Below, in pieces: positions 1 through 64,000 of a stretch of DNA of 64,000 bases (position 1 is its first letter; each line of letters starts with the position of its first letter). A program made the position numbers and the translations under genes. Location: positions 310,001-374,000 of the forward strand of contig NZ_BNJJ01000004.1 in NCBI RefSeq assembly GCF_016587435.1, given 5' to 3'. This DNA is from Dictyobacter formicarum (GTDB lineage: Bacteria; Chloroflexota; Ktedonobacteria; Ktedonobacterales; Ktedonobacteraceae). The notes below the pieces were generated by a model. That model had not been told where the DNA came from, did not search any database, and was given only the letters and a program-made list of their open reading frames with translations.

Positions 1-2
1 GC

Positions 3-755
3 CTGATTGGTTTTGGCCTTTTCTATGTGCCCATCTGTTTTGCTGCTGCTTTTGAGCCTGGCTGGCTCGTGGCCGGCACCTGGCAAATCACTATTATTGC
101 TGGAACCTTGCTAGTTCCCTTCTTTCATGAAACGGTGGCTACGCCATATGGACCTAAGAAAGTCAGGAAGCGTTTGCCACGTCGTGGTTTACTGTTGTCA
201 TTGCTGATTGTGCTGGGCGTTGGCGTGATGCAATTTGAACATGCCACGCATATTGCTGGACGAGATATATTCTTTGGTGTCGTACCAATTGTCGTGGCGG
301 CCTTTGCCTATCCATTAGGAAACCGCAAGATGATGAAGGTATGTGAAGGCAAGTTCGATACATACCAGCGTGTGCTCGGTATGACTATCTGTAGCCTGCC
401 GCTCTGGCTAGGTCTCTCGATATATGGCTGGTTCACGGTCGGCCCACCCAGCGCAGGCCAATCTTTGCAGGCCTTGATTGTAGCTATATCCTCAGGCGTG
501 ATTGCCACCATCCTCTTTTTTAGCGCCACCGACATGGTCAAGGGCAGCCTGCATCATCTGGCAGCCGTTGAAGCTACCCAGGCCGGTGAAGTGCTGTTTA
601 CCCTGATCGGCGAAGTCCTCTTCTTTTCGGCCGCACTTCCCACACTGATCTCACTAGGTGGTATGTTGCTAGTTCTCACTGGCATGATCTTGCACAGCCT
701 GGCTTCGTCCAAGAATGAACTTGTAGTCGTCGCTCAGACCACCACCGAACTATAA
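3..755 (+). CDS. EmrE-like multidrug/DMT transporter, 5' truncated
   Basis: An integral membrane protein of the drug/metabolite transporter superfamily, resembling the longer multidrug-resistance efflux (EmrE-type) family. The reading frame is open to the window edge, so the N-terminus lies outside; a GTG at 27 would be the first in-window start but is probably internal. Hydrophobic segments alternate with short basic loops (for example KKVRKRLPRR near residue 58). The repeated-helix arrangement and the C-terminal stretch ending LVLTGMILHSLAS fit this superfamily. Substrate cannot be read from the sequence. Family call moderately sure, function not. Confidence 0.7.
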   Translation: MIGFGLFYVPICFAAAFEPGWLVAGTWQITIIAGTLLVPFFHETVATPYGPKKVRKRLPRRGLLLSLLIVLGVGVMQFEHATHIAGRDIFFGVVPIVVAAFAYPLGNRKMMKVCEGKFDTYQRVLGMTICSLPLWLGLSIYGWFTVGPPSAGQSLQALIVAISSGVIATILFFSATDMVKGSLHHLAAVEATQAGEVLFTLIGEVLFFSAALPTLISLGGMLLVLTGMILHSLASSKNELVVVAQTTTEL

Positions 756-810
756 CAAGGACCGAAGCACCCATCATGTATCCATGCGGCCTACGCTAAT
801 GCCTCCGAAG

Positions 811-890
811 CATGAAATGGAAAATATAAATGACGACCACGTCTCCATAACACGAAACGGAAAAATATAAAATGCGTCACGTTTCGTGTT
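811..890. repeat. Short tandem and inverted repeat (ACACGAAACG family)
   Basis: Two imperfect direct copies, CATGAAATGGAAAATATAAA and CACGAAACGGAAAAATATAA, follow each other. The second is closed by an inverted repeat, AACACGAAACG at 849-859 against CGTTTCGTGTT at 880-890. The same terminal sequence bounds the fold-back element at 35451-35726, so this may be a small relative or remnant of it. Confidence 0.6.
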
Positions 891-993
891 CGAGGAGCGT
901 TCGCATATGGGCGTGTGCGTGGACGGGCTTACGTGTGGTGTGGGCGTTGGTGTAGGCGTGAGATTTGACCTTTCTAGAGGCGAATATGTATGC

Positions 994-1022
994 TTGACTT
1001 TTAAATGAGGGTCCAGTATACT
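994..1022 (+). promoter_or_regulatory. Sigma-70-type promoter
   Basis: TTGACT (994-999) and TATACT (1017-1022) are separated by exactly 17 bp, close to the housekeeping consensus. The nearest downstream start with a ribosome binding site is the 13-codon ORF at 1057; the RNHCP gene at 1549 lies further on. Confidence 0.5.
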
Positions 1023-1056
1023 GATCAGGCAATCTTGCTTTCTAGAAAGGGATTTT

Positions 1057-1098
1057 ATGCAAGTCCTCTCAATTAAATTTGTGGCGGGTGGGCGCTAA
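1057..1098 (+). CDS. Possible 13-residue peptide (MQVLSIKFVAGGR)
   Basis: A tiny open frame starting with ATG, with GAAAGGG about five bases upstream and a consensus-like promoter 35 bases before it. Its product would be MQVLSIKFVAGGR. It could be a leader peptide, a remnant of a longer gene, or chance. There is no family evidence; it is listed because promoter, ribosome binding site and start line up. Confidence 0.2.
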   Translation: MQVLSIKFVAGGR

Positions 1099-1548
1099 TT
1101 ACTGTGCAGATCTGTACAGTTTTGATCGTGAAGTAACGTTCATTAGATGGGCATGCACGAGATATGTATGCAGCTAATGATTGGTTATGATTTCCTTTTG
1201 CTATGTGGTTTTGGCGTAACAAATAGCGATAAGCCACGACATAGTTTTGCAGCGAACCTCCACAAATCTCTCCACTCTTTTCCTTAATTTTCTGTGCACC
1301 TTTTTTTGCATGATCCCGGGCATTATTGTGCCCAGATGGTGCGCGCGCGTACACAGCATCTCCACTTTTTAATTGGCCGTCAGGCACTGGAAGGGAAGTC
1401 ATTTCATGAGTACCAGTATGTTAACAATACGTCTTGTCCTCTCTTTGGTTTTTTGCGCCACAGTACAGGCTGCACTACGAGCAGCAGTGGCGCCATGGCG
1501 ATCGAAAAAACATTCACTTTTTGTTGACAGAAAAGATGAGGACAACCA

Positions 1549-2004
1549 TTGCGCACAACACGCAGACATACCAATAACGACTATCGAGAGTACTCAATTC
1601 ATAAACCCACACGCCAGCACCGGCATAACCGTTCCACGAACGACGTGTTTAAATGCAAAAACTGCCGCCGCTTTATTGGTCCCTTGCCGTATGGCGGCCA
1701 TCATAGAAACCATTGTCCATTTTGTCTCTACTCTTGTCATGTGGACGAGAGTAAGGGTGACCGCCTGAACGCATGCAGTGCCAGGATGGCGCCGATTGGC
1801 TATTTTCAGCGGCCAAATGGCGAATATGTGCTGGTCCACCGTTGCCTGGGCTGTGACTTTGAGCGCTTCAATCGCATCGCAGGCGATGATAACTTTGACC
1901 TGCTGCTCACTCTGCCAGAGTTGCCGCCGCGCACCAGTCGGGACGTGAAACTGCAGCGTATCCAGCAGCAGTTGGAATCTTCAGAACTGGCTGAAACTGA
2001 ATAG
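1549..2004 (+). CDS. RNHCP domain protein
   Basis: A 151-residue zinc-ribbon-like protein with the RNHCP signature: FKCKNC near residue 34, then HRNHCPFCLYSCHVD near residue 52, giving CxxC pairs and histidines suited to zinc. Family members are small and of unknown biochemical role. The start is TTG at 1549, supported by GAGGA six bases upstream; in-frame ATG codons occur only later. The first 30 residues are Arg/His/Asn-rich and unlike the family core, so a later start is possible. The C-terminal 30 residues form a charged helix. A hairpin follows the stop. Confidence 0.8.
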   Translation: MRTTRRHTNNDYREYSIHKPTRQHRHNRSTNDVFKCKNCRRFIGPLPYGGHHRNHCPFCLYSCHVDESKGDRLNACSARMAPIGYFQRPNGEYVLVHRCLGCDFERFNRIAGDDNFDLLLTLPELPPRTSRDVKLQRIQQQLESSELAETE

Positions 2005-2019
2005 CATTGTTTGATATAG

Positions 2020-2058
2020 TGACCCCATATTTCCCTTTACATAGAGAAATATGGGGTC
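2020..2058 (+). terminator. Hairpin after the RNHCP gene
   Basis: TGACCCCATATTTC at 2020-2033 pairs perfectly with GAAATATGGGGTCA at 2045-2058, an 11-nt loop between. No clear T-run follows, so termination is likely but not certain. Confidence 0.5.
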
Positions 2059-2189
2059 ATCATATTGCGTTACGGCGCAACGAAGATCATTTTTCGTCGC
2101 TTCTTAAACACCACCGATATGAAATGTTTGCTAGCAACGAACAGGCGCAAATGCTTGAGGAGAAAGGAAAATTTTTGTAGTGAGAAGCG

Positions 2190-2777
2190 ATGGACGAGAC
2201 AAAACAGGCAGGAAGAATGTATAATACTCAAAAGTCATGTGTAACAAACGCACATAGCGGAAGGTCTGGTAGGATGATCAAGAGGGATAATTTTTTGATC
2301 CTGCTTATTTTAGTGTGCTCGATTTTTATCATGTATACGCTACTGAATAATCACCTGCTGCACATCATGCGTTACATTATAGCAATCGAGGCGGTCTTAT
2401 TTATCATCATATTTTTCGTAGAGAGCTGGAACAGTAGCGTTTCCTGGCGACTGAAGGGTCAGATGATCCTCTGCTTACTTCCCCTTATTGGCCTTTTGAT
2501 TGTACTCTTTCCCTTTTTAGGGAGCGCCTATGTCCAGGTCCCTTCCCAGGACCCAACAGTAAAGGTCTTAAATGTGATCAGCAATTATTGGGAAGCAGGT
2601 TGGGGCTGCGTACTTCTTTGTTGCGTGACGGTTTTTGCGCTTAAAGTGCAAAAATTTTATCACGAGGTCGTAAACATCAAATCCGTCGATATACCAAAAC
2701 CAGCCCCACAGGTGCCGCGTCGTCGGCGCGTCGTTTATTTTGCCGAAGAAGGTTCGTATGGTCAGGAAGAGTCGTAG
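2190..2777 (+). CDS. Unrecognised small membrane protein
   Basis: Up to 195 residues. Four hydrophobic segments are visible (around residues 34-53, 58-76, 88-108 and 136-154), then a basic-proline hinge (PRRRRVV) and an acidic end. The family is not recognised. The first 28 residues are polar and may be untranslated: the methionine at 2274 (MIKRDN) immediately precedes the first helix and is a reasonable alternative start. It stands alone between two intergenic spaces, so context gives no function. Probably a real gene, from its sustained hydrophobicity pattern. Confidence 0.5.
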   Translation: MDETKQAGRMYNTQKSCVTNAHSGRSGRMIKRDNFLILLILVCSIFIMYTLLNNHLLHIMRYIIAIEAVLFIIIFFVESWNSSVSWRLKGQMILCLLPLIGLLIVLFPFLGSAYVQVPSQDPTVKVLNVISNYWEAGWGCVLLCCVTVFALKVQKFYHEVVNIKSVDIPKPAPQVPRRRRVVYFAEEGSYGQEES

Positions 2778-3541
2778 GAAAAAGCATCACTCATTAACCG
2801 GCTTCTTTTTAGTATGGATGTGGTAGAAAAATTCAGGAGGAGTTGCATGGCGTCTGGCTAATTTTATTGACCGCGCATAGATTGCGTAAAATCTCTTGCC
2901 TGACCAGGAGTATAATTAGAAGTAGAACGAGTAGAAATTTAATCTTTTATGTACTTCTGGCAGGTGGGAATTGTTTGTATATGTATAATAGTTAAGAGAC
3001 CCGTTTGCTCCTATCCTTTCTACCTGATATAGGGGTACTCAATATAGTAGGGCGGGCCTCTCTCTTTTATGTGGATTAAAGCTATAGGGGTTTGAATATT
3101 CAAAGTATGTACAAACGTGCAAAGCAAAATCTATAACTATATTAGATATAGAATAGCAATTTTGCCGTACCTGAGTTCTAAGCGGTTTTTGTGAAATATT
3201 TTGTCGCTGACCAGATTCTCTCCTTGTTTTATTGCCTCCTTCTTTTGATTGCATCTAGTTTTATCTCCTGAAAATCTCTGGCATATATATCAGGAAGAAT
3301 GATTTTCTTATAGTAAACGATCAGGTTTAATCTACATTCAATCAAACAGCATATTTATGATGTAAACTATAATGGGAGATGTGATAGACTTTAATTGTCA
3401 TCAATCAGTATATGATTGACGACATTGCCATAAGGTATTTCTTGGATAGTTATTTATGCGGTCTTTCTGTCTTGCTTTGTGCTTATGACTCGTGTAAAGT
3501 GAGGTAGAAGATTTGGTCGTACTGAAGAAGGTGGGGATCAT
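2778..3541. other. AT-rich intergenic stretch of about 0.76 kb
   Basis: I see no gene here. Short minus-strand frames at 3039-3254 and 3401-3586 lack ribosome binding sites and family features. The region presumably carries the promoter of the trehalose gene, but no -35/-10 pair stands out clearly. Confidence 0.5.
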
Positions 3542-5065
3542 ATGTCTACAGCAACCAGAAAAAAACCTCAGACTGGACAAGACCAATTATCTATAGAGGC
3601 TGACCGTCTTATTATTGCCACCAATCGTGGCCCCGTTGAGTATTTCAAGACGAAGGAAGGTCAGATCAAATCACGCCGGGGATCGGGAGGCGTCGTCACC
3701 GCATTGACGAGCACAGTCAGTAAGGTCAACTCTACCTGGGTTGCCCTGGCTATGACCGAAGGTGATCGCGAAGCCCTCAAGTCCGCGGAAGATGGTGTTA
3801 TGCCCTCTCCTATCCGCGATATTGATGTGCGCCTGCGCTATGTTACGGTTCCTAAAACTACTTATCGTAAGCACTATGACATGATGAGTAATCGTGTTCT
3901 CTGGTTTACGCAACATTATTTATTAGAGCAAGGCGAGGATGTCTTTCCTTTTGAGAAGATGCAGGATATCTGGAATAAAGGTTACTATCAGGTCAACAAA
4001 GCTATCGCGGACGCTGTAGGTGCGGAAATTACCAGCCAGGAATCAAAAGCTCTGGTCATGTTGCACGATTACCATCTGTACCTGGCTTCTGGCATGATTC
4101 GCCAGCAGCATCCTTCGGTGGCGATGCAGCAATTTATTCATATTCCGTGGCCCGAACATCGCTACTGGGCTTCCTCGCTGCCGACCGAGATAACCAAAGA
4201 TATTTTTCGTGGCTTACTGGGTAATGATATTCTTGGTTTTCAAACGCGTGGAGACGCGCATAATTTCCTGGAAGGTGTGCACGCCTTTGTCGATGATGCC
4301 GAAGTCGATTTAGAGCAGCGCCGTGTGATTTTTAACGATCACCAGACCTTTGTGCGTGATTATCCGATCTCTATTTCGGTCTCCGATGAGCGTCGCCTGG
4401 TGCGTAGCAATGCAGGCAAACATGCTGCCGAAAAAATTAAGCCCTTGCTGAACAAATATACACTGATGCGTGTCGATCGCATTGAGCCCACCAAAAATAT
4501 TGTGCAGGGCTTCCTGGCTTATGAGACCTTGCTGGAGCAGCATCCGGAGCTACACGGACAAACGACCTTCCTGGCCTTTCTGATCCCTTCACGCCAATCT
4601 CTTCCTCTCTATCGGGAATATCACAATGAGACCATGAAAGTGATCGAAGAGATCAATAAGAAATATGGCACCAAGGATTGGGAGCCCATCCATACCTTTG
4701 TACAAAATGATCGCACCACTGCCCTGGCGGCGCTGCAATTCTACGATGTCTTGCTCGTAAATTCTGTGATCGATGGCATGAATCTGGTGGCTAAAGAAGG
4801 AGCGGCCGTCAATACAAACGATGGTGTGCTGGTGCTCTCTCGTACCAGCGGCGCTTTCCAGCAGTTAGAAAATGCTTCGATCGCCATATCGCCAGCCAGC
4901 CGCAACGAAACTGCTGATGCTCTCTATAAAGCATTGATGCTCCCCAGGGAAGAAAGGAAGCTACTGGCCGAGCGCGCTCGCCATGAAGTAGAAACCGACG
5001 ATCTACGTACCTGGATGACCCAGCAGATTAATGACGTCAATGACTTGCTACATATCCACAACTGA
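3542..5065 (+). CDS. otsA: Trehalose-6-phosphate synthase (GT20)
   Basis: Makes trehalose 6-phosphate from a nucleotide-activated glucose (UDP- or GDP-glucose) and glucose 6-phosphate, the first step of trehalose synthesis for osmotic and desiccation protection. At 507 residues it fits the GT20 family. Visible hallmarks are ATNRGPVEY with RRGSGG near the N-terminus (acceptor loop), HDYHLYL, the IPWPEHRYW segment, the RVDRIEPTKNI donor-site segment and DGMNLVAKEG near the C-terminus. GGTGGGG lies just upstream of the ATG. No trehalose-6-phosphate phosphatase is adjacent; it must be elsewhere or supplied by another phosphatase. A strong hairpin follows. Confidence 0.93.
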   Translation: MSTATRKKPQTGQDQLSIEADRLIIATNRGPVEYFKTKEGQIKSRRGSGGVVTALTSTVSKVNSTWVALAMTEGDREALKSAEDGVMPSPIRDIDVRLRYVTVPKTTYRKHYDMMSNRVLWFTQHYLLEQGEDVFPFEKMQDIWNKGYYQVNKAIADAVGAEITSQESKALVMLHDYHLYLASGMIRQQHPSVAMQQFIHIPWPEHRYWASSLPTEITKDIFRGLLGNDILGFQTRGDAHNFLEGVHAFVDDAEVDLEQRRVIFNDHQTFVRDYPISISVSDERRLVRSNAGKHAAEKIKPLLNKYTLMRVDRIEPTKNIVQGFLAYETLLEQHPELHGQTTFLAFLIPSRQSLPLYREYHNETMKVIEEINKKYGTKDWEPIHTFVQNDRTTALAALQFYDVLLVNSVIDGMNLVAKEGAAVNTNDGVLVLSRTSGAFQQLENASIAISPASRNETADALYKALMLPREERKLLAERARHEVETDDLRTWMTQQINDVNDLLHIHN

Positions 5066-5079
5066 TTTATTTTCATATC

Positions 5080-5125
5080 ACAGCAAGAGAGGCAGCGGTC
5101 ACGATACCGCTGCCTCTCTTGCTGT
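5080..5125. terminator. Strong 20-bp hairpin after otsA
   Basis: A perfect 20-bp stem (5080-5099 with 5106-5125) and a 6-nt loop lie between the convergent otsA and minus-strand hydrolase genes. It probably terminates both directions. Confidence 0.75.
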
Positions 5126-5185
5126 GGTGCACTCGAATATTCAGAGATATGATATTTAGAGCATAGCGTCCGGGGTTGCTGGTTA

Positions 5186-6205
5186 TTAAGCCGTTAGATC
5201 GGGGTCCTGAAGCATTGGATTGTTCAGGGCAGCTATCTGACTGGCCTGGAGGAGCGTCTCAAAAATCTGGCTGGCGACCAGCTCGTTTGTCCAATAGCTA
5301 TTGTGTGCCTTGCCGCCAAAGAGCGCAATCTCGGCGACCTCTCCTACAATTTGTGTATTGAGGAGAGGATCAAGGATGCCTGGTTCTTGCGTCAGGACAT
5401 CATTGATCTCTAACAGCTCCTGCTGTGGGTCAATCATGGCATAGAGCAAATCTTCTAGAGGATACGCCACAGGATCACCGGGATGGATGTAGTTGCGCCA
5501 TGGCAGTTTGCGCCTTAGAATCGTGTGTAACGCCGTAAGGAGCTGCTGCAGTCTGGGAGTAATATCATGCGTGTTCGGTATGCTATCCATAACGCCATTG
5601 CCATTTTTGATCATGATCAGACTGAAGATACTGATTGGCGAGCCCATGGTGTGGATGCTACAGAGAGGTAAACCCTGGCCAGGCTGAGCACCTAAACCAA
5701 AGATAGCCTCACGTATCTCTTCAACGCCCTGATAGTCAGAGGTTTTTTCGGGATCCCAGCGGGCGCTGAAGAGCGCATCATACAGAATAACTGTTCCCAT
5801 ACTATGCGTGACCAGGTGAAAGCGATCACCTGGACGAGGACCAGGCCTGCCATTCTGCCGCAGACCTGCTATGGTTTGCAGGCGTAATCTTTCAATCACT
5901 TTGATACCCGCAAAGCGACTAATATAGAGGGCCGCATCACCGGTAAATTGCAGAAGCTGATTGCTGCGAACACCGATAAAATTCATCTTTTTCCAGAGTG
6001 GAGAACGTTCGTAGAATTGCAGCAATGCTGCTTCATCCGCTTGATTCACATCTCCCCAATAGAGCGGAATCATATTGAGGTCTAATGGATTGTCCAGTGT
6101 TTCATTTTGCCGATACAACTGTTTAATTAAGGCGTCTGCATAGGTCGGTTCAACACCTGCCTCGCGAGTGTTAACGCCATGGATGAAGATGATGTGGTCC
6201 GTCAT
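5186..6205 (-). CDS. Alpha/beta-hydrolase (lipase-like) of unknown substrate
   Basis: A 339-residue cytoplasmic-looking protein. The N-terminus IIFIHGVNTR resembles the first strand and oxyanion loop of alpha/beta hydrolases, and THSMGT near residue 135 is the nucleophile elbow (GxSxG variant with Thr first). MGSPIS further on resembles the segment after the nucleophile in lipases of the PGAP1/DUF type. No signal peptide. AAGGGAAC lies upstream of the ATG. Convergent with otsA. Substrate unknown; an esterase or phospholipase-like role is inferred only from the fold. Confidence 0.7.
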   Translation of the reverse strand: MTDHIIFIHGVNTREAGVEPTYADALIKQLYRQNETLDNPLDLNMIPLYWGDVNQADEAALLQFYERSPLWKKMNFIGVRSNQLLQFTGDAALYISRFAGIKVIERLRLQTIAGLRQNGRPGPRPGDRFHLVTHSMGTVILYDALFSARWDPEKTSDYQGVEEIREAIFGLGAQPGQGLPLCSIHTMGSPISIFSLIMIKNGNGVMDSIPNTHDITPRLQQLLTALHTILRRKLPWRNYIHPGDPVAYPLEDLLYAMIDPQQELLEINDVLTQEPGILDPLLNTQIVGEVAEIALFGGKAHNSYWTNELVASQIFETLLQASQIAALNNPMLQDPDLTA

Positions 6206-6352
6206 GGGCGTGTTCCCTTTGATGCAGCTTCAGTGCCGCTCTGGATAGGGGGAAATGCTACTTTTACAGTTTTGCATTACTGATACACATATCTGTATAT
6301 TAGACGTATAACAGTAATTTTTTTTGAGGCTAATGATACTGACCAGCCAGCC

Positions 6353-7279
6353 TTATTGATGGAGCGTTTTGGTCTCCAGCGAAGTAGCGATGGAGGCCGT
6401 GATGATCAAGAGCATGGCCACCAGGTCGCGCGCCGTAATGAGCTCGTGGAGAAATAGAAAGCCGATCATGGCGGCCATCGCTGGCTCTACGCTCATGAAG
6501 ATACCAAAGACACGCGATGGTAAGCGGCGCAGTGCTTCCATCTCCAGCGAAAAGGGGATGATGGTTGAGAGCACGGAGACGGCCAGGCCAATCAATAAGA
6601 TAGATGGCTTAAAGACCATTGGTCCGCCTGTAGCAATGCCAAAGGGAGCGATCAGGCAGGCCGAGACCAGCATTGAGAGCGCCAACCCCTGTCCACCAGA
6701 GAAGGCACGCCCAACCTGCACATTGGAGATAATATAGACTCCCCAGAAGATGCCCGCGATGAGAGCAAAGATGGCGCCAATCAGATCGACATTGGTCGTT
6801 CCAATCGGTGCCAGCAAAATAATGCCTGTGGCGGCCAGGGCTGCCCATAGCAGATCTTTCAGGCGGCGAGACTGCAAGAGCGCCACTCCCAGCGGTCCCA
6901 CAAATTCAAGCGTCACCGCGATCCCTAAAGGAATACGATTGATTGCCATATAAAAAGAGGCGTTCATACAGGTAATGGCGACTCCAAATATAATGCTCAA
7001 TCCGATTTGTCGACGGGTAAGATGTCGAATATCTGGACGCCAGAAGAGCAACAACAGGATGGCCGCAAACCCCAGGCGCAAAAAAGTCGCCCCCAGTGGT
7101 CCAATGCTCTGGAACAGACTTTTACTTACGGTCGCGCCCGTCTGGACCGAGACCATGGCCAGCAGCGCAAAAATCTGAGGCGGTATTTTCTTCATCAAAG
7201 TGGTAGTGTGCTGTGGTTGCGGATGGGTAATTTCTTCGGTGACAGAAGGTAGTTCAGGCGATGATAGATTTTTCTGCAT
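6353..7279 (-). CDS. RhtA-like EamA-family amino-acid exporter
   Basis: A ten-helix drug/metabolite transporter. It resembles RhtA-type threonine/homoserine exporters: IPFSLEMEALRRLPSR and FGIFMSVEPAMAA correspond to the conserved block before the last helices of that subgroup. I place the start at the ATG at 7279 (MQKNLSS, 308 residues), because GAGGA lies five bases upstream; a longer frame upstream has no such site. About 28 polar residues precede the first helix. It stands alone on the minus strand. Substrate is family-based inference. Confidence 0.75.
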   Translation of the reverse strand: MQKNLSSPELPSVTEEITHPQPQHTTTLMKKIPPQIFALLAMVSVQTGATVSKSLFQSIGPLGATFLRLGFAAILLLLFWRPDIRHLTRRQIGLSIIFGVAITCMNASFYMAINRIPLGIAVTLEFVGPLGVALLQSRRLKDLLWAALAATGIILLAPIGTTNVDLIGAIFALIAGIFWGVYIISNVQVGRAFSGGQGLALSMLVSACLIAPFGIATGGPMVFKPSILLIGLAVSVLSTIIPFSLEMEALRRLPSRVFGIFMSVEPAMAAMIGFLFLHELITARDLVAMLLIITASIATSLETKTLHQ

Positions 7280-7420
7280 TATATCCTCATTTTTATACGT
7301 TGGAGTACCAATTTGTATGTATCTTCTATAATACATAACCACAAGAGGGCGGCTTTTTAATTCGTATTATTAAATAATTCTTTATTATTATGTCATATTC
7401 GGCACTTAAAATGAATTTCT

Positions 7421-7828
7421 ATGGTGCAAAAGGGCTGCCCTGTGGCCAAAAGGGCTCGGGTGCGGAAATCAACCTTGAAAGATCCACACGAGAATCCTTT
7501 TAAGGCCAGCGCTATCGAGACGCATCACTATCCCATCGAGCGCAGCCTGCTCAACGCCTGCGATCCCAAGAAACTGCACATCACTTTTCCTCAGATTAAG
7601 GATCACCAGACTCTGGAAGAGTTCATTGATTCGGAAGATAACATCATGGTGCTCTGTGATATCCATCATCGCCATCCACACTATGGCATTCACCACTTGC
7701 TTGCCCAGGACTTCTTTATCCAGCCATACCTCTATAGTGGCTATCAGGTGGTTGCAGAGATGGAAGAACAGGAGAAAATTATGGCTGCCAACGAACGTGT
7801 AATTAAAAGACATACGACAAAGAGCTAG
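7421..7828 (+). CDS. HNH-like small protein, possibly 5' remodelled
   Basis: A 135-residue protein with ETHHYPIER near residue 33 and NIMVLCDIHHR near residue 74. This pair resembles the histidine and Cys/His halves of an HNH-type metal finger, although the second half has only one cysteine. Nuclease activity is not established. The N-terminal ten codons overlap GGCCAAAAGGGCTCGGGTGCG, and the 17-base part AAAAGGGCTCGGGTGCG recurs in the hairpin element at 8424-8440, suggesting an element fused to or truncated the 5' end. Stands alone. Confidence 0.45.
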   Translation: MVQKGCPVAKRARVRKSTLKDPHENPFKASAIETHHYPIERSLLNACDPKKLHITFPQIKDHQTLEEFIDSEDNIMVLCDIHHRHPHYGIHHLLAQDFFIQPYLYSGYQVVAEMEEQEKIMAANERVIKRHTTKS

Positions 7829-8008
7829 TATGTCGTTTACCTTTTGTAACATATGTGATCACTGATTCGTGCTGCTCAAGTAAAGAAAACTCTGTAGCGC
7901 TCATTGTCGTGTACACGGTCGGATCTGGAAACGTTTTGTTTGTGGTGCAGTGATAGGACAACCGTACAATAGTACAGTTGCAGCCATAATAAGGAGTAAC
8001 CAGTCTCT

Positions 8009-8236
8009 ATGTTTCCATATAATAATCAGATGCTCTCATTGATGTATATCCGTATGCTCTTGAAAGAGTCTGAGCAGAAGCGCATCCATGCACCTGTATC
8101 AAACAGGCATTTCTCCTGGCGGCGGGCCGGCAGATTGAGTGTAAGGAAACTGGGTATTTTGCTGATGCGAGTGGGCGGAAAGCTGGTGTATTGGGGAACT
8201 GTCCCCTATGATTCACCGCTGCCAGATGAGACGTAG
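8009..8236 (+). CDS. Unrecognised 75-residue basic protein
   Basis: A small basic protein with an Arg-rich centre (WRRAGRLSVRK) followed by an amphipathic stretch (LLMRVGGKLVYWG). AAGGAG lies 11 bases upstream of the ATG. The pattern, a basic helix then a short hydrophobic segment, recurs in small proteins of this phylum, but I cannot name a family. Isolated gene; function unknown. Confidence 0.4.
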   Translation: MFPYNNQMLSLMYIRMLLKESEQKRIHAPVSNRHFSWRRAGRLSVRKLGILLMRVGGKLVYWGTVPYDSPLPDET

Positions 8237-8365
8237 GTTTTGAGGGTGTTTGACTCCCCAGCTTCAAGCTGAAGCAAGGAGGAGGAGATCATGCCCCCGG
8301 CATGCTCGTGATGTCCCCGACATCCTCGTCAGCACCTATGACACTACGCGTTTACAGCGATCAAA

Positions 8366-8474
8366 AGCCCTTTTATACGTTGGTGCCGCATTCGCGCTTT
8401 GCGCGAATGCGGCACCAACGTATAAAAGGGCTCGGGTGCGCATGCGCCCGCACAGGGGCGCTTTACTTCCCATA
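8366..8474. repeat. Palindromic element, 32-bp perfect stem plus GC-rich arm
   Basis: Positions 8366-8397 and 8401-8432 are perfect reverse complements (32 bp) around a 3-nt TTT loop. A GC-rich arm follows, ending AGGGGCGCTTTACTTCCCAT (8454-8473). The reverse complement of this arm (21 identical bases with one more) opens the element at 25436. Part of a family listed at 8494, 25674, 28941, 34467 and 47506. Confidence 0.85.
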
Positions 8475-8493
8475 GTAATGGACTTCAGATACT

Positions 8494-8548
8494 TTCAATG
8501 GCTGGTACATGCAGGGCGCTGTGCACCCTGCATGTACCAGCCATTGAA
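8494..8548. repeat. Palindromic element, 23-bp stem
   Basis: 8494-8516 pairs perfectly with 8526-8548, loop CGCTGTGCA. The stem carries GGCTGGTACATGCAGGG. The next 60 bases again contain AGGGGCGCT, as after the neighbouring palindrome, so two units of the family lie in tandem in the 8237-8845 gap. Frames crossing this gap are repeat-derived. Confidence 0.8.
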
Positions 8549-8845
8549 CAAGAGATTGGGGACGCCTGCGCTCCCCAGGTCCAGGGGCGCTCTGAATAAA
8601 AAGGGTTCTGGTTGTGATTGCCCATTCTGGCTATTTCCTCTCCCTTTTTTTATCCTTATTTATGCCGCTTTTTCTTGTAGTCTTGACCCATGAAAAAGCT
8701 CTAGCATTAGCTCTACGTGTCTACTATCTGTGCCGATAAGTAGCCGAACAGGCTTGACAGCGGGTAGGGTCAGCGGATAGTCTCTTGAGAGACGTATCAA
8801 TAAAAGGACGTTTGAACTCACATTTTTATCGAAGGAGCGATTACT

Positions 8846-9880
8846 ATGCGTGCAGCTATTATTGATAGACCAGGAACGATACGCGTCGGTGAGAGGCCTG
8901 ATCCTACTCCAGGCGTGGATGATCTGATTATTCGTGTGGGTGCCTGTGGGATCTGTGGCACTGATCTGCATATTTCTGAGGGAGAATTCCCTCCCACCCC
9001 CTATCCAATTGTGCCTGGGCATGAGTTCGCTGGCGAAGTAGTGATGGTAGGTAGTAATATCCAGCAAGGAAAAGACCCGGTGACGGCAAAATTCAGGCCG
9101 GGAATGCGTGTGGCGGTTGATCCATCACTGTTTTGCGGAAAATGTGATTTTTGTCGCGTTGGCCATGGTAATCTTTGCCAGAACTGGGCGGCCATCGGTG
9201 ATACTGTAGACGGCGCTTTTGCTGAATACGTGAAAGTGCCAGCGGCCAACGCTTACCTGTTGCCTGATAGCATCTCATATCGTGAAGCGGCCTTAATTGA
9301 GCCTATTTCCTGTGCGGTACATGGCATTCATCGGCTCAATCCTCGCCTTGGTGATAAGTGCTTGATCGTTGGAGCTGGAACGATGGGACTGCTCCTGTTG
9401 CAACTCTTATTGCGCGGTGGGGCCTCGCAGGTGGTAGTTAACGATACCAATACGCAGCGCTTAAAGCGGGCTGAGCAACTGGGCGCTTATCGCACCGGAA
9501 CAGATATCGCCGCGCTGCTGAAAGATGAGCCACTGGGCTTTGACTGCGTTATTGATGCTACGGGCGTCTCTCAAGCGATGGAGGCCGCGTTTAACGCTGT
9601 GCGGCGGGGCGGCAAATTTATGGTCTTTGGCGTTGCTCCTCAGGAGGCGCGTATCTCGCTGTCGCCTTTCCGTATCTACAACGATGAAATCACTGTTCTG
9701 GGTTCAATGGCCGTCCTCTTCTCCTATGGTGCCGCGGTAGATCTGATGAGTAGCGGAGCCATCGATACCAAAGCCATGCTCACCCTGGCGTTGCCTCTTG
9801 AAGACTTCCCGAGTGCGCTTGAAAAGGTCAGGCGCGGCGAAGGCGTCAAAACTCAGATTCTCCCGAATGGAGAAATTTGA
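8846..9880 (+). CDS. Zinc-dependent alcohol/polyol dehydrogenase
   Basis: A 344-residue medium-chain dehydrogenase that oxidises an alcohol or polyol with NAD(P)+. GICGTDLH supplies the catalytic zinc cysteine, and GHEFAGEV the conserved His-Glu loop. CGKCDFC plus the later NLC gives the four structural zinc cysteines, and GAGTMGL is the dinucleotide-binding turn. Overall pattern resembles sorbitol/threonine-dehydrogenase-like members; the exact substrate is unknown. AAGGAG lies nine bases before the ATG. Followed by a 218-base space without visible signals, so probably monocistronic. Confidence 0.9.
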   Translation: MRAAIIDRPGTIRVGERPDPTPGVDDLIIRVGACGICGTDLHISEGEFPPTPYPIVPGHEFAGEVVMVGSNIQQGKDPVTAKFRPGMRVAVDPSLFCGKCDFCRVGHGNLCQNWAAIGDTVDGAFAEYVKVPAANAYLLPDSISYREAALIEPISCAVHGIHRLNPRLGDKCLIVGAGTMGLLLLQLLLRGGASQVVVNDTNTQRLKRAEQLGAYRTGTDIAALLKDEPLGFDCVIDATGVSQAMEAAFNAVRRGGKFMVFGVAPQEARISLSPFRIYNDEITVLGSMAVLFSYGAAVDLMSSGAIDTKAMLTLALPLEDFPSALEKVRRGEGVKTQILPNGEI

Positions 9881-10098
9881 GGCAGATTCGTTTAAAATAA
9901 GTCACATTTCGAAGCCATTGTAGCTCTTTTCAGCGTATCAAATATATACCCTGCAAGATTTCATCAGCGAGATATTCTCCGGCTCAGTGGTTTGTTGGAT
10001 TTGTAAATGAGAATATGTCTTTTTGAAGCAAGCGGTGTAACCAGAAATCATTTTATTGTGTTTTCTCCTAGAGAGGAGCAAGAACACACTGGAGTGTT

Positions 10099-10689
10099 AT
10101 GGATGTGAGCGGTGAGAAGAGCCTGGCCCAGTTTGCCAACGAGGTTGATGCCTACTATGAGCGCCTGGTAGCGCTTTACTGGCAGCAATTGAAGGCATTT
10201 GTAATGGCACGCATTGGAAATCCTCAGGATGCCGAAGATATCGTCCAGGAAGTGTTTATTCGGGCCTATGTGGCGCTGGAGCGGTACTCGGTTCGGCAGC
10301 GGCAGGAACTCAAGGTGCGTGCCTGGCTCTATAAGATTACCTGGAACCTTTATTATAATTTTGTTAGTCGTTCACCTGAGCAGCAAGGTTTATCTGTCGC
10401 CCTGGAAGAGAGACAAGAGCACGAATGGTTTGAGGCCGACGATGAGAATGGCGTCAATCCAGAGGAAGTTTTCGAACAGCTGGAACGCCGACAGGAGCTA
10501 GAGGCGCTGGTGGCGTCCTTACCTCGACATTACCAGGCTGTGGTAAGTTTATATTATTTTGAAGAGCTTAGCCTTCAGGAAGTGGCTGAAGTGCTTAACC
10601 AGCCATTGGGCACAGTAAAAGTGTATGTACGCCGTGGTATTCAGCAACTGAGGAAGATATCGCAGATGCAGGTGAATATGGTAGGGTAA
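10099..10689 (+). CDS. ECF-type RNA polymerase sigma factor
   Basis: A 196-residue sigma-70-family factor of the extracytoplasmic-function type. Region 2 is visible as DAEDIVQEVFIRAYVALERY near residues 43-62, and region 4 as LPRHYQAVVSLYYFEELSL with the helix-turn-helix LQEVAEVLNQPLGTVKVYVR toward the C-terminus. An acidic linker of about 30 residues joins them. Its stop lies six bases before the HEAT/WD40 membrane protein gene, so the two are almost certainly co-transcribed and functionally paired. Start is the ATG at 10099. Confidence 0.92.
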   Translation: MDVSGEKSLAQFANEVDAYYERLVALYWQQLKAFVMARIGNPQDAEDIVQEVFIRAYVALERYSVRQRQELKVRAWLYKITWNLYYNFVSRSPEQQGLSVALEERQEHEWFEADDENGVNPEEVFEQLERRQELEALVASLPRHYQAVVSLYYFEELSLQEVAEVLNQPLGTVKVYVRRGIQQLRKISQMQVNMVG

Positions 10690-10695
10690 TTTTCG

Positions 10696-12654
10696 ATGGC
10701 GAAGAATGAAAGCGATCACCAGGAATTTCCAGAGCGCGAAAATGCCTCTGGACAGTGGCTACATGGTAAGAGTGATGATGCGCCTGAGTTGTCGCTGCCA
10801 CCTTTAACTTATCTTGGCCTGGGTAATAACGCTGCAACTCATGCGCGCTCAGATGAACAACTACTGGCGGATTTGCAGCATCCCGATTGGGCCGTGCGTG
10901 TCAGCGCCCTGAAGCAGTTGGGGCGCATGGAAGCGCGAGTTCCCCTGGATGTTTTCCTGGCCGCTTTACAGGATGAACATAAAGCCGTGCGAGCCGCTGC
11001 CGCTCGTATACTGGGTACATTGAAAGAAGATATTCCCCTGGCCCCTCTACTGGGCGCTCTTTATGATTCAGATTGGCACGTGCGCTCTTGTGTTGTGCAG
11101 GCGCTTGGCCAGCATATCCAACGAGTGCCATTAGATGCGCTGGTGTATGCCCTGGGGGACCAGGACGAAACGGTCCGCTCCGCCGCGGTGACCGCGATCG
11201 GCAAACTGGGAGAACGCGCTCCACTGGATGCATTGAGCGCCTGTTTGCATGATCGCTCCTGGATGGTGCGCGAGGCCACTGTGCTGGCTTTAGGAGATTT
11301 GGGAGAGCGCGTTCCACGCTCACTCCTGCTGCGTGCGCTGGAGGATAGCGATACCAACGTACAGCAAGCGGCTGAAGAAGTATTAGGCGGCCTGGCAACT
11401 GTTGCCCTCCAACATTGGCAGAGCCAACAACAAAGCTCAGCGGACACTTTTCTGCCATCCCTTGAGGCGAGCATCTTCATGGCTCATGAAGAGCAAACGC
11501 CAGCCATAGCACAGTCACCGCCGCCTTCCGATGATGTACCATTAGCTTCAGATCATCTTCTCCCATTACATTTTTTGTCCCGACTGACAAGCATTTCCAG
11601 ATTGATCCGACCTGTTGGTATTAGCATGTTGATGGGTATTTTGTTGATCTGTGCCATTGCTATCCTGCCGCCACCTTTGATGGCACCCGCAGAGAGCAAT
11701 CACATCATCGAGTACGCCCATTATCATGATAATGGCGGAAAAAGTGCGGGTATCAGGTGGCTGGACAAAGTACAGTTTGCCTGGGCGGATGGGCAGGGAA
11801 CTGTGCAGATGGCGAATGCTATTGCGCATCAGTCAATCACTATGTATAACACCTCGGCCAGGATTCTGGATTTAGCGCGCGTTAACCATTCGTTTTATAC
11901 CGCTGAACTGCAGCAAGGAACCATAAAGGTCCGTAAGGATAACCAGCAGACTATTTTTGCTATTCCTACTAACTCGCAGATTCCCGTCGCCTCTTTCTCT
12001 CCTGATGGCCACTACGTCGCGTTGGCCCTGAATGATATGAGCGTCGTCACTACTATCTCAATCTGGGACACCATCACAGGACATTATTTGACCAGCTATA
12101 CTGCTCAACAGGGTACCATTACCGCCATTGCCTGGCCACCTGAAGGGGATGTGCTGGCATCGGTTAGCGCTTCGGTAGACCGCGATGGTCAGCAAGCCTG
12201 GAAGATTGAGATGTGGGATGCGCGCACTGGCCATTCTACCCTGGCTCAGGAGCCTATACCGTACTTAAGCCTCCCCCGAACTGTAATTGGACTGTCGTGG
12301 TCGCCAGATGGGACGCGCCTGGCCTATACGTTGGCTGACGGCGTGATTCATGTTCATGATCGGGTAACCTTAATTGATGGTGTCTATAACACGAGAAGTA
12401 CCACGGAAACCAATTGGAATGGAGCTATTGCCTGGTCGCCAGACGGCAAATATCTGGCCTCAACAAACAAAAACGGCGAAGTCCAGGTCTGGAACGTTTC
12501 AGGCGACAATAACGATGGTCAACTGGTCTGTACGTATATGCGCCACAAAACGCCTGTGGACGCGATTGCCTGGGTTCCCAATGCCAGTATAGATCGTATC
12601 CTTTCTACCGATATCAGCGGCAACCTCTTTGTCTGGGATGTAAAGGAACACTGA
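10696..12654 (+). CDS. HEAT-repeat / transmembrane / WD40-like protein, probable partner of the ECF sigma factor
   Basis: A 652-residue three-part protein. Residues about 50-240 are HEAT-like repeats of 31 residues with recurring VPLD, PLDAL and VR.AA motifs. One hydrophobic segment (near 308-330, VGISMLMGILLICAIAIL) follows. The C-terminal half carries WD40-like blades (IWDTITG, MWDARTG, VQVWNVSG, LFVWDVKEH), presumably outside the membrane. An N-terminal cytoplasmic helical repeat plus an outer beta-propeller is a plausible signal-transmitting anti-sigma design, but no zinc anti-sigma motif is present. The partnership with the sigma gene is inferred from the 6-bp spacing. Confidence 0.8.
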   Translation: MAKNESDHQEFPERENASGQWLHGKSDDAPELSLPPLTYLGLGNNAATHARSDEQLLADLQHPDWAVRVSALKQLGRMEARVPLDVFLAALQDEHKAVRAAAARILGTLKEDIPLAPLLGALYDSDWHVRSCVVQALGQHIQRVPLDALVYALGDQDETVRSAAVTAIGKLGERAPLDALSACLHDRSWMVREATVLALGDLGERVPRSLLLRALEDSDTNVQQAAEEVLGGLATVALQHWQSQQQSSADTFLPSLEASIFMAHEEQTPAIAQSPPPSDDVPLASDHLLPLHFLSRLTSISRLIRPVGISMLMGILLICAIAILPPPLMAPAESNHIIEYAHYHDNGGKSAGIRWLDKVQFAWADGQGTVQMANAIAHQSITMYNTSARILDLARVNHSFYTAELQQGTIKVRKDNQQTIFAIPTNSQIPVASFSPDGHYVALALNDMSVVTTISIWDTITGHYLTSYTAQQGTITAIAWPPEGDVLASVSASVDRDGQQAWKIEMWDARTGHSTLAQEPIPYLSLPRTVIGLSWSPDGTRLAYTLADGVIHVHDRVTLIDGVYNTRSTTETNWNGAIAWSPDGKYLASTNKNGEVQVWNVSGDNNDGQLVCTYMRHKTPVDAIAWVPNASIDRILSTDISGNLFVWDVKEH

Positions 12655-12732
12655 TTCCTACTTATTAGCGTGCCATTCTGTATATCTATGCTTTTTTCTA
12701 ATCATACCTCTAGCTTATAATTTCGATATATG

Positions 12733-12760
12733 TTACCATACAGACAGGTCTGTATGGTAA
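12733..12760. promoter_or_regulatory. 28-bp palindromic operator upstream of tetR
   Basis: TTACCATACAGAC (12733-12745) and GTCTGTATGGTAA (12748-12760) are perfect inverted arms around AG. A further GTCTGTATAC half-site lies at 12775-12784. The position 70 bases before the TetR-family gene suggests autoregulation by its product. Confidence 0.7.
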
Positions 12761-12827
12761 GGCCGGTATAGCTCGTCTGTATACCCTTGATAGCGACGCG
12801 AAGCTGGCAATGATGGGAGGAGTAGCG

Positions 12828-13409
12828 ATGGAAACTCAGGTGCGTTCCGCGCGTGACCGTATTCTGGAGGTGGCATCCGAATTGTTCTACCAGCAAGGTA
12901 TCCGTTCAATTGGTATCGATACCATCATTGAACGTTCTTCGGTAGCGAAGGCCACTTTTTATTATCATTTTCGTTCTAAAGATGCCTTGATTGAAGCCTA
13001 CTTAGAGCAGCGCAAAGTAGCTTTCCTGGCCTGGTTTGATGCCGCGATTGAGCCCTATGCAGGGGCGCCCCGGGAACAATTATGTGCTCTATTTGAGGCG
13101 CTGATTGAGAAAGTGAGCGTACCAGGCTATCGAGGCTGTGCATTCATCAATGCTTCAACCGAATTTCCTGCTGTCACCCATCCGGGACATCTCTTGCCTT
13201 ATTCAACCAAGCATGAGGTGCGGCAACGCCTGTGCTCTATTTGTCAGCAAACCACTGCTGCCCGGCCTGCCCTGCTGGCTGATCAATTGCTGTTGCTGAT
13301 GGAAGGCGTCTTTGCGACCACTCCTATTTTTGGTTCTGAGGGTCCGGCTCTAGCTGTAAAAGATGCTGCCCGTTTACTGATAGCTGCCCATTGTCCAGCC
13401 ACCTGCTAA
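12828..13409 (+). CDS. TetR/AcrR-family transcriptional regulator
   Basis: About 193 residues. The N-terminal helix-turn-helix is clear: RILEVASELFYQQGIRSIGI, then VAKATFYYHFRSKDALI. The C-terminal ligand domain resembles the YjdC/TetR_C group with CAFINA. I prefer the ATG at 12828 because GGGAGGAG sits just upstream; an earlier ATG at 12810 would put that site inside the gene. It lies between its probable palindromic operator and an MFS transporter gene, and likely represses one or both until it binds a small molecule. Confidence 0.9.
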   Translation: METQVRSARDRILEVASELFYQQGIRSIGIDTIIERSSVAKATFYYHFRSKDALIEAYLEQRKVAFLAWFDAAIEPYAGAPREQLCALFEALIEKVSVPGYRGCAFINASTEFPAVTHPGHLLPYSTKHEVRQRLCSICQQTTAARPALLADQLLLLMEGVFATTPIFGSEGPALAVKDAARLLIAAHCPATC

Positions 13410-13465
13410 ATATATTGAATCGATCTCTGTAGCACATATGCATGGTTAGCAAAGAAGGAAAAAGC

Positions 13466-14782
13466 ATGTCACCATCGACACGATTACGTGTACACTATAG
13501 TTGGATTATCGCTGCTATAATCTTTCTGGCGCTGTTGGCTGCCGCTGGCATGCGCTCTACCCCCAGTATCTTACTGGTACCATTGGAGCATGAGTTTGGC
13601 TGGAGCGCGGCGACTGTTTCGCTGGCTATTTCGATCAATCTGGTGTTTTTTGGCTTAAGCGGACCCTTTGTGGCGGCGGTGATGGATCGCTTTGGGATTC
13701 GGCGTGTCATGCTGATTGCCTTGCTCCTTATTGCGTTCTCCGCTGGTCTGACGGTGCTTATGCGTCAGCCGTGGCAATTATATCTGCTGTGGGGATTGCT
13801 GGTGGGCCTTGCTACTGGTGCAATTACATCAGTGCTAGGGACGATGGTGGCGAATCGCTGGTTTGTGAAACGTCGAGGATTGGTGCTGGGGTTGTTTTCT
13901 GCTAGCAATGCAACAGGACAACTGGTGTTTTTGCCGGCATTGGCGGCGCTGGCGGTGACCTATGGCTGGCGATCGGCGGCTTTGACCACTGCCGGGGCGG
14001 CCTTGCTGGTTGTTCCTCTGGTAGCCATCTTTATGCGTGAGCGACCTCAAGATATAGGGGTGTTGCCCTATGGGGCTGACGCTCAGGATGAAGGAGCGAC
14101 TACGCCTAGCACTGCTAACCCATTTGTAACCGCCATCGAAAGTTTGGTGAGGGGATTACAGGCACCAGATTTCTGGTTGCTGGCTGGCAGCTTTTTTATT
14201 TGTGGCGCAACCACCAATGGTTTAATCGGTACCCACTTGATTCCAGCATCGATGGATCATGGCATTACCGAAGTGACAGCCGCCAGTATGCTGGCTGTAA
14301 TCGGTATATTTGATCTGTTTGGCACAACTATTTCTGGCTGGTTGTCCGACCGTATCGATAATCGCTGGTTGCTCTGCTGGTACTATGGATTGCGTGGCTG
14401 CTCGCTGCTACTCTTACCTTATGCGCTGAGCTCGTCATATCTCACATTGGCTGTATTTGTTGTTTTCTATGGTTTGGATTGGGTGGCTACCGTGCCGCCA
14501 ACGGCCCGTTTGACTACTGAATTGTTTGGTGTACGCAATGCAGGTGTGATTTATGGCTGGATCTTTGCATCCCATCAGTTGGGAGCTGCGACAGCAGCTT
14601 TTTTTGCTGGACTGCTGCGCACCTGGCTAGGATCATATCAGATCAGCTTTATCTTAGCTGGCTTGCTCTGCCTCTGCGCCTCTGGCATGGTCATTCGTAT
14701 TGGCCGCAAGACTCGGACGCGCCCCTTACTGGTAGATGATACGCCGACTGCTATGGATACTCCATTAGCAGAAAGCGTTTAA
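13466..14782 (+). CDS. MFS transporter (monocarboxylate/oxalate-type)
   Basis: A twelve-helix major facilitator, about 438 residues from the ATG at 13466, where GAAGGA lies six bases upstream (an ATG at 13442 has no site). DRFGIRRV between helices 2 and 3 is the MFS loop motif, and a long loop near residue 200 divides the halves. The N-terminal SWIIAAIIF and EFGWSAATVS resemble OFA/monocarboxylate-porter members. Located 56 bases after the TetR gene in the same direction, so its expression is probably under that regulator. Substrate unknown. Confidence 0.85.
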   Translation: MSPSTRLRVHYSWIIAAIIFLALLAAAGMRSTPSILLVPLEHEFGWSAATVSLAISINLVFFGLSGPFVAAVMDRFGIRRVMLIALLLIAFSAGLTVLMRQPWQLYLLWGLLVGLATGAITSVLGTMVANRWFVKRRGLVLGLFSASNATGQLVFLPALAALAVTYGWRSAALTTAGAALLVVPLVAIFMRERPQDIGVLPYGADAQDEGATTPSTANPFVTAIESLVRGLQAPDFWLLAGSFFICGATTNGLIGTHLIPASMDHGITEVTAASMLAVIGIFDLFGTTISGWLSDRIDNRWLLCWYYGLRGCSLLLLPYALSSSYLTLAVFVVFYGLDWVATVPPTARLTTELFGVRNAGVIYGWIFASHQLGAATAAFFAGLLRTWLGSYQISFILAGLLCLCASGMVIRIGRKTRTRPLLVDDTPTAMDTPLAESV

Positions 14783-14836
14783 ATGGCTGTGTCAGCTTGC
14801 CAATGCTTATGGTGATGAAATGTGAGAAAATAGTCT

Positions 14837-16141
14837 ATGCGTCTATCGACTTGCTGGTTATTGGGCCGCCGGGGGCTACTTCTAATCATTATATGCAGTG
14901 CGCTGATAAGCTTATGGCTAACGCAGCCGGGACCTGCGCTGGCCAGGTCCTTGCATGCTAGCTTGCTACGTGCAGAACCGGCTGCAAATAGTGTGCTGGC
15001 CGCTCCACCGTCGCGGCTGCGGCTAACGTTCTCCGAGCCGGTCCAGCCTATTGGACAGACGATTACCATTTTATCTCCCTCAGGCCAGCAACTGGCACAT
15101 GGAGCAGTTACTATCTCCGACGATCAGGTACAGATGAGCATTGACGCCCATACGAAAGGGAGTTATCTGGTTAGCTGGCAGGTACTTTCTCAGGACACCC
15201 AGCCAGTCAGTGGCAAATATGTATTTAGTGTTGGCCGGGTGGCTGGTCCCTGGGCCAACACTGGTGAGCAGGAGCAACTGCCGCTCCAATATACGGCATT
15301 GCAAGTGGGAATACAGTTACTGCACTTTCTGGGTTATGCCCTTGGCTTTGGTACCCTGGCCTTCCTCTGGCTCATTATTTATCCGCTACACTTGCCAACC
15401 ATAGAAGATGTTCAGCAACGGCTTTTACAACTGACAAAATATGGCCTGGGAGCGCTGTTTCTGGCTGAGCCGCTGGCCTTGCTGGTACAGAGTCTCAGCC
15501 TGGCTAGCAGCCAGGGTTTGAGCTTTGAAGTCATTAGCGGTTTGCTGTCCACTCAATTTGGCTGGCTACTCTCTTTGCGCCTGGGAGCTGCTCTTCTTCT
15601 CTGGATAGGAGTGGGTGTCGTACAGCAGGGAGAGAAAAGGGGAGTTCTATTTGCCTGCGCGATAGGTATTGTGCTGTCACTGATTGACAGCCTGGGCAGT
15701 CACGCTACCAGTTCACGCGCACCATGGCTGAGTTTGCTGGCGCATATGATTCATCTTATGGCGATGGGCATGTGGGTTGGCGGGCTGAGCAGTTTATTCG
15801 CTCTCTGGAGACACCAGAAACTGTTTACACAAAGGAGTGTACTTCTCACACGCTTTGGCTATCTGGCAGCCACTGCGGTGGCTGAACTCTTTATTTCAGG
15901 GCTGGTTTTAAGCTGGCTACAGATCGCTCATATTTCTAGCCTCTTCAATACTATTTATGGAAGAGCCTTACTCATAAAGATCATCGTGTTTCTTATAGTT
16001 GTGGTCTCTATAGGTATTTATCAGCGGGTACGAAAGCAATACAGCCTATACTGGTTGATATTAGAAGCAGTTGCCTTAATAGGAATTCTAGTTTTGGCTG
16101 GCTTTCTTTTAACAAGTTCTCCCCCTCTATTGACCCGTTAA
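14837..16141 (+). CDS. CopC-CopD fusion, copper handling protein
   Basis: A 434-residue membrane protein. After a signal-type helix ending ALARSL comes HASLLRAEPAANS, the start of a CopC domain whose mature N-terminal histidine is a typical copper ligand. The CopC sandwich runs to about residue 135 (FSEPVQPIG, GSYLVSWQVLS, VSGKYVFSVG). The remainder has about eight transmembrane helices of the CopD type with HMIHLMAMGMWVGG. Such YcnJ-like fusions are linked to copper uptake or resistance. It follows the MFS gene by about 50 bases but has its own likely start; the tandem peptide genes come next. Confidence 0.87.
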   Translation: MRLSTCWLLGRRGLLLIIICSALISLWLTQPGPALARSLHASLLRAEPAANSVLAAPPSRLRLTFSEPVQPIGQTITILSPSGQQLAHGAVTISDDQVQMSIDAHTKGSYLVSWQVLSQDTQPVSGKYVFSVGRVAGPWANTGEQEQLPLQYTALQVGIQLLHFLGYALGFGTLAFLWLIIYPLHLPTIEDVQQRLLQLTKYGLGALFLAEPLALLVQSLSLASSQGLSFEVISGLLSTQFGWLLSLRLGAALLLWIGVGVVQQGEKRGVLFACAIGIVLSLIDSLGSHATSSRAPWLSLLAHMIHLMAMGMWVGGLSSLFALWRHQKLFTQRSVLLTRFGYLAATAVAELFISGLVLSWLQIAHISSLFNTIYGRALLIKIIVFLIVVVSIGIYQRVRKQYSLYWLILEAVALIGILVLAGFLLTSSPPLLTR

Positions 16142-16293
16142 AAAGGTCATCATCACCTATTGTCTGGCTTTTTGCGCTAGATTTTCCCTTCTGTTAATCA
16201 TAGATTCCTGTATTCCGCTATTAAATGCATAGGCATAAGCAACGATAGATTAACTTATTATTAAATTTGCTGAATTCGTAAATTACAGTAGGC

Positions 16294-16322
16294 TTGACAT
16301 ATAAATCATCATAGGGTACATA
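16294..16322 (+). promoter_or_regulatory. Promoter and structured leader of peptide gene 1
   Basis: TTGACA (16294-16299), 17-bp spacer, TACATA (16317-16322). The following 5' leader folds as GTGGC/GCCAC (16327-16341) and CTGGAA/TTCCAG (16342-16355) before AAAGGA and the ATG. Promoter plus leader are nearly identical to those of gene 2. Confidence 0.7.
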
Positions 16323-16391
16323 TGAAGTGGCACATGGCCACCTGGAATTTTCCAGTGAGACTTCCTGATACTTTATGAAAGGACGAATCTG

Positions 16392-16733
16392 ATGTTTAGC
16401 AGCGACAAAGACCAGCATGTGGATACTCAGTCATATCCAGCATTTTTGGTAAACGTAGATGTTGAGGAATTGTCTGACGCACAGCTGCAGAGCGTCACCG
16501 GTGCCCATGGTGGTTGTGGCTACGGTGGTGGCTACGGCTTCGCCTTCGGTTTCGGTGGTTTAGGCCTCGGTGGCCTCGGCTACGGCTTTGGCGGCGGTTG
16601 TGGCCTTGGCGGTTACGGCTTTGGCTTCGGCGGTTGTGGTGGCCTCGGCTCCGGTTTAGGCTTCGGCTTTGCCAGCTTCAGCTACGGTAGCTACGGCAAC
16701 TTCGGACGAGGCCGTCGCGGACGCCGTCGTTAG
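16392..16733 (+). CDS. Leader-bearing Gly/Cys/aromatic-rich peptide 1
   Basis: A 113-residue protein with a two-part layout. Residues 1-37 are an acidic leader (YPAFLVNVDVEELSD, then LQSVTGAHGG), the LSDxxLxxVxGG pattern seen before double-glycine cleavage sites of ribosomal peptide precursors. The rest is Gly with Phe, Tyr, Leu and three Cys in GGCG contexts, ending in an Arg-rich tail (RGRRGRRR). AAAGGA lies nine bases before the ATG. This copy has GA rather than GG after VT. No maturation enzyme is encoded nearby. It may be a RiPP precursor or an exported structural glycine-rich protein; neither is proven. First of three tandem paralogues. Confidence 0.75.
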   Translation: MFSSDKDQHVDTQSYPAFLVNVDVEELSDAQLQSVTGAHGGCGYGGGYGFAFGFGGLGLGGLGYGFGGGCGLGGYGFGFGGCGGLGSGLGFGFASFSYGSYGNFGRGRRGRRR

Positions 16734-16737
16734 TAGA

Positions 16738-16773
16738 TTGTGTGGTCATGCTATCGGCTGCATGACCACACAT
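16738..16773 (+). terminator. Hairpin after peptide gene 1
   Basis: TGTGTGGTCATG (16739-16750) pairs with CATGACCACACA (16761-16772) directly after the stop. A second weaker hairpin (CTGAGCAGAAA / TTTCTGCTCAG) follows at about 16791-16821. Confidence 0.6.
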
Positions 16774-16973
16774 CCTTTGCCATATTCTGGACTGAGCAGA
16801 AACGTTGAAACTTTCTGCTCAGCTCGGGGTGGTGGCGCAGAAATTAATTGTATGTGCCGCGACATGCTACTTAAAATTTCGCTGTCAGGCTCAACTATTT
16901 ATAAATAGTTTCAGCTATAGCGAGCGTAAATCCGCGGACATGAAAACGAAGTAACGTATACTGGTGAACAACA

Positions 16974-17301
16974 AAGGAAGTTGCATCAGTAAGAATTTTA
17001 TTTTTGGCCGCTTTTTTCCTCTCATTTTTCTTCCCATTTTGAGTCACCAGCAGGCTTCAATGCATCCGTCAGATAGCTTCTCACTTTGGAATCTTCCTTT
17101 ATACGAGTGATAGATTCCATTATATCGCTATTAGATCAACATGCGATGAAATCGATAGATTAACTTATTATTAAATTTAGCGAATACATAAATTATAGCA
17201 GACTTGACATATAAATCACTATAGGGTACATATGAAGTGGCACATGGCCACCTGGAATTTTCCAGTGAGACTTCCTGATACCTTATGAAAGGATGAACGT
17301 G
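16974..17301 (+). repeat. Duplicated intergenic module upstream of peptide genes 2 and 3
   Basis: From AAGGAAGTTGC at 16974 the sequence runs parallel to that from 17949: a TTTTATTTTTGGCCG block, a T/C-rich stretch, GCTATTAGATC, AGATTAA and then the promoter. The repeat unit thus includes about 330 bases before the gene as well as the gene. Otherwise the 16774-17203 and 17745-18181 spaces hold no visible gene. Confidence 0.65.
17204..17232 (+). promoter_or_regulatory. Promoter and structured leader of peptide gene 2
   Basis: TTGACA (17204-17209), 17-bp spacer, TACATA (17227-17232). The leader stem-loops at 17237-17251 and 17252-17265 match those of gene 1 base for base. Confidence 0.7.
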
Positions 17302-17658
17302 ATGTTTGACAGTCAAAAAGATCAGCGCGTAGATGTCCTGAGTGAGCAGGCATATCCAGCATTTTTAGTGAATGTGGATGCTGAGGAATTGTCTGACAAT
17401 GAGTTGCAAGCCGTCACCGGTGGATGGAATGGTGGTGGCTGTGGTGCCTACGGCGGCTATGGCTTTGGTGGCTGTGGTGGCTTTGGTTTCGGCGGCTGTG
17501 GTGGCTTTGGTTTCGGTGGTTGTGGCTTTGGCTATGGCTTCGGCTTTGGCTTTGGCGGCTACGGTGGCTATGGTTTCGGGCGCGGTCGCGGACGCCGTCG
17601 CGGACGCCATCGCCGCCACGGACATCGCCACGGACATCGCCATGGACATCGCCACTAG
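17302..17658 (+). CDS. Leader-bearing Gly/Cys-rich peptide 2 with His/Arg tail
   Basis: About 118 residues. The leader (AYPAFLVNVDAEELSD, NELQAVTGG) ends in a true GG. The core is built of GGCGGFGF and GGYGGYGF units with four Cys, and the end is a GHRHGHRHGHRH-type tail preceded by Arg. The ATG at 17302 is chosen to match gene 1 (AAAGGA eight bases upstream); an in-frame ATG nine bases earlier overlaps that site. The His-rich tail suggests metal or polyanion binding. Antisense and alternative-frame ORFs over this repetitive sequence are artefacts. Same family caveats as peptide 1. Confidence 0.75.
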   Translation: MFDSQKDQRVDVLSEQAYPAFLVNVDAEELSDNELQAVTGGWNGGGCGAYGGYGFGGCGGFGFGGCGGFGFGGCGFGYGFGFGFGGYGGYGFGRGRGRRRGRHRRHGHRHGHRHGHRH

Positions 17659-17708
17659 CAGCTTGTATGCTCATGCATTTTACCGCATGATAATACATAC
17701 GGTTGACC

Positions 17709-17744
17709 TGAGAGCAGCAATTTCTTCCGGGGTTGCTGCTCTCA
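17709..17744 (+). terminator. Hairpin after peptide gene 2
   Basis: TGAGAGCAGCAA (17709-17720) pairs perfectly with TTGCTGCTCTCA (17733-17744). No T-run follows. Confidence 0.55.
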
Positions 17745-18181
17745 TAGTGCTGCTATCCTGTCTAAGTGCGCTTGCTCTCAATCATTTTTGCGTGCCTGGC
17801 GATCCATACCTGTCTGCGCCAAGCAACTACATACATGAATACTCTATGGAAGAGCGCTTCCAGTCACATCCATTCCCTGCGGGCTGTGTTTTTTGCTAAT
17901 GTATTCTGGCAAGCAGAAAAACATATAAGTCTACAATATGGATTTATTAAGGAAGTTGCTTTATCATGAGTTTTATTTTTGGCCGGTTTTTTTGTATCTT
18001 TTTTTTCTCCCCTCAGTCCACCAAAAAATGTCATTTTCAGCCTCCGAACAGCTTTTTTTTGTCGCAAACGCTCATTTTACAAGCAGCAGACTCTGGCATA
18101 TTGCTATTAGATCGATCCATGCTCAACAAAAATAGATTAATATATGATTAAAGTGCATCGAATGAGCTACTTATAGTAGAC

Positions 18182-18210
18182 TTGACATATAAAAAATAAT
18201 CGAGTAAATA
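18182..18210 (+). promoter_or_regulatory. Promoter of peptide gene 3
   Basis: TTGACA (18182-18187), 17-bp spacer, TAAATA (18205-18210). The spacer and leader have diverged more than in copies 1 and 2, but CATGGCC, the TTTTCC block and ACTTCCTGATACTTTA are retained. Confidence 0.7.
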
Positions 18211-18281
18211 TGAAATTGTACATGGCCCCCCGGAGTTTTCCCCGGTAGGACTTCCTGATACTTTACGAAAGGATGAACGTG

Positions 18282-18614
18282 ATGTTTAGCAGCAAAGCAG
18301 ATCAGCGCGTAGATGTCCTGAGTGAGCAGGCATATCCAGCATTTTTGGCCAATGTAGATGCTGAGGAGCTGTCTGACATGGACTTGGAGGCAGTCAATGG
18401 TGGGTGGGGTGGCCGCGGCTTCGGCTTCGGTGGTTGTGGCTGTGGTGGCTACGGCTTTGGCTTCGGTGGTTGTGGTGGTGGCCTGGGCTTTGGCTATGGT
18501 TTCGGCTTCGGTGGCTATGGTTTCGGCTTCGGTCGCTTCCGTCACTTCCGCCATCACTTCCGTCATCGCCGTCATCGCGGTCATCGCGGACGCCATCGCG
18601 GACGCCATCGTTAA
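18282..18614 (+). CDS. Leader-bearing Gly/Cys-rich peptide 3 with Arg/His tail
   Basis: About 110 residues. The leader matches peptide 2 (AYPAFLANVDAEELSD, then LEAVNGG). The core has GGCGCGG and GGCGGG with three Cys among GFGFG and GYGFG repeats; the tail (FRHFRHHFRHRRHRGHRG) is Arg/His-rich. ATG at 18282 by analogy with the paralogues. Arg and His codons in the tail arise from short repeats (CGTCATCGC, GGACGCCATCGC), suggesting slippage-driven variation. Followed by a proper intrinsic terminator, so the trio ends here. Confidence 0.75.
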   Translation: MFSSKADQRVDVLSEQAYPAFLANVDAEELSDMDLEAVNGGWGGRGFGFGGCGCGGYGFGFGGCGGGLGFGYGFGFGGYGFGFGRFRHFRHHFRHRRHRGHRGRHRGRHR

Positions 18615-18622
18615 TTAGTTGA

Positions 18623-18665
18623 GTGGCCATATCCTGACTGTAGGGTATGGCCACATGGTTTTTTT
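18623..18665 (+). terminator. Intrinsic terminator after peptide gene 3
   Basis: GTGGCCATA (18623-18631) pairs with TATGGCCAC (18646-18654), with partial pairing inside; a run of seven T follows at 18659-18665. Confidence 0.75.
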
Positions 18666-18725
18666 AGTTTATTATAAGTAGAAACGTCCCCACATCCTTT
18701 CAAATGAGTTATCCGGCTACTTTTT

Positions 18726-21029
18726 TTATCGCGCCGCTGCCACTGCGAGTTGCCCCAGGCTCAGCCCTCCATCGTTGGCTGGCACTTTTTTGTTGAGATA
18801 GACAGTGAAGGAGTGCCGTCTCAGCTGATGCATGAGATCCTCTAATAACACTTGATTTTGAAAAACGCCCCCTCCTAACGCTACTTTTTGTAGACCGCTC
18901 TGGTAGCGTACTTCATTACAGGCGGTGACGAGCAGGTGAGCGATCGTGGTGTGAAAGCGGCGCGCGATGGTTGCTGTAGCTATATGCTGCTCAATGTCCC
19001 TGGTGATGGCGCGGATCATAGGGAGTACATTCATTTCACCTGTCGAGGTTGAGATATAGTAAGGGTAACAACATGGCTGGCTTTCTGTACACGTTATGGC
19101 CAGCTGTTCCAGCTCGATGGCGGCCTGCCCTTCGTATTGCACCTGTAGCTGAATGCCCAGTAAGGCGGCCACCGCATCAAAAAGTCTTCCCATGCTAGAG
19201 GTGAGCGGGCAATTCAGGTGGCGCTCGATCATCTGCTCCAACGTTTTCCAGGTCTGGACTGGTAGGTGTCGGTTGAAAGGAATATCTAGCTGCTGAAAAT
19301 CTGGGCCATAGGCCGCTGAGAGATAGGTTGCGGCCATGCGCCAGGGTTGTCGAATGGCCTGCTCACCACCTGGCAATGGTAGATATGCCAGATGGAAGCA
19401 GCGCTCAAAATCACTCAGGTTTGCCTGTAATATTTCGCCCCCCCAGATCGCATTATCAGGACCGTATCCAGAACCGTCGAGAGCAATGCCAATTAGCGTT
19501 TCGGTCAGACCGTGTTCGATCATGACACTGGCGATATGGGCGTGATGGTGCTGTACACCGATCTTTGGTAGATCCAGCTCTAATGCGTAGCGGGTGGCTA
19601 AGTAGTCGGGGTGGAGGTCGTGCACGACTACTTCTGGCTGGATATCAAAGAGTTGCTTAAAATGTGTAATGCCTTCTTTGAAAGAGAGCAGCGTCTCCAG
19701 ATTTTCCAGGTCCCCGATATGGTGGCTGATAAAGGCCTGTTTGTCTTTGGCGAGGCAGAATGTATTTTTGAGGTGGGCGCCGCAGGCCAGGATGGGTCTT
19801 GAGATTGACCACGGGAGCGTCAATGGCTCTGGTACATAGCCGCGCGAGCGGCGTATGAACTGTGGTCCCGCTCGGGTTATTCGTGTTACCGAATCGTCGC
19901 AGCGAATGAAAATGTCGCGGTTATGCGCCAGGATGCCGTCGCTGATCGCTGTCAGGCGAGTGCGGGCATCTTCATCGCGATAAGCGATGGGCTCATCGCT
20001 GATATTGCCACTGGTCATAACCAGTACGATGGGTTTATCTGGTTTGAAGTACTTCTGGCAGGCCGCAAGGAGAAGATAATGGAGCGGCGTATACGGGAGC
20101 ATCACTCCCAGCGTGTGATATCCTGGCGCCACACTGGGAGCGACTTGCTGCCCTTCCCTCTGCTCTAGTAGCACGATTGGACGCCGATAGGATTCCAGCA
20201 GAGCAGTTTCTTCAGCGGTCATGTGGCATAGCTGGCGCGCACTATCTGTGGTTGCCACCATTAAAGCAAAGGGCCGGACTTCCCGCTGTTTACGCTGACG
20301 TAGACGTTGTACCGCCTGCTCATTGAAGGCATCGCAGGCCAGGTGGTAGCCTCCCAGTCCTTTCACTGCCAGTATCTTTCCCTGTGCCAGGAAGGCTGCG
20401 GCCTGATCAATCGCTGTGGCGGAGATGCTCGTTTCCATTCCCATGCCTGGCTGCATCGTCAGATGCACCTGTGGACCACAGCACGCACACGCATCTGGTT
20501 GGGCATGGAAGCGCCGGTCCAATGGATCATGATATTCATGCTGACATTGCGCGCACATCTGGAAGGCACGCATAGTTGTGTTGGCGCGATCATAGGGAAC
20601 GTCCTGAATAATCGTGAAGCGGGGACCACAATTGGTACAGTTGATGAATGGATAGTGATAACGACGATCTTGCGGATCAAATAGTTCGCGTAAGCAATCA
20701 GCACAGATGGCGGTATCGGGCGAGATCAGCGTGTGTTTGGTAGCCTGGCGCTGACTCTCAACGATGACAAAAGAGGCATCGTCATGCGTCGCCATCTGCG
20801 TGACCTGTATCTCATCGATTTGTGCCAGCGGAGGTAGCTCAGAGCGCAGGGCCTGCTGAAACGAGCGCAGAGCTGTGGGTGGTCCCTCAATTTCAATCTG
20901 CACGCCCTGACTATTATTAAGCACAAAGCCGCTCAACTGCCAGCGTTGAGCCAATCCATATACAAAAGGGCGGAACCCCACTCCCTGCACAATTCCCCGC
21001 ACAAGGAGACGCCATCGTTCTCTCTCCAT
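18726..21029 (-). CDS. hypF: Carbamoyltransferase HypF
   Basis: Makes the thiocarbamate that becomes the cyanide ligands of the NiFe site, from carbamoyl phosphate and ATP, acting on HypE. The 767-residue protein shows the usual domain order. The acylphosphatase domain has VRGIVQGVGFRPF near residue 10. Two zinc fingers follow (CADC, NCTNCGP, CAQC, CACCGP), then a YrdC-like domain, and a Kae1-like domain with HHHAH. I choose the ATG at 21029, seven bases after GGGAG; a GTG 21 bases earlier is possible. It stands apart from the hydrogenase operon at 56.5-64 kb, which starts hypA and hypB. Confidence 0.95.
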   Translation of the reverse strand: MERERWRLLVRGIVQGVGFRPFVYGLAQRWQLSGFVLNNSQGVQIEIEGPPTALRSFQQALRSELPPLAQIDEIQVTQMATHDDASFVIVESQRQATKHTLISPDTAICADCLRELFDPQDRRYHYPFINCTNCGPRFTIIQDVPYDRANTTMRAFQMCAQCQHEYHDPLDRRFHAQPDACACCGPQVHLTMQPGMGMETSISATAIDQAAAFLAQGKILAVKGLGGYHLACDAFNEQAVQRLRQRKQREVRPFALMVATTDSARQLCHMTAEETALLESYRRPIVLLEQREGQQVAPSVAPGYHTLGVMLPYTPLHYLLLAACQKYFKPDKPIVLVMTSGNISDEPIAYRDEDARTRLTAISDGILAHNRDIFIRCDDSVTRITRAGPQFIRRSRGYVPEPLTLPWSISRPILACGAHLKNTFCLAKDKQAFISHHIGDLENLETLLSFKEGITHFKQLFDIQPEVVVHDLHPDYLATRYALELDLPKIGVQHHHAHIASVMIEHGLTETLIGIALDGSGYGPDNAIWGGEILQANLSDFERCFHLAYLPLPGGEQAIRQPWRMAATYLSAAYGPDFQQLDIPFNRHLPVQTWKTLEQMIERHLNCPLTSSMGRLFDAVAALLGIQLQVQYEGQAAIELEQLAITCTESQPCCYPYYISTSTGEMNVLPMIRAITRDIEQHIATATIARRFHTTIAHLLVTACNEVRYQSGLQKVALGGGVFQNQVLLEDLMHQLRRHSFTVYLNKKVPANDGGLSLGQLAVAAAR

Positions 21030-21160
21030 CCTCACACTCCCTGTTTTCACATATATAGCCTAGCCCTGTGACTTTTAAATATACCTGCACTCTTTCTTCA
21101 CGTCGCTATGGCATTATTTGTAACTGTTCCGGTAGCTGATGGTATTGGAATTACATAATC

Positions 21161-21195
21161 AAAAGCCCGGTGACCAACTGGCCACCGGGCTTTTT
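21161..21195 (-). terminator. Intrinsic terminator between rpoD and hypF
   Basis: AAAAGCCCGGTG pairs with CACCGGGCTTTT across a loop of about 10 bases. T-runs flank both sides, so it can stop transcription of the upstream sigma factor gene on the minus strand. Confidence 0.85.
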
Positions 21196-21288
21196 GTACT
21201 CGCAGCGGATTATCTTCAATGAAAATGCACACGTTTCATGCAATGAGCTGAGTTGCTCTGTTTACATACATCCTTCAGGATAGGGCTC

Positions 21289-22410
21289 TTAGTCGAGGTA
21301 ATCCTGCAGATGGTGTGTCGTGCTCAACTGGCGCAGCTTGCGCAGCGCTTTAGCTTCAATCTGACGAATACGCTCACGAGTTACATTAAATGTTTTTCCC
21401 ACCTCTTCCAGGGAATGACTCTGACCATCTACAAAGCCAAAGCGAATCTGAATGATCTTGCGCTCGCGCTCAGATAGATTCAAGAGTACCTGGTTGATCT
21501 GCTCTTTCAGCAGTTGACGATCGGCGCCCTCAGTCGGTGTTGCGGTTGTCTCATCTTCGACATAGTCGCCCAGGTTGCGATCACTATCCTCGCCAATTGG
21601 GGTTTCCAGGCTGACAGGTTTCTGGTTGACATGAATGATCTCAAGCACTTTCTCCGTTGAGATGCCCATTTTATCGGCGATCTCCTGCGGGGAAGGCTCG
21701 CGTCCCAGTTCCTGGACGAGTGCACGACTGACACGACCCATGCGATTGATGGTCTCTGCCAGGTGCACTGGTAGGCGAATCGTACGCGCCTGGTTGGCAA
21801 TTGAGCGGCTTACCGCCTGCCGAATCCACCAGGTGGCGTAGGTGCTGAACTTGTAGCCCTTGGTATAGTCGAATTTATCGACCGCGCCGATCAGTCCGGT
21901 GTTACCTTCCTGGATCAGATCCTGTAAGGACATGCCGCGACCAGTGTATTTCTTGGCGACACTCACGACCAGGCGCAAGTTTGCCTCAATCAGGTGACGA
22001 TGGGCTTCATTGGCTCGCTCGATAATCGCACGATCGGGCGCAACATGTAGCTGCTCTGCGCGCATGCGCTCAAGTTTGCCTCTCTCAATGGCTTGAGCCA
22101 GGCGTACCTCCGCCTCTGCGGTCAGCAGAGGGGCACGGCCAATTTCGCGCAGATACATGGCAACAGAATCATCAACCTCACTGGTACCAGAAGCCAGCAG
22201 GCTATGTCCTTTCAGATTGGTATCGAGTTGGGTATCCTCTTCTAGATCCTCTTCCTCATCCTCTTCTTCCAGGAACACTTCTCTATCTATTTCATGCTCA
22301 TGAATATCACTCACTGCGTCGAAATCAGAAACCACCGGCATGTCGTCAATCTCAAATTGCAGAGATGGTGATGTCCCTTCTTTATCTTGTTCTTTAAGCA
22401 TTGCCACCAT
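21289..22410 (-). CDS. rpoD: Principal-type RNA polymerase sigma factor (RpoD/SigA family)
   Basis: Directs core RNA polymerase to -35/-10 promoters. 373 residues. An acidic N-terminal part rich in Glu/Asp (no long region 1.1) leads to region 1.2 ([12 protein letters not shown]). Region 2 has [30 protein letters not shown] and [19 protein letters not shown]. Regions 3 and 4 end with [21 protein letters not shown] lies upstream of the ATG at 22410. It could be the primary factor or a closely related group 2 factor; the window cannot tell. Confidence 0.93.
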
Positions 22411-23538
22411 TTAGGAATCTCCATTATATAGAATAAGTACTGCGAATAAAATACATGTAGATGTGATATTCAAGCCAGTTGCGCTGGTCTGCACTCTCAG
22501 GCACAGGTGCTAATAATGATAGACGAACGACATTGGAAAAAACTTAAAAGCATGCTTTATGATGCACTAGCGTAACCGCGGCTGCGGCTCACTGGATATA
22601 AGGCTTACCTGGCGCATGTTGCCTGGTTTGAGCAGCTTAACTCGTCTGACTTCGTTGGCAATTACGGTTAATCGTATAAGTGAACGAGCGTTATCGGAGA
22701 AATCCAGGAGTGTGTTTTCAATATCCTACATCAAGCACATGTAGTATCATATATCATTTTATCTCTGTCTATGATAACACAATTTTGTGCTTTTTTCTTC
22801 CCATTTCGTACCCCTATTTATAAAATTTGGAATTGTGGGTAGGCTAGCAGTGCAACTTGAACTACAAGGCATACCTGCTCATTCGAAGAATGATGACTAC
22901 AGCATCCCAAATTTTTGCGCTCGTCTTAACTTTACTACGTATTGTCTGCGTACAACGTGACACAAAAAAAATATCTGAAAGTGGACTATGCCATATATCT
23001 ATTTGGTACTAGCCTCTTCCAATATGCGCAGACATACCCGCTGCTCACTATCCATGCCGGATGGAGCATTAATCCTATGTTAAGAGGAGCGGGCATCATG
23101 CCATTCTGTCAGGTTGATAGAGATCTCGTTTGTAGACAGTGAGAGCTGGTTAGTCGGAACCCTCAACTGGCACAACATACCTCTGTGTAAGAGTATGGAA
23201 AATCGTAGTAAAAAATTATTTGCCTATCTATCATTTCGAGAGTGTGAATTATACTCTCTCGAACTGGCATTGAATGTGACAAATTCTCTTGCGATTATAC
23301 CATATGGATTAGCCAGGTAACGATCATTTATGTCTTGTCTGGGAATTTTTGGCTAGTCCAACGGGCGTTTATTGATCCCCCTCTCTGCCTTTATGTCATC
23401 AATTTTATGCATTTGATTATGTTTAATTGATTTTGTGATAAATTATGATTATATTTTATAGCAGATGGAAAAGTAACATTTATATTATAACAGGAGGGCA
23501 GTGAGTAACCTTTTAGAATATAGAAATGGAGAACATTT
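22411..23538. other. Gene-poor AT-rich stretch of 1.1 kb
   Basis: Lies between the divergent sigma factor and metallophosphoesterase genes. Short frames near 22942-23320 lack ribosome binding sites and family features. A GC-richer patch at 22560-22640 may be transcribed leader. No tRNA-like or riboswitch-like structure is recognised. Confidence 0.5.
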
Positions 23539-24690
23539 ATGACTGATAGTAGCCAGCTCCGCCGCTTTAGCGCGGACGTACCCGATCCTCAGGGTATTCA
23601 GATCAATCGCCTTCATGGTAAATTCCCTACCCAACCGTTTCGCCCTTTGCCCAAGCCTACCGGGAACCCTCCTTATCATGTAAACCTGGATCAGATCTTG
23701 CCAGCCGATGCTGTGCAGAGCATGATTGATGCTCAAAAGATGGTTTTCCATACGATAGGTGATACAGGAGGAATTAAACATCCAGCTGATCAGCAACTGG
23801 TTATCAATCATATGGAGGAGGATTTCCAGTCCGCAAATCTAGTTGAGCGCCCTGCTTTCTTTTATCATCTGGGAGATGTGATTTATTACTACGGAGCAGA
23901 GAGCGAGTATTATTCACAATTTTATGAGCCGAACTCACATTATCCTGCACCCATCTTTGCTATTCCTGGCAATCATGATGGTGACCTGATTGATCAGTCT
24001 GTGCCCTCTCTGCAGGCTTTTGTGACCAATTTCTGTGCACCTGAGGCCGGGATCGCGCCTTCCTCGGGGGATGCGCCGCGCGACACGATGACGCAGCCAA
24101 ATGTCTACTGGACGCTGAATACGCCTTTCGCGACGTTCATTGGCCTGTATACTAATGTGCCTGAAGGTGGTGCTCTGGATGCTACCCAGATTAACTGGTT
24201 TCACAGTGAGTTGTCGCAGGCCCCAACCAATAAGGCTTTGATCGTGGCGACGCACCATCCCATCTATTCGGGCGATACGCACCACTCGGGTAGCCAGTAT
24301 ATGGAGGGCATTCTGGATGATGCGATGCAAGCTACCGGGCGCATACCGCACCTGGTGTTGACCGCGCACGTGCACAACTACCAACGCTTTACCCGCCAGT
24401 ACAACAATAAGGCAATTACTTATCTGGTAGCTGGCGCTGGTGGCTACTGGAATCTGCACAGCATGCTCAATGCCATCAAACACCCTCCCTCGCCGATTGA
24501 GTTTCCTTATCCCCTGCCCGATCGACCCGATATCAGCTTAAATTTGTTTAGTGATGACCGTCATGGATACCTGAAAATGACCGTCACGCCAGACGCTATA
24601 CAGGGTGAATACTATACCGTTCCCCGTTCTCAAGAATCCTGGAGCGCACCGGCGTCCCTCTTCGACCAATTCGCCATTCCTCTGCGGTAG
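23539..24690 (+). CDS. Calcineurin-like metallophosphoesterase
   Basis: A 383-residue phosphoesterase without signal peptide. The two-metal motif set is complete: IGDTGG, then HLGDVIYYYG, PGNHDGD, ATHHPIYSG and TAHVHNYQRF. The layout resembles purple-acid-phosphatase-like members. Substrate not predictable. GGAG lies seven bases before the ATG. It stands alone and faces the Lrp-type regulator convergently. Confidence 0.88.
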   Translation: MTDSSQLRRFSADVPDPQGIQINRLHGKFPTQPFRPLPKPTGNPPYHVNLDQILPADAVQSMIDAQKMVFHTIGDTGGIKHPADQQLVINHMEEDFQSANLVERPAFFYHLGDVIYYYGAESEYYSQFYEPNSHYPAPIFAIPGNHDGDLIDQSVPSLQAFVTNFCAPEAGIAPSSGDAPRDTMTQPNVYWTLNTPFATFIGLYTNVPEGGALDATQINWFHSELSQAPTNKALIVATHHPIYSGDTHHSGSQYMEGILDDAMQATGRIPHLVLTAHVHNYQRFTRQYNNKAITYLVAGAGGYWNLHSMLNAIKHPPSPIEFPYPLPDRPDISLNLFSDDRHGYLKMTVTPDAIQGEYYTVPRSQESWSAPASLFDQFAIPLR

Positions 24691-24796
24691 CTGGCGAGTC
24701 TTAACTGGCCTTCTCAGGTTAGGTATGGTGATGACCTGGGAGGGCTGTTTATGTAGATAATGTTTATGTATATAACAAGTAGGCCAATCAATATAT

Positions 24797-25318
24797 TTAC
24801 CTCTCTAGGGCCTCATCCTGTAAGGTGTTATCCTCCCGACTTTCTGTTCGCTCAAGCATCTTATGCGTGATTATTCGGGATTCCATGGCTCTAGAGAATA
24901 CAAGCGATGTTGTCGGTAGCCCATGGAGAGAGAGCTGATCGACGACTTTTTCCATGTGTTCGATCGAGGCAGCAGCGACCTTGACAACAACCGAATCGCT
25001 GCCGGTGACACGGTAGCATTCGAGCACCTCGGGAATCTGGCTCACGCGTGTAGCCACGCGATTACAATCCTGACCCGCAAAGCTTCCCAGGCGAATAATT
25101 GCCAGTATCGGCAAGCCCAGCCTGGGGAGATTGATCTGGGCACGATAGCCGGTAATAATGCCCGCTTCCTCCATTTTGCGCATACGGTCGGCTACTGCAG
25201 GTGATGTGAGTCCAACTCGCTGTCCTAGTTCACTGTAGGAGAGGCGAGCATTCTGTTGTAGTTCTCGGAGGAGAGACCAGCCTGTCTCATCGAGTAGCTT
25301 CTCAATTTCTAAAGCCAT
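24797..25318 (-). CDS. Lrp/AsnC-family transcriptional regulator
   Basis: A 173-residue amino-acid-responsive regulator. An N-terminal helix-turn-helix (LLRELQQNARLSYSELGQRV, then SPAVADRMRKMEEAGII) precedes the RAM ligand-binding domain, with ECYRVTGSDSVVVKV. Transcribed away from the EamA-PhzF pair across a repeat-filled gap of 550 bases; control of that pair is a reasonable inference. Confidence 0.92.
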   Translation of the reverse strand: MALEIEKLLDETGWSLLRELQQNARLSYSELGQRVGLTSPAVADRMRKMEEAGIITGYRAQINLPRLGLPILAIIRLGSFAGQDCNRVATRVSQIPEVLECYRVTGSDSVVVKVAAASIEHMEKVVDQLSLHGLPTTSLVFSRAMESRIITHKMLERTESREDNTLQDEALER

Positions 25319-25435
25319 ATCCTCTTTTTCCTTTCATATTTGAAGCGAATACAAGTAAATATTTTGCTTTTTCGTCGAATTTTACCATAAAACATCCTAT
25401 ACTAGAAGTCTAAGAATGTTTCTGAATCCCATTCT

Positions 25436-25673
25436 TATGGGAAGTAAAGCGCCCCTACAGGTGTAGGTTTTTCAGGGGCGTAGCCCCTGAGGCCCCTGAT
25501 GCCGCCCTGCGGGCAGCACGGGGAAGGGAAGAGTTGGGGGCACAGCCCCCAAACCCCCAGTCAAGGGGCTCGCCGCCCCTTGCATCCCCGCTTTCCTGGC
25601 GTGAATCCAAAAAACCTATACCTGTCAGAGTAAAGCGCCCCCTTACAGGCGGGCGCATGCGCGCCCGCACTGT
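25436..25673. repeat. Composite GC-rich repeat block
   Basis: Starts with a 21-base sequence (25436-25456) that is the exact reverse complement of 8454-8474. AAAGCGCCCC occurs again at 25632. Between them are several GC-rich hairpins (CAGGGGC/GCCCCTG, GGGGGC/GCCCCC, AAGGGGC/GCCCCTT) and a GCGGGCGCATGCGCGCCCGC palindrome near 25649-25668. Apparently nested copies of the palindrome family. Open frames over it on both strands are artefacts. Confidence 0.7.
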
Positions 25674-25734
25674 TTTTTTAGTATGTGATGCAGAACAGGT
25701 GCGGAGCACCTGTTCTGCATCACATACTAAAAAA
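25674..25734. repeat. Palindromic element, 29-bp perfect stem
   Basis: 25674-25702 and 25706-25734 are perfect reverse complements around GGA. A6/T6 runs close the stem, so it could also act as a bidirectional terminator between the Lrp and EamA genes. Confidence 0.85.
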
Positions 25735-25869
25735 TCTTTTGAGCGCCGAAGGCGCGTAGCGTCAGGGGCCGAAGGCGCGAAAAGTATGGTATTTAGAAAC
25801 ACGCTCACTGAGAGACTAATTGAAGAAGAATAATCTATGTATGTATGAACCGCGTGAGGAAAAAGAGAT

Positions 25870-26850
25870 ATGAAGGCAAAAGAAGTTGGGGTGTTACTGG
25901 TGCTCTCGGCGCTATGGGGGGGAGGATTCCTGTTTATTCGGATCGCCACACCAGTGCTTGGGCCGATTGCTTTGATGGCAATGCGGGTCGTGCTGACCGG
26001 GCTTTGCCTGTTCTTGTTTGCTCTGGCCACCCGTACCCGGTTGGAACTGCGGACCTATTGGAAGTATTACCTGGTTGTCGGGATCATCAATGCGGCGGTG
26101 CCCTTTACCTTGATTGGTGTGGCAGAACTCTCCCTTACCAGTGGGCTGGCAGCGCTACTCAACGCGACCACGCCGCTGTTTGGGGCGATAACAGCAGTGA
26201 TCTGGATGAAGGAGGCGATGACGATCAAAAAAGCTGTGGGCCTTGGACTGGGGCTCGTGGGCGTGGTCGTTGTGGTTGGCTGGAGTACGCTTCCATTTTC
26301 AATGGCGCTTCTCCTGGCGGTTGGGGCCTCACTGGCTGCCGCCGCCTCCTATGCTATCGCCAGCGTCTATATCAAGGTCTACCTTGGGAACAAAGTAAGT
26401 TCATTGTCAATCTCCACGAGTAGCCAGTTCTTTGCCGCCCTTTTTCTGATTCCACTGACCGTTGTCTCGCCTCCAACGCAGATGCCAACCCCCACTGTGC
26501 TGCTGGCGGTATCTGCCCTGGCTGTGTTCTGCACTGCTGCCACCCTGCTGCTCTACGTCTGGTTGATTGCCCATGCCGGCCCAACGAAAACGCTGACGGT
26601 GACCTTCCTGGCACCCGTCTTTGGCGTTTTCTGGGGAGTACTGTTCCTGAAGGAACCCCTCACGCCCAGCCCGTTCATAGGCCTGATAATCATCCTGGTG
26701 GGCGCTGGCCTGGTGACAGAACTGTTGTTGCCCGACAGGCCGAAACGTGTAGTGGAAATCCTGCCGGAGCAAGGTGAGAGAATACTCGCCGCCCAGACGA
26801 AGGTGACATCGCAGCAGAGAGAATTCTATGCGAAGGAGGAGCGCTCATGA
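25870..26850 (+). CDS. EamA-family (DMT) transporter
   Basis: A 326-residue, ten-helix transporter with two EamA repeats. Signatures include ALWGGGFLFIRIA at the start, PFTLIGVAEL and LLNATTPLFGAI in repeat 1, and APVFGVFWGVLFLKEPL in repeat 2. It ends in a charged tail. Its stop overlaps the PhzF gene by four bases (ATGA), so the two are translationally coupled. With an Lrp-type regulator divergent, export of an amino acid or related metabolite is plausible but unproven. Confidence 0.88.
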   Translation: MKAKEVGVLLVLSALWGGGFLFIRIATPVLGPIALMAMRVVLTGLCLFLFALATRTRLELRTYWKYYLVVGIINAAVPFTLIGVAELSLTSGLAALLNATTPLFGAITAVIWMKEAMTIKKAVGLGLGLVGVVVVVGWSTLPFSMALLLAVGASLAAAASYAIASVYIKVYLGNKVSSLSISTSSQFFAALFLIPLTVVSPPTQMPTPTVLLAVSALAVFCTAATLLLYVWLIAHAGPTKTLTVTFLAPVFGVFWGVLFLKEPLTPSPFIGLIIILVGAGLVTELLLPDRPKRVVEILPEQGERILAAQTKVTSQQREFYAKEERS

Positions 26851-27752
26851 AGCACTATCGTCTCTATCAAGTAGATGCATTTACACAACAGAAGTTTCGT
26901 GGCAACCCGGCCGGGGTTGTTTCAAATGCTGAAGGATTAAACTCAGCTCAGATGCAAGCGATTGCACGAGAAGTGAATTGTTCCGAAACAGCCTTTATCT
27001 TTCCCCCGCAAGGACCCGATCATGAGGCTCATATCCGTTATTTCACTCCAGTCACTGAGGTTCCCATTTGTGGGCACGCGACTATCGCCGCACATTATGT
27101 GCGCGCCAGAGAGCTTGGATTGGCCGCTCCAATATGTATCTCTACCCTCACAGGAGCGGGCATCTTACCCATTGAAGTTATATGGGAGAACGATGATTAT
27201 AAAATTTTGATGACACAGGGAAAGGTGGAGTTCGGCAAGATTCTCCAGGGGAATGAGCAAGAGAAGCTCTTACAGGCATTGAAGCTTCGCCGTGAGATGC
27301 TTCTCGAGCATTGTCCTATCCAGATTGTTTCAACCGGCCACTCTAAAGTGCTGGTTGGCATTACGTCGAAAAGCGTTCTCAATCAGCTTGCTCCAGATAT
27401 GGAGGTGCTGCGGATGTTAAGCCGCCAGATCGGGTGCAACGGGTATTTTGTCTTCACTTTTGATTCCGATGTACCTGGCATCCTCACCTGGGGAAGAATG
27501 TTCGCGCCAGCCATTGGCATTCTCGAAGATCCGGTTACCGGGAATGCGCACGGTCCGTTGGGTGCTTATCTCGTGCACCATCAGCTTTTTCCTCTTCAGA
27601 AAGGACTTTTCTCTTTTGTCGGCAGGCAAGGTGAAGCGCTGCAGCGCACTGGACAGGTTGAGGTCTTTGTCCATGGTCATGACGAAGAGCCAGAGCTTGT
27701 GCAGGTGGCAGGCCAGGCGGTCACAGTATTTCAGACGGAGATCTCTTTGTAG
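26847..27752 (+). CDS. PhzF-family isomerase/epimerase-like protein
   Basis: A 301-residue member of the diaminopimelate-epimerase-like fold. Visible are RGNPAGVV near the N-terminus, NCSETAFIF with the catalytic glutamate, FTPVTEVPICGHATIA, and EDPVTGNAHGPLGAYL, the second active-site loop. Family members isomerise small acids; the substrate here is unknown. ATGA overlap with the EamA gene. GGAGGAG precedes the start. Confidence 0.9.
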   Translation: MKHYRLYQVDAFTQQKFRGNPAGVVSNAEGLNSAQMQAIAREVNCSETAFIFPPQGPDHEAHIRYFTPVTEVPICGHATIAAHYVRARELGLAAPICISTLTGAGILPIEVIWENDDYKILMTQGKVEFGKILQGNEQEKLLQALKLRREMLLEHCPIQIVSTGHSKVLVGITSKSVLNQLAPDMEVLRMLSRQIGCNGYFVFTFDSDVPGILTWGRMFAPAIGILEDPVTGNAHGPLGAYLVHHQLFPLQKGLFSFVGRQGEALQRTGQVEVFVHGHDEEPELVQVAGQAVTVFQTEISL

Positions 27753-27885
27753 TTGTTGGAATGACCATAACTTCGCCACAAGAGATCGTGGGTTGCGCAA
27801 CATGCGAAGAGTTCTTTCCAGGAATTAGATGAGGTTTTGCTCTCCCTCCTCAATGAGAATACATGATTTCCATTGTCGCCCGAAC

Positions 27886-28833
27886 CTACGTTGATAGAGA
27901 TGACGTTTTTGATTGTATCGATGGGGGAAGGTTGCCCAGCGTTTCGCCATTATGGGCGAAGTAGTCGATGACAAACTGGCGAAACTGGCGCGCGGCCAGC
28001 GATAGATAGCGTTCTTCTGACCAGGCCAGACCGATGGTTCGCTGGCAGACCGGCTCCTCGATGCGTAGAATGCTGAACGATGGGTCCGGTTGCTGGATAA
28101 TGGATTGCCAGCTGACGGCCGAGGTAAAGGTCATGCCTAATCCCGCCCTGACCAGTCCACGAATGGCGGCTGGCTCATCGCCTTCAAAGATGATTTTTGG
28201 CGTAAAGCCGGCTTGCTGGCAGTATTGATCAGTAATGTCGCGTAGCCCATAGCCGGGCTTGACGCTCACAAAGGCATCATTGGCGACTTCGCTCAGGCGG
28301 ATGCTGCCACGGTCGGCTAGCCGATGGTTGCTGGGAACAATCAGGAAAATCTCTTCGGTCATCAGGGAGATCCAGCCGATGCCTGCGCGTTCAACGGGAG
28401 GTGAGGCGAGGCAGAGATCGATTTCGCCGTGCTCCAGCTGCTCGACCATAGTCAGGTTGGGCTGTTGAAAGAGGCGGAAGCTGATCGCGGGATATTGAGC
28501 ACAAAAGACGCTTAAGATCTCGGCCAGTAGATTGACATTAGCGGTGCCGATCGAGATCGAGCCATGTTCGAGTCCGGCCATATCTTGCAGCTGCCGCTTC
28601 CCCTCGTCCAGCTCGAAGAAAGCGCGCTCAACCTGCTGCAGAAAAATCTTGCCGAACTTATTTAAGTGTATCTGGCGACCGTGACGGTCAAACAGTGGTA
28701 CGCCCAGCTCTTTCTCTAGATGCGCGATCATCTTGCTCAGCGAGGGTTGCGCGATCGTTAACTCTTCGGCTGCGCGCGTCATATGTTCATGTCGTGCCAC
28801 TGTCTGAAAGTAGCGTAGCTGTAGCAGATCCAC
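27886..28833 (-). CDS. LysR-family transcriptional regulator
   Basis: About 315 residues. I place the start at GTG 28833, with GAGGAGG five bases upstream; the usual LysR N-terminus follows at once (DLLQLRYFQTVARH). The helix-turn-helix is MTRAAEELTIAQPSLSKMIA. The substrate-binding domain follows from about residue 90 (GSISIGTA). Longer upstream frames would add 28 residues not seen in the family. Divergent from the MFS/SDR/TIM-barrel genes and the probable regulator of that group. Confidence 0.9.
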   Translation of the reverse strand: MDLLQLRYFQTVARHEHMTRAAEELTIAQPSLSKMIAHLEKELGVPLFDRHGRQIHLNKFGKIFLQQVERAFFELDEGKRQLQDMAGLEHGSISIGTANVNLLAEILSVFCAQYPAISFRLFQQPNLTMVEQLEHGEIDLCLASPPVERAGIGWISLMTEEIFLIVPSNHRLADRGSIRLSEVANDAFVSVKPGYGLRDITDQYCQQAGFTPKIIFEGDEPAAIRGLVRAGLGMTFTSAVSWQSIIQQPDPSFSILRIEEPVCQRTIGLAWSEERYLSLAARQFRQFVIDYFAHNGETLGNLPPSIQSKTSSLST

Positions 28834-28940
28834 ACTTTCCTCCTCAAATTCTCTCAGAGAGTGCTCAACTCCCATTATGGCAGGTTTTCCTTTGCATGAG
28901 TTGAAACATAAAAACATAATAGGAGCTCAAAACATACCCC

Positions 28941-28991
28941 ATTCGGTGGTGCAGACCCGTGCGCACCGCGCACGGGTCTGCACCACCGAAT
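28941..28991. repeat. Palindromic element, 24-bp perfect stem
   Basis: 28941-28964 and 28968-28991 are perfect reverse complements around ACC. A run of A and a GC-rich arm (GCGGACGCCCGTACGGGGGC) follow, as in the other family members. It fills most of the divergent gap between the lysR and MFS genes. Confidence 0.85.
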
Positions 28992-29306
28992 AAAAAAAAG
29001 ATGCGGCCGCGTATGCGGACGCCCGTACGGGGGCGCTCAGCTTCCTAGCGCTCTGGGAAGCTGACATTCTCTCATAGCCTGAATCGAATGAATATATAGA
29101 AAATTATATATTGGAAATTATCAATATTCAAGGGTACACTTTAAGTATATTAAAAAGCGCACATCTATATACTTTCTTCTCGACGCTGCGTGAGGCGCAT
29201 AACTGAAAGCATATCAATAGTTATTATCCCCATTTGAAATGAAATGTGGAGGAGACACAGTGATGTGTGGGTGATACAGAGTGGTATGGAGTAAAAAGGA
29301 TACAAT

Positions 29307-31073
29307 ATGTCTCAAACAACGGTCCCAAGGTCTGCTCGTCCGATAGGTCCAAACTACAAATGGATTGCGTTGTCCAATACAACGCTTGGTATGTTGATGG
29401 CCACCATCAACTCCAGTATTGTTCTCATCTCATTGCCTGCTATCTTTACAGGTGTTGGCGTCAATCCTCTGGCTCCCGGTGAAACGAATTACCTGCTGTG
29501 GATGCTGATGGGATATATGATTATCACGGCTACTCTGGTGGTAACCTTTGGGCGTATCGGTGATATCTATGGACGCGTCAAATTATATAACCTCGGCTTC
29601 GCCATTTTTACTCTTGGTAGTATTCTATTGTTCCTGACCCCGGGCTCCGGTGATAGTGCCATTATCTTAATGATTTTATTCCGCCTGGTTCAGGGCGTGG
29701 GCGCTGGCTTCTTAATGGCTAACAGTACGGCTATTTTGACGGATGCCTTTCCCGCTCATCAACGCGGCATGGCCCTGGGTATTAACCAGATGGTAGCCAT
29801 CCTGGGCTCTATCCTTGGTTTGATCATAGGTGGTCTGCTCTCCGTAGTAAGCTGGCGCGACGTCTTCCTGGTCAGTGTACCGTTTGGCGTACTTGGTACT
29901 ATCTGGGCCTATTTGAAGCTACGCGAAACGTCGACGATGAGCTCGAAGCGCCAGGGTATCGACTGGCTAGGCAATATCACTTTCTTCCTGGGCTTGACGA
30001 TTCTGCTGATCGGCCTGACCTATGGTATCGAGCCATATGGCACCTCTGCTATGGGCTGGGGTAATCCAATGGTGATCGCGGCCCTGGTGATTGGTATTGT
30101 GCTGCTGGTCGCTTTTGTCTGGATCGAGCTGCATGTCGCTGATCCAATGTTCCAGTTATCGCTGTTCAAAATTCGCGCTTTTACTACCGGCAATATTAGC
30201 GGTCTTCTATCTGGTCTGGCCCGTGGTGGTCTGCAGTTTATCCTGATCATCTGGCTGCAGGGCATCTGGCTGCCACTGCATGGCTACAACTTTGAGGATA
30301 CCCCGCTGTGGGCTGGCATCTATATGTTGCCCTTGATGATTGGTTTTGTGATCATGGGACCGCTGAGTGGCTGGCTCTCCGATCGCTTTGGGGCGCGCAT
30401 CTTTTCTGCGGTAGGTATGTTCCTGCAGACGATTGGCTTTGTACTGCTGACCCTCTTACCAACCAACTTTGATTATCTCCCGTTTGCAGTCATCCTGTTT
30501 ATAATGGGTATTGGACAGGGTATGTTTGCGTCTCCCAATACGACCGATATTATGAATAGCGTACCGGCTTCCGCGCGTGGTGCTGGTTCCGGCATGCGCA
30601 GCACCTTCCAGAATGCGGCCACCGTTATCAGTATGGGTATGTTCTTTAGCATTGTGACTGCTGGTCTGGCGGCCTCGCTGCCCAATGCTCTGTTTGATGG
30701 TTTGACGAAGGCGGGCTTGCCTGCTAGCATAGCGAACGGTGTGGCGCACCTGCCTCCTGTCGCGGCTCTCTTCGCCGCCTTCCTGGGCTTTAATCCCATG
30801 CAGACCATGCTGCCTCCGACGGTCCTTCACAGCCTACCACAGGCCAGTCAGAACCATCTGCTGAGCAAGAGCTTCTTCCCCAATCTGATTTCTGGCCCCT
30901 TTGTGGATGGCCTGCATATCGCTTTCTATATTGCCGCCGCCATGTGTCTGGTAGCTGGTTGCGTCTCATTGATTCGTGCGCAGCGTGCGCAGGTGAGCCC
31001 CAGCGAGATTGAACACCTGGAGGTCGTCGCCCCCGAGGTTGAGGCTGTCGCGGAATTGGCAGGAGAGCAGTAG
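29307..31073 (+). CDS. DHA2-type MFS transporter (14 helices)
   Basis: A 588-residue proton-antiport-type exporter. [20 protein letters not shown] is the characteristic first helix, [17 protein letters not shown] the A-motif, and [17 protein letters not shown] follows helix 4. Length and an extra pair of helices fit the DHA2 (EmrB/QacA) branch. AAAAGGA lies six bases before the ATG. Divergent from lysR. A drug or catabolite exporter role is family-level inference. Confidence 0.87.
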
Positions 31074-31155
31074 GCAGACAACCCACTTTCCCGCTTCCCT
31101 TTCGCGTGTGTTCCGTTTTATGGCGAGGGGGTCGGCTCTGCCGGCTCCCTTTTTA

Positions 31156-31410
31156 TAGGTTCGGACCTTGCGTCCGATTGCTCCTTCGCCCACGAAAACG
31201 TCTCGCCATAGGCGAATGTCACGTGTAAGAGGAACGTGCTGATGAGGGAACCAATCGGAGGCAAGCTCCGGAACCTATGGTGCACGCCGTTTCCCGGGCA
31301 CGGGTGCCCTCTCTGGTCGAGGGGATGGCGGTGATGAAGCCGAACCGGCCGGGCACCGGGTCGCCGCTCCTGCGGAGGGCGACAATCGGAGGCAAGCTCC
31401 GAACCTATGG
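31156..31410. repeat. MITE-like repeat with CTTGC-loop hairpins, copy 1
   Basis: Three TAGGT-type hairpins lie at 31156-31177, 31255-31277 (inverted, one extra base) and 31386-31407 (inverted). Between the last two lies a core of about 100 bases (CTCTCTGGTCGAGGGGATGG ... CCGAACCGGCC) shared with the copy at 44234-44421. The rest of the 31074-31765 gap has no gene I can support. Confidence 0.75.
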
Positions 31411-31765
31411 ATGCGGGCGCACATAACCCCGCCCCATGGCAAACATCCTGTCTTTTGCCATTAAATATAGACACTTTTTCCTTGACACCAGAATTCTCAC
31501 TTATTAGACTTAACAATAATGAATATATTTCGATGAGGAAATTGATTCACCAGGCACAATACCTTCTCCCCTGTGATGATAAATCCTCCATTGTACCCGA
31601 CCTTGAACCGGAATAGTATTTCCTTTTCTGACAATTCATTTTGTGTCGATTCGCTAGGCATGGATATATTCAGATGCATCGGACAGCTTTGTTGTAAACA
31701 CTGAAGATCATTCTCCGGCGAAACCGTTGTTGGCGGATGGTGATATGAAAGGGGAACTTTGTCCT

Positions 31766-32533
31766 ATGTATTTAGAGAAATTCAATTTGCAGGGTCGTGT
31801 GGCGCTGGTGACTGGTGGCAATCGGGGCCTGGGATTTGTGATGGCGCAGGCTCTGGCGGAAGCGGGAGCGGACGTGATTGTGACCAGTCGGGAGCGCGCG
31901 CGGGCCGAGGAGAGCGCCGCGCAGCTTGCCAGAGGCTCCAATAGCCGCGCTCTGGGTCTGGCCGTGGATGTGACTCAGCCGCAGCAGGTTGAGGATATGG
32001 CGCAGACGATTATCAAGGATTTTGGACGTATCGATATCCTGGTCAATAACGCTGGCATCAACATTCGTAAGCCGCTGGAGGCATTCGATGAGGAGAGCTG
32101 GGACCTCGTTCAATCCACTAATCTTAAGGCTCCTTTTCTCTGTGCCAAAGCGGTGGCTCCTTTTATGAAGAAGCAGCAGTATGGACGTATCGTTAATGTC
32201 GCTTCGATGCTGGGCCAGGTGGGATTGGCGGAGCGTAGCGCTTACTGTTCCAGTAAGGGTGGCGTGATTCAACTGACGAGAGTGCTGGCCCTGGAATTAG
32301 CTGACTACAATATCACTGTAAATGCGCTGTGCCCGGGACCCTTCATGACTGAGCTCAATAAGCCTGTTCTGAATAATCCTGAGGCCAACCAGTTTTTCAT
32401 CAATCATGTCGCTCTGCATCGCTGGGGCCGCCCTGAAGAGTTGGGTGGCGCGATCCTTTTTTTGGCGTCCGATGCCTCCAGTTTTATGACTGGTTCCGCG
32501 CTTACCGTAGATGGAGGTTGGACGGCTGAGTAA
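31766..32533 (+). CDS. SDR-family oxidoreductase
   Basis: About 255 residues. TGGNRGLG is the cofactor-binding turn, NNAG the central motif, then a serine in VASM and YCSSK with catalytic Tyr/Lys. TVDGGW ends the protein, as in gluconate 5-dehydrogenase-like members. AAAGGGGA supports the ATG at 31766 rather than earlier in-frame ATGs at 31727 or 31745. First of a four-gene run with two TIM-barrel/hydrolase genes and a second SDR. Sugar-acid or polyol oxidation is likely. Confidence 0.9.
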
Positions 32534-32579
32534 GTTTTTGCCATTGGTAGAATTGGCACACGATGAAAGCGAGGTTGGT

Positions 32580-33578
32580 ATGCAAGTTGGACTTTCCGTT
32601 TATGGCACTACATTTAGTATGGGAGTGCATCCCGCTTCTGGACGCCCAACCCTGCGTCCACAGCAGCTTATGGAGCAGGCTTTAGCTCTGGGATTGCAGG
32701 GGGTCGAATTGCCCTTTGTGTTTCTGAACGGTGCCGATATCGAGGCACTCAGGCGCTATGCTCAAGAACAACAGCTCTTTATTACGCTGGATACGTATGG
32801 TTATGATCCTGAGCATCTGAGCGAGGTGCTTGAGCTAGGGGCACGTCTGGGGGTCACTACGGTGCGTACGCTGGTGGGCGGCGCTAAACTGGGTGGCGAT
32901 CGCCGCGAGATGGTTGGACACTGGCAGGATTATCTGCAGCAGGCACTGGCTGGTTTTCAGCAGGCGACCGTGGTGGCTGAACGCCTGGGCGTTAACCTGG
33001 CGGTAGAGAATCACCAGGATATTGCTTCGGAGGAGTTGCTCTGGCTCTGCTCGACCATTGCCTCTCCACAATTTGGCATCGTCTTTGATACGGGTAATCC
33101 GCTGGCCACAGCTGAGGAGCCGCTGGACTTTACACGGCGTATCGCTCCCTACGTCAAGCACATGCACCTCAAAGACTATTGGATCTACCTGAGTGAAGAA
33201 GGCTACCGCCTGGTTCGTTGTCCCCTGGGGCAGGGAGTGATCAATTTTCCGGCCATGCTTGATATACTGGCCCAGACCGGGCATGAGATCACAAAGGTGG
33301 TGGAGCTGGGCGCTTTAGAGGGACGACATGTGCGCGTGCTGGCTGATGATTACTGGCCGGAATATCCACCCCGCTCGGCCCCTCACTTCGCGCAGGTCTG
33401 GCGTTTTGTGCAGCAGCACGCCCGGCCCGTCGGCGAGTGGCGTACCCCGTTCGAACTGAGAGAGCCGGTCGAGGCCGTCGTAGCCTATGAGCAACGCCAG
33501 CTGGCCTCCAGCCTGGCTTATTTACAAATGCTTTTCGGGGGGCCCAACCAGCAAGAAGTATTGAGTGGACGCTTCTGA
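32580..33578 (+). CDS. Xylose-isomerase-like TIM-barrel protein
   Basis: About 332 residues, sugar phosphate isomerase/epimerase family. Putative metal ligands lie in the usual order: NLAVENHQD, FDTGNP, KHMHLKDYW and VVELGAL. The ATG at 32580 follows GAGG by five bases; a longer frame would overlap the SDR gene. It sits 46 bases after the first SDR gene and overlaps the frame leading to the next, so all three are co-transcribed. Confidence 0.87.
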   Translation: MQVGLSVYGTTFSMGVHPASGRPTLRPQQLMEQALALGLQGVELPFVFLNGADIEALRRYAQEQQLFITLDTYGYDPEHLSEVLELGARLGVTTVRTLVGGAKLGGDRREMVGHWQDYLQQALAGFQQATVVAERLGVNLAVENHQDIASEELLWLCSTIASPQFGIVFDTGNPLATAEEPLDFTRRIAPYVKHMHLKDYWIYLSEEGYRLVRCPLGQGVINFPAMLDILAQTGHEITKVVELGALEGRHVRVLADDYWPEYPPRSAPHFAQVWRFVQQHARPVGEWRTPFELREPVEAVVAYEQRQLASSLAYLQMLFGGPNQQEVLSGRF

Positions 33579-33633
33579 TAAAGTTCCCCTGGATCGCAGT
33601 GTTTCGATTGAAGCAATGAAAGAGGTTTCACGC

Positions 33634-34419
33634 ATGGCTGCAGAAGATCTCACAGGAAAAGTTGCCCTGGTTACCGGTTCCAGCCGGGGCCTGGGTCGTC
33701 ATTATGCCCTCCACCTGGCTCGCGCAGGCGCAGATGTGATCGTCCATGACGTTCACGCCCAGGCTGCCTCCGAGTTTGGCGAGGCCCCCTCGGGCGAGGC
33801 CGTGGTTGAAGAGATACAGGCCCTTGGGCGCAGAGCGGCCTTCTTTATCGCCGACCTGACGGATGCCGCGCAGGTCGAACGTTTTGTACAGCAGGCCCTG
33901 GACAAACTTGGTCAGATTGATATCCTGGTCAATAACGCGGGTGGAGATATCGGCGCGCACACCCCTCGCCCCGATCCCAATGACGCCCTGGACATTGATC
34001 CCGCGGATATTCGTTCGGTTGTCGAGCGCAATCTATTGACGTCTATGTTCACCTGCAAGTATGTTGGCTCCCATATGCGTGCGCGTGGTACGGGCAAGAT
34101 CATCAATGTCGGCTCGGCGGCCGGTCACGTCGCGGCTCGCACCGGACTCATTTACGCGGCCGCTAAAGCGGGCGTCTCGCATTACACCCGTTGTTTGGCC
34201 GAGGAATTGCGTCCATTTGGCGTCAATGTCAATTGTCTTTCGCCTGCGCCCACCTACACCGGACGCTTTCTGGCGACACGCAGCGTTGGCAGCGAAGAAG
34301 GCCGATCCAAACTGCAACGTATCGCGCAACCGGAAGACATGGCAAAGATCATCTTGTTCCTGGCTAGCACTCAATCAGACATCCTGACCGGCGAAACCAT
34401 CGTCTGCTGGTTCGGCTGA
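33634..34419 (+). CDS. SDR-family oxidoreductase
   Basis: About 261 residues. TGSSRGLG and NNAGGD are the nucleotide-binding motifs; YAAAK gives the catalytic Tyr/Lys. Similar in length to 3-oxoacyl/hydroxysteroid-type SDRs. The ATG at 33634 follows AGAGG by eight bases; upstream GTG and ATG starts (33565, 33616) are less well placed. Third gene of the catabolic run; its likely substrate is the product of its neighbours. Confidence 0.88.
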   Translation: MAAEDLTGKVALVTGSSRGLGRHYALHLARAGADVIVHDVHAQAASEFGEAPSGEAVVEEIQALGRRAAFFIADLTDAAQVERFVQQALDKLGQIDILVNNAGGDIGAHTPRPDPNDALDIDPADIRSVVERNLLTSMFTCKYVGSHMRARGTGKIINVGSAAGHVAARTGLIYAAAKAGVSHYTRCLAEELRPFGVNVNCLSPAPTYTGRFLATRSVGSEEGRSKLQRIAQPEDMAKIILFLASTQSDILTGETIVCWFG

Positions 34420-34466
34420 TCACCACTGTACGCAGGTGAGAACACATAGCTAGTCCACAATCTCTT

Positions 34467-34522
34467 TTTCATGGCTGGTGCAGCAGGTGCGCATTAGCGC
34501 ACCTGCTGCACCAGCCATGAAA
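34467..34522. repeat. Palindromic element, 26-bp perfect stem
   Basis: 34467-34492 and 34497-34522 are perfect reverse complements around ATTA. A GC-rich arm with CCATGCACCGTGCATGCGG follows. It separates the second SDR gene from the amidohydrolase gene and may attenuate read-through. Confidence 0.85.
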
Positions 34523-34613
34523 GGACATCCTGAGCACGAGAGGTGCGCAAACCCATGCACCGTGCATGCGGATGCTACGGGAGTCTGACACCCTCTAACA
34601 GAGAAAAAAAATT

Positions 34614-35399
34614 ATGGAAGAATTGAACAATAATCAACGCGTGCATTTTCCGATCTTTGATAGCCATTTGCATATCGTCGATCCACGTTTTCCGCTGGTC
34701 GCCAATCAAGGTTATCTACCAGATACCTTTACTGTCGATGATTACCGTGCCCGGACCGCGCAATTCCAGATCATCGGGGGCGCGATAGTCTCGGGCTCCT
34801 TCCAGGCGGAGGATCAGACCTATTTGCTTGATGCGCTCCAGCGCTTAGGCCCTGGTTTTGTTGGCGTGACCCAGTTGTCGGCTACTGTTTCCGATCAGGA
34901 AATTCAACAATTGAATGCCGCTGGCGTAAGGGCCGTACGTTTTAATGTCAGGCGCGGTGGCGTTGAAGTGTTAAAAAAGCTGGAGACCCTGGCCCGCCGC
35001 GTCTATGATCTGGCTGGCTGGCATGCAGAACTCTACATCGACTCGCGGGACCTGGCTGAACTGGCTCCCTTGCTAGCATCCTTGCCACGAGTCTGTATCG
35101 ATCATCTAGGACTCTCACAGGCAGGCTTTGATGTCTTGTTGCGCCTAGTAGAGCAGGGCATCTATGTTAAAGCTACCGGCTTTGGGCGCGTCGACTTTGC
35201 CGTCCCCCAGGCCTTACAGGCAATCGCCGCCGTTAATCCTGCCGCCCTATTATTTGCCACCGACCTGCCCTGTCCTCGTGCTCCGCGTCCCTTTTTGGAT
35301 AGTGACGTTGACCTCGTCATAGAAGCCCTGGGAGATTCGCTGGCCAGGCGCGTCTTTTCCGAAAACGCCCTGGCCTTCTACCATCCGGGGCATGAATAA
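34614..35399 (+). CDS. Amidohydrolase-2 family lactonase/hydrolase
   Basis: A 261-residue metal-dependent TIM-barrel hydrolase. FDSHLHIVDP is the N-terminal HxH motif; CIDHLG, KATGFG and FATDLPCP mark later barrel strands, the last with the catalytic Asp. The size matches 2-pyrone-4,6-dicarboxylate lactonase-like and sugar-lactonase members. With two SDRs and a sugar-isomerase-like gene just upstream, a lactone formed by oxidation is the likely substrate. The exact compound is unknown. Confidence 0.85.
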   Translation: MEELNNNQRVHFPIFDSHLHIVDPRFPLVANQGYLPDTFTVDDYRARTAQFQIIGGAIVSGSFQAEDQTYLLDALQRLGPGFVGVTQLSATVSDQEIQQLNAAGVRAVRFNVRRGGVEVLKKLETLARRVYDLAGWHAELYIDSRDLAELAPLLASLPRVCIDHLGLSQAGFDVLLRLVEQGIYVKATGFGRVDFAVPQALQAIAAVNPAALLFATDLPCPRAPRPFLDSDVDLVIEALGDSLARRVFSENALAFYHPGHE

Positions 35400-35450
35400 A
35401 TAGCTTGCCTGAACGCGAATACGTTTCCATTCATAAACGAACCTTCCTCA

Positions 35451-35726
35451 AACACGAAACGAAAACCCCGTAGGCGGCATAGTCCGGCGAGCTTTTGATT
35501 TCCAAACGGGAAAAAATAAGCAGCCGGACGGCCTTGTGCATGCCGCTCTGTTCACGCACGAAATGCTGGTTATGGCGTTTTCAACATGGACATCATGAAC
35601 GCTTCTTAGGAACGTTACGTACGCCAACTGGGCGGCATGCACGAGGCCGGCTTGCTGCTTTTTCGTGCGGGAAGCGTGTTGAAAAGGCCGCAAGCCTATG
35701 CCGCCTACAGGGTTACGTTTCGTGTT
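35451..35726. repeat. Fold-back element of about 276 bp
   Basis: Left arm 35451-35482 (AACACGAAACG ... CGTAGGCGGCATAG) and right arm 35696-35726 (CTATGCCGCCTAC ... CGTTTCGTGTT) are near-perfect inverted repeats. Inside, a second pair of arms (AAGCAGCC ... GTGCATGCCGC against GCGGCATGCAC ... GGCTTGCTGC) also folds. No transposase. Short frames within it are artefacts. It fills most of the gap between the amidohydrolase and the convergent TIM-barrel gene. Confidence 0.75.
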
Positions 35727-35787
35727 AATGGAACTTTATTACAAAAAATCCAACGGAATCACCTGTTGGCCGAGCTTAATGTGTATT

Positions 35788-36636
35788 TTACGAGTGGATG
35801 TATGGCACTACGACCTGCCGTTCGCGGGTCAGGCCATGCCATTCATCGGGGTTGGGGCCATCATAGATAAGTGTGTAGGGACCTGAGAAGCCGGCCTCAC
35901 GGGTGATGTCCAGGCAGCGCACGTAGTCGTCGCCATCTAGTTCATCCTTATCTGAGAAGTGGGCTTTTGTGTGGCAGGATTCTGCGTAGGGAGCAATGGC
36001 GGTTAATGCTTCATATTTGGTGGGACCGGACCAGTTGCCGAAGTCAAAGCAGAGTCCAATCCGTCCATCCATCTGCTCGAATACTGTATGCACAGCGACT
36101 GGCTGAGAGAGCAGGCCAAACCAGTTTTCAGTCATCAGGCGTACGCCCTGGTTTTCTGCTGCGTCTGCCAGCTGGTGTAGTCCTTGAACGCTGGTCTGCA
36201 AATTTTCCGCCGTGGGTGATGATTTACCCGCAATCACACGCGATCTCTTAGCTCCCAACTGTCCAGCCACATCGATCCATGAACGAATCCAGGCCAGGTC
36301 TCGTGCAGCATGCTGAGGATGCGTAATGTCGCCCTCATCTATCAGCAGCGAGAAAAGCTCAATATTTTCATGTTCCAGTGTGGCACGTAGTTCTTTGAGA
36401 TAACCGGTATCCTGGCTGGGCAGGTGAAAATGACAGATTTCCAGGGTTGAAATACCAAATGTCGCCAGCCGCGCCGGTAGTTCTAGCAGTGAGATTTCTC
36501 CGCGTTTATCTGTAGTTGCCGTCAGAGGTTTTTCAGCGTCGGGACCATAAACGGAATAGTCCCCTAATGTGCGATGCAAGCTCCAGGTAGAGACTGAAAG
36601 ACGAAGAGGACTGGTTGATTTGTTGGTAGGCATCAT
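35788..36636 (-). CDS. Sugar phosphate isomerase/epimerase-like TIM-barrel protein
   Basis: About 282 residues. Metal-site-like segments are LMTENWFG, LCFDFGNW, ESCHTKAHF and the final YTLIYDGP. The ATG at 36636 follows AAAGGAG by seven bases; a frame seven residues longer includes that site. Convergent with the LysR-linked group, so it may share the pathway without sharing the transcript. Substrate unknown. Confidence 0.85.
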   Translation of the reverse strand: MMPTNKSTSPLRLSVSTWSLHRTLGDYSVYGPDAEKPLTATTDKRGEISLLELPARLATFGISTLEICHFHLPSQDTGYLKELRATLEHENIELFSLLIDEGDITHPQHAARDLAWIRSWIDVAGQLGAKRSRVIAGKSSPTAENLQTSVQGLHQLADAAENQGVRLMTENWFGLLSQPVAVHTVFEQMDGRIGLCFDFGNWSGPTKYEALTAIAPYAESCHTKAHFSDKDELDGDDYVRCLDITREAGFSGPYTLIYDGPNPDEWHGLTRERQVVVPYIHS

Positions 36637-36790
36637 GCCGAAGCTCCTTTGATGCATAGACTAGGGAGAAAAGTTCCTTTCCCTCAGAGATAGTGTATTG
36701 CGTTCAGGAGAGATCATGAACTTTCCTCGACAATGTTCTCTGTACCATTGTAGCCTATTTGAATATTTTTCGCAGGAGCAGAAGGTTACA

Positions 36791-37051
36791 TCAGGGCTCG
36801 TCTACCGGATATTCTCGATCGTCGGGATCTGTAATTGGTTCAGCGGTTTCTTCCTGTAATATCTCAGGCACCTCTTCGGTTGCATGCGCTCTGGCAGCTG
36901 TCTCGAGCGTTTTTCGATGCTGATTTAGCCAGTTGAGAAAATCAACGGCTTCGTGCGGAGAGAGCGTCAAACGGGCCCCTTCACCAGTAATGGCGAGCAT
37001 TCCCTCTTCATGCAATTCCACCACGTGCTTGCCTAAATCGCGTGTGCTCAC
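36791..37051 (-). CDS. Unrecognised 86-residue acidic protein
   Basis: Starts with GTG at 37051, eight bases after AAGGA. The first 45 residues alternate helix and short strand like a small winged fold (VELHEEGMLAITGEGARLTL), then LSPHEAVDFLNWLNQHR forms an amphipathic helix. The C-terminus is acidic and proline-containing. No family recognised. Between two metabolic genes on the same strand with a gap on each side. Confidence 0.6.
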   Translation of the reverse strand: MSTRDLGKHVVELHEEGMLAITGEGARLTLSPHEAVDFLNWLNQHRKTLETAARAHATEEVPEILQEETAEPITDPDDREYPVDEP

Positions 37052-37336
37052 TATGGGTTCCTTTCTATCAAGTAAATAAAGATTATGATGAAAGACAATT
37101 TAAAAGGTATCTTCGCGGCCAGTCCCAACCCTATAAACGCAGCGCTAGCAGGAAGACCGCCCTATCATTACTATATACCATGTTTCCTTATACACGTATA
37201 TGTGTTTTCGTTAGCTACAGCTTATTCAGGTAGCTTCAGTTATGCCGTGGCGCCGATGCGGGAGGCTGAGGTGCCACTTTACACTTTCGGCCTCCTGCTC
37301 TGTAACAGTGATCTGGCTCGCGAAACGGTGATTCAA

Positions 37337-38179
37337 CTACTGGCTACGTTCAGCCCTCAAGTGCTTGTTGAAGAAGTTGAGCGTTAGCCGATAGATATCT
37401 GGCCAGCTGTACGGCTGCCTGGAGAATACATGGTCTTCTCCTTCAATCGGATGCAGTGTGGCATCTGCCTGTGCCTGCGTGAGGGCGGCATAGAGTGCTT
37501 CAGCCTGATTAAAAGGGACAACATTATCGTTGGTGCCATGTATAATAAGGAAGGGAGGCAGCTTGCCAGACTGGATATACGTAATTGGATTGGCACGCCG
37601 AGTCAGTTCTTTGTTCTCTTGTAGTGGTGCGCCAATCAGGCGCGCTTCGGGAGAGTCTGGATCATTGTGTGTTCCACCCATGGTCAGTAAGTCACTCGGT
37701 CCGCTCAGGTCTACTACCGCCTGTACGGTGCTGGGATAGGTGGATTCCGCGCCGCTCCCCTCGAGCTCGGGCGCTGCAGTTGTTGTTCCTACCATGGCAG
37801 CCAGGTGGCCACCGGCCGAGTGTCCCCAGACGCCAATATGTTCAGGATCGATATGATATTGGGCTACGTTGGCACGCAGCCAGCGAATGGCTGCCTTTAC
37901 GTCCTGCAATTGGGCCGGGAAAATTGCCTGTCCGCTCAAACGATACTGCACATTGACAGTAAAGAAACCTTGCTCGGCCAGCAATGCATTTTCTGCGCCA
38001 GTGTGGTCTCCCGCTTCCCAGCCACCACCATGGATGTAAATAACCACTGGCATTGGCTCCGCTGGTAATGGATCAGGTTGAATGATATTTAGATACAGGG
38101 GTATGCCTTCCGCACGTGTATAGAGGACTTCTGGAATCCTTTTAGTCGAAAAATTGTGGTTGTTTGATGTTTCTGTCAT
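37337..38179 (-). CDS. Alpha/beta-hydrolase esterase (BD-FAE/HSL-like)
   Basis: About 280 residues from the ATG at 38179 (an ATG 33 bases upstream is possible). YIHGGGWEAG is the oxyanion loop, GHSAGGHLAA the nucleophile elbow, GTNDNVVPF carries the acid and GEDHVF the histidine. No signal peptide. Such enzymes hydrolyse small esters, for example on sugars. It stands alone on the minus strand, divergent from the GNAT gene. Confidence 0.9.
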   Translation of the reverse strand: MTETSNNHNFSTKRIPEVLYTRAEGIPLYLNIIQPDPLPAEPMPVVIYIHGGGWEAGDHTGAENALLAEQGFFTVNVQYRLSGQAIFPAQLQDVKAAIRWLRANVAQYHIDPEHIGVWGHSAGGHLAAMVGTTTAAPELEGSGAESTYPSTVQAVVDLSGPSDLLTMGGTHNDPDSPEARLIGAPLQENKELTRRANPITYIQSGKLPPFLIIHGTNDNVVPFNQAEALYAALTQAQADATLHPIEGEDHVFSRQPYSWPDIYRLTLNFFNKHLRAERSQ

Positions 38180-38272
38180 AGAAATTATCCGTTCTTTACT
38201 AACAGCGTGCATCCGCTTCGGTTTAACTGACGTCTTTACAATTATATAAGTAATAAACGAAAGGATGTAAGG

Positions 38273-38905
38273 ATGCAGATGAATATTGCGCTACTCCGTG
38301 ATTTTATTGTGCGCCCGGCTTTTCTGGATGATGCTGAATCTGTGGTTAACTTGTTGACCGCGATCGCGTATGCTGAAGAGCCCGAGCAGGCTGCACGTCT
38401 CTCTATGCCTGAGGGTAGCTCCGAACGGACCGTGGCGGCCACGTTGGCATTTTGGCGTACCCTGGATCTGGCCCATGATACCCAGGTTGTGGTTGCCCCA
38501 GATAATAGTATCGTCGGCTACATCGATGTGGGGAAAATTTTTGCGGATGCTGAGCATACAAGCCGGTGCGTAAGGATTCGTCATGTGTCCGGGGTGCATC
38601 CTGATTATACGGGCCGGGGAATCGGTACCTGGCTGCTCCATTTTGCTCAGTGGTGGACGCAGCAACATGCATATGGTGAGCCTATGCGTATCGTGGCCTG
38701 GATACACCATAATAATGAGCGTGCCCACCATCTCTTTGCGCGCGAGGGGTATATCTGCAAGGGCAACCATACGTATCGAGCGCTCCAGCTGGATGAACAT
38801 ACCAGCCAGCGCCTGGTCAGCCCGTACGATAGCTATAGTAAGATCGTAGCCCCCGATGATATGCTTACCATCCTGTGTGCAGACACTAAGAACGAAATGG
38901 TATGA
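38273..38905 (+). CDS. GNAT-family N-acetyltransferase
   Basis: A 210-residue acetyltransferase. HVSGVHPDYTGRGIGTWLL is the acetyl-CoA binding motif A, preceded by a strand (VVVAPDNSIVGYIDVG) and followed by WIHHNNERAHHLFAREGY, motif B. Acceptor unknown. AAAGGATG precedes the ATG. Upstream of, but in a separate unit from, the Clp genes, which have their own operators. Confidence 0.88.
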   Translation: MQMNIALLRDFIVRPAFLDDAESVVNLLTAIAYAEEPEQAARLSMPEGSSERTVAATLAFWRTLDLAHDTQVVVAPDNSIVGYIDVGKIFADAEHTSRCVRIRHVSGVHPDYTGRGIGTWLLHFAQWWTQQHAYGEPMRIVAWIHHNNERAHHLFAREGYICKGNHTYRALQLDEHTSQRLVSPYDSYSKIVAPDDMLTILCADTKNEMV

Positions 38906-38976
38906 ATAGCTAACTTAACTTACCATTAAGCCCATTGATTTGAAATTTGAAAAAAAGTCCGTTTATAATTACCACA

Positions 38977-39141
38977 TTAGCACTCGATAATTGGAACTGC
39001 TAAATATGGGAATAAACCGATTCTCGAGCGCGTTTTCATAGACAACTGGCAATCTTGCTAAAAGAGTGCTAAATACGGGAATAAAAGAACCCGGCCAATC
39101 GTTTATATAAGTGATTAGCAGTGATGGTTTGAGAGTGCTAA
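38977..39141 (+). promoter_or_regulatory. Three tandem CIRCE (HrcA) operators
   Basis: Each has nine-base arms and a nine-base spacer. 38977-39003: TTAGCACTC / AACTGCTAA. 39046-39072: CTGGCAATC / GAGTGCTAA. 39115-39141: TTAGCAGTG / GAGTGCTAA. Consensus is TTAGCACTC-N9-GAGTGCTAA. The starts are exactly 69 bases apart, and copies 1 and 2 also share GCTAAATAYGGGAATAAA downstream, so the unit arose by tandem duplication. They lie just before the first Clp gene and imply HrcA heat-shock control. Confidence 0.85.
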
Positions 39142-39248
39142 CAACTCTCCCACTCGGCTAAGAAAAAGAAAAAAAACTTCCTGAAAGGGAGTCTGCAAGA
39201 GGTAGATTCCCTGCTAAAAATAAATGATAGAGTAGGAGCATATTTATA

Positions 39249-41471
39249 ATGAAATGTGAACGCTGCCAGAAAAACCCCGCTCAGGTCCGTGTTGATCAGA
39301 TGGTGGATGGGCGCCGTGAGTCTCATTTCCTTTGTCAGTCCTGCGTTGATGAGCTGATGAGTGTGATGGGGCAGGCTTCGGGTTTTGATGGCCCCGAAAC
39401 CTCTGGTGCTCCCTTTGGCTTTACTGCTAACAATAATGCAAATTCCTCTGCGTCTGCTGCCCGCACCAATACCGCTACTGCCGAGCGCCAGGGGACCCAG
39501 AGCAAAACCCCTACTTTAGATAAGTATGGTCGCGACCTGACAGGTGAGGCGGCCGAGGGGAAACTCGATCCCGCCGCCGGTCGTGAGCGCGAGCTGCGCC
39601 GCATGATCACCGTCCTGGGACGCCGGCAGAAGAACAACCCGGTCCTGATTGGTGAGCCGGGCGTGGGTAAAACGGCGATCGTTGAGGGGCTGGCCCGCAA
39701 GATTGTCAGCGGCGATGTGCCCGCCAACCTGCGCGATAAACGCGTGGTCTCATTAAATATCGGCGGCATGGTTGCTGGAGCCTCGTTCCGCGGCCAGTTT
39801 GAGCAGCGCATCAAATCCATTCTGGAAGAGCTGCGTAATGCGCCAGAGATCATCGTCTTCATTGACGAGCTGCATACGGTGGTTGGAGCCGGCGCGGCCG
39901 AAGGCTCGGTGGGGGCTGCTGATATGATCAAGCCGGCGCTGGCCCGTGGCGAGCTGCGCTGTATCGGGGCGACGACGCTGGATGAGTACCGCAAGCATAT
40001 CGAGAAGGATGCGGCTCTGGAGCGCCGTTTCCAGCCGGTGAAGGTGGATGAGCCCTCGGTGGAGGAAGCCATCCAGATGCTGCAGCTGCTGCGCCCCAAC
40101 TATGAGGCTCACCACAGCGTCAGCATCACCGATGAGGCTATCGAGGCGGCTGTCAAGCTGTCCGATCGCTACATCAACGATCGCTTCCTGCCGGACAAAG
40201 CCATCGACGTGATGGATGAGGCAGGATCGGCACTGGTGCTGGAGGCCAATGAAAAGGGGCTGGTCAGTCCCTCGGTGCTGGAGAAAGAACTGGCTGAGCT
40301 GCAGAAGCAGAAAGAGGCGGCTGCCGAGGCCGAAGATTATGAGAAGGCCGCTCATCTACGTCAGCAGGAATTATTAACCCTGCAGAAGTTGGAGAAAGCG
40401 CGCTCGGAGTCGGAGGCGACCATGTCCTTACTGGTGACGCCGGAGCAGATCGCGCAGGTGGTTGAGCTGTGGACCGGGGTGCCGGTGACGCAGATGCTGG
40501 AGAGTGAGCGCAAGAACCTGCTGACCCTGGAAGGGGATCTGCGCCAGCGCGTGGTGGGGCAGGATGAAGCGATCAGCGCGGTGGCTCGGTCCATCCGTCG
40601 CTCGCGCGCGGGGCTGAAAGATCCCAAACGCCCGATCGGCTCGTTCCTGTTCCTGGGACCCACCGGTGTCGGGAAAACGGAGCTGGCCAAAGCCCTGTCA
40701 GCCGAACTGTTTGGTGGTGAGGACCACATGATCCGGCTGGATATGTCGGAGTACATGGAGCCCCATACTGTTTCGCGACTGTTCGGGAGCCCTCCGGGCT
40801 ACGTGGGTCATGACGATGGTGGCCAGTTGACCGAGCAGGTTCGTCGTCGTCCCTATAGCGTGATCCTGCTCGACGAGGTCGAGAAGGCACATCCCGAGGT
40901 CTTCAATTCGCTGTTGCAGATCCTGGACGATGGGCGGCTGACCGATGGACAGGGACGCACCGTGGACTTCAAGAACACGGTGGTGATCATGACCAGTAAC
41001 GCGGGCAGTGCGGACCTCAAGCGTGCGGTGAACATGGGCTTCAATACCCGCAAGGGGGAGGAAGCGAAGAGTGCGCAGCACGAGGTGATGCGTTCGAAGG
41101 CCATGGAGGGCTTGAAGCGCGCGTTCCGGCCAGAGTTCATCAACCGCATCGACCAGATCGTGGTCTTCCACACGCTGGGCCGCGAAGAGCTGTACCAGAT
41201 TGTGGACCTGCTGTTGAACCAGGTGCGAGGCCGCTTGCAGGAGCAGCAGATCGAGCTGAGCGTGAGCGACGAGGTGCGTGACTTCCTGCTGGACGTCGGC
41301 TTTGACGAAGAGTATGGTGCGCGTCCGCTGCGCCGGGCGATCCAGAGCTACGTGGATGACGCGCTGGCTGACGCCATCCTGGATGGCACCATCGCCAGTG
41401 GCCAACAGGCCCTGCTGGCCTTGGAAGACGGCAAGATAGCCGTACAGGTGGCCGAAAAGAGAGCGGCATAA
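39249..41471 (+). CDS. clpE: ClpE-type AAA+ chaperone/unfoldase, copy 1
   Basis: A 740-residue HSP100 protein that unfolds proteins, in ClpE relatives for ClpP. The N-terminus is a zinc finger (C3, C6, C29, C32) rather than Clp_N repeats, which marks the ClpE type. Two AAA+ modules follow: Walker A GEPGVGKT at 135-142 and GPTGVGKT at 470-477, Walker B VIFIDE-type and VILLDE. A UVR-like coiled region ([14 protein letters not shown]) lies between. The last segment is the D2 small domain. Three CIRCE sites precede it. From codon about 97 it is nearly identical in DNA to copy 2. Confidence 0.93.
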
Positions 41472-41494
41472 AGCTGTACATTCCCCTGAGCTTC

Positions 41495-41530
41495 AGACGG
41501 GCGAGATCATTTGCTTGATCTCGTTCGTCT
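41495..41530 (+). terminator. Hairpin after clpE copy 1
   Basis: AGACGGGCGAGATCA pairs with TGATCTCGTTCGTCT (two G-T pairs), 6-nt loop, followed by TTTCG. Confidence 0.65.
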
Positions 41531-41661
41531 TTCGCTATTTTAGGGTTTCCGACCGATTAATACATCCAAATCGATGGCAGGCACGTACAACATAAAAAGT
41601 GGCCCTCTTAAAGTATAGAAGAAGGGAATAAGTGATTCGATCCTCCTGTTATCATCAATGA

Positions 41662-41688
41662 TTGGCAATCTAAAAAAGAGACTGCTAA
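41662..41688 (+). promoter_or_regulatory. CIRCE operator of clpE copy 2
   Basis: TTGGCAATC - nine bases - GACTGCTAA, followed by AAGCGGGAATAA as after the CIRCE copies of the first gene. Three mismatches to the 18 consensus positions. The rest of the 41472-41913 gap holds no gene I can support. Confidence 0.7.
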
Positions 41689-41913
41689 AAGCGGGAATAA
41701 GCAGGCCCGCTATACCGTTATCATATATGAATGAATAAATATAAAGTGCGGGTGCTAGAAATGGATGTCCTGGTGGTATTCGTTGGTCTCGCCAGACATT
41801 CATTATAACATTGAAGATTCCGTGGAGATCGCGTTTCATTCCAGCTGATGTATTGCTGGTCGAGAAGCGCAGAGCTCCATCGAAACTATATATAGTGAGG
41901 AGCATACTTAATA

Positions 41914-44145
41914 ATGAAGTGTGAACGCTGTCAGAAGAATCCTGCCCAGGTCCGCGTTGAAGCGATGGTCAACGGTAAACGTGAAGCCCACTTCCTCTGC
42001 CAGACCTGTGTAGAAGAGCTTATGGACTCGTTGAATCAGATGGGCGGACTCGGTGATGATTCTGAATACGCCGGTGCTCCCTTTGGTTTTGCCGCAAACA
42101 ATACAAATTTCTTTAATTCTGCCTCTCGTGGCAACGGTGTGAATACTGCGACTGCCGAGAAGTCTGCTAAACAGAGTAAGACACCGACTCTTGATCAATA
42201 TGGTCGCGACCTGACAGGTGAGGCGGCCGAGGGGAAACTCGATCCCGCCGCCGGTCGTGAGCGCGAGCTGCGCCGCATGATCACCATCCTGGGACGCCGG
42301 CAGAAGAACAACCCGGTCCTGATTGGTGAGCCGGGCGTGGGTAAAACGGCGATCGTTGAGGGGCTGGCCCGCAAGATTGTCAGCGGCGATGTGCCCGCCA
42401 ACCTGCGCGATAAACGCGTGGTCTCGTTGAACATTGGTGGCATGATTGCCGGTGCCGCCTTCCGCGGCCAGTTTGAGCAGCGCGTCAAATCCATTCTGGA
42501 AGAGCTGCGTAATGCGCCAGAGATCATCGTCTTCATTGACGAGCTGCATACGGTGGTTGGAGCCGGCGCGGCCGAAGGCTCGGTGGGGGCTGCTGATATG
42601 ATCAAGCCGGCGCTGGCCCGTGGCGAGCTGCGCTGTATCGGGGCGACGACGCTGGATGAGTACCGCAAGCATATCGAGAAGGATGCGGCTCTGGAGCGCC
42701 GTTTCCAGCCGGTGAAGGTGGATGAGCCCTCGGTGGAGGAAGCCATCCAGATGCTGCAGCTGCTGCGCCCCAACTATGAGGCTCACCACAGCGTCAGCAT
42801 CACCGATGAGGCTATCGAGGCGGCTGTCAAGCTGTCCGATCGCTACATCAACGATCGCTTCCTGCCGGACAAAGCCATCGACGTGATGGATGAGGCAGGA
42901 TCGGCACTGGTGCTGGAGGCCAATGAAAAGGGGCTGGTCAGTCCCTCGGTGCTGGAGAAAGAACTGGCTGAGCTGCAGAAGCAGAAAGAGGCGGCTGCCG
43001 AGGCCGAAGATTATGAGAAGGCCGCTCAACTGCGCCAGCAAGAGCTGGTGATGCAACAGAAGTTGGAGAAAGCGCGCTCGGAGTCGGAGGCGACCATGTC
43101 CTTACTGGTGACGCCGGAGCAGATCGCGCAGGTGGTTGAGCTGTGGACCGGGGTGCCGGTGACGCAGATGCTGGAGAGTGAGCGCAAGAACCTGCTGACC
43201 CTGGAAGGGGATCTGCGCCAGCGCGTGGTGGGGCAGGATGAAGCGATCAGCGCGGTGGCTCGGTCCATCCGTCGCTCGCGCGCGGGGCTGAAAGATCCCA
43301 AACGCCCGATCGGCTCGTTCCTGTTCCTGGGACCCACCGGTGTCGGGAAAACGGAGCTGGCCAAAGCCCTGTCAGCCGAACTGTTTGGTGGTGAGGACCA
43401 CATGATCCGGCTGGATATGTCGGAGTACATGGAGCCCCATACTGTTTCGCGACTGTTCGGGAGCCCTCCGGGCTACGTGGGTCATGACGATGGTGGCCAG
43501 TTGACCGAGCAGGTTCGTCGTCGTCCCTACAGCGTGATCCTGCTCGACGAGGTCGAGAAGGCACATCCCGAGGTCTTCAATTCGCTGTTGCAGATCCTGG
43601 ACGATGGGCGGCTGACCGATGGACAGGGACGCACCGTGGACTTCAAGAACACGGTGGTGATCATGACCAGTAACGCGGGCAGTGCGGACCTCAAGCGTGC
43701 GGTGAACATGGGCTTCAATACCCGCAAGGGGGAGGAAGCGAAGAGTGCGCAGCACGAGGTGATGCGTTCGAAGGCCATGGAGGGCTTGAAGCGCGCGTTC
43801 CGGCCAGAGTTCATCAACCGCATCGACCAGATCGTGGTCTTCCACACGCTGGGCCGCGAAGAGCTGTACCAGATTGTGGACCTGCTGTTGAACCAGGTGC
43901 GAGGCCGCTTGCAGGAGCAGCAGATCGAGCTGAGCGTGAGCGACGAGGTGCGTGACTTCCTGCTGGACGTCGGCTTTGACGAAGAGTATGGTGCGCGTCC
44001 GCTGCGCCGGGCGATCCAGAGCTACGTGGATGACGCACTGGCCGACGCCATCCTGGATGGCACCATCACCAGTGGCCAACAGGCCCTGCTGGCCTTGGAA
44101 GACGGCAAGATAGCCGTACAGGTGACCGAAAAGAGAGCGGCATAA
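41914..44145 (+). CDS. clpE: ClpE-type AAA+ chaperone/unfoldase, copy 2
   Basis: A 743-residue paralogue of the preceding gene with the same architecture: N-terminal zinc finger (C3, C6, C29, C32), first AAA+ module, UVR-like coil, second AAA+ module. The N-terminal 93 residues differ clearly (for example [15 protein letters not shown]), while the remainder has only a handful of substitutions. Upstream CIRCE suggests the same HrcA control with a weaker operator. Near identity of the body indicates recent gene conversion rather than recent whole-gene duplication. Confidence 0.93.
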
Positions 44146-44162
44146 CATCGGATATTCCCCTG

Positions 44163-44198
44163 AAACGGACGAGATCATACAAACGATCTCGTCCGTTT
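44163..44198 (+). terminator. Intrinsic terminator after clpE copy 2
   Basis: AAACGGACGAGATC (44163-44176) pairs perfectly with GATCTCGTCCGTTT (44185-44198), then TT. Confidence 0.85.
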
Positions 44199-44233
44199 TT
44201 AGTGTTCATCGCTCCTCCCCACGAAAACGCCCA

Positions 44234-44421
44234 CATAGGTTCGGAGCTTGCCTCCGATTGGAGCCGTCAGGCGACCCCGGCATCCCCGCGACATCGCTGG
44301 CTATCGTGCACACCGTTTCGCGGGTACCCTCTCTGGTCGAGGGGATGGCGGTGATGGCGCCGAACCGGCCGGACACCGGGTCGCCTGACGGCTCCAATCG
44401 GAGGCAAGCTCCGAACCTATG
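44234..44421. repeat. MITE-like element with 44-bp perfect terminal inverted repeats
   Basis: 44234-44277 and 44378-44421 are perfect reverse complements; each end begins CATAGGTTCGGAGCTTGCCT, containing the CTTGC-loop hairpin. The inner 100 bases are shared with 31262-31382. No coding capacity. Both copies are preceded by CACGAAAACG at a similar distance. Confidence 0.8.
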
Positions 44422-44585
44422 AGGGGCCGTTACAAAATTAATTATGAATGACACCCATATTGTTGATGCACCTTCACAAATGGGTGTTCATGAGGTATAC
44501 TCAATAGACAAAGTTCTATATACACCTATACATAAACACTATTTCATGCACATCGTTTGCTCAATAGAATAAAACCATTTTGCTG

Positions 44586-44680
44586 CTAGGGGAGTCCACG
44601 GACTGAGAAGCAGGCGCATGCATTTATGCGTCTCTGACCCTTGAACCTGATCTGGATCATACCAGCGTAGGGAAGTGGCA
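44586..44680 (+). ncRNA. TPP (THI-element) riboswitch
   Basis: The thiamine pyrophosphate aptamer is recognisable: GGGGAGTCCACGGACTGAGA, an intervening stem (AGGCGCATGCATTTATGCGTCT), then ACCCTTGAACCTGATCTGGA and CCAGCGTAGGGAAGTGG. It lies upstream of a thiamine-precursor transporter operon, as expected. With TPP bound, the downstream hairpin at 44753 should terminate transcription. Confidence 0.95.
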
Positions 44681-44752
44681 GATCTAATTGCCAGCTGGCG
44701 TTCATGCACAAGCGTTTTTGGGCTGTCCGTGCCAGCTGTAGATAGATGATCG

Positions 44753-44785
44753 CCGCTACCCTGTGTTGGGGGTAGCGGTTTTTGT
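44753..44785 (+). terminator. Riboswitch expression-platform terminator
   Basis: CCGCTACC (44753-44760) pairs with GGTAGCGG (44771-44778), followed by TTTTTG. It lies 70 bases after the aptamer and 55 bases before the first transporter gene, the usual place for a transcription-attenuation switch. Confidence 0.8.
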
Positions 44786-44840
44786 ATGCCCTGAGCCGAT
44801 ATGTAGAAGAGGTGATCTGACTAGCTTTCGAGGTGTACGG

Positions 44841-45626
44841 ATGCATAACACACACGAGGATACGCCGAAGTTAATCGTGAAAGGCGTAACCAGGACGTAT
44901 CGGGAGGGGAAGCGGCAATTAGAGGCGCTGGCACCGCTTGATTTGACGGTCGCTCAGGGCGAGTTTGTCTCGCTGATTGGCCCCAGCGGCTGTGGGAAAA
45001 GTACGCTTTTCAATATTGTCGCAGGTGTGGATGAGCCAACAAGCGGTACATTGGCGATCGATGGCGATTGGCACGGGGAGCGTGCTGGCCAGGCTGGCTA
45101 TATGCCTCAGCAGCCATTGTTATTGCCCTGGCGTACGGTAGAGGAGAATGTATTGCTTGGGCTGGATGTGCGCCGCCTGCCACGCCGGGAAGCACAACAG
45201 CAGGCACACGATGTCTTAAAGCGCTTTGGCCTGCAGGAGTTTGCCGACAGCTATCCGGCGTCCCTTTCAGGCGGCATGCGCCAGCGCATCGCTTTGCTGC
45301 GCACCGTTTTATTTAACTCATCATTTCTTCTGCTGGACGAACCCTTTGGTGCGCTCGATGCCCTGACGCGGATCACGCTACAGATGTGGCTGCTGGATCT
45401 ACTGCAAACGTATCACTCCAGCGTCTTATTCATCACCCACGACGTACGAGAGGCTATTTTGTTGTCCGATCGTATCTATGTCTTGAGCGCGCGCCCGGCA
45501 TCGATTCTGCGTGTCGTCAACATAGATTTGCCACGACCACGGCGGCAAGAGATGCTGTCCGAGGCCACATCCATCCAACTGGAGCGCGAGCTCCTTTCCT
45601 TGCTGGTAAAGGAGCAGCCGTTATGA
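44841..45626 (+). CDS. thiZ: Thiamine-precursor ABC transporter, ATP-binding protein
   Basis: About 261 residues. Walker A is GPSGCGKST, the Q-loop MPQQPLLLPWRTV, the signature LSGGMRQRIALLR, Walker B FLLLDEPFGALD, and the switch histidine ITHDVREA. It resembles nitrate/taurine/ThiZ-type ATPases. The ATG at 44841 follows GAGGTG by five bases; earlier in-frame starts lie within the riboswitch terminator. Overlaps the permease gene by four bases (ATGA). Assignment to thiamine precursor uptake rests on the riboswitch and the ThiY-like binding protein. Confidence 0.9.
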   Translation: MHNTHEDTPKLIVKGVTRTYREGKRQLEALAPLDLTVAQGEFVSLIGPSGCGKSTLFNIVAGVDEPTSGTLAIDGDWHGERAGQAGYMPQQPLLLPWRTVEENVLLGLDVRRLPRREAQQQAHDVLKRFGLQEFADSYPASLSGGMRQRIALLRTVLFNSSFLLLDEPFGALDALTRITLQMWLLDLLQTYHSSVLFITHDVREAILLSDRIYVLSARPASILRVVNIDLPRPRRQEMLSEATSIQLERELLSLLVKEQPL

Positions 45627-46393
45627 CCCTTAAACGCCTGGCGGGTTATGGACCCGCCTTTGTGCTGGCCGTCAGCCTTTTTCTGCTCTGGGAACTCGTT
45701 GTACGGGCGGGCCTGATCGCCCGAAATTTACTGCCCACGCCGGTCTCGATTGTCCGAGCGCTGATCGATAACTGGGACGTCATCTCTGTCCACACGGTGC
45801 AGACCAGCCTGGAAACCGTTATCGGTCTGATAATAGCCACCCTATTAGGACTGGTGCTGGCCATACTATTGGACCTCTCGTCAGGGCTCAAGCGGGCCGT
45901 CTATCCACTCTTGATTACCTCGCAGACTATTCCTATGGTTGCGCTGGCTCCTTTGCTGGTGATCTGGTTTGGCTTTGAGCTGACACCAAAGATCATTGTA
46001 GTTACCCTCTACTGTTTCTTTCCTATAGTGGTGGCGTGCCTGGACGGTCTACTGAGTACCGATCCGGAATTGATGAAGCTGCTGCATAGTATGAAGGCCT
46101 CGCGCTGGCAGACGCTGTGGCTGGTGCGTTTGCCCGGGGCGATGCCCTCGTTCTTCTCAGGTCTGCGTATCGCGGCTACTTATAGTGTGACCGGCGCTAT
46201 TGTGGGTGAGTATGTCGCAGCCCAGCAGGGGCTGGGTCTTTACATGAAGACTGCCGCCAGTTCAAACGCGATTGTGCTGGTATTTGCCGCCATCGTGATT
46301 ACTGCCCTGTTAAGTTTATTGCTCTTTGGCCTGGTCTCTTTGATCGAGCGTATTGCTCTGCCCTGGCATCAGCGCCTGGGACACAAACGCTAA
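45623..46393 (+). CDS. thiX: Thiamine-precursor ABC transporter, permease
   Basis: About 256 residues, six helices, BPD-type inner membrane component. ELVVRAGLIARNLLPTPVSI is the typical start, and a cytoplasmic EAA-like loop follows LLHSMKASRWQTLWLVRLPG, which contacts the ATPase. The start at 45623 overlaps the stop of the ATPase gene; the open frame extends further upstream but runs within that gene. Confidence 0.9.
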   Translation: MTLKRLAGYGPAFVLAVSLFLLWELVVRAGLIARNLLPTPVSIVRALIDNWDVISVHTVQTSLETVIGLIIATLLGLVLAILLDLSSGLKRAVYPLLITSQTIPMVALAPLLVIWFGFELTPKIIVVTLYCFFPIVVACLDGLLSTDPELMKLLHSMKASRWQTLWLVRLPGAMPSFFSGLRIAATYSVTGAIVGEYVAAQQGLGLYMKTAASSNAIVLVFAAIVITALLSLLLFGLVSLIERIALPWHQRLGHKR

Positions 46394-46432
46394 CAAAAAA
46401 CTTTCATTCAATAGAAAGGTCCTTATATTTAT

Positions 46433-47482
46433 ATGAACGCTCGCACTCGTTTATTGCTAAGCATCGGCATTCCATTGCTGGTGCTATTGGTTGTGGTAGG
46501 TCTGTATCTGGCGCAGCAGCAACGGAGTAACGTTCCTGCCCAGCCCACGACGAAGCAGCCATTGACCACGATGAAACTGGCCCTTGATTGGACACCGAAT
46601 ACCAATCACACAGGCGTCTATGTTGCTATGAGCAAGAAGTGGTATCAAGAGCAGGGCATTAACCTGCAGATTGTTCCCTATTCTTCGAATGTTACTCCTG
46701 ATGTACTCGTGAGCAATGGCAAAGCAGACGTGGGAGTAAGCTCGACTGAATCGGTGGTTTCTGATGCGGCGGTGGGTCAGCCAACCGTCTCGATTGCGGC
46801 GATTGTGCAGCACAACACCTCGGCTCTGGCTGCGCTGTCAAGCTCGGGCATCAAACGTCCTCGCGACCTGGATGGCAAGACCTATGGGGCTTTTGGCGCT
46901 CCCTATGAGGCGGCTGTGATTAGCCAGATCATCAAGCACGATGGCGGCAAAGGCAATATCAAGAGCATCACCCTGGACATTGATCCTCTGCAGGCGCTGC
47001 AGAGCCATCACGTAGACTTCGTCTGGATCTTTGAGGGCGCGGAGGGCATCCAGGCCAAACACCAGGGCATGCCACTGAATACGTTCCCCATTATCAATTA
47101 TGGGATCGCTGATTACTACACGCCCACCTTTATCGCCAGCCCGAACGAGATTAAAGTGAAGCCAGACCTGCTACACAGGTTTATGAAGGCGACCGCCCAG
47201 GGCTACGAATATGCGCGCACGCATGCCAGCGAGGCCGCCCAGATTATGATGCAGGAAACTCCGAAGGGAACTTTTCCCGATCTATCTTATGTGCAGGACA
47301 GCCAGCAGTTCTTGAGTGAGCACTACGCCGATAACGGACGCCGCTGGGGATTGCAGGATGCCGCCGCCTGGCATGGCTATCCTCAATTTATCCTCAAGGC
47401 CGGTGGCGTCAAGGATGCTAATGGTAAAGATGTGACCAGCCTCAACCTGAACGCGCTCTACACCAACCAATTTCTCCCCTAA
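46433..47482 (+). CDS. thiY: Thiamine-precursor (HMP-type) substrate-binding protein
   Basis: 349 residues, NMT1/THI5-like. An N-terminal hydrophobic segment (residues 7-27) serves as signal anchor, without a lipobox cysteine. LALDWTPNTNHTGVYVA near residue 49 is the hallmark of ThiY/THI5 pyrimidine-binding proteins, and GAFGAPYEAA lies mid-protein. It should capture a formylaminopyrimidine or HMP-like thiamine precursor outside the membrane. AGAAAGG precedes the ATG. Last gene of the riboswitch-controlled unit. Confidence 0.9.
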   Translation: MNARTRLLLSIGIPLLVLLVVVGLYLAQQQRSNVPAQPTTKQPLTTMKLALDWTPNTNHTGVYVAMSKKWYQEQGINLQIVPYSSNVTPDVLVSNGKADVGVSSTESVVSDAAVGQPTVSIAAIVQHNTSALAALSSSGIKRPRDLDGKTYGAFGAPYEAAVISQIIKHDGGKGNIKSITLDIDPLQALQSHHVDFVWIFEGAEGIQAKHQGMPLNTFPIINYGIADYYTPTFIASPNEIKVKPDLLHRFMKATAQGYEYARTHASEAAQIMMQETPKGTFPDLSYVQDSQQFLSEHYADNGRRWGLQDAAAWHGYPQFILKAGGVKDANGKDVTSLNLNALYTNQFLP

Positions 47483-47505
47483 ATACGGCCGGGCCATCAT
47501 ATAAA

Positions 47506-47558
47506 AAAAATAGGTTCGGATGATCATGCCCCCGGCATGATCATCCGAACCTATTTTT
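47506..47558. repeat. Palindromic element, 25-bp perfect stem; likely terminator of thi operon
   Basis: 47506-47530 and 47534-47558 are perfect reverse complements around CCC, closed by A5/T5. The stem begins TAGGTTCGGA as in the CTTGC-loop hairpins and contains GATCATGCC-CCC-GGCATG, which also occurs near 8289. It links the two repeat families. Confidence 0.85.
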
Positions 47559-47677
47559 GCATGAATGGGGCGGTGCCATGTTACTTCTTAGGGATATATA
47601 GACGTGCTAGAGGTGGAAGCGTGTCGGTTATTGATGTGTATGTTTGATTGGTCTGGCTGGAAGAGAGGGTAAATGCT

Positions 47678-47908
47678 ATGAATAATTCCCAGGTGACAGG
47701 CAATTCTGTAGCTGTAGGGCAAGTTGATAATAGATCCGTTGCTGCACCGATTGTGGCTTATCCGTCCTGGCCGTCGTCGGTGCCGGGTCCTCTGCGGGTC
47801 TTGCCTGCAGCGAATGAGCGTCCAGTTAATCGCTGGCGCAGCGAACAGATGGTTGAGATAGAATATGATCAGGAGACCGGTAAGTCTCTGCCTGCAGGTG
47901 AGCTATGA
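47678..47908 (+). CDS. Unrecognised 76-residue protein before FAS1
   Basis: About 76 residues from the ATG at 47678 (AGAGGG upstream). Low-complexity N-terminus (NNSQVTGNSVAVGQ), then proline-rich APIVAYPSWPSSVPGP and a charged C-terminus. Its stop overlaps the fasciclin-domain gene by four bases, so the two are translated together and probably act together. No family recognised. Confidence 0.55.
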   Translation: MNNSQVTGNSVAVGQVDNRSVAAPIVAYPSWPSSVPGPLRVLPAANERPVNRWRSEQMVEIEYDQETGKSLPAGEL

Positions 47909-48402
47909 AAGATATTGATGATCTGCTGCTTTCGCGCACAACGTCGTTCACGTTTAATGCTTTGCACACATTGTTGTGCGCCTCTGGTTTGGATGTGGAT
48001 CTGCAGAGCTATGCGGGGAACATCACTTTGTTCGCACCACCTGATGAGGCGCTTGAGCGCCTGAAAGAGAAGACTCCTTTTGATTTGATGAAAGACATTC
48101 AGAATCTACGGCGGTTGTTATCTTTCCATATGGTGCCGCTACGGCTGACGCAAGCGAATCTGCATTCTCTGTTGCAGCAGGCGCAGCCCGCCACTACCCC
48201 CACGCTGGAACTGGAAACCATTTCCGGCTATCCATTGCATGTTACGCAGTCCGAGAGTTTGATGGTTGAGGATGCCAGCGTGCTGGCCGTTGAGCTGATT
48301 GCCGACAATGGGATCGCGCATGTGATTGACCATGTTCTCTGGCCACCAGGACTGCACGAGGGATCTTTCCACAGCAACGTGCCGTTTCACACCAGCGCCT
48401 GA
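47905..48402 (+). CDS. Fasciclin (FAS1) domain protein
   Basis: A 165-residue single FAS1 domain. ITLFAPPDEALERL is the H1 region, LLSFHMVPLRLT the central part and DNGIAHVIDHVLWPPG the H2 region. No signal peptide, unlike most secreted FAS1 proteins, so it is either cytoplasmic or exported through its coupled partner. Overlaps the preceding small gene by ATGA. Confidence 0.85.
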   Translation: MKDIDDLLLSRTTSFTFNALHTLLCASGLDVDLQSYAGNITLFAPPDEALERLKEKTPFDLMKDIQNLRRLLSFHMVPLRLTQANLHSLLQQAQPATTPTLELETISGYPLHVTQSESLMVEDASVLAVELIADNGIAHVIDHVLWPPGLHEGSFHSNVPFHTSA

Positions 48403-48657
48403 TCTCCAGCTCTGTAATTGGCGTAGCAGCGCTGGCTGTTCAATAATTTCGATTGCTGCTATCGAAAACTATAGCTACCACCTCTGATTCCATTTCTGGT
48501 AGAGTGAAGGCATACAGCATTCTTTGCATATCATATGCGTGAGGAATGCTCTTGTCCGTAGCGTCTGCAGTTAAAGGAGCAACGGGATGGTTTGTGTTGT
48601 CCCGTTGCGACTGACGGCAGGCGATTGAGTTGAGTGCACAATGAATGGAGAGAGACG

Positions 48658-49140
48658 ATGGTTGCTACCCGTACACAGTTGATGAGCACGCTGGAACAGA
48701 CCCATCCGACGCTGGTTCGTTTGACTTCACACCTTTCAGATGCTGAACTGGATTTTCGGCCGGAGTCCGAAGCCTGGAGTACGCGTGAGATATTGGCCCA
48801 TCTGGTGGATGATGAGATGTTTGTGATGCGGACGCGCCTGGAGCGTATGGTCAAAGAGGAGCGTCCCGTTCTAGCTTCGCACGACGAGAAAAAGTGGTAT
48901 CGACAGCGCAATACGGCGCGGGATACAGTTGATGAACTCTTGAGCGACTTTGCTGTTCAGCGTGCCGCCAGCCTGGGTATCCTCAGGCTTTTCCGTGCGG
49001 AAGAGTGGGAACGTACCGCGTACCATCCCGAATATGATTATTTCACCGCCGAGAAATGGGTGGGCTATTGGGTTGAGCACGATCTTACTCATGTGCGCCA
49101 AATTGAGAGCAATAGCGCCGCATTTTCAAAAAAACCGTAG
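48658..49140 (+). CDS. DinB-superfamily protein
   Basis: About 160 residues, four-helix metal-binding fold. Candidate nickel/zinc histidines lie in ILAHLVDDEMF and EHDLTHVRQIES. Thiol-dependent transferases and proteins of unknown role share the fold. The ATG at 48658 follows GGAGAG by five bases; a start 24 bases earlier includes that site. Convergent with the following SDR. Confidence 0.85.
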   Translation: MVATRTQLMSTLEQTHPTLVRLTSHLSDAELDFRPESEAWSTREILAHLVDDEMFVMRTRLERMVKEERPVLASHDEKKWYRQRNTARDTVDELLSDFAVQRAASLGILRLFRAEEWERTAYHPEYDYFTAEKWVGYWVEHDLTHVRQIESNSAAFSKKP

Positions 49141-49160
49141 ATTCGGCCAATCTACGAGAG

Positions 49161-49189
49161 GGGCGGCCCTTGTGGCTTAGAGGCCGCCC
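49161..49189. terminator. Bidirectional hairpin between dinB-like and SDR genes
   Basis: GGGCGGCC (49161-49168) pairs with GGCCGCCC (49182-49189) across 13 bases, overlapping the 3' end of the minus-strand SDR gene. Confidence 0.5.
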
Positions 49190-49659
49190 GTATTGCGCAT
49201 TAAGCCACCGTCGATAAAGAAAGTCGAACCAGTCACATACGCGGCGGCGTCGGAGGCAAGATAGAGCGCTAGCTTGCCAATTTCTTCTGGCTGACCCATG
49301 CGGTGCAGTGGGATCTCGTCCAGCAATGCTTTATATTTCTTGGGGTCCGCCTTCACATCGGCATCAATCGGAGTATCGATAGCACCTGGGCCGATGTTAT
49401 TGACGGTGATATTGTATGGAGCCAGTTCCAGGCAAATGGTGCGCATCAGCATGCGCATACCACCTTTGGCGCAGCAATAGGGCACATTCTCTGGCATTGG
49501 GAGATCCTCCTGCTGCCGGACCTCTTCAGCTTTATCCTGCGCGTGCGCGTAGTTGATGACAATCGTGGCACCCGCACTGGCCAGTTCGAGCGCGATCCCT
49601 CGCCCGATGCCGCTATCTGCTCCAGTTATTACCGCAACTTTTTGGTCAAGTTGTCCCAT
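49177..49659 (-). CDS. SDR oxidoreductase with large internal deletion
   Basis: Only 160 residues, versus about 250 for its glucose-dehydrogenase-like relatives. The N-terminus is normal (AVITGADSGIGRGIAL), but after AEEVRQQ the sequence jumps to EDLPMPENVPYCCAKGGM. The NNAG motif, the catalytic serine and several core strands are missing; Tyr/Lys of YCCAK and the end (FIDGGLMRN) remain. The deletion is in frame. It is probably non-functional as a dehydrogenase, though the gene is still open. Confidence 0.75.
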   Translation of the reverse strand: MGQLDQKVAVITGADSGIGRGIALELASAGATIVINYAHAQDKAEEVRQQEDLPMPENVPYCCAKGGMRMLMRTICLELAPYNITVNNIGPGAIDTPIDADVKADPKKYKALLDEIPLHRMGQPEEIGKLALYLASDAAAYVTGSTFFIDGGLMRNTGGL

Positions 49660-49820
49660 CTATGTATCTTGATCCTTTCTATACATAAAAGGCACTACAA
49701 ATATATGTCAGCCATACCTCTATTTATCAAGCATCTATAGATAGCACGATTGCTCGCCCAAAAAAGTTGTCCAGGACCGATTAGTGGCATATATAATTGT
49801 TTGCAGCCATAAAAAGGATA

Positions 49821-50527
49821 CTAGAGGGACTCCTCTGGAGTTGATGACTGGGTGTGGTCGATTGAGATTGGTGATTGCCGGCTGAGATTGGGGGTTTCGA
49901 CATGTTTTTTATCTGCTTGCTGGGTGGCGCGATAAACCGCGAACATGCGCTCGACCGCGGTGACATTGGAGAAAACGGCCAGGACCACTAAGGCCCACAT
50001 GGTCAGACCAAATAGCAAGCCGACGGCCAGAATGACTACACGTTCGGGACGCGCCAGCAAGCCTGTCTTGCATTCGATATTCAGCCCTTCGGCGCGTGCT
50101 TTCGTATAGCTTACCATCAAGGAACCCACGATCGAGATATAAATGAGGATAATCATCCACAATTGCACCGATCCCGTAAACCACAGGTTGTCCTGCATCG
50201 TTGGATGAAGAAGTGCATAGAACAGTAGCCCCCAAGGATGATCGCCTCCGAATAGCGATCCAGCGTGGAGTCAAGAAAGGCGCCAAATGTGGTCTCGATA
50301 TTGCGCAGGCGCGCGGTGGCACCATCAAATAGATCAAAGATCCCGGTAAACAGCACCAGCAGGCCACCTATTACAAAGAGGCCCTGACTGATAACAACCG
50401 CTGTGACCACGCTAAAGAACAGGCCAATGAGCGTAAAAGTATTAGGAGTGATGCCTAGATTGGCTAATGGGCGGATAATTTGCGCAGCAAGTTGTCGGGC
50501 CCATTTCTGTATATCTTTGTTGAACAT
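49821..50527 (-). pseudogene. CDP-alcohol phosphatidyltransferase, frameshifted
   Basis: A membrane enzyme that would transfer a phosphatidyl group from CDP-diacylglycerol to an alcohol. The first 110 codons hold the signature DG-AR-G-D-D (FDGATARLRNIETTFGAFLD, then STLD). The frame then breaks at a C5 run (50229-50233 on the plus strand). Adding one base there restores LGGLLFYALLHPTMQDNLW and the remaining helices to SLMVSYTKARAEGLN. The catalytic site is upstream of the break, but four or more helices are lost. Either a genuine mutation or a homopolymer sequencing error. Confidence 0.8.
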
Positions 50528-50849
50528 TTATATCCTACCGTTTTGTATTAGTATACTCAATCAAACTCGCGCGGAGATGGATCGTATTTATTATTGTAGC
50601 ATCTTGAAACTCATAAATGTCAGCATTGACTGTAGGGGTGTATAGCAACAGGAAGTCTATGAAAAGTGTATTTTTATCTCTCCTTCATTTGAATAGCACG
50701 ATTGAACCAGATAGAAAGTGTCATCCTATTACATCAGCAGCAGGCTGTCTCAAAAGGATCAGCATAGCCGTGTTGTAAGAGTGAAGTAGTTGCCCGATTT
50801 ACAAAGAAAAACGTTTGGTATATATCATTTTCGTTGAAAGAGAGGTGTT
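50528..50849. other. Intergenic stretch of about 0.32 kb
   Basis: Divergent space between the phosphatidyltransferase and the stress-protein gene. No supported gene, no clear hairpin; both promoters presumably lie here. Confidence 0.5.
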
Positions 50850-51389
50850 ATGATGGCGATGGCACAAGACTCCATTGTCGTGGGAGTATTCGCCAATCAG
50901 GATCAGGCCCGGAATGCTATTGATGAGCTAAAGGGTGCGGGTTATAGTGATGAGCGCCTCGGGTTTTTAGTGCGTGTCGATACCGATGTTCAGGTGAGTA
51001 TTGAGGATGTAGGTAAGCCGGCGGCGACCGGAGCTTTGGGTGGCGGTGTTCTGGGTGGTTTGCTTGGTGCTGTGGCCTCTTTGTTAATTCCGGGTTTTGG
51101 ACCAGCTATTGCTGGCGGTGTGCTGGCGGCAACACTGGGTGGTGTAGCGTTGGGTGCCACAGCGGGCAGCGCTATCGGTATTCTGAGCAGCATAGGTTTT
51201 TCACAGGAAGATGCCAGATTCTATCAGCGTGCGCTGGAAAACGGCGGCACTATTGTCACCGTTAAAGCTGATTTTGATCAGGATGTTGCGCTGGCCATTT
51301 TGTTACGTAACGGAGCATCCAATGCGGCCGTCAAATATAGCGAGTTTAACGCCCCTCCTATCTTGCATCATCATGAGGATGAAAACTAG
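50850..51389 (+). CDS. YflT/general-stress-like protein with Gly-rich hydrophobic centre
   Basis: A 179-residue protein. The N-terminal VVGVFANQDQARNAIDELKG is the general stress protein 17M/YflT-like module. Residues about 55-115 are a Gly/Ala-rich hydrophobic hairpin (GALGGGVLGGLLGAVASLL and a second half), as in glycine-zipper proteins. The C-terminus repeats a small alpha/beta unit and ends in HHHEDEN. AGAGAGG precedes the start; ATG at 50850 or 50853. Function unknown; stress-linked by family only. Confidence 0.75.
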   Translation: MMAMAQDSIVVGVFANQDQARNAIDELKGAGYSDERLGFLVRVDTDVQVSIEDVGKPAATGALGGGVLGGLLGAVASLLIPGFGPAIAGGVLAATLGGVALGATAGSAIGILSSIGFSQEDARFYQRALENGGTIVTVKADFDQDVALAILLRNGASNAAVKYSEFNAPPILHHHEDEN

Positions 51390-51507
51390 CGCGGGGATAC
51401 TTTATAATAGGTGTGAGCCAGTAGGTTTGTTATAGTCTGACATATCTGCCTGACGTGGCGGCTCCAACGATTGTTCTGTTGCTGTTTGAAAAATTACAGG
51501 CGTGCCT

Positions 51508-52488
51508 ATGATCACGAAGGTATCTGTTGTTATTCCGACCTATAAGCGTCATGATTACCTGGATCGGTGTCTGCGGGCACTGCTCAGTCTGGAATTTGTG
51601 CCTACCGACTATGAGATTATCATTGTTGATGATGCTAATAGCTCTGCTACACATCAGCAGGTTGAAGAATGGCGGCAGCGTACGCAGAAGGACGGATACA
51701 CGATTGTGTATGTGCCCATGACCGGAGCGCTCCATGGACCTGCCGCTGCTCGCAACGCTGGCTGGCAGCAGGCGCGCAGCGAACTGATTGCCTTTATTGA
51801 CGATGATTGTATTCCGGAACTGAGCTGGCTAAAAGCTGGCGTGGCAGCCTTTACCGACGATGTTGCCGCTGTCTCCGGCAAAATTGTGGTCCCGTTACAG
51901 CACGACTATACCGAATACGAATACACTGTCTCACAATTAAGCCAGGCCGAATTTGTGACGGCTAACTGCTTTTACCGGCGTACTGTCCTGCAGCAACTGC
52001 ATGGTTTTGATACCCGCTTCCATGCTTCCTGGTGCGAAGATAGCGATGTATTTTTTACCTTCCTCGAACATGGTATGCGTGGCATTAAAGCTCCCACCGC
52101 CATCGTCATGCATCCAGTGCGTCCTGCTCCCTGGGGAACGAGTTTGCGCTTACAAAAAAAAGGGCTTTATGATGCCTTATTGTTCAAGAAGCATCCAGCT
52201 CTCTATCGGCAACGCATCCAGGCCAGACCGCTCTGGAATTATTACTGCATCCTTGGTGTCTTCTTACTATTACTGGTAGCTAGCATCCTTAATCTCTGGC
52301 TCCTGGCATTGATTGCCCTTGCCGCCTGGCTCTACATGACTGCGCGCCTATGTATCCAACGCCTGCAAAAGACAGCACGCACTCCGCGCCATGTGCTTGA
52401 GATAGTGATTACCTCGGCGCTCATACCCCCGCTCGCACTTTTCTGGCGCTGCTACGGCATGCTCAGGTTCCATACGATTTTCCTGTAG
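51508..52488 (+). CDS. Family 2 glycosyltransferase with C-terminal membrane helices
   Basis: About 326 residues. VSVVIPTYKRHDYLDRCLRA opens the GT-A fold, IIVDDA and FIDDDCIP supply nucleotide- and metal-binding acids, and CEDSDVFF is the catalytic ED motif. Two hydrophobic helices after residue 245 anchor it to the membrane. A GTG six bases before the chosen ATG is an alternative start. Sugar and acceptor unknown; an envelope polymer or lipid is likely. Confidence 0.88.
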   Translation: MITKVSVVIPTYKRHDYLDRCLRALLSLEFVPTDYEIIIVDDANSSATHQQVEEWRQRTQKDGYTIVYVPMTGALHGPAAARNAGWQQARSELIAFIDDDCIPELSWLKAGVAAFTDDVAAVSGKIVVPLQHDYTEYEYTVSQLSQAEFVTANCFYRRTVLQQLHGFDTRFHASWCEDSDVFFTFLEHGMRGIKAPTAIVMHPVRPAPWGTSLRLQKKGLYDALLFKKHPALYRQRIQARPLWNYYCILGVFLLLLVASILNLWLLALIALAAWLYMTARLCIQRLQKTARTPRHVLEIVITSALIPPLALFWRCYGMLRFHTIFL

Positions 52489-52674
52489 TCTAATGGGGTC
52501 TGCCAGACAACTGAAGTGTTACAATTTGTGCTCTGCGGACGTGATGCGATAAGTAGGGTGATTGGAATGCTAGCTAAAATAGTTGTGTGGTCCCCTCTAT
52601 CGTGCGCGTAATGGGCTTTACATGCAGGATAATGAAAAGATGGAGAGGGAGTACAGGTTGTCAAGGAGGCAGCA

Positions 52675-54018
52675 ATGGTAGAAATTATGCAGGAGAGGCG
52701 GATTGCGTTCGCCCCGGCGATCGATGTCGTTATTCAGGGTGCCCAGCGCGAAGCGGCACATATGCAGGCGCTCGAGTATCATCCCGAGCATCTTTTGCTC
52801 AGTATCTTGCGCATCAAAGATGAGACGAACGAGGGAATTTTTAGTGTGTTGGGGATGGATATGCGGGCTTTGCGGCGTGCGGCGGCCGAGGTTGTGCGTC
52901 CTGGTGTGGAACTTGTCGCCAGCAGTTCGGATCTTCCACCTTCGCCTGCAGCCCAGGAGTGCCTGGATTGGGCCTTGAACTTTGCTATGCAGCGTCGTTG
53001 CTTATATGTGCGACCAGATCACCTTGTCCTGGCTGTCCTGCGGCATCCACAGGTGCAGCCGTTGCTAGTGCTGATGTATTCGCCTGTGGATGTGATACCA
53101 TCCTACTTAACTGAAGAGAGCGGCACCGCATATACCAACGCGGTAGATCAGTTGATTCAGGCCAAGGTTCGCGAGTGCAAGCGTTCTGGCAAGCACTTCT
53201 CTACCCTACCAATTATTAAATGCGAGCGTCCAACCATTACCTTTGCGGATATTCTGGGTGTTAATACCGTCAAGCGGGAACTGCACAACCTGGTTACCTA
53301 TCTAAGCTGGTCGCAGTTCTATCAACGTCCCCGGATCGTCGATCTGGATGAAACAGTGCTGATCGGCCATCCCTGCACCGAGCGTACCCTGCTGGTCCAT
53401 GCAATTGCAGGTGAGGCCGGCGTCTCGATGGTTTCGCTCTCTTTGTCGAAGCTGGTTGACCTGATCAATGCCCTGGCGATCGAGAGTGTAGACGAGGAAG
53501 ACCTGCTCTGGCTAGAGCAGGAGTATCCTACTTTTTTGCGCTCTAATATCGTGCAGACGTGCCGCAATCTGGTGAAAGTGGCCTTTGAGCTGGCACAGAA
53601 ATGGATCCCCTGCCTGCTGTTTCTGGAAGATCTGGATGCGATCGCGCGCTTTGAGCAGCGTGAGCATAGAATGGCTGTGCAGCGCCAGTTGCTGGTTGAA
53701 CTGGATGGTTTTGATCGGGAACTATCGATGGCGGTGGTTGCTACAGCCTACCGGCCAGAGGTGCTGGACCCCGAATTGATGCAGGTTGGACACTTTGGCC
53801 GCCATATTTACCTGGGTGAAAGTTATGCAGTACATCCCGCATCCCAGACCAGGTTATGCCTCTCCTGTAAGCATGAGGTGCTGGCCAGCTGGACCTATTG
53901 TGTCTATTGTGGCGCTAAACTGGTCAAGCTGTGTCCACGCTGTCGCGCTCCGCATGTTGAAGTTGAGGGAGCGCGTTACTGCTTCTCCTGTGGTAGCGAC
54001 ATCTGGTCGGATGAATAG
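52675..54018 (+). CDS. Clp_N / degenerate AAA / double zinc-ribbon protein
   Basis: A 447-residue protein. Residues 5-140 resemble a Clp_N repeat pair (HPEHLLLSILR, RPDHLVLAVLR). Residues 185-375 follow an FtsH-like AAA domain (TFADILGVNTVKRELHNLV, AIAGEAGVSMVSLSLSKL). However, the Walker A is GHPCTERT at 231-238 (Gly and Lys replaced) and the Walker B is LLFLEDLDAIA instead of FIDE. The C-terminus has four CxxC pairs (CLSC, CVYC, CPRC, CFSC), a double zinc ribbon. It is probably a non-hydrolysing adaptor or scaffold. AGGAGG precedes the ATG; the acyl-CoA synthetase gene follows by 24 bases. Confidence 0.8.
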   Translation: MVEIMQERRIAFAPAIDVVIQGAQREAAHMQALEYHPEHLLLSILRIKDETNEGIFSVLGMDMRALRRAAAEVVRPGVELVASSSDLPPSPAAQECLDWALNFAMQRRCLYVRPDHLVLAVLRHPQVQPLLVLMYSPVDVIPSYLTEESGTAYTNAVDQLIQAKVRECKRSGKHFSTLPIIKCERPTITFADILGVNTVKRELHNLVTYLSWSQFYQRPRIVDLDETVLIGHPCTERTLLVHAIAGEAGVSMVSLSLSKLVDLINALAIESVDEEDLLWLEQEYPTFLRSNIVQTCRNLVKVAFELAQKWIPCLLFLEDLDAIARFEQREHRMAVQRQLLVELDGFDRELSMAVVATAYRPEVLDPELMQVGHFGRHIYLGESYAVHPASQTRLCLSCKHEVLASWTYCVYCGAKLVKLCPRCRAPHVEVEGARYCFSCGSDIWSDE

Positions 54019-54042
54019 GCTGATTAGCAGAGGCACAATGTT

Positions 54043-56157
54043 ATGGTGAGAGAACTTTTCAACGTGAGGTCGGTGGCGGTGATTGGTGCTTCAGAGAATC
54101 CAAAGAAGCTCGGGTATACTATTGTTAAAAATCTGGTGCATTATCGTTTTCGTGGCGCCATTTATCCGATTAGCCTGCATGCCCAGACTATCCTGGGCAT
54201 CAAGACCTATACGCATGTGGAGGAGGTGCCGAGGGATATCGACCTGGCGGTGATTGCCGTGCCTGCGGCAGTTGTGCCAGAGGTGCTGCGACAGTGCGTG
54301 AACAAGGTCATTCCCCTGGTCATTGTGATCTCAGCGGGCTTTAAAGAAACAGGTGAACAAGGAGCCTGCCGCGAACAGCAATTGCTGGAGATCATTGCTG
54401 GCTCCAATACGCGCTTGCTGGGTCCCAACTGCCTGGGTTTGATCGACGCTGCCAGTTCCTTAAACGCCTCTTTCGCTGCCAATTTTCCCGCTTATGAGCC
54501 TATCTCCTTTATTTCACAATCAGGTGCGCTGGGGGCTGCTTTTCTGGATTGGATCAGCGCCAATCATTTAGGCATTCATTACTTTATCTCGCTGGGCAAC
54601 AAAGCGGATCTGGATGAGAATTATTTTCTGGAGCGCCTGTACAGCGATAAACTTATTGCCTGCTATCTGGAAGATATTAAGGATGGTCAACAGTTCTTGC
54701 AGATTGGCCAGAAATATAATTGCAACCGACCGGTGATTGTTTTGAAGGCCGGCAGGAGCGCGTCTGCTGCAGAGGCTATCAGGTCTCATACTGGCGTCCT
54801 GGCAGGTGGCTATCCACTGACGAAAGCGGCTCTACAGCAATATGGCTATATTGTGGTCGAGACGATTGGGGATCTATTTCATACGCTGAAGGCCTTTGCC
54901 TGGCAGCCGTTGCCGACATTTAATAGAGTCGCGATTGTCAGCAACGCTGGCGGGGCTGCTGTAGTGGCTACGGATACCTTGATCGAGAAAGGCTTAGAAC
55001 TGGCGGATCTGAGCCTGGAGACGCAGAATGTGCTGCGCTCCGCCAGCATTCATAATCCCATAGATGTGGCTGGCGATGCCCTGTCAGAGCGCTATTTGCA
55101 GGTCATGGAGGCTGTGTTACAGGAGGAAGATGTCTCCTCGTTGCTTGTTATTCTGACCCCCCAGGTAATGACCGAAATTGAAAAGACGGCAGCATATATC
55201 GGGGGGATGAAGAAGTATGGTAAGCCAATCCTGGCTTCGTTTATTGGCGGTACCCTGGTTGATAAGGGACTCAAGCTGCTGGACGAGAGAAAAGTGCCTG
55301 CCTATCATTTTCCAGAAACGGCGCTCAATGTGCTGGCTGCGATGACCTGGTACGCTAGCTATCGACAGCGGACCGCCTACAATCTACCCACGCCTGCTCT
55401 AAAGAGTCCCTATTATGAGGAGCATCATGCTGCCGTGAATGAGCTCTATCAGCAAGCCCGCGCCCTGGGGCTTAACACTTTGCCGCAGGTCAGCGTGGAT
55501 GAGCTGACGCGGCGCTATCATATAGCGGCCCCGGAAAGCTATGTATGCAAGCAGGTCGACCAGGCTGTTTTATGTGTGCGTGCGTCCGTGGGCTATCCAT
55601 GTGTGCTTAAAATTGTTGCACCTACACTGCTGCATAAATCTGATATTGGAGCGGTGATCACCAACATCAAAGACGAGGTGGCCTTGCGTGAGGCATACTA
55701 TCAGCTTGAAGCGCTGATCCGTGAGCGTAAGATTGCGGATGCAGCTATCTGTGTGCAGAAATATATCGAGCCTGGCAGGCAGTTGATTGTGGGCGCTACG
55801 CGCGACGCTAACTTTGGCACCATCTTGCTTTTTGGTAGCGGTGGCATCTACACCGAGCTCCTGGGCGACGTTGTCAGGCGTGTTGCTCCGCTTGAACGTG
55901 CTGAGATGCTGACTATGATCTCTGAGACGCGCATTGCTCCAATCCTGGAAGGTATGCGTGGACAAAAGGCGGTCGATATCCAGCGCATCATAGACGTCAT
56001 CAAAGCAGTCGAATACCTGATGCAGGACTATGATTTTATACAATCCATTGACATCAACCCATTGCTTGTTAGCGCCGACAGCATCTGTGCCGTCGATATC
56101 AAAATATTTTTGAATTCCGCAAAAAACCATACGACGGATAACATGATCGAGCATTAA
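54043..56157 (+). CDS. ADP-forming acyl-CoA synthetase (acetate-CoA ligase type)
   Basis: Interconverts acyl-CoA plus ADP and phosphate with acid plus ATP and CoA. 704 residues with fused alpha and beta parts: CoA-binding (SVAVIGASENPKKLGYTIVK), succinyl-CoA-ligase-like (FISQSGALGAAFLDW), the phosphorylated histidine segment (RSHTGVLAGG), then an ATP-grasp domain (PCVLKIVAPTLLHKSDIGAV ... LFGSGGIYTELLGDVVRRVAPL). No GNAT domain, unlike Pat-type proteins. Same strand and 24 bases from the degenerate AAA gene, so co-transcribed. Confidence 0.9.
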   Translation: MVRELFNVRSVAVIGASENPKKLGYTIVKNLVHYRFRGAIYPISLHAQTILGIKTYTHVEEVPRDIDLAVIAVPAAVVPEVLRQCVNKVIPLVIVISAGFKETGEQGACREQQLLEIIAGSNTRLLGPNCLGLIDAASSLNASFAANFPAYEPISFISQSGALGAAFLDWISANHLGIHYFISLGNKADLDENYFLERLYSDKLIACYLEDIKDGQQFLQIGQKYNCNRPVIVLKAGRSASAAEAIRSHTGVLAGGYPLTKAALQQYGYIVVETIGDLFHTLKAFAWQPLPTFNRVAIVSNAGGAAVVATDTLIEKGLELADLSLETQNVLRSASIHNPIDVAGDALSERYLQVMEAVLQEEDVSSLLVILTPQVMTEIEKTAAYIGGMKKYGKPILASFIGGTLVDKGLKLLDERKVPAYHFPETALNVLAAMTWYASYRQRTAYNLPTPALKSPYYEEHHAAVNELYQQARALGLNTLPQVSVDELTRRYHIAAPESYVCKQVDQAVLCVRASVGYPCVLKIVAPTLLHKSDIGAVITNIKDEVALREAYYQLEALIRERKIADAAICVQKYIEPGRQLIVGATRDANFGTILLFGSGGIYTELLGDVVRRVAPLERAEMLTMISETRIAPILEGMRGQKAVDIQRIIDVIKAVEYLMQDYDFIQSIDINPLLVSADSICAVDIKIFLNSAKNHTTDNMIEH

Positions 56158-56227
56158 CCCATCATGTAAATGGGCAATAACATACGCATGACGTTAAATA
56201 TGCTGAAAATTAAGCATCAGTGAGTTC

Positions 56228-56256
56228 TTGACATTGCTAGTGGTGTAGTGTAATGT
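56228..56256 (+). promoter_or_regulatory. Sigma-70-type promoter of the hydrogenase operon
   Basis: TTGACA (56228-56233), 17-bp spacer, TAATGT (56251-56256), about 235 bases before hhyS. The long leader suggests further control. Confidence 0.6.
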
Positions 56257-56374
56257 TTTTTTGTATGCTTGCTTTCGATGCAAATAAGAGCCGAGCAGTT
56301 TCCTCTTCTGTTCTCTCTCGTAGTAAAAATTGACGTAAATATCCGCTTAATCGCGTCCATTGTAGTGGCGGCCC

Positions 56375-56392
56375 ATTATCTGCACAGATAAT
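56375..56392. promoter_or_regulatory. 18-bp palindrome in the hydrogenase leader
   Basis: ATTATCTG-CA-CAGATAAT, a perfect inverted repeat about 100 bases before hhyS. A binding site for a dimeric regulator, or an RNA hairpin in the leader. Confidence 0.45.
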
Positions 56393-56491
56393 GCCATCCG
56401 CTCAACAGTACATAAACCCGCGGCGAGTTTCGTTTTCCCGTAAGTTGCGTCTATGTGGATGAGTAAGAGTGACAGCTAAAGAGGATAGATT

Positions 56492-57520
56492 ATGGTCACC
56501 AGAACTCGTGTGGAAGAAGTACACATCATTTGGATGACGGCCGGGCTTGGCTGTGATGGTGATACCATCTCGACTACCGCAGCCAGCCAACCAAGCATTG
56601 AAGATGTGCTATTGGGTGCGATCCCCGGTTTGCCGAAAGTGTATTTGCATAATCCAGTGCTGGCCTATGAAACTGGCGAGAATTTCATGTCCTGGTGGTA
56701 TAAGGCTGAGCGTGGAGAATTGGATCCCTTTGTGCTAGTGGTAGAGGGGTCGATCCCGAACGAGAAGATCAAATCAGAGGGATATTGGGCCGCTCTTGGC
56801 TCGGACGAAAGCGGTCAGCCGATTACCACCACCACGTGGGTGGATCGCCTGGCGCCGAAGGCCTGGGCCGTGGTGGCTGCCGGCACCTGCGCTACCTATG
56901 GTGGCATTCATGCGATGGCGGGCAATCCCACGGGCGCTATGGGTCTGCCTGATTATCTGGGTTGGCATTGGAAGTCCAAAGCCGGTAATCCGATTGTATG
57001 TGTGCCTGGTTGTCCTGTTCAGCCTGATAACTTTATGGAGACGCTACTCTACCTGCTCTACCAGGCTGCTGGCCTGGCTCCTACTATTCCCCTGGATGAA
57101 GCCCTGCGCCCGACCTGGCTGTTTGAAAAGACGGTTCATGAAGGCTGCGATCGCGCCGGCTACTTTGAGCAAGGCGATTTTGCCACTGAATATGGCTCTC
57201 CCAAGTGTATTGTCAAATTGGGTTGCTGGGGACCTGTCGTACAATGCAACGTTCCCAAACGCGGCTGGATGGCCGGCATCGGTGGCTGCCCGAACGTGGG
57301 TGGTATCTGCATTGGCTGTACCATGCCGGGCTTTCCCGACAAATTTATGCCGTTTATGGATGAGCCACCTGGCAGCAAATTCTCTTCTAGTGTCTCGCGC
57401 TCCTATGGTCGGGTGATTCGCTCCTTGCGCCAGTTCACCAACGATACGCTGAACAAAGAGCCGTCATGGCGTCGTCCTGGTCCGGAGCTCAAGACAGGTT
57501 ATCAACCAACGTGGAAGTAA
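56492..57520 (+). CDS. hhyS: [NiFe] hydrogenase small subunit, group 1h type
   Basis: The electron-transfer subunit with three iron-sulfur clusters. 342 residues, no Tat signal, so the enzyme faces the cytoplasm. The first cluster motif reads GLGCDGD (C21, D24), where most hydrogenases have a second cysteine. An Asp ligand at this cluster is known for the oxygen-insensitive group 1h enzymes such as the actinobacterial-type hydrogenase of Ralstonia. Further ligands lie in GTCATYGG, PGCPVQPDN, HEGCDRAG, LGCWGPVVQC and GICIGC. GAGG supports the ATG at 56492. Oxidation of trace H2 for energy during starvation is the known role of the group. Confidence 0.93.
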   Translation: MVTRTRVEEVHIIWMTAGLGCDGDTISTTAASQPSIEDVLLGAIPGLPKVYLHNPVLAYETGENFMSWWYKAERGELDPFVLVVEGSIPNEKIKSEGYWAALGSDESGQPITTTTWVDRLAPKAWAVVAAGTCATYGGIHAMAGNPTGAMGLPDYLGWHWKSKAGNPIVCVPGCPVQPDNFMETLLYLLYQAAGLAPTIPLDEALRPTWLFEKTVHEGCDRAGYFEQGDFATEYGSPKCIVKLGCWGPVVQCNVPKRGWMAGIGGCPNVGGICIGCTMPGFPDKFMPFMDEPPGSKFSSSVSRSYGRVIRSLRQFTNDTLNKEPSWRRPGPELKTGYQPTWK

Positions 57521-57569
57521 TAATGTAAGATGCTCCACGCAAGTGCGGGTAGAAGGAGAAAACAGCAAC

Positions 57570-59369
57570 GTGAGCACCGAAATTAAACGACAAGAACCGC
57601 GCGGCGTTCCACCGCAGCTGGTGGAGATGTCCTGGGATCCGATTACACGTATTGTTGGTAGCCTGGGCATCTATACCAAGATCGATTTTAAGCAGCGCCA
57701 GGTAGTGGAGTGCCACAGTACCTCCTCTATTTTTAGAGGGTATAGCCTGTTTATGCAGGGGAAAGATCCACGCGACGCGCACTTTATTACCAGTCGCATC
57801 TGCGGCATCTGCGGTGATAACCATGCTACCTGCGCGGTCTATGCGCAGAACATGGCCTTTGGCGTTGTGCCGCCCCCGATTGGCGAGTGGATTCTCAATC
57901 TGGGCGAGGCGGCCGAATATATGTTCGACCACTGCATCTACCAGGACAACCTGGTTGGCGTGGACTTCTGTGAGCAGATGGTGAAAGAGACGAATCCATC
58001 TGTAATGGGAAAGGCCGAGAAAACTGAGGCGCCGCACGCCTATCTACATGGCTATCGCACCATTGCCGACATTATGCGCTCGCTCAATCCTTTTAGCGGC
58101 GAGTTCTACCGAGAGTCACTGCAAATGAGTCGCATGACGCGTGAGAAGTTCTGCCTGATGGAGGGACGCCATGTCCATCCTTCAACCCTCTATCCAGGTG
58201 GAGTCGGCACGGTAGCAACTATTCAGGTGTTTACCGATTACCTCGTCCGGCTGATGAAATATGTCGAGTTCATGAAGAAGGTCGTGCCGATGCACGATGA
58301 TCTCTTCGACTTTTTCTATCAGGCCTTGCCGGGCTATGAAAAGGTGGGACAGCGCCAGGTGCTGTTAGGATGCTGGGGTGCTTTTCAGAATCCGGGCGCT
58401 TGCGATTACACCTACCAGAACATGGAGAAGTGGGGCCGGGCCATGTATGTCACGCCTGGCATCGTGATAGATGGGAAGCTGCGCACGACCAGCCTGGTCG
58501 ACATCAACCTGGGTTTGCGTGTCTTACTGGGTAGTTCTTTCTATGAGGACTGGGAGAATCAGCAGACATTTGTAGCTCATGATCCGCTGGGTAATCCAGT
58601 AGATAAGCACCATCCCTGGAACCAGACCACGCTACCGCGACCGCAGAAGCGCAATTTCGAGGGTAATTATAGCTGGGTCATGTCGCCGCGCTGGTACGAT
58701 GACCAGACCGGTAAATACCTGGCCCTGGATACTGGCGGCGGCCCGATCGCCCGCCTGTGGGCGACTGCCCTGGCTGGCCTGGTTGATCTCGGTGGCTATA
58801 TTAAAGCGACCGGCCATAGCGTAAAGATCACGCTGCCTAAGACAGCCCTTAAACCCGAGATGGAGCTGGAGTGGAAGATTCCGCAGTGGAGCAATGCGTT
58901 GGAGCGTGATCGCGCCCGTACGTACTTCCAGGCCTATGCTGCGGCTGCGGCCATCTACTTTGTCGAGAAGGCTTTGACCGAGGTACGCGCCGGCCGCACC
59001 AAAACGTGGTCGGACTTTAAGGTGCCGCAAGAAGCGATCGGTTGTGGCTTCCATGAAGCGGTGCGCGGTGTTCTCTCCCATCACGTGGTGATACGTGATG
59101 GCAAGATTGCCAATTACCATCCCTATCCGCCCACCCCCTGGAATGCCAGTCCACGTGACATCTATGGCACGCCAGGACCTTATGAAGATGCCGTACAAAA
59201 TACACCCATCTTCGAGGAGAATGGGCCAGATAACTTTAAGGGTATTGATATTATGCGCACAGTGCGCAGCTTTGATCCCTGCCTGCCATGTGGCGTTCAC
59301 ATGTACCTGGGCAAAGGGAAGGAGCTCCAGGTTGTGCACTCGCCAACCTTTGGTATAACAACAACGTAG
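57570..59369 (+). CDS. hhyL: [NiFe] hydrogenase large subunit, group 1h type
   Basis: Holds the NiFe(CN)2CO active site. About 599 residues from the GTG at 57570, where AAGGAG lies 11 bases upstream (a GTG at 57543 has no site). The L1 motif RICGICGDNHATC is at residues 76-88 and the L2 motif DPCLPCGVH at 569-577. A 22-residue tail after L2 is expected to be removed by the maturation protease encoded downstream once nickel is inserted. The stop codon is the TAG of a TAGGT hairpin repeat. Clearly paired with hhyS 49 bases upstream. Confidence 0.95.
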   Translation: MSTEIKRQEPRGVPPQLVEMSWDPITRIVGSLGIYTKIDFKQRQVVECHSTSSIFRGYSLFMQGKDPRDAHFITSRICGICGDNHATCAVYAQNMAFGVVPPPIGEWILNLGEAAEYMFDHCIYQDNLVGVDFCEQMVKETNPSVMGKAEKTEAPHAYLHGYRTIADIMRSLNPFSGEFYRESLQMSRMTREKFCLMEGRHVHPSTLYPGGVGTVATIQVFTDYLVRLMKYVEFMKKVVPMHDDLFDFFYQALPGYEKVGQRQVLLGCWGAFQNPGACDYTYQNMEKWGRAMYVTPGIVIDGKLRTTSLVDINLGLRVLLGSSFYEDWENQQTFVAHDPLGNPVDKHHPWNQTTLPRPQKRNFEGNYSWVMSPRWYDDQTGKYLALDTGGGPIARLWATALAGLVDLGGYIKATGHSVKITLPKTALKPEMELEWKIPQWSNALERDRARTYFQAYAAAAAIYFVEKALTEVRAGRTKTWSDFKVPQEAIGCGFHEAVRGVLSHHVVIRDGKIANYHPYPPTPWNASPRDIYGTPGPYEDAVQNTPIFEENGPDNFKGIDIMRTVRSFDPCLPCGVHMYLGKGKELQVVHSPTFGITTT

Positions 59370-59490
59370 GTGCGCCCCTTGCGGGCGCTTCCCGCCTCGC
59401 CGCACGTCAAGGCCAGATGTACGGGAGAAAAAAAACGCGACGTAGGTGCGCCCCTTGCGGGCGCTTTCTACCTCGCCGCATGTCAATGCC
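59365..59490 (+). repeat. Two direct 50-bp repeats with CTTGC-loop hairpins
   Basis: Copies at 59365-59414 and 59441-59490, 76 bases apart: CGTAGGTGCGCCCCTTGCGG, then a cytosine-rich stretch and CTCGCCGCAYGTCAA. Each contains TAGGT, stem GCGCCC/GGGCGC and loop CTTGC. The first copy begins two bases before the hhyL stop codon. Confidence 0.85.
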
Positions 59491-59519
59491 GAAAACCCAT
59501 GATCCAGAAAGGTTGTAGC

Positions 59520-60095
59520 ATGCAACAGGATAAGGAGCAACAGCAGCAGGCTGAGCGCATCGAGGCGTTAATCGAGGAGGTGGCTGGCTTTGCGGATCAG
59601 CACGTCCGTGCAACTGTCCAGGAACTGATCCAGAGTATGCTGGCTATGTATGGGGAAGGTTTGACACGCATGCTGGCACTGACCAGGCAGCACGAGGAAT
59701 GTGGTGCGGAAATCATTGACCAGTTTGGCGCGGACGACCTGATTGGTCCCTTGCTGCTACTCCATGGTCTGCATCCCGTCGATACACGCACGCGTATCCT
59801 GCGCGCGCTGGCAGATTTGCGTCCCTCCCTGCAGGCGCATGGAGGAGATGTTGAACTGGTACGTATTGAGCAGGGGATTGCCTATTTCAAAATGCTGGGG
59901 AGCTGCAACGATTGTTCAGCTTCCAGTGCTCACCTCTTGCGCGACGTTGAAGATGCGGTCTATAAGGTGGCTCCCGAAATAGATGATATTAGCACGGCCG
60001 CTGAAGAAGCGCGTTTTTCGCATCCCGTTACTTTTATGCCGAGACGCCGCCGTAAGCAAGAGGCAACTTTGTCAGCTGGAATGGGAGAGGACTAG
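59520..60095 (+). CDS. NifU-like protein of the hydrogenase operon
   Basis: 191 residues. The first 100 are helical and Gln/Glu-rich at the start. Residues 103-165 are a NifU C-terminal domain: HGGDVELV at 107, then GSCNDC with C129 and C132, a scaffold pair for assembling or carrying an iron-sulfur cluster. A basic tail (PRRRRKQ) follows. NifU-like genes are a regular part of group 1h clusters, where they probably help cluster insertion into the small subunit. AAAGG lies seven bases before the ATG; a longer frame upstream runs through the repeats. Confidence 0.88.
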   Translation: MQQDKEQQQQAERIEALIEEVAGFADQHVRATVQELIQSMLAMYGEGLTRMLALTRQHEECGAEIIDQFGADDLIGPLLLLHGLHPVDTRTRILRALADLRPSLQAHGGDVELVRIEQGIAYFKMLGSCNDCSASSAHLLRDVEDAVYKVAPEIDDISTAAEEARFSHPVTFMPRRRRKQEATLSAGMGED

Positions 60096-60097
60096 CG

Positions 60098-60763
60098 ATG
60101 GATGCGGAGCAGGCGCGTGCCTCTTTGCGCAGATTACGTCAGTTTATGCGCAACCCTATCGAGTCGGCCAATAACCCAGCCGCAGGACCGTGTGAATTGT
60201 GTGGAGAGGGTCTGGCAGAGCAGCACCGGCACCTGTGGGAACGCTCCACCCACACCATCCACTGTGTCTGCACCGCCTGTTCGCTGCTGATGAGCCGGGA
60301 AGGGGCCGGTGCCGGCAAATATGTGGTGGTTCCTGAGCGCTATCTTCTGCTGGAAGACTTTGCGCTTAGCGATAGTGCCTGGAACGAACTGCTGATACCG
60401 GTAAACATGGCTTTTTTCGTTCGGACCAGCACAGGGCACGACCGGCGGCTGAGGGCCTTTTATCCGGGACCCGCCGGAGCCACCGAGTCGTTGTTGGACG
60501 AGAGCCAGTGGCAAACTCTGCTGCAGGAGAATCCTGTGCTTACCGACATGCAGCCAGAAGTCGAGGCGCTACTGATCCAGCGTATCATGGCTCCTTATCG
60601 CTATTACCTGGTGCCGATCGATAGCTGTTATCAACTGGTCGGCCTGATTCGTCGCACCTGGCGCGGCTTTAGCGGCGGCGCCGCAGCGTGGCAAAGCATT
60701 AACACCTACTTTGAAACTATACAAGCGAAGGCGACTGTATGGAAGGATGTTCCAAAATCATAG
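60098..60763 (+). CDS. DUF5947-type hydrogenase accessory protein
   Basis: 221 residues. An N-terminal helix (ARASLRRLRQFMRNP) is followed by a zinc-ribbon-like set, C32/C35 and C58/C61 (C56 nearby), then a globular C-terminal domain with VNMAFFVRTSTGHDRR. The pattern fits the DUF5947 proteins seen in group 1h hydrogenase operons of Actinobacteria (from memory; not verified here). Starts three bases after the NifU-like gene. Its TAG stop is part of the hairpin repeat at 60761. Role unknown, presumably assembly. Confidence 0.75.
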   Translation: MDAEQARASLRRLRQFMRNPIESANNPAAGPCELCGEGLAEQHRHLWERSTHTIHCVCTACSLLMSREGAGAGKYVVVPERYLLLEDFALSDSAWNELLIPVNMAFFVRTSTGHDRRLRAFYPGPAGATESLLDESQWQTLLQENPVLTDMQPEVEALLIQRIMAPYRYYLVPIDSCYQLVGLIRRTWRGFSGGAAAWQSINTYFETIQAKATVWKDVPKS

Positions 60764-60782
60764 GTGCGGGGCTTGCCCCCGC
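60761..60782 (+). repeat. CTTGC-loop hairpin overlapping a stop codon
   Basis: TAGGT, stem GCGGGG/CCCCGC, loop CTTGC. The TAG is the stop of the preceding gene. GATTG follows, as after the MITE copies. Confidence 0.8.
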
Positions 60783-60826
60783 TTCGATTGTATGGAGGTA
60801 TCTTTCAGCGCCGAAAGGATCATTGC

Positions 60827-61477
60827 ATGCCAGATCTAAACTTTGAAGTCACGGCAGCTGAAGTAATCCCTTTTGCGGCTGTGCCAACGCTGGGTTTCAC
60901 ACTGGCGATCACCAATAGGGTGCCCGCCGAGACGATTTTTAGCATCGCCCTGCGCTGTCAGCTACAGATTGCCGCGCCCCAACGGCGCTATGCCCGGGAA
61001 GAACAGGAGCGCCTGCAGGATGTGTTTGGTACGCCTGAGCGCTGGCAGGGGACTCTGCGCAGTTTGCTCTGGCAGCATATCAATATAGTCGTCCCCACTT
61101 TTGATGCCCAGACCACGATCACCCTGCCGGTTGCCTGCACCTATGACTTTGAAGTGGTGAGCACCAAATACCTGGCTGCTTTGAAAGAGGGCACCGTACC
61201 GCTCCTCTTCTTGTTCAGCGGCACCATTTTTTATCAGGATAAGCAGCAAAACCTGCAGGTTAGCCGCGTCCCCTGGTCCAAGGAGGCCAGCTATCGCATG
61301 CCGGTCTCTCTCTGGCACTCTCTGATCGAGCACTATTATCCCAATAGCGCCTGGATACGTATTCAGAGAGATGTTTTTGATCAACTCTATCAGTACAAAG
61401 TGGAACATGGCCAATCTAGCTGGGAGAGCGCGCTAACCCTGTTGTTGGCGCAAGCCCACCAGGAGGTGCAGCCATGA
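60827..61477 (+). CDS. DUF6084-type hydrogenase accessory protein
   Basis: About 216 residues starting PDLNFEVTAAEVIPFAAVPT; AAAGGA lies seven bases upstream. Mostly beta-strand with a repeated VPT/TLPV pattern, resembling the DUF6084 proteins of hydrogenase clusters (family name from memory). A motif of aromatic residues (SLWHSLIEHYYPNSAWIRI) near the end. It has no cysteines for metal apart from single ones. Overlaps the next gene by four bases. Probably structural or assembly factor. Confidence 0.75.
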   Translation: MPDLNFEVTAAEVIPFAAVPTLGFTLAITNRVPAETIFSIALRCQLQIAAPQRRYAREEQERLQDVFGTPERWQGTLRSLLWQHINIVVPTFDAQTTITLPVACTYDFEVVSTKYLAALKEGTVPLLFLFSGTIFYQDKQQNLQVSRVPWSKEASYRMPVSLWHSLIEHYYPNSAWIRIQRDVFDQLYQYKVEHGQSSWESALTLLLAQAHQEVQP

Positions 61478-62511
61478 AGATAGAGCAGATCAAAGAGATC
61501 GCCGATGCCATCCTCTATGAGGGCTATTTGCTCTATCCCTATCGTCGTTCAGCCATTAAAAATCGCCAGCGTTGGACATTTGGAGTGGTGTATCCGCGCT
61601 CTTATAGTAGTGCGCAGGGGAATAGCGAACCATGGAGCATGCAGACTGAATGCCTCCTACAGGGAGATCAACAGACCCGGCTGACTATCTCGGTACGTTT
61701 CTTGCATCTATTGTTGAATAGTGTGGTGCAGCGTGATCACCAGTCGTCTCTAACACAGGGTGGGAACCACATTGAGCGCCAGATGCAAGATGAATGGGAG
61801 GAGGGAGTGGCGCGGGAAGTCGTGATACCAGAGATCAGGCTGCCAGAAATTTTGAGCCAGCCGCTGTTGGCGCCTATCGATTTTCCCGGACGCTATGTTT
61901 CAACGACCACCACCGATGCCACCGTTATTTCTTCGTCGCGTGAGCAGCAAGATATCTACGGCCAGGTGCGTATTACGGCCCACTGCGTTGAGGACGCAGT
62001 GTACAGGCTGCGTGTCAGCATTGAAAATAATACTCCACAAATCGGCATTAATCCTGATCAACGTGAGGCGGTCTTACTCTACTCATTTGTTTCAACCCAT
62101 ACCATCCTGCAAATTGAGCAGGGGCAGTTCTTTTCCTTGCTGGACCCGCCTGAGCATTTACGGACATCAGCGCAGGCCTGTCAGAATGCGCACACCTGGC
62201 CTGTTCTGATAGGCGATGTTGGCGAGCACAGCGCCATACTCTCATCACCCATTATCCTGTACGACTACCCACAGATTGCGCCTGAAAGTATGGGTTCCTT
62301 CTTCGATGGTACCGAAATTGATGAATTACTGACTCTGCGCATGATGACTCTGACCGAGGATGAAAAGGAAGAGCTCAGACATGGTGACGAGCGCGCACGT
62401 GCAATTTTGGAGCGGACGGAGTCCCTTTCAACGGAACAGTTTATGAAACTCCACGGCGTGATCCGTAGTTATGAGTGCTTGCAGCCTGATGAGGAAGGGA
62501 AAAACATATGA
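61474..62511 (+). CDS. Conserved hydrogenase-cluster protein of unknown function
   Basis: 345 residues, cytoplasmic. The N-terminus IKEIADAILYEGYLLYPYR is distinctive, and a further block is GVVYPRSYSSAQG. The central part is beta-rich (RLRVSIENNTP); the C-terminal part is helical with LRMMTLTEDEKEELRHGDER. I believe equivalents occur in other group 1h operons, but I cannot name a family. ATGA-type overlaps with both neighbours show tight coupling with hydrogenase genes. Confidence 0.7.
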   Translation: MKIEQIKEIADAILYEGYLLYPYRRSAIKNRQRWTFGVVYPRSYSSAQGNSEPWSMQTECLLQGDQQTRLTISVRFLHLLLNSVVQRDHQSSLTQGGNHIERQMQDEWEEGVAREVVIPEIRLPEILSQPLLAPIDFPGRYVSTTTTDATVISSSREQQDIYGQVRITAHCVEDAVYRLRVSIENNTPQIGINPDQREAVLLYSFVSTHTILQIEQGQFFSLLDPPEHLRTSAQACQNAHTWPVLIGDVGEHSAILSSPIILYDYPQIAPESMGSFFDGTEIDELLTLRMMTLTEDEKEELRHGDERARAILERTESLSTEQFMKLHGVIRSYECLQPDEEGKNI

Positions 62512-62798
62512 TGAATCAATTTGAACCACCCATTGTAAGCGTCATTGGTGGCGTCGCTAAAATTGGCGATCGTGTGCGGCTTCATCCCCGGGCCAAGGCT
62601 GACGCATTTGATATGCTGTTGGAAAGCAGATTAGCGCGCGTCGAAGAGATCAAGCAAGATTTCGAGGATCGCATGTACCTGGTGGTCACGCTGGAAGATG
62701 ACCCAGGCAATGAGCAAGAAGAGGACCGTGTCTTGCCCGGTCATCGCTTTTTCTTTTATCCAGGAGAAGTAGAGTTGGTGGAGGAGGAGTTTGTATGA
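62508..62798 (+). CDS. Small acidic hydrogenase-cluster protein
   Basis: 96 residues. A beta-rich small fold (VIGGVAKIGDRVRLHP, YLVVTLEDDPG, HRFFFYPGEVEL), perhaps SH3- or HypC-like in size, but it lacks the HypC N-terminal MC motif. Acidic C-terminus. Overlaps the genes on both sides by four bases. Function unknown. Confidence 0.7.
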   Translation: MMNQFEPPIVSVIGGVAKIGDRVRLHPRAKADAFDMLLESRLARVEEIKQDFEDRMYLVVTLEDDPGNEQEEDRVLPGHRFFFYPGEVELVEEEFV

Positions 62799-63367
62799 GT
62801 GGGCAGGCCCATTCTAAGGAGGAGCGAAGAATTTTAATCGCGGGCATTGGCAATATCTTCTTTGGCGATGATGGCTTTGGCGTTGAGGTCGCCCAGCGCC
62901 TGCTGGCAGGACGATATTCTGCTAATGTTGAGATTGTAGATTTTGGTATTCGTGGCGTGGATCTGGCCTATACCTTGTTGGAAGACTATGATGAATTGAT
63001 ACTGGTGGATGCCGTGTCGCGTGGAGGTGCACCGGGCACGCTCTATTTGATCGAGCCTGATCGCCTGTCTGCACAGCAGTCCGAGGCCCGGGAAAGCTTT
63101 TTGGATGCGCACAGCATGGACCCGCTTAAAGTACTGGCCTTCGCGCGCAACATGGGCGCGCGCCCCATCCATACGTTGCTGGTCGGTTGCGAACCAGCTG
63201 CGGTGGGCAATGCCGATGAAGATCTCGTCGTAGGCCTGAGCGAGGTTGTCCAGTCTATGATCCCTGGCGCTATCGAAATGATCGACCTGCTGGTCGATAA
63301 ACTAAGTGTCACGTCAGAAATTATCTTGCCGCTGAAGGAGGCACGTTATGGTCACTCTTCGTCTTAA
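62795..63367 (+). CDS. Hydrogenase maturation protease (HyaD/HybD family)
   Basis: Removes the C-terminal tail of the large subunit after nickel insertion. 190 residues. IAGIGNIFFGDDGFGVEVAQ holds the first nickel-sensing acid, VDFGIRGVDLAYTLLEDYD and LVDAV the second, and HSMDPLKVLAFA the histidine. A C-terminal extension of about 15 residues is unusual. Overlaps the preceding gene by ATGA and the following 39-codon gene by 20 bases. Confidence 0.92.
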   Translation: MSGQAHSKEERRILIAGIGNIFFGDDGFGVEVAQRLLAGRYSANVEIVDFGIRGVDLAYTLLEDYDELILVDAVSRGGAPGTLYLIEPDRLSAQQSEARESFLDAHSMDPLKVLAFARNMGARPIHTLLVGCEPAAVGNADEDLVVGLSEVVQSMIPGAIEMIDLLVDKLSVTSEIILPLKEARYGHSSS

Positions 63368-63467
63368 CATACCTTTGCTGATACTGGCTCTGTTAGGCAT
63401 AGCTCTGTTTGTTGTAGGTATTCAATTGCCAGATATCCAGCGTTATTTACGTATACGATCCATGTAA
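63348..63467 (+). CDS. 39-residue membrane peptide of the hydrogenase operon
   Basis: A short gene: GAAGGAG lies seven bases before the ATG at 63348. One hydrophobic helix (NIPLLILALLGIALFVVG) and a basic end (PDIQRYLRIRSM). The pattern hydrophobic helix plus PDIxRYLRxR resembles the DUF6893-type small proteins found with actinobacterial hydrogenases (from memory). It overlaps the protease gene by 20 bases. It might anchor or link the hydrogenase at the membrane. Confidence 0.75.
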   Translation: MVTLRLNIPLLILALLGIALFVVGIQLPDIQRYLRIRSM

Positions 63468-63522
63468 GCAAGTTACATTGTAGCGAATACAGATGATAGC
63501 CAGAAAAGCCAGAGAAGGCACT

Positions 63523-63942
63523 ATGCATGAGCTTTCAATTGCCGACGCTATTGCTGGCGTTGTTACGGAACAAGCCACACTATACCAGGCGACCTGTGTG
63601 AAGAGCGTCCATGTCAGGATTGGCGAAGCCAATGCCGTCGATACCGATGCGCTGCTCTTCTGTTTTGAAGTCGTTGCGAGTGCGCAACCTATGCTGAGTG
63701 GGGCACAGTTAGCGATAGATATTGTGCCCCATCGAGCGCGTTGTCGCCACTGTGGCAAGGAATTTCATGTTGTGCAATGTATTATGCAATGTCCGGCCTG
63801 TGAAAGCTGGGAAGCTGATGTGCTCTCAGGCACCGAATTCATGATTCAAGACATGGAGATTGACTGCTCCGATACTCAGGAGGGAGGCGATGGCGAGCAT
63901 GCCCAATGTGCCGATCGTACAGAACATTCTGGCAGCCAATGA
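63523..63942 (+). CDS. hypA: Nickel insertion protein HypA
   Basis: Delivers nickel to the large subunit together with HypB. 139 residues from the ATG at 63523, required because the N-terminal Met-His-Glu binds nickel (MHELSIADAI). The zinc site has C74, C77, C90 and C93 (CRHC ... CPAC). A C-terminal extension rich in Asp/Glu/His (about 25 residues) exceeds typical HypA and overlaps hypB by 53 bases. Confidence 0.93.
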   Translation: MHELSIADAIAGVVTEQATLYQATCVKSVHVRIGEANAVDTDALLFCFEVVASAQPMLSGAQLAIDIVPHRARCRHCGKEFHVVQCIMQCPACESWEADVLSGTEFMIQDMEIDCSDTQEGGDGEHAQCADRTEHSGSQ

Positions 63943-64000
63943 GCGGATTGCTCGCGACATCCATCAGCAACTGGTTGATCGACAGATCTATACGCTCAAC
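63890..64000 (+). CDS. hypB: Nickel-incorporation GTPase HypB, 3' truncated by window
   Basis: The first 37 codons: ASMPNVPIVQNILAANERIA, then RDIHQQLVDRQIYTLN, matching the segment just before the HypB P-loop (usually NLMSSPGSGKT). GGGAGG lies four bases before the ATG; a second in-frame ATG is at 63899. No His-rich N-terminal nickel store is present. Starts inside hypA in another frame. Confidence 0.85.
   Translation, partial: MASMPNVPIVQNILAANERIARDIHQQLVDRQIYTLN

Follow-up and report, generated by a model that had tools for sequence, protein, structure and literature searches.

Tandem genes for double-glycine-type peptides with alternating Gly-aromatic cores in Dictyobacter formicarum: possible precursors of a silk-like surface material

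Double-glycine peptides are recognized by the C39 peptidase domains of ABC exporters through their leaders. In the parts of the two papers used here, leader positions -12, -7, -4 and -2 are reported to bind C39 domains (PMC6959990, PMC7018657), and only Gly, Ala or Ser is given for residue -1 of the substrates (PMC7018657). We analysed a 64,000-nt stretch of DNA from the soil bacterium Dictyobacter formicarum (the window), in which three genes encode peptides with N-termini that are, on well-supported sequence grounds, leaders of the double-glycine type. L-12, L-7, V-4 and G-2 are present in all 12 leaders of the family to which these genes belong, and the gene 2 product scores 18.6 bits against the NCBIfam model bacteriocin_sig (cut-off 15.7). 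An earlier note on this DNA had recognized an LSDxELxxVxGG-type leader, and this assignment stands: the residues read by C39 exporters are in place, and the motif class is strongly tied to such exporters. Residue -1 is G in seven members, A in two and T in three of the 12, the last being unusual for GG peptides.

The three genes are genuine and lie in tandem between a copC/copD fusion and hypF, spanning 16294-18665, from the TTGACA of promoter 1 through the T run behind gene 3. In each product (113, 118 and 110 aa) the sequence YPAFLxNVDxEELSDxxLxxVxG is followed by a Gly core with Phe, Tyr and spaced Cys, and then by a basic tail. These frames, together with nine relatives, bear out the initial description of three adjacent paralogues with a leader, a Gly/Cys core and a basic tail. 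Of the Arg/His tails in that description, those of copies 2 and 3 contain both residues, whereas copy 1 has Arg but no His in its tail (GRGRRGRRR). For copies 2 and 3 the longer starts given by the ORF tool overlap the ribosome-binding site, and the ATG 9 bases downstream appears to be the better-placed start. The features, in window coordinates, are:

14837..16141, + strand: CopC/CopD fusion, a flanking gene outside the system (Pfam PF04234; PF05425 slightly under its cut-off)
16247..16265, + strand: operator-like site of gene 1, AGATTAAcTTATTATTAAA, with the direct repeat ATTAA at 11-bp spacing
16294..16322, + strand: promoter of gene 1 (TTGACA, 17 bp, TACATA)
16324..16391, + strand: presumed 5' leader RNA of gene 1, which contains two small hairpins and the invariant GAAAGGA ribosome-binding site; transcription start inferred from the -10 box
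16392..16733, + strand: gene 1, 113 aa (leader 16392-16505; core starts 16506; Arg tail 16704-16730)
16739..16772, + strand: 3' hairpin of gene 1 (fold -29.3 kcal/mol, 70 bases past stop)
17157..17175, + strand: operator-like site of gene 2, from sequence and family alignment
17204..17232, + strand: promoter of gene 2 (TTGACA, 17 bp, TACATA)
17234..17301, + strand: presumed 5' leader RNA of gene 2, from sequence, alignment and pair counts
17302..17658, + strand: gene 2, 118 aa (leader 17302-17424; core starts 17425; Arg/His tail 17578-17655)
18134..18152, + strand: operator-like site of gene 3, from sequence and family alignment
18182..18210, + strand: promoter of gene 3 (TTGACA, 17 bp, TAAATA)
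18212..18281, + strand: presumed 5' leader RNA of gene 3, with a hairpin stem of CCGG/CCGG instead of CTGG/CCAG
18282..18614, + strand: gene 3, 110 aa (leader 18282-18404; core starts 18405; Arg/His tail 18531-18611)
18623..18665, + strand: terminator-like hairpin and T run of gene 3 (fold -26.1 kcal/mol, 70 bases past stop)
18726..21050, - strand: hypF, a flanking gene outside the system (Pfam HypF domains)

The four rare forms of Arg codon account for 1 of 32 in the window copies, compared with 31% of the 762 Arg codons of 33 background genes, an avoidance like that of highly expressed genes, although the repeats from which the 32 codons come are not independent.

The 12 members of the family are the three window genes and nine relatives from four of 47 Ktedonobacteria genomes, a narrow distribution; two of the four carriers are Dictyobacter by name, and D. 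aurantiacus has four copies. The relatives retain the leader and the layout, except that the D. vulcani copy, read in the frame annotated for it, has no tail. Purifying selection acts on the leader codons (pairwise dN/dS 0.04-0.52, mostly 0.1-0.3, for non-saturated pairs), and for both reasons the three window genes are not a chance occurrence. The scan of genome contigs accepted only sequences identical to either of two short peptide patterns and could therefore miss distant relatives. Leader-only protein searches gave no match with copy 2, and with a G026 copy they retrieved a single protein, KDW_52290 of D. vulcani. No relative was found in viral contigs, and three weak matches in a plasmid collection, all within the repetitive core, were discounted. 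A literature search covering titles and abstract openings, with few subscription journals, found no paper on Gly-rich double-glycine peptides in Ktedonobacteria.

Every gene is preceded by a separate set of conserved control elements (operator-like site, promoter, 5' leader RNA), with at most one match elsewhere. The sequence ATTAA-N6-ATTAA precedes all 12 members, and TTGACA is likewise kept in all 12. With up to two mismatches allowed, the operator pattern has eight matches in the four genomes, seven of them ahead of family genes, and its reversed control has none. A covariance model of the 5' leader RNA, for which 88 candidates were scored per genome under strict filters, matches at family genes only among the 47 genomes. 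That model had been built with a global RNAalifold structure, whose long outer helix takes in the -10 box and is probably unreal. The two small local hairpins are retained. Their covariation is modest: one pair is changed on both sides, in three sequences, probably reflecting one or two events, and the covariation cell count was reached in 21 of 500 shuffles. Single-sequence folding z-scores of the region are mixed (-2.1 to +1.4). Rfam at gathering thresholds gave no match at the three genes; the one family that it recognized in the window, a TPP riboswitch, lies elsewhere. Neither the operator pattern nor the covariance model of the 5' leader RNA gave a match at any exporter gene.

An alternative is that the products are unmodified antimicrobial GG peptides (bacteriocins), exported in trans, whose Gly-rich basic cargo kills neighbours. 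The GG leader, the basic tails of most members and matches of two of the 12 to bacteriocin_sig (one of them shown above the cut-off) are in keeping with such a role, as is the variation of the core aromatics among species while the leaders are kept. Eukaryotic antimicrobial peptides rich in Gly and aromatics also resemble the family cores. Against it, we saw no immunity-like gene alongside the family genes: their neighbours are copCD, hypF and an rpoD-like gene, and every copy is served by a separate promoter and, within the window, followed by a 3' hairpin. Three to four copies under shared control would also suggest bulk production rather than a weapon. We consider an antimicrobial function improbable.

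The tie between this type of leader and C39 exporters was evident across the class. A leader profile drawn from another set, without exporters, gave 45 further matches (55 rows less five used in building the profile and five of the family), and 27 of these have a C39 domain within 10 kb (20 exporters in all), against 0.53 expected; several of the 45 share an exporter, some are orthologous, some come from fragmented genomes and several are lanthipeptide-type precursors. A search with the leader near exporters had been proposed at the outset, and the association holds for the leader class but not for the family itself: none of the nine members outside the window has a C39 exporter within 10 kb. 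For seven of the nine the nearest C39 domain on their contig lies at a distance of 165-402 kb, and for two there is none on the contig; the G025 contig that carries a member is only 102 kb long. A Pfam scan of 20 flanking proteins and a six-frame motif scan revealed no C39 exporter in the window either, and with no exporter near the family, export would be in trans. All four carrier genomes have C39 domains, 4-8 each.

From 27 loci picked for a nearby C39 gene we drew 41 candidate precursors, in which only residue -1 is informative because the search fixed the other motif positions. It is G in 25, A in 10 and T in six (S, N, C, D, H and K were allowed and unseen), and the Thr residues come from two clusters only, five paralogues in G035 and one precursor in G024. 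Some C39-adjoining precursors have Gly/aromatic or His/Tyr/Cys cores, a few of them without a visible modification enzyme. Loci L118 and L120 each hold an exporter cassette and cargo of this kind with no modification enzyme visible; L118 is bordered on one side by a RecQ-like gene and on the opposite side by further transport genes and unrelated ones, and the L120 contig is only 5.1 kb.

The cores themselves are of biased composition. Ser and Thr are absent after residue -1 from nine of the 12, and lanthionines are therefore excluded from those nine; the remaining three contain 4, 3 and 10. Among 184 aromatic or Cys residues in 11 cores, tails excluded, 161 are flanked by Gly on both sides, and adjacent aromatics do not occur outside the tails in any of the 12 (the tail of D. 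aurantiacus copy 4 has some). In the annotated frame of the D. vulcani core the alternation is not clear (2/8, P 0.11). There are 1-6 Cys per core.

Of the two options offered by the earlier note, Gly-rich proteins using a double-glycine exporter fit best, and the peptide classes that it named are unsupported. The three window proteins have no Nif11 match in Pfam at E up to 1, their only match being L_biotic_typeA for copy 2 (12.1 bits, cut-off 21.7); the nine cores without Ser/Thr speak against the lanthipeptide class; and for a microcin-B17-like class there is no YcaO gene nearby and one weak match among the 12 members (E 0.027). As had been noted, no YcaO, LanM, radical SAM or C39 ABC gene was found in the Pfam scans of 20 flanking proteins, and the six-frame scan gave no C39-like active site; other ORFs were inspected by eye only. 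Three CxxxCxxC-type matches in that scan belong to a zinc-ribbon protein, a protein labelled ClpC-type by eye and a hydrogenase, and none is radical SAM.

Another reading is that the members are true RiPP precursors whose leader recruits an enzyme in trans: either a YcaO protein making azoles on Cys, or a radical SAM enzyme joining Cys or aromatic residues through thioether or cyclophane links. For prochlorosins, modification in trans is known. The layout is RiPP-like, and one of the 12 members each matches models for heterocycloanthracin (E 0.0019), the radical-SAM-modified RiPP TIGR04149 (E 0.023) and microcin B17; the member matching the heterocycloanthracin and microcin B17 models is probably the D. 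vulcani copy. Carriers also hold LanM-like clusters (L064, L073; named from size and context, not Pfam) with Gly-rich cores and ELTDxDL leaders. LanM-like genes recognized in the same way lie elsewhere in G001 and G025, and none was seen near the family. The lack of Ser/Thr in nine of the 12 cores and the few Cys speak against modification, and neither YcaO nor C39 genes are near the family, the YcaO matches of the carriers being on other contigs or more than 170 kb away. A regular expression found no GG-type leader in six YcaO neighbourhoods, a set to which two small G025 YcaO contigs did not belong. Both C39 and YcaO genes occur in all four carriers, and the family thus does not lack possible partners in its genomes; this co-occurrence is uninformative, however, because C39 exporters are also found in 20 and YcaO in 19 of 43 non-carriers. 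Overall, modification in trans seems unlikely.

The neighbouring genes and the His and Cys content raise the idea of an intracellular or wall metal buffer tied to copper (CopCD) or nickel (HypF, hydrogenase). The copCD and hypF genes flank the family in the window, in G026 and in D. vulcani. They are not kept elsewhere, which weakens this idea: the G025 gene keeps its rpoD-like neighbour, with hypF on another contig and no copCD in the 20-kb locus, and in D. aurantiacus copCD is reduced to C-terminal remnants (41-54% identity over stretches of 63 and 28 residues) even though the family has four copies there. Window copy 1 has a single His in its core. A metal buffer is very unlikely.

We tentatively favour, at somewhat short of an even chance, double-glycine peptides that are exported in trans and probably form an unmodified, self-assembling, silk-like surface material. 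For export, cleavage, absence of modification, assembly and location we infer the following course. Each gene would be transcribed singly from its own regulated promoter, and the acidic leader would bind the C39 peptidase domain of an ABC exporter whose gene lies elsewhere, and be cut after G-G/A/T, so that a cargo of 62-85 residues leaves the cell. The cargo would probably be used as it is, assembling on the cell or mycelium surface; alternating Gly-aromatic strands could pack as sheets, and Cys could form disulfide cross-links, with anionic wall polymers or metal ions as possible ligands of the Arg/His tail. A broader proposal is on balance doubtful: that the bacteriocin-type double-glycine route builds extracellular silk-like material across Ktedonobacteria from GG-leader, low-complexity Gly/aromatic/His/Cys cargos, the family being one branch, multi-copy and under its own regulation, whose aromatic residue (Phe, Trp or Tyr) depends on the species and whose basic tail binds metals or the wall.

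If the favoured reading is correct, repetitive structural proteins leave the cell by a secretion route known from bacteriocins and signals. Silk-like Gly-aromatic polymers would then be available from bacteria by simple genetic means, and surface material in mycelium-forming Chloroflexota would gain a testable basis. Whatever the function, RiPP-style leaders persist here while cores become low-complexity chains poor in modifiable residues, and genome miners would class such genes as orphan RiPPs or overlook them.

The metazoan silk-like structural proteins, as described in PMC4944945, are repetitive, strongly biased, Gly-rich chains like those of the family, which differs in being bacterial, about 100 aa long and equipped with a GG-type leader rather than a Sec signal. 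Microcin B17 and heterocycloanthracin (TOMMs) share the Gly/Cys-rich core, but the family has few Cys, almost no Ser/Thr in most cores and no YcaO nearby. Class II lanthipeptide precursors with mersacidin-type leaders share the ELS/TDxxLxxVxGG motif, and these genomes contain them next to LanM-like and C39 genes; the family differs in the absence of Ser/Thr from nine of its 12 cores, in that no LanM-like gene was seen nearby, and in lacking the ARAWKDxxYR part of the leader found in the lanthipeptide-type clusters of these genomes. Compared with the C39 PCAT double-glycine peptides (class II bacteriocins, ComC/BlpC, CtA), the family is distinguished by its Gly-aromatic alternating cargo and Arg/His tail, by the lack of an adjacent exporter, by Thr at -1 in some members and by a dedicated operator-like site and 5' leader RNA for each gene. 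With these peptides it has in common the four leader positions and the leader-core layout, and related leaders adjoin C39 exporters in Ktedonobacteria.

The three family genes lie in tandem in the window, with a CopC/CopD fusion gene (copCD) on one side and hypF on the other:

16392-16733, forward strand: family gene 1, 113 residues
17302-17658, forward strand: family gene 2, 118 residues
18282-18614, forward strand: family gene 3, 110 residues

The copies are 76-80% identical across the upstream region and peptide leader, with DNA similarity fading within the core, and are a tandem duplication that takes in approximately 150-190 bp of upstream DNA. Elsewhere in the window, hypF (18726-21050) is ∼35 kb from NiFe hydrogenase small and large subunit genes, which are followed by genes for NifU-like, DUF5947 and DUF6084 proteins (56492-62511). 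A ClpC-type ATPase gene (named by eye) has undergone a tandem 2.27-kb duplication (39227-41489 and 41890-44163, 94% identity), and a TPP riboswitch (66.2 bits, 44578-44690) precedes an ABC transporter gene. Seven near-perfect palindromes (48-67 bp, 91-96% self-complementary; 5079-5126, 8366-8432, 8494-8548, 25674-25734, 28941-28991, 34467-34522 and 47506-47558) separate long genes, and may be terminators or mobile palindromic elements.

When 84,980 species were scanned with two short patterns from the leader, two loci emerged, in Dictyobacter aurantiacus and D. vulcani. A profile search of 47 genomes of the class found the family in four: these two, and two further Ktedonobacteria genomes, G026 and G025. 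The leader profile of all 12 aligned members (window copies included) recovered the same four carriers among 400 genomes drawn from the phylum, plus a weak partial match in another genome, G028, which was rejected as a different GG-type peptide. D. aurantiacus has four copies adjoining hypF, on a 2,748,323-bp contig described in a 2026 paper as an extra, chromid-like replicon (PMC13289182). D. vulcani has one copy, flanked by a copCD relative and hypF; G026 has three, with copCD on one side and hypF on the other; and the single G025 copy retains the family's rpoD-like neighbour, with hypF on a separate contig. The window hypF shares 81% identity with its D. aurantiacus counterpart and 77% with the G026 gene, which makes Dictyobacter the most likely genus for the window. 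In D. aurantiacus, copCD is reduced to C-terminal remnants ahead of the array (locus L001, 8485-8952), and the D. vulcani relative is split across two frames (locus L002, 8594-9744). It is possible that the family cargo binds metal, but this reading is weakened because copCD and hypF are inconstant neighbours.

All 12 leaders have L at position -12, L at -7, V at -4 and G at -2. The cryo-EM study of the exporter PCAT1 gives the consensus L-12, E-8, L-7, G-2 and G-1, with L-7 and L-12 needed for transporter binding (PMC6959990); another account gives -4, -7, -12 and -15 plus a terminal GG, sometimes GA or GS (PMC7018657). We built a test profile from a second D. aurantiacus array (L048) and one G028 peptide, all lacking a nearby exporter, and obtained 55 matches across 24 of the 47 genomes. 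After removal of five query and five family rows, 27 of the remaining 45 had a C39 domain within 10 kb (20 exporters), where 0.53 would be expected given the C39 counts and sizes of the genomes; the other 18 did not. Among 41 candidate precursors in C39 neighbourhoods, position -1 is occupied by G in 25, A in 10 and T in 6, the T cases coming from only two clusters; the family uses the same letters (G 7, A 2, T 3). This proximity, far over expectation, and the shared -1 letters link leaders of this type to C39 export in these bacteria. The earlier note's suggestion of a double-glycine exporter is supported at the level of the leader type. None of the nine relatives lies within 10 kb of a C39 gene.

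For seven of these nine, the nearest C39 domain is 165-402 kb away, and for two it is on other contigs (one member's contig is only 102 kb). No C39 exporter was seen in the window by a six-frame motif scan and Pfam scans of 20 flanking proteins. The carriers have six (D. aurantiacus), eight (G026), four (D. vulcani) and four (G025) C39 domains. A 2014 survey lists a Ktedonobacter racemifer LanT homologue without an associated modification enzyme, and proposes that such orphans might act on peptides whose genes lie at other loci (PMC3951391). In three carriers, a conserved GG peptide starting MFxFGKKN is found near a C39 exporter, with a HlyD-like gene alongside in L065 and L074:

Locus L065, 9942-10202: MFxFGKKN peptide
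Locus L070, 8981-9238: MFxFGKKN peptide
Locus L074, 6467-6766: MFxFGKKN peptide

Its MF...KK start is like the family leader, so the neighbouring exporter is a candidate to serve the family in trans.

Each family gene has its own upstream elements. All 12 share a direct repeat of ATTAA with 11-bp spacing (a spacing reminiscent of OmpR/PhoB-type sites), a TTGACA box with a 17-bp spacer to the -10 box, a conserved 5' region that carries two small hairpins (D. vulcani lacks one) and an invariant ribosome-binding site, GAAAGGA. A covariance model of the -10/5' region, for which 88 candidates per genome were scored, gave nine matches at E ≤0.1 in 47 genomes, exactly the nine family genes there. The upstream site (≤2 mismatches) occurs eight times in the four carriers: seven sites precede family genes, and the eighth is at another place in G025. 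Two family genes, the one in G025 and one of those in D. aurantiacus, went undetected in this search, and its reversed control had no matches. Neither the covariance model (47 genomes) nor the upstream-site search (4 carriers) placed these elements at any exporter gene. Support for the 5' hairpins is modest as judged from the alignment (95.2% of cells paired, one pair changed on both sides). Hairpins also lie 3' of the stop codons in all three window genes and, together with the separate upstream elements, make the genes look like single units under dedicated control.

Glycine accounts for 41-58% of core residues in 11 members. The figure is 28% for the D. vulcani copy read in its annotated frame; a frame change near the end of that copy deprives the annotated product of the tail, and a His-rich end can be read in a different frame. 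With basic tails trimmed by a simple rule, 161 of the 184 aromatic or Cys residues in the 11 cores have Gly on both sides, and shuffling the cores leaves roughly one third to one half of this count; the D. vulcani figure is 2 of 8 (P 0.11). Adjacent aromatics occur in none of the 12 trimmed cores, and with tails kept in one (D. aurantiacus copy 4, three times). After residue -1, nine cores contain no Ser/Thr, and the others contain 4, 3 and 10. In the window species the Gly-aromatic stretch is rich in Phe, each core having 9-10 Phe and 0-1 Trp; that of D. aurantiacus is rich in Trp instead, with 9-13 Trp and 0-3 Phe.

In the promoter-plus-leader DNA tree, window copy 1 and D. aurantiacus copy 1 pair with a support of 0.996, and window copy 3 joins D. 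aurantiacus copies 3 and 4 (0.999). The core tree differs, although low-complexity cores make it weak evidence: the three window cores form one group (0.945) in which D. vulcani and G025 also fall, while the cores of D. aurantiacus copies 2-4 group with one G026 copy and that of copy 1 stays apart. Core identities point the same way: window core 1 is 0.72 identical to window core 3, versus 0.57 to its D. aurantiacus counterpart. Thus leaders and control regions track gene descent, and cores partly track species, a pattern that gene conversion would be expected to give, as would species-specific selection for some bulk property.

Comparable cargo is found elsewhere. Genome G024 has two Gly-rich GG peptides, one with the leader end VNGT, and G021 has two His/Tyr/Cys peptides (5.1-kb contig), in each case ahead of the same gene pair:

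Locus L118 (G024), 7554-11723: small HlyD-like plus C39 ABC exporter cassette, Gly/Trp/Cys GG peptides
Locus L120 (G021), 204-4187: small HlyD-like plus C39 ABC exporter cassette, His/Tyr/Cys GG peptides

On one side of L118 is a RecQ-like gene; beyond the other end are an unnamed gene and a further ABC gene. The RecQ, HlyD and further ABC labels were assigned by eye, and the HlyD-like proteins lack a Pfam match. No modification enzyme is visible in either cassette. In G035 (locus L119), several Gly-rich precursors lie near a C39 gene, beside two proteins without a Pfam match. Gly-Tyr or Gly-Phe cores also occur in the C39 neighbourhoods of all four carriers, in some cases next to LanM-like genes; D. 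aurantiacus locus L047 (7005-17584) combines five ELSDxxLxxVxGG-type precursors with a C39 transporter and two LanM-sized proteins. The L048 array (G001:C1:5553000-5572999) encodes four tandem GG-leader peptides whose cores are of (GYG)n/(GWG)n or Tyr/Phe/Pro type:

9148-9405, reverse strand: GG-leader peptide
9860-10126, reverse strand: GG-leader peptide
10963-11166, reverse strand: GG-leader peptide
11566-11832, reverse strand: GG-leader peptide

Upstream of one, CCTGATACT...GAAAGGA resembles the family 5' leader RNA. There is no exporter within 10 kb of this array or of the peptides in G027, G028 and G037. Together, these examples place low-complexity Gly/aromatic/His cargo behind GG leaders in several lineages of the class.

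We favour a scheme in which a C39 exporter encoded in trans would export the family peptide, and the unmodified cargo would then assemble at the surface. That the products are abundant is suggested by the several gene copies, by a consensus -35 box placed at optimal spacing and by the scarcity of rare codons. D. halimunensis is described as having branched mycelium and putative sporangia (PMC12453558), so a place for surface material exists in relatives. The cargo might alternatively be antimicrobial, or be altered by an unknown modification. Relative to known systems, no description of the cargo type, its spread in the class or the dedicated control region was found in the literature searched, whereas the leader logic is already known.
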